IMG/VR virus record: IMGVR_UViG_3300047550_003367 | Coordinates: 1 to 21,081 of that record | DNA from: a virus | Reading direction: 5' to 3' (one strand) | DNA length: 21,081 nt | In this document: one piece after another, positions 1 to 21,081 of the stretch | Layout of the letters: each line of letters opens with the position of its first letter | Position numbering within the stretch: the stretch's first letter is position 1 | Notes under the pieces: model-generated | Databases searched by the model: none | What the model saw: the letters and a program-made list of their open reading frames with translations, nothing else | What the model was told of the DNA's origin: nothing | Translations under genes and position numbers: made by a program

Positions 1-406
1 TGCAGGAGAGTACCTATCTCTTGAAGCAAGATCGCGAGACATACTTGAAGAAACGGCATCTAGAAACCCCGACTTGCTAGATCAAATTGATTTCTTCACA
101 ATGGAAACTTGTTTATGCTCATTCAAGAAAATTTTTCGTGAACATCATGGGCGATATCTTGGGTATTATTTGGATCGTCAATCCGAAGAAATACAGCAAG
201 CAGAGAAAGATGGCTGGACTGGTATTGAATGGAATGTATTGTGGCAAGCACGTGATGAAACTCTTGATTCAAGACTTGCAATTCGTAATGCCACAATCAA
301 CAAAGAAAAGTTTACTTTCTACGTGAGAACAGGTAGAATAGAAAAACTAGATTGGATGTTTAAAGATGAGCAACCTATCAAAGAAGGATTAGAAGCATTA
401 TGGTAA
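1..406 (+). CDS. Hypothetical phage protein, 5' partial
   Basis: The reading frame is open from base 2 to the TAA at 404-406, so the gene begins upstream of the window. The visible 134 residues are hydrophilic, rich in charged residues and in Trp and Tyr. They show no signal peptide, membrane segment or nucleotide-binding motif. An internal ATG at 74 has no convincing ribosome binding site, and coding sense continues before it, so it is not taken as the start. The stop overlaps the ATG of the next gene (ATGGTAA), which suggests translational coupling to the P-loop protein. I do not recognise the family. Confidence 0.7.
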   Translation, partial: AGEYLSLEARSRDILEETASRNPDLLDQIDFFTMETCLCSFKKIFREHHGRYLGYYLDRQSEEIQQAEKDGWTGIEWNVLWQARDETLDSRLAIRNATINKEKFTFYVRTGRIEKLDWMFKDEQPIKEGLEALW

Positions 407-969
407 AAGTGATTGCAATGGGTGGCGAGCCAGCAACTGGCAAGACCACGTTGATGTTTAAATTAATCTCAATGGCAAATGACTGGAGAGTCGTGAAGCC
501 ACAAAAACTCTTGGATGCTATGTTTTCCAGGAAACTGAATCTCTTTATTCTTGGCAAATATGAAAACGACGGTAATACATTCCAAGGAACAGATCGTTTG
601 TCAATGGCTGTTCAACCAGATGCATTAAAGTTCTTTGAGGAATTAACCTTTGATGCTGATGATGTAAATGTAATCTTCGAAGGTGATCGTTTATTCAATG
701 GTAAGATGCTCGACTTCTTACAAGAAAAGTTTCCGAATGATTTTAAGGTGCTAATTCTTACAGCAAAGAATAGCACTCTTGATCAGCGTCACATTGATCG
801 CAAAGACGATCAAGACGATAAGTTTAAGAATTCTCGTAAGACAAAAATCTCGAATATCATGGGGTCGCTGACGCTCATGGACTATATAGAGACAATGGTC
901 AACGAAAACCTCGATGATCAGGCAAAGATCATTGACTATATTAGAAAATTTTACAACTGGAGTGAATAA
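400..969 (+). CDS. P-loop NTPase, possible nucleotide or small-molecule kinase
   Basis: A 189-residue protein with a clear Walker A motif near its N-terminus (GEPATGKT, residues 9-16) after a hydrophobic beta strand (VKVIAMG). A likely Walker B-like strand lies at about residues 88-97 (VNVIFEGDR). The C-terminal half is highly charged and includes a DRKDDQDDKF segment that could be a mobile lid. The size and single N-terminal P-loop resemble small phage kinases, but the substrate cannot be read from the sequence. It is a different family from the gp1-type kinase two genes downstream. It overlaps the preceding gene by 7 bases and is followed 2 bases later by a glycosyltransferase, so all are probably co-transcribed. 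Confidence 0.75.
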   Translation: MVKVIAMGGEPATGKTTLMFKLISMANDWRVVKPQKLLDAMFSRKLNLFILGKYENDGNTFQGTDRLSMAVQPDALKFFEELTFDADDVNVIFEGDRLFNGKMLDFLQEKFPNDFKVLILTAKNSTLDQRHIDRKDDQDDKFKNSRKTKISNIMGSLTLMDYIETMVNENLDDQAKIIDYIRKFYNWSE

Positions 970-971
970 TT

Positions 972-1811
972 ATGCAGTTAGAAGTTAAAGTTGAAGATCT
1001 ACGAAAGAGCAAACTGTTCGTAGCAACACCAATGTATGGTGGTATGGCACATGGTATGTATATCAAGTCTTGCTTAGATTTGCAGGCGTTGTGCTCTCAG
1101 TATGGAATTGAGGTTCGGTTTTCGTTCATCTTCAATGAATCGTTAATCACTCGCGCAAGAAATTATCTTGTAGATGAGTTCCTTCGCGCTGAAGGCTATA
1201 CTCATATGCTTTTTATCGACGCGGATATTCATTTTGATCCACGTGATATCATCGCATGTCTTGCTCTTGACAAAGAAATTATTGGTGGACCATATCCTAA
1301 GAAGTCAATCAAATGGGGATCTGTGAAGGAAGCAGTTAAACGTCACCCTGAAATTGAACCAGGAGAAATTGAAAAGGTTGCTGGCGATTTTGTCTTCAAT
1401 CCAGTTCCTGGCACTGAGAAGTTTTCTGTCGCTGAACCAATTGAAGTGCTTGAGATTGGCACTGGTTTTATGATGATTAAACGTGAAGTGTTTGACCAAT
1501 TCAAGGAAGCCTATCCTGAATTTAGTTACCGTCCAGATCATGTTGGACAAGCAAACTTTGATGGTAAGCGATATATTCACGCATATTTTGACACCGTTAT
1601 TGATCGACGTAGAAAGGTATTGATGAATGGTGAAGAAAAAGAAGTTGGTGGATCAGATCGCTATTTGTCTGAAGACTACATGTTCTGCCAGTGGTGGAGA
1701 AATCTTGGTGGCAAAATTTGGATGTGTCCATGGATGAAAACTCATCACATCGGAACATATGCATTTACTGGTGACATGCCAGCCGTTGCAAATTACGTGG
1801 GATCTCTATAA
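972..1811 (+). CDS. GT-A fold glycosyltransferase-like protein
   Basis: A 279-residue protein. The N-terminus gives a strand and loop (LFVATPMYGG, residues 15-24), followed by the ITRARN segment (59-64). A DxD motif sits at residues 83-85 (MLFIDADIHFDP), the metal and nucleotide-sugar site of GT-A enzymes. The C-terminal part has a conserved-looking THHIG segment that could supply a metal-binding His. The order fits phage family 2-like glycosyltransferases. The acceptor is unknown; candidates are phage DNA bases, virion proteins or a lipid-linked sugar. It lies between two nucleotide-kinase-like genes and apart from the large tailoring cluster downstream, so it need not act with that cluster. 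Confidence 0.75.
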   Translation: MQLEVKVEDLRKSKLFVATPMYGGMAHGMYIKSCLDLQALCSQYGIEVRFSFIFNESLITRARNYLVDEFLRAEGYTHMLFIDADIHFDPRDIIACLALDKEIIGGPYPKKSIKWGSVKEAVKRHPEIEPGEIEKVAGDFVFNPVPGTEKFSVAEPIEVLEIGTGFMMIKREVFDQFKEAYPEFSYRPDHVGQANFDGKRYIHAYFDTVIDRRRKVLMNGEEKEVGGSDRYLSEDYMFCQWWRNLGGKIWMCPWMKTHHIGTYAFTGDMPAVANYVGSL

Positions 1812-1817
1812 TAGTAT

Positions 1818-2489
1818 ATGATTGTCGGACTCGTTGGCTTCATTGGAGCAGGGAAAGGCACAGTCGCTGATCTCTTGGTTGAGCGTCATGGCTTTATCAA
1901 AGAGAGTTATGCCAACAGCGTTAAAGATGCATGCGCAATCATCTTTGGTTGGGATCGCGCCATGCTTGAGGGTGACACTCCAGAATCTCGAGCATGGCGT
2001 GAAACAAAAGATGAATGGTGGTCAAATAAACTCAGTAAAGAGTTTTCACCAAGACTCGCATTACAACTGATGGGCACAGAGGCAGGTCGTGGAGTTTTTC
2101 ATCCTGACCTCTGGGTTCATACAGTGATGCGGCGCTGCGAACAATCCCCTGAATTAAATTATGTAATTGCTGATGTGAGATTCCCAAATGAAATTAAAGC
2201 AATCAAAGATAGCGGTGGCAAGGTTATTCGTGTTCGCCGTGGTGATGATCCTGAGTGGTATTCACTTGCTCGAGAATGTAATTTAGGTTACAAAAACCTA
2301 GATGTAATGCGCAATGCTTATCCAGAAGTGCATTATTCTGAGTGGGCATGGATTGGTAGTGACTATGACATTGTAATGGATAATAATTGTTCATTAGATG
2401 AGTTGAAGATTCGAGTTGACAAAATAGTTGATTCGATATATAATAATCGTATTGAAGCAAATGAGGTCGTTAATTATGAAACTTTCTGA
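1818..2489 (+). CDS. 1: Deoxynucleoside monophosphate kinase (T4 gp1-like)
   Basis: A 223-residue kinase with an N-terminal P-loop (GFIGAGKGT, residues 7-15). It also has the segments of the phage dNMP kinase family: ALQLMGTEAGR, HPDLW and a YVIADVRFPNE strand followed by VIRVRRGD. T4 gp1 (241 residues) phosphorylates dTMP, dGMP and hydroxymethyl-dCMP to diphosphates for the replisome; which base this enzyme prefers cannot be read here. It starts 6 bases after the glycosyltransferase stop. Its 3' end carries a consensus sigma70 promoter and overlaps the gp45 start by 14 bases, so the gp45 operon can be transcribed independently of this gene. Confidence 0.88.
   Translation: MIVGLVGFIGAGKGTVADLLVERHGFIKESYANSVKDACAIIFGWDRAMLEGDTPESRAWRETKDEWWSNKLSKEFSPRLALQLMGTEAGRGVFHPDLWVHTVMRRCEQSPELNYVIADVRFPNEIKAIKDSGGKVIRVRRGDDPEWYSLARECNLGYKNLDVMRNAYPEVHYSEWAWIGSDYDIVMDNNCSLDELKIRVDKIVDSIYNNRIEANEVVNYETF
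2416..2444 (+). promoter_or_regulatory. Consensus sigma70 promoter for the gp45 operon
   Basis: TTGACA at 2416-2421, a 17-base spacer and TATAAT at 2439-2444 match both E. coli-type hexamers perfectly at optimal spacing. The predicted start is near 2451, giving a leader of about 25 bases. A GAGG Shine-Dalgarno at 2463-2466 precedes the gp45 ATG at 2476. The promoter lies within the 3' end of the dNMP kinase gene, so it also codes for protein. In T4, gene 45 relies on other early and middle promoters; here host RNA polymerase alone should suffice. Confidence 0.75.
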
Positions 2490-3156
2490 AAATACTGTGA
2501 ATGTTCTTAAAAACTTTTCAGGCATCAATCAAAGCCTTCAGTTCAAGGCTGGTAATGTTTTGAAAACAATTTCTCCTCTTAAAACAATTTTTGTTGAGGC
2601 AACTGTAACTGAGAATTTCCCTCAAGAGTTTGCATTGTATGATCTAAACAAACTCTTGGCAAAAGTGTCTTTGTACAAGGATGCAGAATTGGCGTTTGAT
2701 TCTGATAAACTTAACATCAGCACTGAGAATAAAAAGAAGTCAGACTATATTAAGTATTGCTCACCAAAAGTGATTGTGACTCCACCTGAGAAGTCAATCA
2801 CGTTTACTGCACCTGATTGCACATTCAGCCTTTCTCATGAAGATCTAGAATGGATGCGCAAGAGTGCTGGCATTTCTGGATCACCAAACTTTGTTTTTGA
2901 AAGTGATGGTAGTGTGATTCATTTCATCGCAACTGATGTGAAGGATGATTCTGCTGATCAATCAAAGGTGGAGATTGGCACTGGTGATGGTTCGAAGTTT
3001 CGAGTTGTGATGAAGGTTGAAAACTTTAAACTTCTTGACGGTTCGTATGATGTTGCAATCGCTAAGAAAGGTCTCGCGCAGTTTAAGCATAAGACTATTC
3101 CAATTACTTACTATATCGCGATTGAAGCAGCAAACTCGACATTTGGGGATGAATAA
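2476..3156 (+). CDS. 45: DNA polymerase sliding clamp gp45
   Basis: A 226-residue protein, close to the 228 of T4 gp45. Its sequence and position (upstream of gp44, gp62 and regA) match the T4-type sliding clamp, which forms a trimeric ring that tethers gp43. In T4 it also activates late transcription by contacting gp33 and gp55. The N-terminus (MKLSENTVNVLKNF) and the beta-strand pattern are typical of the family. The start at 2476 is chosen over an upstream in-frame ATG at 2428 because GAGG lies 9 bases before it and the family N-terminus begins there. It overlaps the dNMP kinase gene by 14 bases. With two TATAAATA promoters in the window, a late-transcription role is likely conserved. Confidence 0.93.
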   Translation: MKLSENTVNVLKNFSGINQSLQFKAGNVLKTISPLKTIFVEATVTENFPQEFALYDLNKLLAKVSLYKDAELAFDSDKLNISTENKKKSDYIKYCSPKVIVTPPEKSITFTAPDCTFSLSHEDLEWMRKSAGISGSPNFVFESDGSVIHFIATDVKDDSADQSKVEIGTGDGSKFRVVMKVENFKLLDGSYDVAIAKKGLAQFKHKTIPITYYIAIEAANSTFGDE

Positions 3157-3158
3157 TC

Positions 3159-3395
3159 ATGGCAATTGATAAAGCAAAAATTCTTGGATGTCTCCAAGAA
3201 ATTTCAAACTCTCTGACTCGCATTGAAGCAGAACGTGATCTGATTCGAGAGATTCTTCAGAAAATGCAAGATGAGTGTGAGATTCCAAAGAAGTTGGGTC
3301 GAAAACTGGCGCGTGTTTACCACAAGCGTAATTATGAAGAAGAAGTTGCTGAGCAAAGCGATTTTCAATCTATTTACGAAACGGTGGCTAAATAA
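3159..3395 (+). CDS. dsbA: DsbA-like dsDNA-binding late-transcription protein
   Basis: A 78-residue protein. Its C-terminal third closely resembles T4 DsbA: a basic segment followed by LARVYHKRNYEEE and a final YETVAK, against LALYHKDNRDVFE and YDTVFSK in T4. T4 DsbA binds double-stranded DNA and was reported to enhance late transcription with gp33. The N-terminal half is a predicted amphipathic or coiled helix (EISNSLTRIEAERDLIREIL). It starts 2 bases after the gp45 stop. In T4, dsbA sits near gene 33 rather than gene 45, so its position beside the clamp is a rearrangement. The assignment rests on recalled similarity. Confidence 0.75.
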   Translation: MAIDKAKILGCLQEISNSLTRIEAERDLIREILQKMQDECEIPKKLGRKLARVYHKRNYEEEVAEQSDFQSIYETVAK

Positions 3396-3401
3396 GAGTA
3401 T

Positions 3402-3474
3402 TGGGGTGCAATCTTCTTATTGATGGCACGATCCGCCAGACTGCTCGCCATGGGAACTCACCGTCCCCGCCCCA
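3402..3474 (+). other. Candidate structured RNA in the dsbA / membrane-protein gap
   Basis: The 105-base gap between dsbA and the next start is more GC-rich than its flanks and can fold compactly. An outer stem pairs TGGGGTG (3402-3408) with CGCCCCA (3468-3474), with one G-U pair. A hairpin pairs ATGGC (3423-3427) with GCCAT (3447-3451). A second hairpin pairs GGGA (3452-3455) with TCCC (3464-3467). The three helices abut with no unpaired base on the 3' side, as in a stacked three-way junction. TCTTCTTTTT follows at 3475-3484, so it could also be a branched terminator or attenuator. A GGAG site (3490-3493) follows. No known riboswitch class was recognised. Confidence 0.45.
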
Positions 3475-3500
3475 TCTTCTTTTTATTATGGAGTTTTATT

Positions 3501-3674
3501 ATGAACTCAATGAAAGTTGAATTGGCAATTGTTCTAACTCTCTTAGCAGTTTCTATCTTTACGTTGGTCAATACATTTACAGACTGGGTTCCAGATGTAT
3601 ACGGTATTGCTGCTATGAATCTGTTAATATTATTTCATGTATTATGGATGCGTAAGTATGGCGACAAGACGTAA
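3501..3674 (+). CDS. Small two-helix membrane protein
   Basis: A 57-residue protein with two hydrophobic segments, about residues 8-24 (LAIVLTLLAVSIFTLV) and 36-51 (GIAAMNLLILFHVLWM), and a short basic C-terminus. The start at 3501 is chosen because GGAG lies at 3490-3493, 7 bases upstream. The frame is open further upstream, but that part falls in the GC-rich structured gap and does not look coding. It overlaps the next gene by 17 bases, which suggests that the two inner-membrane or exported proteins are made together. The function is unknown. Placement inside the replication operon could be incidental. Confidence 0.7.
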   Translation: MNSMKVELAIVLTLLAVSIFTLVNTFTDWVPDVYGIAAMNLLILFHVLWMRKYGDKT

Positions 3675-3981
3675 TTTCTTCAAGTATCTTGGTCTTGGCG
3701 CAGGTGTAGCATCAGGTGGTGTTGTTGCTGCCGCTGCTATTCTACCAGACTCAGACAAATCCAAAGCAATCAAAGAAATTCAAGCCGATGGCTTCAATGG
3801 CAAACTAACCCTTGGAGCAGAATACGGCGAGATCGTCCCACCAAAACCAAATCAATATACTTTTGGTCGGGAATATGTTGCAGGCACTCGCAAAAATGTG
3901 CAAGCAAGTATTGCTGTCGGTCCAGACGGAAACTTGTACTTAAATCAGAACGGTAAATGGCGTAGAATAGTCACTGAATAA
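3658..3981 (+). CDS. Small exported protein with Tat-type signal
   Basis: A 107-residue protein. Its N-terminus carries TRRNFFK (residues 3-9), which fits the twin-arginine motif S/T-R-R-x-F-x-K. A moderately hydrophobic Gly/Ala-rich stretch follows (about 10-29), ending before LPDSD. This is what a Tat signal peptide or signal anchor looks like; no lipobox Cys is present. The mature part of about 75 residues looks strand-rich and ends in DGNLYLNQNGKWRR. The ATG at 3658 is preferred over one at 3637 because it places the twin Arg at positions 4 and 5. It overlaps the small membrane protein by 17 bases and precedes gp44. Phage-coded Tat substrates are uncommon; the function is unknown. Confidence 0.7.
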   Translation: MATRRNFFKYLGLGAGVASGGVVAAAAILPDSDKSKAIKEIQADGFNGKLTLGAEYGEIVPPKPNQYTFGREYVAGTRKNVQASIAVGPDGNLYLNQNGKWRRIVTE

Positions 3982-3997
3982 TTGAGGAATTTTTATT

Positions 3998-4936
3998 ATG
4001 AACGAAGCGTTGTGGGTAGAGAAGTATCGACCGCATACGATTGCTGAGTGTATCCTTCCTGAAGAATATAAAACAACTTTCCAGTCCTATGTGGATCGGA
4101 AAGAGATTCCGCATTTGTTACTTTGTGGTGGTCCAGGAACTGGTAAGACTACAGTTGCTCGAGCACTGTGTGATGAGATTGGTTGTGATTATCTGATCAT
4201 TAACGGATCAGATGAGTCAGGCATTGATACCTTCCGAGTCAAAATAAAGAACTATGCGAGTGCCATGTCTCTGAGTGGCGGCAAGAAAGTTATCATCATC
4301 GATGAAGCAGATTATCTAAATCCAAACTCAACTCAACCAGCCATGCGTGCTGCGATGGAAGAGTTTGCGCATAACTGCACTTTCATCATGACTTGTAATT
4401 ACAAGAATCGTATCATTGAGCCGTTGCATTCTCGTTGCGCCGTGATTGAGTTTAAACTTCGAAAGGAAGATAAACCCAAGATGGCGATGGCGTTTATGAA
4501 ACGTGCATCTGAAATTCTGAACGTAGAAAAGATTCCGTTTGACAAAGCAGTTCTTGCTGAAGTTGTCAAGAAACACTTTCCAGATTATCGTCGTGTTCTA
4601 AATGAACTTCAAAGATATTCTGTCAGTGGTAAAATTGATTCTGGTATTCTCTCCAGCATTGCTGATGTTTCTCTAAATGAATTGGTAACATCACTTAAAG
4701 AACAAAACTTCAGCGCAATGCGTAAATGGGTTGCTGATTTCGGTGGTGATGATCCAGCGAAAATCTATCGTAAGATCTATGATAGTCTTTATGATATTAT
4801 GGATAAATCAACAATCCCAAACGCAGTGTTAATTCTCGCAAAGTATCAATATCAAGCAGCGTTTGTTGCCGACCAGGAACTGAATCTCACCGCATGTCTA
4901 ACAGAAATGATGGTGGAGTGCAAGTTCAATGGCTGA
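3998..4936 (+). CDS. 44: Clamp loader large subunit gp44
   Basis: A 312-residue AAA+ ATPase of the replication factor C type. It opens with the family motif WVEKYRP (residues 6-12). Walker A is GGPGTGKT (44-51), Walker B is VIIIDEAD (98-105), sensor 1 is near TCNYKNRI, and the SRC arginine-finger motif is at 145-147. T4 gp44 (319 residues) forms a tetramer that, with gp62, loads the gp45 clamp at primer ends. A GAGGA Shine-Dalgarno precedes the ATG. It overlaps gp62 by 8 bases, as expected for subunits made in a fixed ratio. No key residue is missing. Confidence 0.95.
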   Translation: MNEALWVEKYRPHTIAECILPEEYKTTFQSYVDRKEIPHLLLCGGPGTGKTTVARALCDEIGCDYLIINGSDESGIDTFRVKIKNYASAMSLSGGKKVIIIDEADYLNPNSTQPAMRAAMEEFAHNCTFIMTCNYKNRIIEPLHSRCAVIEFKLRKEDKPKMAMAFMKRASEILNVEKIPFDKAVLAEVVKKHFPDYRRVLNELQRYSVSGKIDSGILSSIADVSLNELVTSLKEQNFSAMRKWVADFGGDDPAKIYRKIYDSLYDIMDKSTIPNAVLILAKYQYQAAFVADQELNLTACLTEMMVECKFNG

Positions 4937-5309
4937 TCTTTTTAAAGAAATCATTCCGTCAATTCTACAGACGAAAGAATATGCTCTCCTGACAGAACAG
5001 GACGAAAAGTCATATTCATCGTTCATGGTCAATCGTGCGCTTTCTTATCATCGAGACACCGTTCTCCTGGCGAACGAGATGAACAAATACACGACTCTCG
5101 ACAACAAACTCAAATATGACTTTCTCCTAAATATTGTAAGAGCCTCGAAACGTCCATACTCTAAATGGCACAAAAAGGCTCAAAGTAGTGATTTGAATGT
5201 TGTTAAAGAATATTATGGCTATTCCGATGCGAAGGCTGAGGAAGCATGTAAAATTCTTTCTGACGACCAGATCGCCGCGATGAAAAAACAGTTATATAAG
5301 GGTGATTGA
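4929..5309 (+). CDS. 62: Clamp loader small subunit gp62
   Basis: A 126-residue protein between gp44 and RegA, the T4 position of gene 62. The segment YSSFMVNRALSYH matches YSKFMVENALS of T4 gp62, and PYSKWHKK matches the RYGKWAK segment. It is shorter than T4 gp62 (187 residues), mainly at the C-terminus, as in other distant T4-like phages. It has no ATPase motif; in T4 one copy joins four gp44 subunits. The start overlaps the gp44 gene by 8 bases and regA begins 2 bases after its stop, which indicates tight coupling. Confidence 0.88.
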   Translation: MADLFKEIIPSILQTKEYALLTEQDEKSYSSFMVNRALSYHRDTVLLANEMNKYTTLDNKLKYDFLLNIVRASKRPYSKWHKKAQSSDLNVVKEYYGYSDAKAEEACKILSDDQIAAMKKQLYKGD

Positions 5310-5311
5310 CC

Positions 5312-5710
5312 ATGGTCGAAAAATTAGTAGAAGTCACATTAGAAAAGCAAGACGACTTCCTTAAAGTTCGCGAAACTCTCACGCGCATCGGTGTTGCAGC
5401 AAAGAACGATAATATTCTTTATCAGTCTTGCCATATCCTACACAAACAAGGTAAATATTACATTGTCCACTTCAAAGAACTTTTTGAATTGGATGGTAAG
5501 CCAAGCAATATGAGCGAAAACGATTTACAACGTCGTAATACAATTGCGAATCTAATGGCAGAATGGGGATTGGTCAAACTCGTTGATCCAGCGAAAACAA
5601 AAGACAACGTTGCGCCATTAAGTCAGATCAAGATTCTTCCATTCAAGGATAAGAATGATTGGCAACTTGTTTCCAAGTATACGATTGGAAAAAAGAAAAA
5701 AGAAGGATAA
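5312..5710 (+). CDS. regA: RegA translational repressor
   Basis: A 132-residue protein strongly resembling T4 RegA (122 residues). Shared segments include DFLKVRETLTRIG, LYQSCHILHKQGKYYIVHFKE, the late DWQLVSKYTIG and an extra basic tail (KKKKEG). RegA binds the start regions of early mRNAs and blocks ribosome access, including its own message and those of gp44 and gp45. The ATG at 5312 is preferred over an in-frame TTG at 5306 because an AAGG site lies about 10 bases upstream of it. In T4 gene 43 follows; here a methyltransferase starts on the last base of the stop codon (TAATG). Many small early genes in the window are plausible targets. Confidence 0.93.
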   Translation: MVEKLVEVTLEKQDDFLKVRETLTRIGVAAKNDNILYQSCHILHKQGKYYIVHFKELFELDGKPSNMSENDLQRRNTIANLMAEWGLVKLVDPAKTKDNVAPLSQIKILPFKDKNDWQLVSKYTIGKKKKEG

Positions 5711-6432
5711 TGGAACATTTTTGTTTCAATGACCAGTTTGGAGAAAACTGGTTTTCTTTTTCAAAACTTTATTCTGAGATGGTAAAACATTTTCCAGATG
5801 GTAGTCATTTTATCGAAATTGGTTCTTGGAAAGGTCGATCTGCTACTTATTTGGCTGTGGAAATCATTAATTCACAAAAAAATATAAAATTTGATTGTAT
5901 TGACATCTGGGAAAACAGTCACTTTTACAGTGAAAAAATGGTGGGTCAAGGATATCCAACTTTTTCAGAAAATTTATATCAAACATTTTTAAACAATATA
6001 ACACCAGTATCACACATTATAAATCCTGTTCAAAGTGATTCTTCAGCCGCAGCAAAAACTTATGCAGACAATTCTGTAAATTTTATTTTTATTGATGGCG
6101 ATCATTCTTATGAAGGTATAAAAAGAGATTTAGAATGTTGGCTACCTAAAATAAAAGATGGTGGAATTATTGCTGGTCATGATTACCATTATGATCCAAT
6201 TAAAAGAGCTGTTAAAGAAATTTTTGGTATAAGTGATTATTCTGATCCTTGGGGTAATGGTTGCTTCATAGCAAAAGTTAATACAAACTATGAAAGAGTT
6301 TTTAAATTAAAACAACTCTTTGATCAGGGAAGATATTCCCCTGAAAGTCATGAAGAACTAGAGAATTTAAAAACTGATTATAAAAAAATGATTAATAGCA
6401 AAATTGAAAAATTTACTGGAGATGCAACGTGA
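5710..6432 (+). CDS. Class I SAM methyltransferase (Methyltransf_24-like)
   Basis: A 240-residue protein. Motif I is FIEIGSWKGRS (residues 34-44), followed by the acidic strand FDCIDIW. The family signature FIDGDHSYEG lies at about 127-136, and GGIIAGHDY at 151-159 carries likely metal or substrate residues. This order fits the Methyltransf_24 or cephalosporin-hydroxylase-like methyltransferases that often modify sugars. The ATG at 5710 shares a base with the regA stop and has AGAAGGA just upstream, so it is chosen over an upstream in-frame ATG. The gene is visibly richer in A and T, with many Lys, Ile and Asn codons, than regA, which suggests recent acquisition. It sits apart from the main tailoring cluster but could serve it. 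Confidence 0.82.
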   Translation: MEHFCFNDQFGENWFSFSKLYSEMVKHFPDGSHFIEIGSWKGRSATYLAVEIINSQKNIKFDCIDIWENSHFYSEKMVGQGYPTFSENLYQTFLNNITPVSHIINPVQSDSSAAAKTYADNSVNFIFIDGDHSYEGIKRDLECWLPKIKDGGIIAGHDYHYDPIKRAVKEIFGISDYSDPWGNGCFIAKVNTNYERVFKLKQLFDQGRYSPESHEELENLKTDYKKMINSKIEKFTGDAT

Positions 6433-6992
6433 TTTATTTAAATGTTTTTAAACTTCGTAATGATATTGAATTGCCAACGTATGGAACATCCCTTGCCAAC
6501 TGTTTTGATTTATCTTTTCAACCAACAAGTAATGTTGTGAAAGGATATGATCTTTATAATTCTCCTATTGATCGACCAATAAATGATCTTGAAGAAGTTT
6601 ATTTGCATCCTGGAGATCGTTTGTTAATTCCCACAGGTTTGATCTTTAAAATTGATCATCGGAAAACAATCGAAACATTTTCAGACATTTCTCGCACAGA
6701 ATTGCCTCTACAAAATCACAGCATTCGTTTACATCCTCGCTCTGGACTTTCGCTCAAAAAAGGATTAATTCTAGCAAATTGCGAAGGTATTGTTGACGTT
6801 GATTATCAAGAAGAAGTGTTTGTACTTTTGACAAACGTCTCAAAGATGCACGTCACAATTCGCAAAGGTGATCGTATTGCTCAAGGTGAAGTTGTATGTA
6901 ATGAGCCTTTTCATATCGCATTATTAAACACACGACCAGAAAAACATTCCGAAAGATCTGGTGGATTTGGTTCCACTGGTGTATCAAACTGA
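6429..6992 (+). CDS. dut: dUTPase (trimeric type)
   Basis: A 187-residue protein with the five motifs of trimeric dUTP pyrophosphatases. Motif 1 is GTSLANCFDLS (19-29), motif 2 HPRSGLSLKKG (102-112), motif 3 GIVDVDYQEEV (120-130) with the catalytic Asp and base-stacking Tyr, motif 4 KGDRIAQ (146-152), and motif 5 ERSGGFGSTG (175-184). It converts dUTP to dUMP, keeping uracil out of DNA and feeding dTMP synthesis. It is longer than usual, with additions at about 36-57 and 76-98 between motifs 1 and 2. The GTG start at 6429 has GGAG 7 bases upstream and overlaps the previous stop (GTGA). It works with the dCMP deaminase downstream. Confidence 0.92.
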   Translation: MIYLNVFKLRNDIELPTYGTSLANCFDLSFQPTSNVVKGYDLYNSPIDRPINDLEEVYLHPGDRLLIPTGLIFKIDHRKTIETFSDISRTELPLQNHSIRLHPRSGLSLKKGLILANCEGIVDVDYQEEVFVLLTNVSKMHVTIRKGDRIAQGEVVCNEPFHIALLNTRPEKHSERSGGFGSTGVSN

Positions 6993-7000
6993 TATAAATA
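6993..7000 (+). promoter_or_regulatory. T4-type late promoter for hsp20
   Basis: TATAAATA matches the T4 late promoter element exactly. It overlaps the stop region of dut. With T4 geometry (-13 to -6), transcription would start at about G7006, giving a 53-base leader for hsp20. In T4 this element is read by host RNA polymerase carrying gp55 and activated by gp33 and gp45, so hsp20 should be a late gene, unlike the nucleotide-metabolism genes around it. Confidence 0.75.
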
Positions 7001-7005
7001 GAAAT

Positions 7006-7058
7006 GGATGCCCATTTGGGGTCCATAACTATAAACTTGCTTAATAAGGAGTTACAAA
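7006..7058 (+). promoter_or_regulatory. hsp20 leader with ROSE-like RNA thermometer
   Basis: The predicted leader folds as two hairpins. The first starts at the predicted 5' end: GGAT (7006-7009) pairs with GTCC (7021-7024), G7010 bulges, and CCC (7011-7013) pairs with GGG (7018-7020). The second pairs AACTT (7034-7038) with GAGTT (7049-7053), bulges G7039, and pairs CTT (7040-7042) with AAG (7046-7048) around an AAT loop. All six bases of the Shine-Dalgarno AAGGAG (7046-7051) are then paired. The anti-Shine-Dalgarno contains TTGCT with a bulged G, matching the UYGCU signature of ROSE thermometers, which control bacterial small heat-shock genes. Seen: the pairing. Inferred: temperature control. 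Confidence 0.6.
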
Positions 7059-7502
7059 ATGACTAATATTACTACACTCGCATCCACATACGGACTCGAT
7101 CGCCTTCTACCAACAGCACTTGGTTTCGAGAATGCGTTCGCTGCTCTTGATAATGCGGCTCATCTACTTACAGCAACACAAACTGCATTTCCGCCAGTGA
7201 ACGTCATCAAGAAAGATGACTACAACTTTATTTTGGAATTAGCAGTTGCTGGCTACAAGCAAGATGAGATTGAAATCACTTCTGAGAGAAACTCTCTTAA
7301 AGTCACAGGCAAAAAAGCAGAAACAGACGAACGCAATTATCTTGTAAAGGGTATTGCTGGTCGTAAGTTCTCTCGCCAATTTGTTTTATCTGACACAGTT
7401 GTGGTTCGTGATGCGAATCTTGCTGATGGCATTCTTTCCATTGAATTGGAAAATGTCATTCCTGAAGAACAGAAACCTCGTAAGATTGAAATTAAAAAAT
7501 AA
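7059..7502 (+). CDS. hsp20: Small heat-shock protein Hsp20
   Basis: A 147-residue alpha-crystallin-type chaperone of the IbpA kind. A short N-terminal arm (residues 1-43) precedes the crystallin domain (about 44-133), which begins FPPVNVIKKDDY. The conserved strand is ADGILSIEL (122-130). The C-terminal IEI (143-145) fits the I-x-I anchor that docks between dimers. Such chaperones hold unfolding proteins in large oligomers without ATP. Hsp20 genes occur in several T4-like aquatic phages, where a role in virion assembly or in keeping infected cells alive has been suggested. It has its own late promoter and a leader that hides the Shine-Dalgarno. The stop overlaps the next ATG (TAATG). Confidence 0.93.
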   Translation: MTNITTLASTYGLDRLLPTALGFENAFAALDNAAHLLTATQTAFPPVNVIKKDDYNFILELAVAGYKQDEIEITSERNSLKVTGKKAETDERNYLVKGIAGRKFSRQFVLSDTVVVRDANLADGILSIELENVIPEEQKPRKIEIKK

Positions 7503-7612
7503 TGCAACCAATAGAAATCTTTATCTTACTTTTAATTGGTGTTTTTAGCATCGCATATTTCTTTAGAGATAAATCTAAAGATAAAGAAAAAGAAGATAAG
7601 TGGATTCTATAA
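7502..7612 (+). CDS. 36-residue single-helix membrane protein
   Basis: A small gene starting on the last base of the hsp20 stop codon (TAATG), so it is probably translated by re-initiation after Hsp20. The product has one hydrophobic helix (about residues 4-21, IEIFILLLIGVFSIAYFF) followed by a strongly charged tail rich in Lys, Asp and Glu, ending DKWIL. There is no separate Shine-Dalgarno. The clean helix plus charged tail and the tight coupling support a real gene. If transcribed from the late promoter it would be made with Hsp20. The function is unknown. Confidence 0.6.
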   Translation: MQPIEIFILLLIGVFSIAYFFRDKSKDKEKEDKWIL

Positions 7613-7627
7613 CCTGAGAACTATATT

Positions 7628-8107
7628 ATGATTCGTGATGAACTCTCGTGGGATGAATTGTTTATCTTACAGGCTGCTCTGATCGCTCAGAAAAGCAAGG
7701 ACCCGTCGACAAAGGTGGGATGTGTAATTGTTAATGATGATAATGTCATCTTGTCGACGGGTTTTAATGGATTCCCTCGCGGCATTGAAGAAGATTGGAA
7801 AGATCGTTGGAAGCGTCCAGAAAAGTATCACTGGGTTGAACACGCTGAACGCAACGCAATCTTCAATGCTGCTCGCGTTGGTGTTTCACTCAACAATTCA
7901 AGAGCATATCTAAACTGGGAACCAAAGCCATGCGCTGATTGTACACGCGCATTGATCCAAGCAGGTATCAAAGAAGTTATCGGACCAAATCGAAAGTTTA
8001 CTGGCGTTGGTGCTGGTGAACATTATTCGATAGATCATGCTGAACAAATGCTGCGCGAAGCAGGTGTTAAAATTCGAACTTGGGATATGCCAAAGGAGTT
8101 GTTATGA
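7628..8107 (+). CDS. cd: dCMP deaminase
   Basis: A 159-residue zinc-dependent deaminase with the family signatures. EHAERNA (71-77) gives the zinc ligand His72 and proton shuttle Glu74. PKPCADC (99-105) gives zinc ligands Cys102 and Cys105. The segment DPSTKVGCVI near the N-terminus is typical of deoxycytidylate deaminases, as is FNGFPRG. The enzyme turns dCMP into dUMP, the substrate for thymidylate synthesis, and complements the dUTPase two genes upstream. The T4 enzyme is longer (193 residues) and allosteric; this compact form lacks the extra zinc-binding insert of T4. It ends in ATGA, overlapping the next gene. Confidence 0.92.
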   Translation: MIRDELSWDELFILQAALIAQKSKDPSTKVGCVIVNDDNVILSTGFNGFPRGIEEDWKDRWKRPEKYHWVEHAERNAIFNAARVGVSLNNSRAYLNWEPKPCADCTRALIQAGIKEVIGPNRKFTGVGAGEHYSIDHAEQMLREAGVKIRTWDMPKELL

Positions 8108-8460
8108 CTACAGAACAAATAATCTGGACGTTTTCTGTCTGGGCTTTTTTAATTGGTACATGCTATTCATTGACAGGATGGCGCAAAGTGACATCATGCT
8201 ACAAAATGTGGTTTACAAAAGAATATTGGAAACCATATAATGTCGTTGAAGCAGCAAGTTGGTTCGCCAAAGCAATCATCATTGTCCCTGGGCTTGTATT
8301 TGGAATTCAAATCTGGTGGTTGTATTTCTTCGCAGCAGCAACCAGCCTGACATTGATTTGGGCATCAAATGAGAAATTGCTTCCGACGTTGGTCGGATTC
8401 AATACAATTTGGGTTTGGTTGGCTTGCGCTGTTATCGTTCAGAATCTCGTAAGTTATTGA
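8104..8460 (+). CDS. Multi-pass membrane protein
   Basis: A 118-residue protein with three or four hydrophobic segments: about residues 5-24, 57-75 (ASWFAKAIIIVPGLVFGI), 77-91 and 97-115. It is rich in Trp. The ATG at 8104 is preceded by AAAGGAG and overlaps the dCMP deaminase stop (ATGA), so it is chosen over an in-frame upstream ATG at 8080. Its last codons (Leu-Val-Ser-Tyr-stop) lie within the first copy of a 72-bp repeat and are identical to the end of an unrelated gene at 8742-8924. This suggests that its 3' end was replaced by recombination. The function is unknown. Confidence 0.75.
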   Translation: MTTEQIIWTFSVWAFLIGTCYSLTGWRKVTSCYKMWFTKEYWKPYNVVEAASWFAKAIIIVPGLVFGIQIWWLYFFAAATSLTLIWASNEKLLPTLVGFNTIWVWLACAVIVQNLVSY

Positions 8461-8517
8461 TTTCACAAGAGTTTTTTCTATTGCGTTTTTCTTGTAATAT
8501 GCTACAATTGCTGCATG
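8446..8517 (+). repeat. 72-bp promoter cassette, copy 1
   Basis: This block aligns without gaps to 8910-8981, with 57 of 72 bases identical. The first 20 bases, covering the end of the preceding gene (CTCGTAAGTTATTGA), are identical. It includes a T-run after a short CTC/GAG stem, a -35 and -10 pair and the ATG of the following gene. It resembles the mobile promoter plus stem-loop cassettes described for T4-type early regions, but the stem here is weak. Confidence 0.8.
8481..8508 (+). promoter_or_regulatory. Early sigma70-type promoter, leaderless, copy 1
   Basis: TTGCGT at 8481-8486, a 16-base spacer and TACAAT at 8503-8508 preceded by TGC (extended -10). The predicted transcription start, 7 bases past the -10, is A8515, which is the A of the next ATG. 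No Shine-Dalgarno lies between -10 and the ATG, so the message would be leaderless. It heads the run of small early genes from 8515 on. Confidence 0.65.
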
Positions 8518-8745
8518 ATACATGAAATTGAACGCTCAGCCGCAGCGTATAGGTCGGCTACAATCACCTCAATTAAAAGCCTGAAATTCGACGCAGTTAG
8601 ACTTGGGTTTGATTGGCCAACTGACCCAGACTATGACACAGCGCCACTGAGTGAATTATCAGCATTTCAATCTGAAGTGTTAGAATACATCATGGATAAT
8701 TGGGACAATTACACAGGTCCGTATCCTGCGGAGGACGACAAGTGA
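8515..8745 (+). CDS. Small acidic hypothetical protein, leaderless start
   Basis: A 76-residue acidic protein with no membrane segment. It ends DNYTGPYPAEDDK and contains several Tyr and Asp clusters (DWPTDPDYDT). The ATG at 8515 has no Shine-Dalgarno and coincides with the predicted transcription start. No other good start lies nearby, so translation from a leaderless mRNA is likely. It overlaps the next gene by 4 bases (GTGA). Position directly behind an early promoter suggests expression at once after infection, as for host-takeover or anti-defence proteins, but no family is recognised. Confidence 0.7.
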   Translation: MIHEIERSAAAYRSATITSIKSLKFDAVRLGFDWPTDPDYDTAPLSELSAFQSEVLEYIMDNWDNYTGPYPAEDDK

Positions 8746-8924
8746 GATTCGCACACTATATCGTGTCTGGGAATGACAAGTTTGGTGCTCGCCACACACT
8801 CTGGCATGTTGGAAATTACATGTACGAAATCGAGTGCCGCAGCACAGGCAACAAGATTCGCCTCTCTGACACCACTTTCGAACAGGCAAAACGTGTGTTC
8901 GAGAGCGTGCTCGTAAGTTATTGA
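8742..8924 (+). CDS. Small hypothetical protein, GTG start
   Basis: A 60-residue protein beginning MRFAHYIVSGNDKFG. The GTG at 8742 is chosen because GGAGG at 8730-8734 lies 7 bases upstream and it overlaps the previous stop by 4 bases. The pattern of alternating hydrophobic residues (HVGNYMYEIECRSTG) suggests a small beta-sheet protein, followed by a helix (TFEQAKRVFESVLVSY). Its last codons fall in the second copy of the 72-bp repeat, so the C-terminus LVSY is the same as that of the membrane protein at 8104. The function is unknown. Confidence 0.7.
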   Translation: MRFAHYIVSGNDKFGARHTLWHVGNYMYEIECRSTGNKIRLSDTTFEQAKRVFESVLVSY

Positions 8925-8981
8925 TTTCATTAGAGTTTTTACTATTGCCTTTTTCGGTGAAAACGCTATAATTGTCTTATG
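8910..8981 (+). repeat. 72-bp promoter cassette, copy 2
   Basis: The second copy of the 8446-8517 block. The 20 bases at its start are identical, the promoter region is less so. Here the stem is slightly better: CTC, a bulged G, then TAA pair with TTA-GAG (to 8935), followed by a T-run, which could work as a weak terminator for the upstream gene. Confidence 0.8.
8945..8972 (+). promoter_or_regulatory. Early sigma70-type promoter, leaderless, copy 2
   Basis: TTGCCT at 8945-8950, a 16-base spacer and a perfect TATAAT at 8967-8972. The predicted start is A8979, the A of the next ATG, exactly the same geometry as copy 1. There is no Shine-Dalgarno before the ATG. It should fire early using host RNA polymerase and read the run of small genes from 8979 on. 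Confidence 0.7.
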
Positions 8982-9245
8982 AAATATGAAAATGTTGTGA
9001 AAATTGGTGACGTCGTCAAGTCCCTTGACTTCGTTGGTGTTAATGACTGCTACATGGTCGGTCTCGTGACTGCCGTCCTCTCTGACGGCACGTTCCGCGC
9101 CAACACGATCAAGCGTGTGTGGCAGGGCAAGGTTGACAAGAGATTCCTGTCCGACACTTTCGTCGCTCCGCTCCCTGGTAATTCTTTCTTCGATGATCTC
9201 GCTGAAGCAAAGAATGCTGAGCCTCGCGTGCAGGTGGTTGCCTAA
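8979..9245 (+). CDS. Hypothetical protein, leaderless start
   Basis: An 88-residue protein beginning MKYENVVKIGDVVKSLDF. The strand-rich N-terminal half (VVKSLDFVG, CYMVGLVTAVLSDGTFRANT) looks like a small SH3-type or KOW-like barrel, inferred from hydrophobic spacing only. The ATG coincides with the predicted transcription start and has no Shine-Dalgarno. Its DNA is richer in G and C than neighbouring genes, with many GTC, CTC and GAC codons. The stop overlaps the next ATG (TAATG). No family is recognised. Confidence 0.7.
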   Translation: MKYENVVKIGDVVKSLDFVGVNDCYMVGLVTAVLSDGTFRANTIKRVWQGKVDKRFLSDTFVAPLPGNSFFDDLAEAKNAEPRVQVVA

Positions 9246-9475
9246 TGAAAACTCCATACTACGGAATGTTCTCGAAGCGTGGCAACGCGAAAGTCCAGAA
9301 GATCGTCGATGCTGCTCGCAAAGAGCGCATGCGGTGGCGTGATGTTGAACTCATGCTCTTGGAATTGTGCAAGGATAAAAAGTATCCTGAAGCGTGGGAC
9401 ACTGCGGTGCGTGATGCGGTCTACATCGAGTTGATGGAAACCAATGACTATGCTCTTTCTGGGAGGATTCTATAA
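9245..9475 (+). CDS. Small helical hypothetical protein
   Basis: A 76-residue, mostly helical basic protein (KVQKIVDAARKERMRWRDV, then a long helix ending SGRIL). It starts on the last base of the previous stop (TAATG) and its own stop overlaps the next ATG the same way, so it is read from the copy-2 early promoter. No known domain or membrane segment is seen. Confidence 0.7.
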   Translation: MKTPYYGMFSKRGNAKVQKIVDAARKERMRWRDVELMLLELCKDKKYPEAWDTAVRDAVYIELMETNDYALSGRIL

Positions 9476-9684
9476 TGCGTCTTGATCGTGGTCATGGCAG
9501 TCCGTATGATCGTGGTGCTGCCGATAGTTATTATCGTCGCGACTTTAATCCGCACTACTTCGTTGGTGACACTTATCGCTCGCAAGAAATCACTCTTGTC
9601 GTGATGACTGGCGATGAACTCGATGAGTATGCTCGTGGATACAAAGACAACGAAGCAGCGCAAAATTTCAAGGAGTGGGAGTGA
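9475..9684 (+). CDS. Conserved small phage protein (DRG-ADSYY type)
   Basis: A 69-residue protein with an N-terminal stretch rich in Arg, Gly and Tyr (YDRGAADSYYRRDFNPHYF) and an acidic C-terminus with TGDELDEYARGY. Small proteins with a DRGxADSYY-type N-terminus and an EL/EIxEYxxGY segment recur in many tailed phages and some bacteria, from memory. Their function is not known to me. GGAGG precedes the ATG, which overlaps the previous stop. Confidence 0.72.
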   Translation: MRLDRGHGSPYDRGAADSYYRRDFNPHYFVGDTYRSQEITLVVMTGDELDEYARGYKDNEAAQNFKEWE

Positions 9685-9685
9685 T

Positions 9686-9910
9686 ATGAAAACGCAAACT
9701 GAAACATTGTTGAGTGAAGCAATTGATTTGGTAAATGGTGTTGATCATGTTCTCGCGAACACGATGACACAGTATGATGTGAGCGCCAAAGATTGCTACA
9801 ATCTTGCCGAGAAACTTGAGCGTGCTTGTCATCTGCTCTTGGTGATTGGTGATCGCAAGACGCAGGAAGATTTAAATCGAATTCCGATTAACGAAGGAGT
9901 GCCGTTCTAA
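9686..9910 (+). CDS. Small helical hypothetical protein
   Basis: A 74-residue protein with two predicted helices (ETLLSEAIDLVNGVDHVLAN and CYNLAEKLERACHLLLVIG), resembling a small four-helix-bundle half or a dimeric helical hairpin. The ATG at 9686 follows a GGGAG site and begins 2 bases after the previous stop. An in-frame ATG at 9614 would overlap the previous gene by 71 bases and has no better site, so it is not used. No family is recognised. Confidence 0.7.
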   Translation: MKTQTETLLSEAIDLVNGVDHVLANTMTQYDVSAKDCYNLAEKLERACHLLLVIGDRKTQEDLNRIPINEGVPF

Positions 9911-10137
9911 TGGGATTTTTCAAGAATGTTGAGATTGATGTCATTGACATGTTTCACAGCGAAGGCATGAAGGAAACTGAGATTGCCACTTCGCTGGGAA
10001 TTTCTCTGACGCAGGTAAATGAAATTCTCGCAGCGTATGATCGCCGCGACGATGATGCTGACACTAATGAAATGGTCAGTTACGATGATCTTGAGTTTGA
10101 ACCAAATGATGCAGATTACAATTCGGAGCATTATTAA
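9910..10137 (+). CDS. Small helix-turn-helix protein, putative regulator
   Basis: A 75-residue protein. Residues about 10-43 (DVIDMFHSEGMKETEIATSLGIS and on to VNEILAAY) have the spacing of a helix-turn-helix unit like those in sigma region 4 or resolvase-type DNA-binding domains. A very acidic tail rich in Asp, Glu and Asn follows and ends YNSEHY. A basic HTH face plus an acidic tail would suit a DNA-binding protein that contacts another protein, for example host RNA polymerase, but this is inference. The ATG overlaps the previous stop by one base and an AAGGAG site precedes it. Confidence 0.68.
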   Translation: MGFFKNVEIDVIDMFHSEGMKETEIATSLGISLTQVNEILAAYDRRDDDADTNEMVSYDDLEFEPNDADYNSEHY

Positions 10138-10328
10138 TGAGCGCGAATCCAAATAACACCAAGCAAGCAGTAGAACATCTGCGTCAGTTACGCAAGATGG
10201 GTTATGCTGTTGTTGCATTCACACCTGAAGAATTGCGTGGTGCAGATCCCGATCATGTTGAGGATCGTCTCATTGAACTTGGTTGGGATGTGATTGACAA
10301 TCTTGCCACGGAGTCATACAATGAGTGA
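10137..10328 (+). CDS. Conserved small phage protein (AVVAFTPEEL type)
   Basis: A 63-residue acidic protein with the segment GYAVVAFTPEELRGADPDHVEDRLIELGWDVIDN, of which the AVVAFTPEEL and DRLIELGWDVI parts recur in small phage proteins, from memory. It is predicted as alpha/beta with no membrane segment. The start overlaps the previous stop (TAATG) and its 3' end overlaps the next gene by 8 bases. The function is unknown. Confidence 0.7.
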   Translation: MSANPNNTKQAVEHLRQLRKMGYAVVAFTPEELRGADPDHVEDRLIELGWDVIDNLATESYNE

Positions 10329-10434
10329 TCCATATGTTGCATGGGTTGTTGGTTGTCTTTGTGGTTTAGTTATGGGAATTCTTATTATGATTCCTGCAAA
10401 ACGAAAGGGAAGGTATTACTATGATGACAAATGA
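10321..10434 (+). CDS. 37-residue single-helix membrane protein
   Basis: A small gene with ATG at 10321 and TGA at 10432-10434. One hydrophobic helix (about residues 6-25, VAWVVGCLCGLVMGILIMIP) is followed by a basic and Tyr-rich tail (KRKGRYYYDDK), giving a predicted N-out, C-in topology. A GGAG-containing site (CACGGAG) lies just upstream. It overlaps both neighbours. Its length, single helix and basic tail resemble the other mini-membrane proteins in this block. The function is unknown. Confidence 0.6.
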   Translation: MSDPYVAWVVGCLCGLVMGILIMIPAKRKGRYYYDDK

Positions 10435-10645
10435 GTATCGTCGTTCTGTTCTTGCGCCAAGAGCAAGAGTTCCTTTCGATCCTAGTAACAAACAACACAT
10501 GCTTGATTTTGCTCGGTTTGTGAAGTATAATAGTTGGAGAGAAGGATGTTCATATTTTTTGGAAGATCCATACACTGACATCCCCTCGATGATTCGAGCC
10601 AAGATTGCTGATTACACTTTGTCTAAACTTGTGGAGAAAGTCTAA
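10421..10645 (+). CDS. Small hypothetical protein
   Basis: A 74-residue basic protein, with AVLAPRARVPFD-like N-terminus (RRSVLAPRARVPFDPSNKQH) and a helical remainder ending LSKLVEKV. It contains Trp and paired aromatic residues (CSYFLEDPYTD). An AAGG site precedes the ATGATG start; the second ATG at 10424 is an alternative. It overlaps the previous gene by 14 bases and its stop shares a base with the next ATG. No family is recognised. Confidence 0.65.
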   Translation: MMTNEYRRSVLAPRARVPFDPSNKQHMLDFARFVKYNSWREGCSYFLEDPYTDIPSMIRAKIADYTLSKLVEKV

Positions 10646-10806
10646 TGGAAACAATTATTTTGTTGATGTTTTTCTTGATTGTGTTCACGTCTGTTTCGTT
10701 TACATATATTTGGTATCAGATTCGACTGGCACAGAAAGATGTTCGGAAAGCCATCGATGCTTGTCGTGATGTAATTGTCTCTGCCAATACTGGAAGGTGG
10801 ATGTGA
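10645..10806 (+). CDS. 53-residue single-helix membrane protein
   Basis: ATG at 10645 overlaps the previous stop (TAATG) and is preceded by GGAG (10633-10636). The N-terminal helix (about residues 3-23, TIILLMFFLIVFTSVSFTYI) looks like a signal anchor. A basic amphipathic stretch follows (RLAQKDVRKAIDACRDVIV). The stop overlaps the next ATG (TGATG). It is one of three consecutive or near-consecutive mini-membrane proteins here. The function is unknown; phage proteins of this shape often act on the host envelope. Confidence 0.6.
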   Translation: METIILLMFFLIVFTSVSFTYIWYQIRLAQKDVRKAIDACRDVIVSANTGRWM

Positions 10807-10934
10807 TGAATGATTTGCTTGTAATTCTTTTGGTGTTGTTTGTTTTTAATACTGCAACTTTTGCATACTTGACTCACAAAGTTACTTCCTACTTGGATTG
10901 GAAGCGTCACTGGCGGGAGAGTCGCAATGTCTAA
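10806..10934 (+). CDS. 42-residue single-helix membrane protein
   Basis: ATG at 10806 shares a base with the previous stop; a GGTGG-like purine site (GGAAGGTGG) lies upstream. The helix (about residues 4-21, LLVILLVLFVFNTATFAY) is followed by a basic tail (DWKRHWRESRNV). It overlaps the next gene by 8 bases. The arrangement with the preceding gene suggests a pair of co-translated membrane peptides. The function is unknown. Confidence 0.58.
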   Translation: MNDLLVILLVLFVFNTATFAYLTHKVTSYLDWKRHWRESRNV

Positions 10935-11121
10935 TGGTGATTTCGAAGTAATGCCTTTGGGTACGATGGAAGAACTGCGCGTTCTTCGTCAATTTTCAAA
11001 TGATATGATTGACATTTCTCGTACTCTAGAAAATCCAGTTGAGAAATGGGAGAAGATGACTTTGTTAATTCGCGAATTTGAAAAGTTTTATGCGTATCAT
11101 ACAGAGAAGTATGTCCTATGA
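10927..11121 (+). CDS. Small hypothetical protein
   Basis: A 64-residue protein, mainly helical (MEELRVLRQFSNDMIDISR, then VEKWEKMTLLIREFEKFYAY). GGGAGAG lies 7-8 bases before the ATG at 10927. It overlaps the next start by 4 bases (ATGA). It is soluble by composition, with no signal or domain recognised. It belongs to the same run of coupled early genes. Confidence 0.68.
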   Translation: MSNGDFEVMPLGTMEELRVLRQFSNDMIDISRTLENPVEKWEKMTLLIREFEKFYAYHTEKYVL

Positions 11122-11438
11122 TGATTTATTGCGCTGCTCGGTTTAAGCCAAAGAAAAAGCGCAACGCAAGAGGTGTCGTGGCTCGGAAGTATTCTCGCTC
11201 AAGCGCAATCTTGGGTGTTGAGAAACTTCCGAGTCTTTCATATGGTCCACGTGTTGGCGCTGATACTGCTCGCTCATTGCAGTCACTTGACACCAATCTT
11301 GCATATACTGAAAAGCGTGAGAGTCTGAAGTATACTGGCACTCTTGTGAAAGGTATTGCAACGATGCATAAGTCGAATGCTGTGCCTGTGATTGACGAAG
11401 AGCAGATGAAAGATATATCGAGAATGCGTCGTGGGTAA
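11118..11438 (+). CDS. Conserved basic phage protein
   Basis: A 106-residue, strongly basic protein. The N-terminus is rich in Lys and Arg (FKPKKKRNARGVVARKYSR). The C-terminus contains LVKGIATMHKSNAVPVI and ends in SRMRRG. Proteins with a GIATMHKSNxVPV segment and a terminal MRR are common in tailed phages and in some phage-rich metagenomes, from memory; no function is established that I know of. The ATGATGA start overlaps the previous stop. The 3' end overlaps a zinc-ribbon mini-gene by 8 bases. Confidence 0.72.
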   Translation: MMIYCAARFKPKKKRNARGVVARKYSRSSAILGVEKLPSLSYGPRVGADTARSLQSLDTNLAYTEKRESLKYTGTLVKGIATMHKSNAVPVIDEEQMKDISRMRRG

Positions 11439-11571
11439 TCTTCTCTGTAAACTTGGATTTCATAAATGGGAGTCTATATATCGTAAGTCGAGATGCGAAT
11501 ACTATCTTCTTCCAATTCTTGTGTCAAAAACTTGCAAAAGATGTGGGAAGATCAAATATAAAGAGGAGTGA
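11431..11571 (+). CDS. Small zinc-ribbon-like protein (DUF1660-like)
   Basis: A 46-residue product from a GTG at 11431, beginning MGNLLCKLGFHKWESIY and carrying a second Cys pair near the end (CKRCGKIKYKEE). The LLCKLxxHKW start and the C-x2-C knuckle fit the DUF1660 family of small prophage and phage proteins, with Cys6, His11, Cys35 and Cys38 as possible zinc ligands. The ribosome binding site is weak, so the exact start is uncertain. It overlaps the previous gene by 8 bases and ends just before the next start. Confidence 0.6.
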   Translation: MGNLLCKLGFHKWESIYRKSRCEYYLLPILVSKTCKRCGKIKYKEE

Positions 11572-11576
11572 GAATC

Positions 11577-11990
11577 ATGCCTGTGAAATTTGAATACACT
11601 GGTAAGTTGAGTGATGGTCGTTATTTCGATACTGATTCAACGAAGAAAGTTACAATTGAACTTGATGACAATGATTTAAATGTCAACGAAATGCTTGAAG
11701 AGTTTATGAACTTTATGAAAGCAATCGGATATCATTTTGAATTAGGTGATCATCTTGAAGTTGTAAATGATTTCAAGAACAACAAAGATGAACTCAAACT
11801 AGACTTTTCTAAGTATGATCTTTCTGCAGAAATGAACAGTACAAATGAACAAGTTAAATTTGATATTCCAAAAATTGATGATATTAAATTTAATTTATCA
11901 CATTACCATGGGAATGTAGGATTTTACGAAGTGTCACAAACAGGAATGGACGGCACGTCTGATCCTGCCTATGGTGCAGTTCCACCATAA
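11577..11990 (+). CDS. Acidic hypothetical protein
   Basis: A 137-residue acidic protein with a strand-rich N-terminus (VKFEYTGKLSDGRYFDTDS, KVTIELDD). A helix (NEMLEEFMNFMKAIGYHF) and a low-complexity Asn- and Asp-rich region follow, ending YGAVPP. The ATG at 11577 has GAGGAG 8 bases upstream; a GTG at 11568 is in frame but lies within that site. No domain is recognised. The last gene in this run of hydrophilic early-type proteins before a cluster of mini-genes. Confidence 0.7.
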   Translation: MPVKFEYTGKLSDGRYFDTDSTKKVTIELDDNDLNVNEMLEEFMNFMKAIGYHFELGDHLEVVNDFKNNKDELKLDFSKYDLSAEMNSTNEQVKFDIPKIDDIKFNLSHYHGNVGFYEVSQTGMDGTSDPAYGAVPP

Positions 11991-12008
11991 AACATATTGA
12001 GGTAACAT

Positions 12009-12104
12009 ATGCCAGCCAAAGTAGGATTGAAAGGTCATGGTAAAGGTCGTTGTAAACTAGGTTCGAAGAAACGTAAAGCAAGGCGTAAGAATCGCAATGC
12101 TTGA
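12009..12104 (+). CDS. 31-residue highly basic protein
   Basis: ATG at 12009 has TGAGG 6 bases upstream and the frame runs to TGA at 12102-12104. The product has thirteen Lys or Arg residues, one His and no acidic residue (GHGKGRCKLGSKKRKARRK). Such composition fits a nucleic-acid-binding peptide or a ribosomal-protein-like tail. It overlaps the next mini-gene by 8 bases. A strong Shine-Dalgarno and biased composition support a real gene, although it is very short. Confidence 0.58.
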   Translation: MPAKVGLKGHGKGRCKLGSKKRKARRKNRNA

Positions 12105-12210
12105 TTTGTTTTTTGGTCTATTGCTCACAGGTGTGCTCTTCATTGGAATTATTTTTCTGGTGAAGTTCCTCTGTGAGGCATTAGCATGGCTTCATGAGAA
12201 AACAAAATGA
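12097..12210 (+). CDS. 37-residue single-helix membrane protein
   Basis: ATG at 12097 to TGA at 12208-12210. A long hydrophobic helix (about residues 4-24, LFFGLLLTGVLFIGIIFLV) is followed by an amphipathic tail (KFLCEALAWLHEKTK). It overlaps the basic peptide gene by 8 bases and the next gene by 4 (ATGA), so it fits the tightly coupled pattern of the block. The function is unknown. Confidence 0.58.
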   Translation: MLDLFFGLLLTGVLFIGIIFLVKFLCEALAWLHEKTK

Positions 12211-12695
12211 AAGTCACGATTGGCAAGTACCCTAAAAAGGGCGAGCAAAAGATTTCAGTTCGTATTGATCCATGGGACACTTGGTCTATGGATCGTACAC
12301 TTGCGCTAATCGTCCATCCAATGCTCAAACAGTTGCTCAAGACCAATCACGGCGCACCTTGCACTGATGATGACGATGTGCCTGAGCATCTTCGATCTAC
12401 CAATGCCAAGCCAAAAAAGAATGATTGGGATACAGACTCTAATCACTTCAAGCGTTGGGACTGGATCATGAAAGAAATGATCTGGGCGTTTGGTGAACTT
12501 GTCAAAGATCGCGACCCAAACTTCTGCATCAAGAAAGGTAAATACAAATGGGTGCAGAAAGAAGGTGAAGAATGGAGCGAAATGGTAACTGTTGTTGAGC
12601 CAGTTTATGATATGGAAAAGATGAAAGCATATCATTTACGCAAGAAGAATGCTTTCCGTTTGTTTGGTAAATATTACGAAAATCTTTGGGATTGA
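12207..12695 (+). CDS. Conserved T4-like phage hypothetical protein
   Basis: A 162-residue hydrophilic protein with conserved-looking segments: VRIDPWDTWSMDRTLALIVHPML (N-terminal), HGAPCTDDDDVPEHLRS, FKRWDWIMKEMIWAF and a C-terminal AFRLFGKYYENLWD. Proteins with the IDPWDTWSMDxTLA, GAPxTDxxDVPEHLR and RWDxIxxEMIWAF segments are widespread in T4-like and other aquatic phages, from memory; I know of no function. It overlaps the upstream mini-gene by 4 bases and ends 1 base before the tailoring cluster begins, so it marks the boundary between the small early genes and that cluster. Confidence 0.78.
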   Translation: MKVTIGKYPKKGEQKISVRIDPWDTWSMDRTLALIVHPMLKQLLKTNHGAPCTDDDDVPEHLRSTNAKPKKNDWDTDSNHFKRWDWIMKEMIWAFGELVKDRDPNFCIKKGKYKWVQKEGEEWSEMVTVVEPVYDMEKMKAYHLRKKNAFRLFGKYYENLWD

Positions 12696-12696
12696 A

Positions 12697-13323
12697 ATGC
12701 TCATTGAAACACAAATATTAGAAAATTTTTTTGATGATCCAGAATCTGTAAAAAATTTTGCCATTTCTTCTAAATATTATCCATGCAATTTTTATCAATC
12801 AACATCGATTTATTCTGGATATAGATGCACAATACAAGATGAAAAAATAGAAAGTGAAATCATTTCAAAGATAAAAAAAATATTAGATAAAGATAATATA
12901 AAATTAAGTTCATGCTTTCATTTAAATACGAATACTAGTATGCTTGGCTTCCCGCATCATGATAGTCAAGATCCAAGAAGTTTTGCTGCAGTCATTTATC
13001 TAAATGAAAATGCTCCCGTAAATACAGGAACAAGTATCTTTAAGAATAAATCCACAGATTATGTGATTGAAAACTATACACATAAAATGCAAATAGTCTA
13101 TGATGTTTCTTTACCACCAAATAACTCTATAAAGCAAAAATTTGCCAAGGAAATTTTTGAGTATAAACAAAGTTTGACATTAGAAACTAAATCCGAAAAC
13201 GTATTTAATAGAATTTTCTTATATTCTTCTAAAAAATATCATTCACCAAATTTATATTTTGGCAAAAACATCCATGATGGAAGACTTACAATTGCAATAC
13301 ATGGATCAATCTATGCAAACTAA
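12697..13323 (+). CDS. Fe(II)/2-oxoglutarate oxygenase-like protein (DUF6445-like)
   Basis: A 208-residue protein with signs of the double-stranded beta-helix oxygenases. FPHHDSQD (85-92) supplies an HxD motif (His87, Asp89), YHSP (181-184) a distal His, and GRLTIAIHG (195-203) an Arg suited to binding 2-oxoglutarate. The overall order resembles DUF6445 proteins, though similarity is not strong. These enzymes hydroxylate amino acids, sugars or small molecules. The ATG at 12697 is preferred, since an upstream ATG lies inside the previous gene. The DNA is markedly A/T-rich with A-runs, unlike the gene before it, which suggests separate origin. Its end overlaps the NodS-like gene by 11 bases. 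Confidence 0.62.
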   Translation: MLIETQILENFFDDPESVKNFAISSKYYPCNFYQSTSIYSGYRCTIQDEKIESEIISKIKKILDKDNIKLSSCFHLNTNTSMLGFPHHDSQDPRSFAAVIYLNENAPVNTGTSIFKNKSTDYVIENYTHKMQIVYDVSLPPNNSIKQKFAKEIFEYKQSLTLETKSENVFNRIFLYSSKKYHSPNLYFGKNIHDGRLTIAIHGSIYAN

Positions 13324-13789
13324 AGAAGAATTAGAACAGTGGTATAAAAACCCAGATCCGTGGGCATATACAACCACGCACGACGATCAATATCGAAAAG
13401 ATAAATTATTAAATATCATAACGAAGCGTTACATCCGCGCACTAGATATTGGTTGCGGCGAAGGATTTGTGACTCGTGATCTTCCAGCAGAAGATATACA
13501 TGGTATTGAGTTATCTGATCTAGCAGCGTCTAGACTGCCATGGAACGTGAGACGAGTTCATGCTCCTGAAGGTTTATATGATCTTGTGATTACAACAGGA
13601 ACTTTGTACGAACAGTATAATCATGAACAGATTGCACAATGGATAAAAAATTGTGCATCTCGTCATGTTTTGGTTGCTGGAATCAAAGATTGGCTAAAAC
13701 CATACACCTTCGGGCATGTTATCACTCATACAGAATTTCCATACAGACAATTTATTCAATCGGTGACTTTATATGAAGTTGGCACATAA
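13313..13789 (+). CDS. NodS-like SAM methyltransferase
   Basis: A 158-residue compact methyltransferase. A short DPWAY segment (15-19) precedes motif I, ALDIGCGEGFVTRDLP (43-58), followed by the acidic strand HGIELSD. The DPW-Y start, the GCGEGxxTRDLP form and the small size are features of NodS-type enzymes. In rhizobia, NodS N-methylates the amine that NodB uncovers on the chitin oligomer. The downstream gene is NodB-like and overlaps by 17 bases, so the pair suggests the same two-step chemistry. The start could be the ATG at 13313 or at 13301; neither has a strong ribosome site. The actual substrate is unknown. Confidence 0.75.
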   Translation: MQTKEELEQWYKNPDPWAYTTTHDDQYRKDKLLNIITKRYIRALDIGCGEGFVTRDLPAEDIHGIELSDLAASRLPWNVRRVHAPEGLYDLVITTGTLYEQYNHEQIAQWIKNCASRHVLVAGIKDWLKPYTFGHVITHTEFPYRQFIQSVTLYEVGT

Positions 13790-14294
13790 TATTGGTAATA
13801 TACACCATCCAAATTATAACACTCGTGAACAGATCTTGGCTTGTAATGAGCCGATAGGTTTTGATGGTATTTACAAGAACGTCTATTACAATCAAGATGT
13901 TCTTGCAGGTAAGTCGGGTATTATGTTCGTAATGGGTGACTTTGTTGGTGGTGATAATGCATTTGATCTCCCGAACGTCCCGCGACTCGAGCAATATTGT
14001 ACATACGAAGAAGTTTGGCAAATTTGCGATAAGTATGGATTTGAAATGGGATGGCATACTTGGTCTCATCGTGATCTAACTAAATTGAATAAAGACGAAA
14101 TTATGGAAGAAGTTACGCCACCGATGGGAATGAAGATGAAATACTTTGCATATCCTTACGGCACATTCAACGATCTTGTAATTGAATGCGTAAAGGAAGC
14201 AGGATACGAAAAAGCATATTCTGTGATTCAGGGAAGTCAGAATCCGCATGATGTAGATTATAACTATAAGATCTATCGCGACTACATTAGATGA
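13773..14294 (+). CDS. NodB-like polysaccharide deacetylase (CE4), possibly divergent
   Basis: A 173-residue protein of the carbohydrate esterase 4 fold. The zinc-binding motif HTWSH is at 95-99, followed by RDLTKLNKDEI. FAYPYG (125-130) fits the R/F-x-PYG motif and is followed by a helix and GYEKAYSV. The first motif, normally TFDDG, reads GFDGIYKN (29-36) with a single Asp, so either the catalytic base or a metal ligand is missing or shifted. CE4 enzymes remove N- or O-acetyl groups from sugars in peptidoglycan, chitin or capsule. It lacks a signal peptide, so it would act in the cytoplasm, as NodB does. It overlaps the methyltransferase by 17 bases and the next gene by 4. Confidence 0.75.
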   Translation: MKLAHNIGNIHHPNYNTREQILACNEPIGFDGIYKNVYYNQDVLAGKSGIMFVMGDFVGGDNAFDLPNVPRLEQYCTYEEVWQICDKYGFEMGWHTWSHRDLTKLNKDEIMEEVTPPMGMKMKYFAYPYGTFNDLVIECVKEAGYEKAYSVIQGSQNPHDVDYNYKIYRDYIR

Positions 14295-15007
14295 AAAAAT
14301 TGTACGAAGAACTCGGTGTCATTGTAATACCAAGCATTTTTTCATCTATAGAATGTCAAGAAATAAAACAACAGGCATATTCTGTAAAAGATGAGGATAT
14401 AACAAATGCAGGATATCCTAACGTCGCCAGCGAAACAAAGTACAATAAAAAATCATTAATTTTCTTCCCAGCGTTATGTAACGAATACTTGAATTCTATA
14501 AGAATTGATAGTAGAATGGTAGAGTTAGTTCGTGAGTTTGTTGGGGATGATGTTCGACAAATAAACAATCAAATTTATTTTCGAGAACAAGGCGATCTGG
14601 ATGAATTCGCTTGGCATCAAGATACAATTTTTAGAGAGCCTCATATATTTTCCGATGACGTTGAATCAGATTACTTTCAAACAATTATTGCTGTAGACGA
14701 TATCACTGAGGAAAACGGAGCAATAGAGTTTATAGAGGGCTCACATAAAAAAATACAACTTTCAAAACCAACTGACTTGCGCGCATTTGAACGTGGAGAT
14801 CTAAAAGGAAAAAAATATACTGCCAAAAAAGGTGACGTATTGATTTGGTCAGTTAAGATTATTCACGGTAGCGAGAAGAACACTTCTAGTTCTGATCGTA
14901 TGACATATATGAATGGATTTTGTAGAACAAAAGCAGCTAAAACATACCCACATTATTTAATTGGAGGAAAGGTCGTACCAAAAATCGATCCAAAAATGAT
15001 ACCATGA
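14291..15007 (+). CDS. Phytanoyl-CoA dioxygenase (PhyH)-family oxygenase
   Basis: A 238-residue Fe(II)/2-oxoglutarate oxygenase of the PhyH family. WHQDT (108-112) gives the HxD metal motif (His109, Asp111), IIHGSEKN gives the distal His192, and the following DRMTYMNGF gives Arg203 for the co-substrate. ENGAIEFIEGSHK (141-153) is a hallmark strand of this family. Relatives hydroxylate fatty acyl chains, amino acids or sugars such as in antibiotic and surface-glycan synthesis. It overlaps the deacetylase by 4 bases (ATGA) and the following glycosyltransferase also by 4, so the three are tightly coupled. Confidence 0.85.
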   Translation: MKKLYEELGVIVIPSIFSSIECQEIKQQAYSVKDEDITNAGYPNVASETKYNKKSLIFFPALCNEYLNSIRIDSRMVELVREFVGDDVRQINNQIYFREQGDLDEFAWHQDTIFREPHIFSDDVESDYFQTIIAVDDITEENGAIEFIEGSHKKIQLSKPTDLRAFERGDLKGKKYTAKKGDVLIWSVKIIHGSEKNTSSSDRMTYMNGFCRTKAAKTYPHYLIGGKVVPKIDPKMIP

Positions 15008-15630
15008 TAACTGTTGTAATATCATCTTACAGGTATGGGCATCTTGCCGCGCATTGCATTGAAACAATTTTATCTCAGTCTACAAAACCTGAGAAAATAA
15101 TGTTTGTTGATGATGGTGTTGGTGATTGTCGACATATTCCTAATTTGTATCCTCAAGTTGAATTCTATGAAAACCCAACAAATCTTGGAACTGTTCACAA
15201 TTTTCAGAACATGCTAGGAAAAGTCACTACTGAATATTGTATGTTTATTGGAGCAGATAATTGGCTTCGATCAGATGCGATTGAAATGTTTAGTAAAGTA
15301 ATTGACATTCAGCAGCCAGATATAGTAACATATGATATGATTCTCACAGGCGAAGTGAAAGAAACAAGAGTGAAACATCACCCTGACGAAATGTGGCGAC
15401 ATCAAGGCGATTACTATTGGAGAAAGGATCATAAGCATCATGGCTCAATGCTTTATCGCACATCCTTGGCTAAATCTGTTGGCGGCTATGCTAAATATGG
15501 AAACTTCCACCAAACTCTGGAAGATTTAGGTTTATGGGGAAGAATGATCGAGGCTGGCGCCAAAGTTGCTAATGTGAATCAAGCATTTTTGTACTATCGC
15601 CATCACAAGGAAAATAATAACAAATATTGA
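15004..15630 (+). CDS. Family 2 glycosyltransferase
   Basis: A 208-residue GT-A enzyme with the family 2 pattern: VVISSYRYG near the start, FVDDGVG (34-40), ENPTNLGTVHNFQN (56-69), and FIGADNW (81-87) at the position of the DxD metal motif, here with the form GADN. LEDLGLWGRMIEAG supplies the ED acidic pair typical of catalytic bases in GT2 proteins. It is near the minimum size for the fold and has no membrane segment, so it may act on a soluble or nucleotide-linked acceptor. It overlaps the PhyH gene by 4 bases. Confidence 0.85.
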   Translation: MITVVISSYRYGHLAAHCIETILSQSTKPEKIMFVDDGVGDCRHIPNLYPQVEFYENPTNLGTVHNFQNMLGKVTTEYCMFIGADNWLRSDAIEMFSKVIDIQQPDIVTYDMILTGEVKETRVKHHPDEMWRHQGDYYWRKDHKHHGSMLYRTSLAKSVGGYAKYGNFHQTLEDLGLWGRMIEAGAKVANVNQAFLYYRHHKENNNKY

Positions 15631-15636
15631 GGTGTT

Positions 15637-16368
15637 ATGTATAACTTGATTGATTTCCGTCAATACTTTATTGACAAATATTACAAACAAGAATGGATCA
15701 ATTCTGCAAAACTAAACTTTGCGAACGCTGAACCATTTCCTCATATTGTAATCGACAACTTTCTCCCAGAAGAAGTTATGGACGCAGTTTTAGAATCATA
15801 TGACTCTTATGATTCGAGTCAATGGTTTCAATTTCAAAATGAGAACGAATTAAAACTTGCTTCGCGGCAAGAGATAATGATCCCTCAATTGGTTCGAAAT
15901 ATACTTCAAGAACTCAATTCTGGATATGTTCTTGATTGGTTAGAACATCTAACTGGAGTGCCAGGCATAGTTGCAGACACCAGATTATATGGCGGTGGAA
16001 TGCATAAAATTCAAAGTGGTGGGAAACTCGCTATTCACCAAGACTTCAACGTAGAAAATAGAACGCGACTGTATCGCCAACTCAATTTGCTTCTTTATTT
16101 AAACAAAGATTGGAAAGAAGAGTATGGTGGGCATTTAGAACTTTGGAATAGAGACAAAACCGAATGTGTTTTTAAAGTCGCTCCGATTTTCAATCGTTGC
16201 ATAATCTTTAACACTAATACTGGATATTCATGGCATGGACACCCCCATCCATTAAACACTCCAAAGGAAATCTCCAGAAAAAGTTTGGCTCTGTATTACT
16301 ACAATGTTGGTGAGGAAGCGGCAATTTTGGCTTCTATGCACGCAAGAAGCACCGTCTTTAAATCCTAA
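15637..16368 (+). CDS. Prolyl-4-hydroxylase-like Fe(II)/2-oxoglutarate oxygenase
   Basis: A 243-residue oxygenase. It starts with a PFPHIVIDNFLP segment (33-44) typical of 2OG-Fe(II) oxygenases in this group. IHQDFN (133-138) gives the HxD motif, GYSWHGHPHPL (196-206) a distal His, and SRKSLALYYY (213-222) the co-substrate Arg. YGGHLELW is also characteristic. Bacterial and phage relatives hydroxylate prolines or unknown partners and often sit by glycosyltransferases. GAGGTG precedes the ATG at 15637. It ends the first part of the cluster, before a late promoter. Confidence 0.85.
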   Translation: MYNLIDFRQYFIDKYYKQEWINSAKLNFANAEPFPHIVIDNFLPEEVMDAVLESYDSYDSSQWFQFQNENELKLASRQEIMIPQLVRNILQELNSGYVLDWLEHLTGVPGIVADTRLYGGGMHKIQSGGKLAIHQDFNVENRTRLYRQLNLLLYLNKDWKEEYGGHLELWNRDKTECVFKVAPIFNRCIIFNTNTGYSWHGHPHPLNTPKEISRKSLALYYYNVGEEAAILASMHARSTVFKS

Positions 16369-16384
16369 ATATCAGATATCGTTT

Positions 16385-16392
16385 TATAAATA
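16385..16392 (+). promoter_or_regulatory. T4-type late promoter in the tailoring cluster
   Basis: An exact TATAAATA in the 51-base gap before the FkbM gene. The predicted start is about 16398. GAGG at 16411-16414 supplies the ribosome site for the ATG at 16420. It implies that the downstream tailoring genes (FkbM to sulfotransferase and beyond) are made late, with virion proteins. Confidence 0.72.
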
Positions 16393-16419
16393 AACTAACC
16401 TATACATATAGAGGTTGAG

Positions 16420-17271
16420 ATGAAAAATATATTACCTGATGTCAAAATCTACATCAATCGCGACGACACCAAATTCGCTCTATTTGAACAAGAAGAGGTA
16501 ATCTCTGACGTCATAAGAGTTGATGGATATTGGAATCCCAAACTTCTTGATGTAGTCGAAAGAATTTTAAGTAAATCTTTTCCAGGAAATGTCGTAGATG
16601 TTGGTGCTGGAATAGGATCGTTTACTGTTCCACTAGCATCGCGCTTTACTGATAAATTTGTTTTTCATGCATTTGAACCACTTAAAATTGTTTTTATGCA
16701 ATTGGCGACAAATACATTACTTAATAATCTTGCAACAGTAAAACTTTACAACTATCCTCTCTCAAATGAAAAAAGGAGAGTGGAATATGGTATTCTAGAT
16801 GTAAGGCATAGCACAAATCACGGATCATTTTCTTTTCTTGAGAGAATAAATGATTTGAGAGGCATCCCACAAACAGAAGAAAAAGATGTTTATGAATTTA
16901 CGACTTTAGATTATTTTTCTCTTAAGAATGTTAGATTGATCAAAATTTCTGGTCAAGGAATGGATAATGAAATTCTTCAAGGTGCAAAAGAAACTATTTT
17001 AAATAATGATCACCCACCTATTCTATTTGAGTTTTGGGATAATGATTGGTATCAAGAAGAAAAAGATAAAATTGCTAAATTTTTAGAAGAAATGGGTTAC
17101 ACATTTAATACTTATGTTGATAATTATCAACTTGCGTTTAAGAATGATGCAAAATTTGACTTTTTTATGTCTGATGAACCAACTGAGATTTCTGGTGAAT
17201 ACGTTATTTCTGAAAAAGAACATGATACTGATAAAACATTAGAAGATCAAAAAGTGTATTTACCAAAATAA
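16420..17271 (+). CDS. FkbM-family methyltransferase
   Basis: A 283-residue protein. Motif I is VVDVGAGIGSFT (58-69), followed by FHAFEPL (82-88), the TTLDYF strand (161-166) and LIKISGQGMDNEILQGA (173-189), which corresponds to the IKIDVEGxExxVLxGA segment of FkbM enzymes. Here the usual Asp after IKI is Ser, a variant that could affect binding. FkbM methyltransferases O-methylate sugars or polyketides. The acidic tail after about residue 250 is extra. It is the first gene behind the late promoter and is followed 1 base later by a glycosyltransferase. Confidence 0.85.
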   Translation: MKNILPDVKIYINRDDTKFALFEQEEVISDVIRVDGYWNPKLLDVVERILSKSFPGNVVDVGAGIGSFTVPLASRFTDKFVFHAFEPLKIVFMQLATNTLLNNLATVKLYNYPLSNEKRRVEYGILDVRHSTNHGSFSFLERINDLRGIPQTEEKDVYEFTTLDYFSLKNVRLIKISGQGMDNEILQGAKETILNNDHPPILFEFWDNDWYQEEKDKIAKFLEEMGYTFNTYVDNYQLAFKNDAKFDFFMSDEPTEISGEYVISEKEHDTDKTLEDQKVYLPK

Positions 17272-17272
17272 T

Positions 17273-18037
17273 ATGAATGTTTCTGTTATTACGCCAACCA
17301 CTGGCAATCCTTATCTTGCAGAATGCATTAAATCCGTTCGAGCCCAAACTTATAAAAACATCGAGCACATTGTCGTTGTTGATGGTGAGGAAAGATGGGG
17401 TGCAACTCAAGGAATTCTTTACGACGTGCAATTTCCGCAAGGCTCAGAACGTGGAGCAAATAGCAATGAACACGTTTGTATTTTGCCATATCCCACAGGC
17501 ATCAATCGCTACAACGGTCATCGCGTCTACGGTGCTGCAACTTATTTCGCAGATGGCGATTATCATATTTGGTTAGATGATGATAACATTCTTGAGCCGA
17601 ATCACATTGAGAGTTTAGTCAAACTCGTTCAAGAAAAAAATCTTCATTGGGCTTTCTCACTTCGAAAGATCATTGACAAAGACGGCAACGTTCTTTGTTT
17701 AGATGATTGTGAGAGTCTTGGTCTTTGGCCAAGCATTTTGCATCCTGAAGATTTCTTCGTTGATGTCAACTGTTACTTTGTAAAAAAGGAAATTGCAGTT
17801 GGTATGTCACCTGTGTGGTATCGCAAGTTTAGAGAACCTGGTCAGCCAGAGATTGATCGTGCAATTGCTGGAACTCTGATGGCAAAACAAAATAATCTAA
17901 AGTTTGACTGCACACGTGATCATACGGTAAAATATAGAGTCGGAAATACTGGTCTTTCTGTACAAGCAGAGTTTTTCCTTCAGGGAAACCAAAAGATGTT
18001 AGAAAGATATAATGGAGTTCTTCCATGGAAAATTTGA
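17273..18037 (+). CDS. Family 2 glycosyltransferase
   Basis: A 254-residue GT-A enzyme. It begins VSVITPTTGNPYLAECIKSV, with IVVVDGEE (33-40) and the metal motif LDDDN (101-105) in WLDDDNILEPNHI. A later EIDRA segment could supply the acidic base. Unlike the GT2 at 15004, the donor-site loop is longer and includes HRVYGAATYFA, so the two probably transfer different sugars. Codon use is less A/T-rich than in the next gene. Its 3' end overlaps the next gene by 13 bases. Confidence 0.87.
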   Translation: MNVSVITPTTGNPYLAECIKSVRAQTYKNIEHIVVVDGEERWGATQGILYDVQFPQGSERGANSNEHVCILPYPTGINRYNGHRVYGAATYFADGDYHIWLDDDNILEPNHIESLVKLVQEKNLHWAFSLRKIIDKDGNVLCLDDCESLGLWPSILHPEDFFVDVNCYFVKKEIAVGMSPVWYRKFREPGQPEIDRAIAGTLMAKQNNLKFDCTRDHTVKYRVGNTGLSVQAEFFLQGNQKMLERYNGVLPWKI

Positions 18038-18729
18038 TAAATTCTTTCCAAGAAAAGATAGAAAATTCAATTGACAGTGCAATCCAAAATTATAATTGGA
18101 ATGGAATATCAATTTTACCAGAAAAATTACAAAGTTTAAGAGGATACTCTCCAAAAGAAACAAGAGTCTTTCTTAATAATTTAATGGATGAAAATTCTAG
18201 ATATTTAGAAATTGGATTGCATCGGGGAGCATCATTTTTTTCTGCATTATATCTCAACAATCTTAAAACTGCAATTGGTATTGATAATTTTGGTGGACCT
18301 GTTTATGATGATTTATTGAAATATGGTTTATTAGATCTTTCAGAAGAATTTGATTTGAAGTATGGCATCGATTATGACGTCATATTTGATGATTGTTATA
18401 ATTTGAAAGAAAAGGAACAAAATAAATTAAAAAAATTGAAATTTAATGTTTACTATTATGATGGTCCACACAACAAAAATGATCATATAAAATCTTTAGT
18501 AAATTATGCGCAGTATATGGATGATGTTTTTATTTTTTTAGTCAATGATTGGTTTTATCCACCAGTCAGTGAGGGAACGAAAATTGGTATCGATAAAAGT
18601 GGAGTGACAGTTTTGAAAGAATGGATATTAGGTGAATCTGAAGAGCATAAAAGTGAAGAAATTTGGAAGAATGGATTGTATGTTTCTATAGTACAAAATA
18701 AAAAGAGTGATGACCACAATCTGATTTAA
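18025..18729 (+). CDS. Class I SAM methyltransferase-like protein
   Basis: A 234-residue protein. Motif I is YLEIGLHRGAS (60-70), then IGIDNFGGP (84-92), and the YYYDGPHNKNDH segment (143-154) corresponds to FIDGDHSYE of the Methyltransf_24 group to which the gene at 5710 also belongs. FLVNDWFYPP (171-180) follows where that family has GHDY. It could O-methylate a sugar or be an inactive relative, as DGPH differs from DGDH. The DNA is very A/T-rich, like the sulfotransferase after it, so the two may have arrived together. Confidence 0.75.
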   Translation: MENLINSFQEKIENSIDSAIQNYNWNGISILPEKLQSLRGYSPKETRVFLNNLMDENSRYLEIGLHRGASFFSALYLNNLKTAIGIDNFGGPVYDDLLKYGLLDLSEEFDLKYGIDYDVIFDDCYNLKEKEQNKLKKLKFNVYYYDGPHNKNDHIKSLVNYAQYMDDVFIFLVNDWFYPPVSEGTKIGIDKSGVTVLKEWILGESEEHKSEEIWKNGLYVSIVQNKKSDDHNLI

Positions 18730-18731
18730 AT

Positions 18732-19382
18732 ATGGTTAATTGCGAAAAACCGTTTTTAATTTATGCTTTACCAAGATCCAGAAGCACTGCGATTCTTCAA
18801 GCCTCGAAAAAACCTATCATCATTTATGAACCGTTCAATCCAAATATTCGCAATTCTTCAGAAGTATCATGGTATGAATTAAAAAACCAATTAAACAATA
18901 AAGATGCATCAATAAAAATTCTATGCAGTCATTTTAAAAAATTTCATAAAGCAAAGATTTGGTATGATCATGTTCAACGAGAAAAGCGATTTAAAATCTT
19001 TGTTGTTCAAAGAGACATAAGAGAAATTTGTCATAGTTATATGATTGCGCCGTTTGTTGGTTTTGAAAAACAATATGAGTCAAGAGAAAAAGATTTAAAG
19101 GGGAAGATAGAAATTCAGATTAATGAGATTGAATTTGAAGATTTATTAACGACAACATTTCAATCGTTTTTAGATTTTTTTCCAGAATACGGAACAGTTA
19201 TAAATTGGAAAAATCTTCCAGAAGATTTTTTTGATAAAACAAAAGTGAATATTCAAGAGCAATTCTCACAAACTAAATTAGACCTTGTAAAAAACTTAGA
19301 CTCTTGTTTATTGATCGTTGAAAAAATAGTCAAACAATTTGAACCGTTGATTGATGATAAGTTGTGTAAATTAAGAGAGTGA
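18732..19382 (+). CDS. PAPS-dependent sulfotransferase-like protein
   Basis: A 216-residue protein. YALPRSRST (11-19) has the form of the 5'-phosphosulfate loop and VVQRDIREICHS (91-102) the 3'-phosphate-binding strand with its Arg and Ser, the two signatures of P-loop sulfotransferases. Between them IYEPFNPN could hold the catalytic segment. Such enzymes move sulfate from PAPS to sugars, lipids or proteins; the phage has no PAPS-making genes in this window, so host PAPS would be used. The sequence is A/T-rich. It starts 2 bases after the methyltransferase stop and overlaps the next gene's extended start. Confidence 0.78.
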   Translation: MVNCEKPFLIYALPRSRSTAILQASKKPIIIYEPFNPNIRNSSEVSWYELKNQLNNKDASIKILCSHFKKFHKAKIWYDHVQREKRFKIFVVQRDIREICHSYMIAPFVGFEKQYESREKDLKGKIEIQINEIEFEDLLTTTFQSFLDFFPEYGTVINWKNLPEDFFDKTKVNIQEQFSQTKLDLVKNLDSCLLIVEKIVKQFEPLIDDKLCKLRE

Positions 19383-19387
19383 ACATT

Positions 19388-20065
19388 ATGAATCCTTGTA
19401 TTGCCTCAATTTTTATGAAAAATATTGATCAGAACACTGTTGCACTACAACAACAGGTTGTGAAAAAATTTAATAAATCAAACATCGCACATTATCCTGT
19501 ATTAACTGAAGCAAATCCTGGATACACGATGGATAAACTTGTTGAAATGCTTGAGAAGCGAGGGCATGATGCAATTATGTTCCTTGATATTGATTGTGTT
19601 CCAGTAAATGATGTTGCGCTTGATTACTTTTTTGAACAAGCATACGCAGGCAAAGTGATCGGTGATGCTCAACGCAGCAATCATATTCAAAATGATCAAC
19701 ATGTATTCTGTGCTCCACATAATGTAACTTTTACGATTAAGAATTATCGTAAATGTGGTAACCCATCATTCTTGCCTAACCATCGAGGTGATGTTGCAGA
19801 AGAGTTGACTTTTAGAGCAAGAGAGAATAATATATCAGTAGAGATTGTAATGCCATTGCGTTACGATGCTCCACCAATTCGTATGGATTGGGAACCTAAA
19901 GATCTTCCTCCATATTGGGATCTTGCTGATGGCATGCCAAAATATGGTATTGGCACGACATTTGGAAATGATAGTGGTGATTTGTTCTGGCACAATTATC
20001 AAATTTTTCATCCAGGACAACAAGAACGCTTCTGGAAGAAGTGTGAGGAACTATTAAATGGCTAA
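19388..20065 (+). CDS. GT-A fold glycosyltransferase-like protein
   Basis: A 225-residue protein with the metal motif FLDIDCVP (65-72), placed after a helix as in GT-A enzymes. Later segments are HVFCAPHNVTF, a GDVAEELTFRA helix that could supply the acidic base, and WHNYQIFHPGQQERFW with a His that could bind metal. It fits a glycosyltransferase with an unusual C-terminal half; it may also be a DxD-containing relative without transfer activity. The ATG at 19388 is preferred to the in-frame GTG at 19379 because the GAGAG site lies at a suitable distance. It is the last enzyme of the tailoring cluster. Confidence 0.66.
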   Translation: MNPCIASIFMKNIDQNTVALQQQVVKKFNKSNIAHYPVLTEANPGYTMDKLVEMLEKRGHDAIMFLDIDCVPVNDVALDYFFEQAYAGKVIGDAQRSNHIQNDQHVFCAPHNVTFTIKNYRKCGNPSFLPNHRGDVAEELTFRARENNISVEIVMPLRYDAPPIRMDWEPKDLPPYWDLADGMPKYGIGTTFGNDSGDLFWHNYQIFHPGQQERFWKKCEELLNG

Positions 20066-20261
20066 TCGAAGTGACTTTTTTAATGCTAAACTTCCACGCA
20101 GTTTCAAACGCATGTTGGCAATGGAACAGGCAAATGGATGGACTGATCGAAAAGAATATCATCAAGTCAAGAAACTTCTCATTCAAGCACACGCAAACCA
20201 TGTTTCATACAAAATGAAACGACACAGCACTGAGAATCGCGATGCTTCAGATGGTGAATGA
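20058..20261 (+). CDS. Small basic hypothetical protein
   Basis: A 67-residue, basic, mostly helical protein (FFNAKLPRSFKRMLAMEQA, then HQVKKLLIQAHANHV) with a hydrophilic tail ending DASDGE. GAGG precedes the ATG, which overlaps the glycosyltransferase stop by 8 bases. The composition would suit nucleic-acid binding, but no family is recognised. It overlaps the next gene by 4 bases. Confidence 0.68.
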   Translation: MANRSDFFNAKLPRSFKRMLAMEQANGWTDRKEYHQVKKLLIQAHANHVSYKMKRHSTENRDASDGE

Positions 20262-20518
20262 TGAATTCATTATCTGAATTAAGAGATCTCTGCATTAGAG
20301 AGCAATTACCAATTAAAGAATTTGGTGGTTGGTATCTGAAAATTGATAAAGATATTTGGACAATGCTTGATGGTGATCTTTTTAAAAATGGTGAGAAGCA
20401 AAGTCTAAAACAAAAAAATTTATTTGACAAATACAAAAGGGTGAAATATGAGCGAAGTGAAAGTAGTCAAACTCGTAAGTGGCGAGGAATTAGTAGTCGA
20501 AATTACAGAAGAAACTAA
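20258..20518 (+). CDS. Hypothetical protein with 3' overlap
   Basis: An 86-residue protein: a helix (SLSELRDLCIREQLPIKEF), a strand (GGWYLKIDKDIWTML) and a very basic tail rich in Lys, Arg and Ser. The last 24 codons overlap the next gene by 71 bases in a different frame, which is unusual here, where overlaps are mostly 1 to 17. The tail (SESSQTRKWRGISSRNYRRN) looks like the shadow of the next gene, so the original stop may have been lost. The ATGATG start overlaps the previous stop; the second ATG at 20261 is an alternative. Confidence 0.6.
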   Translation: MMNSLSELRDLCIREQLPIKEFGGWYLKIDKDIWTMLDGDLFKNGEKQSLKQKNLFDKYKRVKYERSESSQTRKWRGISSRNYRRN

Positions 20519-20747
20519 TGATTCTGTAACATTCAAAAATCCATTGCTTGCAATTTTGCAACGCACAAAGACTGGTGAGGGTGCTCTTGGTTTCATGCCA
20601 TGGATGCACGCAGCAAACGGTCCATTTTCTGTAAACAAAAATAATGTCATTTGCGTTTCAGAGGTTGCCGAGGAAGTCAAAAACGGGTATAATCAGATCT
20701 TCGGCGCAGGAATTGTTGTGCCGCCAAAAGATTTAATCTTGGGGTGA
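20448..20747 (+). CDS. Sm-like small phage protein
   Basis: A 99-residue protein beginning VKVVKLVSGEELVVEITEETNDSVTFKNPL, the pattern of an Sm-type barrel (strand, GEE turn, strand, strand), then a loop with FMPWM and a final VPPKDLILG. Similar proteins occur in T4-like aquatic phages, from memory, and have been called LSm-like; a role in binding RNA is possible but not shown. GGGTG precedes the ATG. It ends directly before gene 43. Confidence 0.7.
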   Translation: MSEVKVVKLVSGEELVVEITEETNDSVTFKNPLLAILQRTKTGEGALGFMPWMHAANGPFSVNKNNVICVSEVAEEVKNGYNQIFGAGIVVPPKDLILG

Positions 20748-20748
20748 T

Positions 20749-21081
20749 ATGTCTGATTTCTATACCAATATCTGCGTCTCGGGAAAGTTCATACTTTTCC
20801 GAGGTGTAGAAAATGACAAGCGTGTTCGACGTAAAATCGAATACAAACCCACTTTCTTCTTACAAAGTCAAGAACCTTCTGAATTCACCACACTGGCTGG
20901 TGAATTCGTAAAGCCCATTCAGCCAGGAACAATCAGCGAGTGTCGAGAATTTCTCGAGAGGTATGAAGGTGTCGATAATTTTCCTATTTTTGGTAATAAT
21001 CGTTATGAGTATTCTTATATTGCCGATACTTTTGGTGATGATATACTCTGGGATATTAATAAAGTTAGCATTGCCTATCTT
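20749..21081 (+). CDS. 43: DNA polymerase gp43, N-terminal part
   Basis: The frame is open from ATG 20749 to the window end, giving 111 residues of the N-terminus. It resembles T4 gp43: MSDFYTNICVSGKFI, the IEYKPTFFLQ strand (T4 VEYLPTMFRH), and YSYIADTFGDDILWD (T4 LAYISDTYGSEIVYD). This is the N-terminal domain, which in T4 precedes the 3'-5' exonuclease and polymerase domains and autoregulates its own mRNA. GGGGTG precedes the ATG, 1 base after the Sm-like gene stop. It lies about 15 kb downstream of regA, whereas in T4 they are adjacent. Confidence 0.92.
   Translation, partial: MSDFYTNICVSGKFILFRGVENDKRVRRKIEYKPTFFLQSQEPSEFTTLAGEFVKPIQPGTISECREFLERYEGVDNFPIFGNNRYEYSYIADTFGDDILWDINKVSIAYL

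Follow-up and report, generated by a model that had tools for sequence, protein, structure and literature searches.

A probable two-hairpin ROSE-type RNA thermometer in the hsp20 leader of a T4-like phage

The leader of the small heat-shock gene hsp20 in the stretch of DNA analysed here (the window, a complete IMG/VR viral record of 21,081 bases) is very probably a two-hairpin RNA thermometer of the ROSE type. Its structure is conserved and covaries among phages, is nearly confined to heat-shock genes, and matches the Rfam family ROSE_3; a response to temperature would be expected by analogy with the homologous, experimentally tested ibpA leaders of Pseudomonas. The window comes from a T4-like phage, as judged by its encoded gene set, which includes the sliding clamp, clamp loader, RegA, dUTPase, Hsp20 and dCMP deaminase. 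The nearest match of the clamp loader (~60% identical) lies in a Synechococcus T4-like phage, and a direct search of the locus DNA against phage records returned no match, indicating a group without a close isolate. Only 66 bases separate the dUTPase stop from the hsp20 start, and they contain the promoter octamer, the predicted transcript start, both hairpins and the Shine-Dalgarno (SD) sequence. The features are as follows.

6993..7000, + strand: T4-type late promoter octamer TATAAATA, recognized by sequence, its position kept in close leaders
7002..7064, + strand: match to Rfam RF02523 (ROSE_3), full length (1-69) and covering both helices, 35.1 bits, E 2.7e-6
G7006, + strand: predicted +1, placed by T4 late promoter spacing; hairpin I starts there
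7006..7024, + strand: hairpin I, GGAUGCCCAUUUGGGGUCC, predicted by folding and stable; pairs G7006-C7024, G7007-C7023, A7008-U7022, U7009-G7021, and C7011-7013 with G7018-7020; G7010 bulged
7034..7053, + strand: hairpin II, the presumed thermosensor, AACUUGCUUAAUAAGGAGUU, predicted by folding, with UUGCU at 7037-7041 and bulged G7039; pairs A7034-U7053, A7035-U7052, C7036-G7051, U7037-A7050, U7038-G7049, C7040-G7048, U7041-A7047, U7042-A7046
7046..7051, + strand: SD sequence AAGGAG, buried in hairpin II, 7 nt from the ATG at 7059
7059..7502, + strand: hsp20, encoding an IbpA-type small heat-shock protein of 147 aa (Pfam PF00011, E 1.6e-17)

An earlier note on this DNA had described two hairpins, the first beginning at the predicted start G7006 and the second burying the SD sequence against UUGCU with a bulged G. 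Its coordinates and base pairs are correct both in the sequence and in the leader fold, where UUGCU pairs with AGGA (7047-7050). A putative upstream open reading frame at ATG7008 (MPIWGP, then stop) was dropped because its frame is lost in relatives with one extra stem base.

When the leader is folded alone, both hairpins form the minimum-energy structure from 4 to 37 C, and the predicted unpaired fraction of the SD sequence rises from 0.08 at 4 C to 0.33 at 42 C, through a gradual loosening of hairpin II, which on its own is weak (-1.8 kcal/mol at 37 C). Extending the folded RNA by ~20 nt of coding sequence makes the nearest-neighbour model favour alternative helices, which still partly occlude the SD sequence, and the hairpin II core then has a probability of 0.01-0.25. 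The leader fold shows no SD sequence open in the cold, the outcome that the earlier note had named as evidence against a thermometer; the folds with coding sequence are ambiguous on this point. Applied to an E. coli-type ibpA leader, the same calculation likewise missed the UYGCU hairpin, and its results are therefore not decisive. Because of this failure, and because the energy model omits non-canonical pairs known from ROSE elements, more weight was placed on covariation.

Because the SD arm fell out of register in a MAFFT alignment of 58 diverse leaders, a covariance model, R1, was made instead from 16 leaders whose loops are almost equal; it matches 76/80 hsp20 loci. In the R1 alignment of 74 distinct phage leaders, 94.0% of cells are paired, compared with 78.1% after shuffling, and two-sided changes number 167 cells against 54.6 in shuffles. 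The covariation value is 0.425, against 0.165 when shuffled (sd 0.009) and 0.04-0.08 when slid, and none of 500 shuffles reached the paired, two-sided or covariation values. The covariation that the earlier note had asked for in related phages is thus present, and its absence is excluded. All eight pairs of hairpin I covary (8/8, with 91.6% of cells paired). Hairpin II has 96.5% of cells paired, and its seven pairs comprise three with two-sided changes, three with one-sided changes (mostly U-G becoming C-G across from the SD sequence) and one that is invariant. Among the 76 model-aligned phage leaders the bulged G is present in all, and UYGCU with the bulged G opposite the SD sequence in 75-76. 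Since this first alignment had been fitted to the model, the count was repeated on anchored leaders, one per Hsp20 cluster at 45% identity (24 leaders), giving 95% and 94% of cells paired and 58 and 7 two-sided changes; since anchoring is biased towards paired stems, what is informative here is how varied the pair types are. Hairpin I also repeats the motif of hairpin II at 7009-7011 with 7020-7021 (pyrimidine, bulged G, C opposite GG), with no SD sequence, and the letter at its bulge is G in 69/69 aligned letters.

The element is closely tied to heat-shock genes. On 40 large phage records R1 gave exactly one match in 34 and never two per genome, nearly always immediately before hsp20, and in annotated isolates 12/12 matches end at most 6 nt from the hsp20 start codon. 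The exceptions are a weak match elsewhere in one genome (G054, E 0.004) and a strong match before dnaK. The latter lies in a 293 kb contig (L177, IMGVR_UViG_3300007513_000001), where a full two-hairpin ROSE-like leader at 1398-1454 (R1 32.8 bits) directly precedes a dnaK ORF (1455-3329) rather than a small heat-shock gene. Relatives of this DnaK (68% and 63% identity) in three other viral contigs have no such leader, so the case stands alone. A scan of IMG/VR with the pattern ACTTGCTTN{2,8}AAGGAGT, involving no protein information, placed 75 of the 120 matches listed directly before hsp20 (72 before an Hsp20 ORF and 3 before Hsp20 ORFs clipped at the locus end), compared with 0 of the 120 matches listed for the bulge-less control ACTTCTTN{2,8}AAGGAGT (Fisher p 1.5e-30 for the matches listed).

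The leader is also widespread among phages. A close set of 79 relatives with Hsp20 76-97% identical gives, with the window, 49 distinct leaders, in which ACTTGCTT...AAGGAG is invariant and changes in the hairpin I stem are compensated (GUGGA/UCCAC, GUAGA/UCUAC, GUGAGA/UCUCAU). Among leaders picked by Hsp20 homology, a hairpin pairing YGC with the SD sequence is found in 80/80 close and 61/62 distant cases, and in 11% of shuffled upstream sequences. Because motif-bearing phages were the seeds of the distant set, the isolate set is the cleanest. The S-PM2 Hsp20 as query recovered only 2 loci, and the genome scan used a three-protein Hsp20 alignment, a nine-protein version being too divergent. 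The hairpin is present before 17/19 hsp20 genes from isolate or single-cell phages, or 18/19 counting S-RSM4, which has a short spacer (GTCGCTT...AAGGAC), and in this set it stands behind late or sigma-70-like promoters; the sole gene of the 19 without it is that of Vibrio phage PWH3a-P1. Among the phages with the hairpin are Prochlorococcus and Synechococcus myoviruses, Pelagibacter phage HTVC103P, Methylophilales phage Melnitz, Agrobacterium phage Atu_ph07 and Pseudomonas phage PA5oct. In the single-cell genome of a marine alphaproteobacterium, an hsp20 gene with chromosomal-looking neighbours has a near-phage-type leader (R1 40.7 bits), suggesting that phages may have acquired the gene along with its sensor from bacteria of this kind. 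One Hsp20 group (L405-L442, e.g. L417 and L436) has a different hairpin I (e.g. CAGTAGGGCTAAATGCGTACTG), with the bulge apparently on the opposite strand, and an unchanged hairpin II. A record of Campylobacter phage A11a (L341, MG065691.1, unverified) contains E. coli-type ibpA and ibpB with a ROSE leader (ROSE_2, 100.4 bits), and looks like bacterial contamination.

The window's score is below the ROSE_3 gathering cut-off of 43 bits, as are those of most phage leaders, although two relatives exceed it (L070, 46.9 bits; L075, 44.2 bits), and the element is therefore filed as ROSE-like and near ROSE_3, not as a curated member. The ROSE (RF00435) and ROSE_2 (RF01832) models have no match in the window. 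The earlier note's term "ROSE-like" is nevertheless apt, given the UYGCU-SD pairing, the bulged G, the stable 5' hairpin and the position directly upstream of a small heat-shock gene, together with the ROSE_3 match and the covariation. Among 299 Pseudomonadota genomes, ROSE_3 scores above its cut-off in 6, and the 5 inspected cases are all upstream of a Pseudomonas-type ibpA. The Pseudomonas ibpA element has a matching architecture, in which hairpin I stays folded and only hairpin II melts, and reporters placed under its leaders are regulated about 3-8 fold from 25 to 42 C (Krajewski et al., PMC3669281). Perfect SD pairing, created by U38C and deletion of the bulged G39, locks that leader (PMC3669281). 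The phage and Pseudomonas elements share two hairpins within ~60 nt, a free start codon, control of an IbpA-type small heat-shock protein, GAUGCC...GGGUC in hairpin I, and CUYGCU...AGGAG with the bulged G in hairpin II. By contrast, the present element is phage-borne, has CUU/AAG rather than CUGA/UCAG in the upper stem, and is preceded by a phage late or sigma-70-like promoter rather than a sigma-32 promoter.

Other known systems are more distant. The ROSE and ROSE_2 elements of rhizobia and enterobacteria share UYGCU opposite the SD sequence and a small heat-shock gene; the classical type comprises three to four hairpins (PMC3669281), compared with two in the window. The phage lambda cIII leader is an RNA structure that depends on temperature and likewise belongs to a phage mRNA (PMC4166951); unlike the window, it has two alternative folds, heat closes the ribosome site, and the gene does not encode a chaperone. 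The Synechocystis hsp17 thermometer consists of one hairpin containing a 1x3 internal bulge (PMC4477652); it too acts on a small heat-shock gene, whereas Synechococcus and Prochlorococcus phages carry the proteobacterial ROSE type.

The earlier note placed the leader behind a late promoter, and this is supported for the window and its close relatives, where TATAAATA or CTAAATA is conserved in position and TATAAATA or NCTAAATA stands immediately 5' of hairpin I in 49/49 distinct close leaders; other phages have sigma-70-like boxes at this place. The 147 distinct leaders comprise 104 with TAAATA-type promoters and 25 with sigma-70-like boxes. The TAAATA-to-stem distance is mostly 3-5 nt, placing hairpin I at the extreme 5' end. 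Taken by itself, the late octamer shows no enrichment in the window (2 occurrences against 1.3 expected), and both the late timing and the start site are predictions from sequence. Because the promoter varies among phages and the leader is conserved, timing and temperature tuning look separable.

In the proposed mechanism, transcription from the phage late promoter would yield an mRNA beginning with hairpin I, a stable 5' stem-loop that may serve as folding scaffold and protect the 5' end. Hairpin II, a weak helix of UUGCU, the bulged G and the SD sequence, would exclude ribosomes at low temperature, and warming would open it gradually, allowing more Hsp20 to be made. Counting against a thermometer are the sub-threshold ROSE_3 score, the other helices favoured in folds with coding sequence, the gradual course of the predicted opening, and the fairly constant temperature at which many hosts of these phages live.

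The earlier note had also proposed a new kind of control. As a mechanism ROSE is known, and it is the phage carrier that is apparently undescribed; a search of open-access papers found none on phage ROSE elements or cyanophage thermometers. The distribution across phages, the phage promoters and the single dnaK case appear to be new. T4-like cyanophages have hsp20 among their core genes (PMC3037559), yet how it is regulated seems to have gone undescribed so far. Since nearly all of the related phage heat-shock genes covered here have this leader, temperature probably tunes a chaperone in many viruses. If the leader is thermoregulated, many abundant aquatic phages would tune a chaperone by temperature after infection, with a bearing on phage yield in warming waters, and this would explain why the leader is kept while the promoter before it is swapped. 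The range of ROSE elements is widened from proteobacterial chromosomes to viruses, including cyanobacterial viruses, and in one contig their reach extends from small heat-shock genes to dnaK.

An alternative that we regard as possible, if not the likely one, is that the leader is mainly a feedback operator, to which phage Hsp20 binds, repressing its own translation until unfolded or aggregating protein, such as an overload of late virion protein, titrates it away; temperature would then be one input only, which is compatible with a thermometer. In E. coli, Cedecea and Vibrio, IbpA acts on the ROSE 5'UTR to repress its own translation, with R93 essential and a requirement for cationic residues at R97 and K98 and an aromatic residue at Y34 (PMC10474464). 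In 145 ROSE-bearing phage Hsp20s, position 93 is R in 137 and K in 8, position 97 is R/K in 138, and position 34 is F/Y in all, and the Hsp20 of Vibrio phage PWH3a-P1, the only isolate without a ROSE leader, has a serine aligned at 93. Hsp20 has moreover been proposed to help capsid maturation in cyanophages (PMC3037559). However, most phage Hsp20s have Q/S in place of K98, which E. coli requires, and R93 may reflect ancestry alone, being common among the IbpAs of alpha- and gamma-proteobacteria. Retention of three of these positions, though mostly not of K98, makes Hsp20 feedback on its own leader a possible second input. A more tentative extension is that viruses have adopted a chaperone feedback loop of which the leader is the RNA half: Hsp20 would repress its own ROSE leader until heat or unfolded virion protein diverts it, so that the phage would sense folding stress, not just temperature, late in infection, with one large phage having placed dnaK under the same element.

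It is improbable that the hairpins merely stabilize the 5' end and fix a low rate of translation, temperature having no physiological role. The location of hairpin I at the extreme 5' end, a few nucleotides from TAAATA, and the gradual predicted melting would suit such a fixed attenuator, but it would need neither a bulged G, which is universal in the aligned leaders, nor near-restriction to heat-shock genes, and the bulge-less form is absent beside hsp20 among its listed matches. Very improbable is control of the T4 lysozyme type, in which early read-through transcripts hide the SD sequence and only late-promoter transcripts expose it: a late promoter does adjoin the sequestered SD sequence, but it lies upstream of both hairpins, so that late transcripts retain the anti-SD strand, and the leader also occurs in relatives that have sigma-70-like boxes. 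A chance hairpin in AT-rich DNA, a negligible prospect despite the weakness of hairpin II in isolation, is refuted by the covariation, as well as by the single match per genome and the enrichment before hsp20.

Elsewhere in the window, an 85-base direct repeat (79% identical, 8446-8530 and 8910-8994) precedes two small ORFs, each copy containing sigma-70-like boxes (TTGCGT/TACAAT and TTGCCT/TATAAT), and is probably a duplicated early promoter. The region 12649-20065 contains a long run of ORFs whose translations, judged by eye, resemble glycosyltransferases, methyltransferases and 2OG-dioxygenases.

Follow-up and report, generated by a model that had tools for sequence, protein, structure and literature searches.

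A NodS-like methyltransferase, an FDG-type CE4-like protein and a glycosyltransferase in a conserved cassette of phages and bacteria, read as a glycan-tailoring system

Nod factors are deacetylated and then N-methylated at the sugar end, and phage 'LPS gene clusters' were first described in T4-like cyanophages. In rhizobia, NodS acts only after deacetylation by NodB (PMC5080398), and the NodS-related WbdD caps O-antigen chains by methylating the terminal phosphate (PMC3482155). Within the CE4 family, a circular permutation marks the PgaB-type subgroup (PMC5855634), and the BA0330-type has its catalytic His within an N-terminal LMYH motif and an Arg on the last strand (PMC4505593, PMC6115787). 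In the open-access literature, we found no description of a phage NodB/NodS-type pair. The initial annotation of the DNA considered here had proposed such a pair as the core of an undescribed sugar-tailoring system, and this part of the proposal is supported: we find a conserved cassette that also contains a GT2 glycosyltransferase and usually a PhyH oxygenase. In our reading, it is a portable cassette for glycan tailoring that has not been described before, and in the phage it forms part of a larger glycan cluster.

The window, that is, the whole 21-kb stretch analysed (21,081 nucleotides), is a fragment from a virus record carrying T4-like replication genes (by eye, clamp and clamp loader). 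Its gp44 is about 60% identical to the gp44 of cyanophages, its nearest relatives, yet no psbA/psbD-type gene was found in the window or in 14 related viral records, all of them fragments, and a cyanophage origin was not adopted. The replication region also encodes, at positions 3637-3981, a small protein in which MATRRNFFKYLGLGAGVASGGVVAAAA, close to the N-terminus, resembles a twin-arginine signal peptide, an unusual feature in such a region of a phage. The glycan cluster comprises the following features.

12694-13323, plus strand: DUF6445 protein (phrog_1644), possibly 2OG-oxygenase related, with an 11-nt overlap with the MT start
13313-13789, plus strand: MT, a NodS-like class I SAM methyltransferase of 158 aa, with a DPW N-terminal motif and the SAM motif LDIGCGEGF
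13773-14294, plus strand: FDG-type CE4-like protein of 173 aa, which keeps H5, D31, H95, H99, P128 and R169 and has G32 in place of the metal Asp
14291-15007, plus strand: PhyH-type 2OG-Fe(II) oxygenase, with the facial triad WHQD...H by inspection
15004-15630, plus strand: GT2a, a short glycosyltransferase of GT-A type, orthologous to the GT2 domain that bacteria carry in fusion with the FDG CE4 domain
15637-20065, plus strand: variable outer part of the glycan cluster, with a 2OG oxygenase, an FkbM methyltransferase, GT2b, and methyltransferase-like, sulfotransferase-like and glycosyltransferase-like proteins (the last two by eye)

From 12694 to 15630, these genes (DUF6445, MT, CE4-like, PhyH and GT2a) form a run of overlapping genes. 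The two central ORFs are both present as originally described, with the MT stop codon (TAA, 13787-13789) at the end of their 17-nt overlap (13773-13789), and the PhyH gene overlaps the CE4-like gene by 4 nt. The MT start at 13313 is backed by the family alignment, in which MQTKEELE or a near variant opens almost all homologues. The proposed setting among glycosyltransferases and oxygenases also held, the neighbours being, by Pfam, DUF6445, PhyH, GT2, a 2OG-Fe(II) oxygenase, an FkbM methyltransferase and a further GT2. The DUF6445 gene is shared with close relatives only. Its product and that of 15637-16368 both match phrog_1644 ('minor coat protein') and phrog_274 ('DNA endonuclease V'), labels that look wrong because Pfam clearly assigns the latter product to the 2OG-Fe(II) oxygenases; DUF6445 may itself be related to the 2OG oxygenases. 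Further out, the product of 18732-19382 carries, close to its N-terminus, PRSRST, which is reminiscent of a sulfotransferase P-loop, and finds no match in Pfam or PHROG; if it is a sulfotransferase, it would bring a sulfate step into the glycan cluster.

The AlphaFold2 model of the methyltransferase, METHYLTRANSFERASE (13313-13789), has a pLDDT of 95.9. NodS in complex with SAH (PDB 3ofk) is its top structural match in VIA-align (Z 18.6, next 16.5) and ranks first in Foldseek as well, and NodS is the top PDB match for the MT family profile (E 1.5e-5, with the DPW region aligned). The initial assignment as NodS-like is thus borne out by both aligners and by the profile, and structure prediction places MT nearest to NodS. 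Membership of the NodS family itself is ruled out by the family models: the scores lie below the cut-off of the NodS Pfam PF05401 (16.5 vs 24 bits) and far under that of the NCBIfam NodS model NF041650 (15.7 vs 300), and Methyltransf_23 is missed as well (23.9 vs 27). Judged by its predicted structure, MT works in the manner of a NodS-fold methyltransferase, but the family models do not class it as NodS. Since the NodS fold is also the one nearest to WbdD, it is compatible with N, O or phosphate as the acceptor. A conserved Tyr, Y99, aligns with a Tyr of NodS, and the dN/dS of about 0.08 (window vs locus L002) indicates purifying selection. PHROGs hold no match for MT or for the CE4-like protein.

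For the CE4-like protein, the profile search proposed at the outset succeeded where that with the NodS profile stayed sub-threshold: PF01522 (Polysacc_deac_1) is matched above cut-off with an E of 3.8e-10, over residues 79-146 only. Its AlphaFold2 model (pLDDT 91.8) finds its closest folds in IcaB, BA0331 (6go1), BC0361, BA0330 and PplD (Z 15.4-15.9), followed by PgaB (14.0), and the remaining CE4 enzymes match at Z 8-9 only. The unpermuted CE4 order with a C-terminal motif 5 is not found; the catalytic His is N-terminal, and the protein ends after the Arg strand. H5 corresponds to the LMYH (MT5') His of the permuted group (PMC4505593, PMC6115787), the N-termini reading LMYH or LLYH in the bacterial FDG proteins and L-A-H-N-I-G in those of phages. 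On the evidence of the model, we place the protein in the circularly permuted IcaB/PgaB/BA0330 subgroup of CE4. Of the NodB-like deacetylase originally claimed, the broad NodB homology domain therefore remains (permuted CE4 fold, Z 15.9), while NodB proper is ruled out by the NodB equivalog TIGR04243 (17.5 bits vs a cut-off of 240), and the metal site, whose absence would have counted against the claim, is half there, with both metal His kept and the metal-ligand Asp replaced by Gly.

Among 48 unique FDG domains, H5, D31, W94, H95, H99 and P128 are invariant (48/48) and Arg169 is kept in 43. The catalytic base Asp (D31) and the N-terminal catalytic His (H5) are thus retained throughout, and CE4 motif 2, H(S/T)xxH, is present as WHTWSH with both metal His in 48/48; in CE4 motif 1, TFDDG, the metal-binding second Asp is Gly in every one of the 48. 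Nearly all complete members read FDG[IVP]Y, the one exception being WDGIY (L204), and a gap-free alignment sets TFDDGYKS of the cyanobacterial relatives L141/L142 against TFDGIYKN of the cassette proteins. FDG is accompanied by the Trp before the first metal His and by MT, and the TFDDG relatives have neither. From this co-occurrence, we read the FDG active site as a probable case of coordinated remodelling instead of decay, and the invariance of H5, D31, W94, H95, H99 and P128 argues that the site works. The gene is under purifying selection, with a dN/dS of about 0.03 (window vs locus L002).

The same residues can be read in another way, namely that the FDG protein is a pseudoenzyme that binds glycan as a subunit or scaffold and offers the chain to MT and GT2, and that MT caps a hydroxyl or phosphate in the way of WbdD in the O9a O-antigen. 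The Gly in all members would fit such a role, as would the lack of deacetylase activity in the close structural relatives BA0330 and BA0331 (PMC4505593), the example of BA0150, which has neither triad nor metal (PMC5855634), the strict coupling of MT to FDG and its absence from TFDDG relatives, and the fact that the WbdD methyltransferase domain is closest to NodS (PMC3482155). CE4 pseudoenzymes do exist, BA3943 being named as one in the PDB titles among our fold matches. A mere scaffold, however, would be expected to shed some catalytic residues, whereas D31, both metal His, the N-terminal catalytic His and the Pro persist in 48/48 and Arg169 in 43/48, at a very low dN/dS, and we consider the pseudoenzyme somewhat unlikely. 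More doubtful still, in our estimation, is that the CE4-like protein is some other active hydrolase (an O-deacetylase, a deformylase or a metal-independent amidase) and that MT O-methylates the freed hydroxyl. The concerted change of FDG with WHT speaks for this, O-acetyl esterases occur within CE4 (PMC4505593), and BA0150, though devoid of triad and metal, has been proposed to retain some other hydrolytic activity (PMC5855634); against it, the nearest folds are IcaB/PgaB-type N-deacetylases or proteins of unproven activity, and the nearest methyltransferase, NodS, is an N-methyltransferase. Tentatively, and with less than even confidence, we suggest that the FDG proteins constitute a distinct class of active CE4 hydrolases with a remodelled active site, acting only in concert with a NodS-like MT and a GT2, in a portable glycan-capping module that phages and bacteria exchange and that is independent of the rhizobial NodB-NodS.

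To what extent the genes belong together can be judged from searches in both directions. The MT-based viral search gave 56 loci, two of which end at a contig edge and two of which are weak unrelated matches; in all of the remaining 52 complete loci, the CE4-like gene lies directly downstream of MT, and most close relatives preserve the exact 17-nt overlap. Starting independently from the CE4-like protein, we retrieved 63 distinct ORFs, and after one incomplete ORF and one ordinary FDD-type CE4 without MT were left out, MT was found directly upstream of 60 of 61 complete genes. The exception, locus L212 (6001-6492), is the sole FDG/WHT CE4-like gene found without MT; it sits between glycosyltransferases, adjoins a capsid-like gene, and weakens the strictness of the partnership. 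A GT2a-type gene follows the CE4-like gene in almost all viral loci, with or without the PhyH gene between them. Pairwise distances of MT, CE4 and GT2 correlate with Mantel r of 0.85-0.90, a value reached in none of 2000 permutations and reflecting in part the common descent of one operon. The viral loci come from a single collection and include near-identical contigs; the cassette occurs in dozens of further phages across phage types, including a 40-kb podovirus, and in several bacterial phyla. A conserved cassette of MT, FDG CE4-like protein, GT2 and usually a PhyH oxygenase is thereby supported. That MT and the CE4-like gene are instead unrelated neighbours in a hypervariable glycan island, their adjacency being incidental, has in its favour that T4-like phages carry mosaic LPS-type clusters, for which even a role as stuffer DNA has been suggested (PMC3037559). 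Since 52/52 MT-retrieved and 60/61 CE4-retrieved loci carry the partner, the pairing is not due to chance, and with order and adjacency kept in both search directions across phage types and several bacterial phyla, a CE4-GT2 fusion and congruent divergence, we regard incidental adjacency as highly improbable.

The fusion is found in the bacterial copies, where MT is followed by a CE4-GT2 fusion protein in Nostoc, Mojavia, a Leptolyngbyaceae MAG, a Chitinophagales MAG and a Nomurabacteria MAG. When the window GT2a was compared with all ORFs flanking CE4 genes in 80 bacterial CE4 loci, its best matches were exactly the GT2s beside or fused to FDG CE4 domains (64-222 bits, next 27). MT accompanies all eight bacterial FDG domains found and is missing from about 45 TFDDG-type CE4 loci. 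Few bacteria carry the cassette: a search of three phyla at E 1e-25 matched 4 of 386, 2 of 379 and 1 of 395 genomes, and of the four matches in the first set, three are TFDDG proteins that lack MT. The bacterial loci are mostly MAGs, and one of them, L036, shows the phage order MT-CE4-PhyH-GT2 and may therefore be a contig of viral origin. In the cyanobacterial loci L039, L042 and L047, the CE4-GT2 fusions extend into more glycosyltransferase domains, up to 1390 aa, the C-terminus of the L042 protein being GT41-like. The Nomurabacteria operon contains a priming sugar transferase, two cytidylyltransferases, Wzm, Wzt with Wzt_C, two more GT2s and a GT6, and therefore appears to serve an ABC-exported surface polysaccharide (an O-antigen-type export cluster).

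Taken as a mobile glycan-tailoring cassette, the genes would act in the following order. In the cytoplasm, GT2a would add or extend a sugar; the CE4-like protein would free a position on this sugar, most likely by cleaving off an N-acyl group through its altered metal site; MT would then methylate what has been exposed, most likely an amine, in parallel to NodS acting after NodB; and the resulting surface glycan, on the host cell or on the virion, would be capped. We give this sequence of GT2a action, deacylation and methylation roughly an even chance. By analogy with the rhizobial pair, N-deacetylation followed by N-methylation is plausible, and since no signal peptide is apparent by eye in the CE4-like protein, the cassette proteins can all act in the cytoplasm on one nascent glycan. 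The deacetylation step is weakened by the Gly at the metal ligand in all 48 unique FDG domains, and by the observation that even the triad-complete relatives BA0330 and BA0331 can be inactive (PMC4505593). The most likely target is a cell-surface polysaccharide, because a Wzm/Wzt export locus contains one of the bacterial copies, and capping is the natural guess because the NodS-related WbdD caps ABC-exported chains. For the phage, the effect could be an altered host surface or altered virion glycans, and the N-methylated amino sugar and surface masking suggested in the initial annotation are plausible.

If this proposal is true, the order of deacetylation and N-methylation would have a second, unrelated-looking case in phages and bacterial surface-polysaccharide loci, and its logic would thus be general. 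The cassette would also give a concrete handle on the products of phage 'LPS gene clusters', the FDG motif allows all members to be found by a simple sequence signature, and the FDG proteins offer a natural test of CE4 chemistry without the metal aspartate.

Among known systems, the podovirus MW202801.1 (L035) comes closest in layout, with an adjoining 'drev methyltransferase' and 'nodB-like protein' (40-48% identity) between an upstream phyH and a downstream glycosyltransferase; the annotation there treats the two genes singly, and we found no description of it as a system in open-access papers. Further downstream in that genome, 15498-16085 is annotated as a ribosomal-protein-serine acetyltransferase and is possibly a sugar acetyltransferase. 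WbdD of E. coli O9a shares a NodS-related methyltransferase, and the Wzm/Wzt-exported polysaccharide that it caps has its parallel in the Wzm/Wzt locus of one bacterial cassette, but the cassette has a CE4-like partner in place of the kinase, and Y99 of MT matches the NodS Tyr where WbdD has His-His and Arg. With NodB, the CE4-like protein has in common the broad-sense NodB homology domain, the lack of an obvious signal peptide and the NodS-like and GT2 partners, whereas it departs from NodB in its family-model score (17.5 against 240) and lacks the classical order and C-terminal motif 5. It resembles the permuted CE4 proteins (IcaB 4wcj, BA0330 4v33, BC0361 4hd5, PplD 6dq3, PgaB 3vus) in fold (Z 14-15.9), N-terminal catalytic His, last-strand Arg and the (A)YPxG motif 3; unlike them, it has FDG instead of FDD in motif 1 and a Trp before the first metal His, is short, without an Fn3 domain or obvious signal peptide, and is tied to a methyltransferase. 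MT, finally, differs from NodS in sequence (17% identity), in length (158 vs about 200 aa) and in its context, which is not that of Nod factors, but NodS of Bradyrhizobium (3ofk/3ofj) is its closest profile match and shares its fold (Z 18.6, rmsd 2.1 Å over 157 residues), its DPW N-terminal motif and the matching Tyr.

Follow-up and report, generated by a model that had tools for sequence, protein, structure and literature searches.

In our reading, to which we give about an even chance of being correct, the 21,081-nt stretch of virus DNA analysed here (the window) carries a variant of a modular phage locus whose enzymes assemble and decorate an amino-sugar-containing glycan, with a virion protein as its most likely acceptor. 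Phages carrying such a locus probably make a decorated sugar coat, likeliest on their own particles. The locus occupies positions 12697-20065, as an earlier note on this DNA had it, and comprises 11 consecutive plus-strand open reading frames (genes a-k, Table 1), most of which overlap or abut their neighbours; that note had spoken of ten adjacent genes, yet its own list sums to 11. The island is flanked by a T4-like replication block on one side and by gp43 on the other. The late-promoter-like octamer TATAAATA is present in just two copies in the window, each intergenic and directly upstream of a gene. Well placed as it is before g, it is absent from most relatives, and we rejected the idea that late promoters are conserved at this locus.

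Table 1. Features of the locus, with positions in the window and the evidence behind each assignment
Feature	Position	Strand	Evidence
Gene a, accessory DUF6445 protein with a probable 2OG-Fe(II) oxygenase fold	12697..13323	+	PF20043 (DUF6445, E 1.9e-12); phrog_1644 (E 1.8e-25)
Gene b, NodS-like class I SAM methyltransferase, cassette core	13259..13789	+	weak Methyltransf_23/25 and NodS matches
Gene c, NodB/CE4 deacetylase, circularly permuted IcaB/PgaB type, cassette core	13773..14294	+	Polysacc_deac_1 PF01522 (E 3.8e-10, profile search, above cut-off); structure model
Gene d, PhyH-family dioxygenase, HxD...H...R intact, optional module	14291..15007	+	PhyH PF05721 (E 1.3e-23, above cut-off)
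Gene e, GT2 (GT-A) glycosyltransferase, cassette core	15004..15630	+	Glycos_transf_2 PF00535 (E 1.8e-12)
Gene f, 2OG-Fe(II) oxygenase (P4H-like), accessory	15637..16368	+	2OG-FeII_Oxy_3 PF13640 (E 3.2e-17)
TATAAATA, T4-type late-promoter-like octamer	16385..16392	+	28 nt upstream of gene g
Gene g, FkbM-type methyltransferase, accessory, position varies	16420..17271	+	FkbM PF05050 (Pfam, E 1.1e-8); TIGR01444 (NCBIfam, E 2.4e-17)
Gene h, GT2 glycosyltransferase, conserved among T4-like carriers	17273..18037	+	Glycos_transf_2 PF00535 (E 1.4e-13)
Gene i, probable class I methyltransferase, weak assignment, accessory	18025..18729	+	phrog_1458 (unknown-function family, E 9e-17); Methyltransf_24 (E 0.13)
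Gene j, accessory, resembling sulfotransferases in its motifs only	18732..19382	+	motifs in translation
Gene k, probable GT-A glycosyltransferase, weak assignment, conserved among T4-like carriers	19379..20065	+	Glyco_tranf_2_3 (E 0.019); DID motif

The argument for a pathway is carried by a core cassette, b-c-(d)-e. Gene b adjoins c in all 53 distinct relatives, so their grouping is not a matter of chance, and across these loci the two reading frames usually overlap, mostly by 17 or 4 nt. The GT2 gene e lies close to b-c in 46 of the 53, while the PhyH gene d, an optional and movable module, is found near c in 38, and the cassette proteins co-diverge (Mantel r 0.60-0.88). Four divergent carriers (L114-L117) have no e despite sequence that continues past c; each has a GT2-type gene directly before b or d (judged by sequence in L116). 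A GT thus lies close by throughout. In T4-like relatives with a complete island, h and k recur alongside the cassette. The earlier note had proposed the tool set of a pathway rather than random cargo, to be refuted by related phages carrying the genes singly and scattered; the comparison returned a conserved cassette, which rules out random or scattered cargo.

The cassette turned up in tailed phages of several unrelated kinds and is nearly missing from sequenced bacteria, 84,980 species genomes yielding only two matches, both on contigs that resemble the viral relatives. Among 50,697 phage records there was no direct DNA relative of the cluster, and protein relatives of c and d were present in the podovirus MW202801 only. 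The open-access literature returned no paper combining PhyH, polysaccharide deacetylase, FkbM and phage. Sugar-nucleotide dehydratases or epimerases are encoded nearby in four carriers, namely L070 (GDP-mannose 4,6-dehydratase-like), L115 and L116 (both dTDP-glucose-4,6-dehydratase-like) and L073, so reliance on host precursors alone, as had been suggested for this cluster, is not a general rule.

Of the targets named beforehand (virion glycans, the host surface or hypermodified DNA), we infer that the virion is the likeliest and the host surface the second, the preference between these two coming from gene context only: in four divergent carriers (L113, L114, L115 and MW202801) the cassette sits amid terminase, head/capsid or tail genes. 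The same enzymes could also act on a host surface glycan (O-antigen or capsule), thereby blocking the adsorption of competitors or the re-adsorption of progeny, a role already put forward for the glycosyltransferases that related T4-like pelagimyophages encode (PMC7029224); we regard this as less likely than a virion acceptor, but as the most probable of the alternatives. T4-like carriers have the locus among replication genes, not virion genes, where it may be expressed before the late genes; this setting suits a host-surface acceptor and weighs against a virion one. Also weighing against a virion acceptor are the octamer before g, which is mostly not conserved, the recombination genes beside the cassette in Group B carriers, and the ability of phage glycosyltransferases to act on host surface glycans too. 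What speaks against a host-surface acceptor is the placement within head or tail gene runs in the four divergent carriers and the a-k translations themselves, in which nothing resembling a signal peptide, flippase, polymerase or ligase stood out on inspection by eye.

Gene c, called a deacetylase from the start, has a NodB fold by both profile and structure. According to its structure model (pLDDT 92.9), whose top matches are all CE4 (Foldseek, VIA), it is a circularly permuted deacetylase fold of the IcaB/PgaB type (NodB2). It matches IcaB, PgaB and BpsB, which are associated with poly-beta-1,6-GlcNAc, over its full length (Z 12.5-16), residues 1-173 aligning with IcaB 40-265 (Z 16.2) and PgaB 51-293 (Z 14.1). 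Residues H5, D31, G32, H95 and H99 are invariant in the 53 relatives; H95 and H99 correspond to the metal histidines of MT2, H(S/T)xxH, and H5 lies in an N-terminal LxH motif, as does the MT5 histidine of NodB2 deacetylases (PMC10967932). Unlike IcaB, PgaB and BpsB, the phage protein is 173 aa long, has no signal peptide recognisable by eye, is encoded beside a methyltransferase and has an MT1 motif that reads GFDG, not FDDG. Of the tandem Asp pair, made up of the base and a metal ligand, one residue is thus replaced by Gly in 53 of 53 members, and activity could therefore be lost or changed.

This substitution raises an alternative in which c is a catalytically dead CE4 partner of b, and the methyltransferase b has a target that is not a freed amine. 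CE4 pseudoenzymes do exist, and 7bkf and 6hpa, which we take to be two of them, are among the structure matches of c. Nevertheless, we consider a dead c improbable, as the positions of the acid, the MT1 Asp and both metal histidines (H5, D31, H95 and H99) are invariant, which points to a working site. Moreover, PdaA and its relative 2j13 carry an FDN motif at the same place in the alignment, and PdaA deacetylates MurNAc (PMC5855634). Judged by its residues, deacetylase activity of c is probable.

Three methyltransferases had been listed in the cluster, of which b and g are supported by profiles and i is a weak assignment. The family profile of b finds NodS (3ofj, E 4.4e-5) as its best PDB match and closest solved relative; b itself falls below the NodS family cut-off (NF041650, 15.2 bits vs 300), and N-methylation is not proven by so modest a link. 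Deacetylase, N-methyltransferase and GT2 chain maker nonetheless form the same trio as in the NodB-NodS chemistry of rhizobial Nod factors. The phage version differs in that c has the permuted IcaB/PgaB topology, not that of NodB1, identities are low, no acyltransferase is seen, and the system is phage-borne and known here from its genes alone. In relatives g shows 40-46% identity, and in L006-L009 it lies upstream of b.

The three 2OG-type oxygenases held up: d and f by profile, and a through phrog_1644, which matches f too and thereby links a to the 2OG fold. The best PDB profile match of d is EctD (E 1.6e-15), and H109, D111, H192 and R203, which make up the HxD...H iron triad and the 2OG-binding Arg, are invariant in the 38 relatives that have it. 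The PDB relatives of f are prolyl-4-hydroxylases. Among relatives, a occurs in L010, L011 and L013 only, and f is also present in L010 and L011. Such oxygenases might be metabolic, their turnover of 2-oxoglutarate tuning nitrogen signalling or energy in the host and their proximity to sugar genes being incidental, as proposed for cyanophage PhyH and 2OG-Fe(II) oxygenases (PMC3037559). We find this very unlikely here: d travels with b-c-e across unrelated phages, the accessory oxygenases are located inside the sugar island, and neither psbA nor CpeT was found in the 173-kb T4-like relative, which suggests that a host other than a cyanobacterium is possible.

Regarding the three GT-A enzymes claimed, e and h bear GT2 profiles, and k remains a weak assignment. 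Gene h shows 67-80% identity in T4-like carriers with the complete island, and k shows 73-88% in relatives, with a 37% match in Marine virus AG-345-E08. T4-like phages glycosylate their DNA, a thymidylate-synthase-family protein being the usual base hydroxymethylase and the DNA glucosyltransferases of T4 being GT-B enzymes, unlike the GT2/GT-A enzymes of the cluster. This precedent and the virus-encoded DNA-hypermodifying glycosyltransferases of Pyle 2024 (as cited in PMC12619734) would allow the cluster to hypermodify phage DNA, a hydroxymethylated base receiving a sugar that is then decorated. It is the least probable reading of all, fitting poorly with capsid-operon placement; PF00303, the base hydroxymethylase family, was found in one of 14 carrier records and is missing from the other 13, including that of the 173-kb T4-like relative, though records may be incomplete and the genome behind the window is represented by a 21-kb fragment. 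Thymidylate-synthase-type DNA hypermodification is hence disfavoured.

The proposed sulfotransferase, j, was not confirmed. Motifs resembling a PAPS site (ALPRSRSTAIL and VQRDIREICHSYM) were read by eye in its translation, and it had no Pfam match at E<=10, no PDB match at E<=1, no homologue by phage tblastn and no similarity to an SGST-motif protein of L012; its fold model was unusable (pLDDT 34.5). In L003 the slot of j is occupied by a protein matching rhamnosyl O-methyltransferase. A limited test with exact peptide patterns found no relatives of i or j in viral contigs.

Taken together, these results partly support the sugar-tailoring interpretation of the earlier note, and we infer the substrate, step order and acceptor as follows. 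Gene c would strip an amino sugar of its N-acetyl (or other N-acyl) group, b, whose translation is probably coupled to that of c, would methylate the freed amine, e would transfer or extend the sugar, and d, where present, would hydroxylate it. In the T4-like group h and k are constant GT enzymes too; a, f, g, i and possibly j, the putative sulfotransferase, would be accessories exchanged around a fixed frame, as in serotype loci, and a virion protein would be modified during particle assembly.

Parts of this arrangement have counterparts in other phages. In mycobacteriophages, phage-encoded glycosyltransferases act on capsid and tail-tube proteins (Freeman 2023, as cited in PMC12619734), which resembles the four carriers in which head or tail genes surround the cassette; by comparison, the decorating set here is larger, belongs to unrelated phages and is known from genes alone. 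Cyanophages P-SSM2, S-SM2 and S-SSM7 have lipopolysaccharide-like gene clusters (PMC3037559) and pelagimyophages have glycosyltransferase-rich variable regions (PMC7029224); these are likewise T4-like aquatic phages with glycan genes clustered in variable regions, whereas the gene families and position differ here. More tentatively, a virus-specific amino-sugar editing unit, in which a NodS-like methyltransferase is coupled to a permuted CE4 enzyme with a non-canonical metal motif, may spread between unrelated tailed phages in cassette form and place an N-methylated, otherwise decorated glycan on capsids, swappable accessories generating serotype-like surface variants.

To our knowledge, phage-encoded glycan pathways are known mostly as single glycosyltransferases. 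The cassette described here is conserved, multi-enzyme, nearly confined to viruses and common to unrelated aquatic phages, at times among their capsid genes. Its enzymes are compact, and one of them, the deacetylase, has an unusual metal motif and may use altered chemistry. If the cassette coats virions, it would provide an example of modular variation in phage surfaces that can be put to the test.

Eleven plus-strand open reading frames (a to k), which overlap or abut in most cases, span 12697-20065 of the window. The earlier note had placed ten adjacent genes here, a sulfotransferase among them. We recovered the cluster with eleven genes rather than ten, and the sulfotransferase (j) was not confirmed, as it was named from motifs alone and profile, PDB and homologue searches, together with a fold model, yielded nothing usable. 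The presence of gp45, gp44, gp62, regA, dUTPase, Hsp20, dCMP deaminase and gp43 (several of these names were assigned by reading translations) marks the window, an entire IMG/VR virus record of 21,081 bases, as part of a T4-like phage. Its gp44 is 57-61% identical to those of marine cyanophages and single-cell marine viruses. A 173-kb relative encodes the T4 head protein gp23, and since neither psbA nor CpeT was found in that relative, a cyanobacterial host is only possible.

Features of the window and of related viral loci (L handles)
Record	Feature	Position	Strand	Assignment
Window	a		+	DUF6445; 2OG-fold link via a PHROG profile also matching f
Window	b		+	NodS-like methyltransferase; profiles weak, clearer with family alignment
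Window	c		+	NodB/CE4 polysaccharide deacetylase, profile-supported
Window	d		+	PhyH dioxygenase, profile-supported
Window	e, h		+	GT2, profile-supported
Window	f		+	2OG-Fe(II) oxygenase, profile-supported
Window	g		+	FkbM methyltransferase, profile-supported
Window	i, k		+	weak assignments
Window	j		+	sulfotransferase motif only
Window	TATAAATA	6993-7000		late-promoter-like octamer just upstream of Hsp20 gene
Window	GT-like protein	972-1811		Anp1, E 0.0015; phrog_1574, E 5e-62; replication block, outside cluster
Window	small protein	3637-3981		start weakly twin-arginine signal-like (Pfam TAT_signal, E 0.26)
Window	Methyltransf_24 protein	5659-6432		E 2.5e-21; between regA and dUTPase
Window	run of many small ORFs	8500-11500		function unassigned; GC higher (0.48 around 9-10 kb)
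L047	PAPS-reductase-like gene	1091-2329		phrog_2302, E 3.7e-75
L068	Methyltransf_24 gene	10513-11136		takes or shares slot right after c, usual d place
L072	Methyltransf_24 gene	6245-6889		as in L068
L076	dCMP-deaminase-like gene	about 5404-6439		beside thymidylate-synthase-family gene (PF00303, E 1.1e-30); sole such record of 14
L100	Sulfotransfer_3 protein	6702-7304		E 3.5e-9; few kb upstream of cassette
L117 (MW202801)	Radical SAM/SPASM protein	10184-11248		immediately upstream of GT and cassette

Scanning viral contigs with d gave 57 loci and with a c alignment 72; conservation of the cassette b-c-(d)-e was counted over 53 distinct c proteins. All 53 loci have b directly upstream of c, typically with an overlap of 17 or 4 nt; 46 also carry e, and 38 have d near c. 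Of the seven loci that lack e, three (L081, L111 and L056) have sequence ending soon after c, and the other four (L114-L117) carry a GT2-type gene just before their own b or d (in L116, by sequence). Mostly d stands between c and e, but L052 has it downstream of e, and L056, L115 and L117 have it ahead of b; since twelve loci show b-c-e without an intervening d, this gene has the character of a cleanly optional module. Divergence is correlated among the four cassette proteins (Mantel r 0.60-0.88, p 0.001, uncorrected for shared phage ancestry).

The model of the deacetylase, c (pLDDT 92.9), matches IcaB (Z 16.2), PplD and PgaB over its full length. The second position of MT1, the CE4 metal/base motif (usually FDDG, GFDG in c), is Gly in 53/53 c proteins, and His5 (LxH motif), D31, H95 and H99 are invariant. 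In the alignment, PdaA and 2j13 have FDN at this place, also off FDDG, and deacetylase activity is established for PdaA (PMC5855634). Given the invariant residues and this precedent, deacetylase activity of c is plausible.

The cassette adjoins gp43 in the T4-like group, a metallophosphoesterase gene in L017-L023, and RecA-like, exonuclease, annealing-protein and ParB genes in L032-L049 (group B carriers, which also have a PAPS-reductase-like gene near the ParB-like genes); it lies near a tail-fibre gene in L073 and within a circular 40-kb podovirus, MW202801. Among 84,980 species genomes we found matches on two contigs only, short MAG pieces whose genes are mostly matched by the L017-L023 group, and one weak match among plasmids; these scans rely on fixed peptide patterns and would overlook distant bacterial relatives.

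In T4-like relatives with a complete island, h and k are constant (67-80% and 73-88% identical, respectively) and a, d, f, g, i and j are variably present. In L006-L009 g precedes b, L002 has an extra Asp/Asn hydroxylase-like gene, and the protein in the j slot of L003 matches Methyltransf_24 and a rhamnosyl O-methyltransferase; j-slot proteins of such relatives are weakly similar (26-29%) to the window's own Methyltransf_24 protein. Between the window and its relatives, identity is 92-96% for replication proteins like gp44 and mostly 66-84% for cassette proteins, and the island therefore varies faster than the left flank. Judging by these comparisons, its pattern is that of a serotype-like locus.

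MW202801 has the order terminase, head-tail joining protein, capsid, radical-SAM, GT, PhyH, methyltransferase, NodB-like, GT, phage stabilization protein. In L115 the major head protein and tape-measure genes flank a d-b-c run, in L113 b-c-e is upstream of terminase and capsid, and in L114 b-c sits between terminase and the minor head and portal genes. These placements would suit action at particle assembly, and because of them we favour the virion as the probable acceptor over the main rival, a host surface glycan, the acceptor proposed in the literature for related phages (PMC7029224). DNA hypermodification by the cluster is harder to sustain, the usual base hydroxymethylase being missing from 13 of 14 carrier records, which may be incomplete, and a purely metabolic role of the oxygenases, as proposed in PMC3037559, leaves unexplained why d travels with b-c-e. 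Sugar-nucleotide genes occur near the cassette in L070 (GDP-mannose 4,6-dehydratase, scoring 413.5 bits where the cut-off is 415), L073, L115 and L116. The window has only two T4-type late-promoter-like octamers, both intergenic, one before Hsp20 and one 28 nt before g, the latter missing in most relatives.

The component families are known, as are phage glycan loci. No description of the coupled b-c pair, its spread over unrelated phages or the fixed MT1 change was found in the open-access literature searched. Our best reading, with the virion as favoured acceptor, is that the a-k enzymes build and decorate a glycan. By family resemblance, c would carry out de-N-acylation, b N-methylation, d hydroxylation, and e, h and k glycosyl transfer, and the accessory enzymes may add further decoration.
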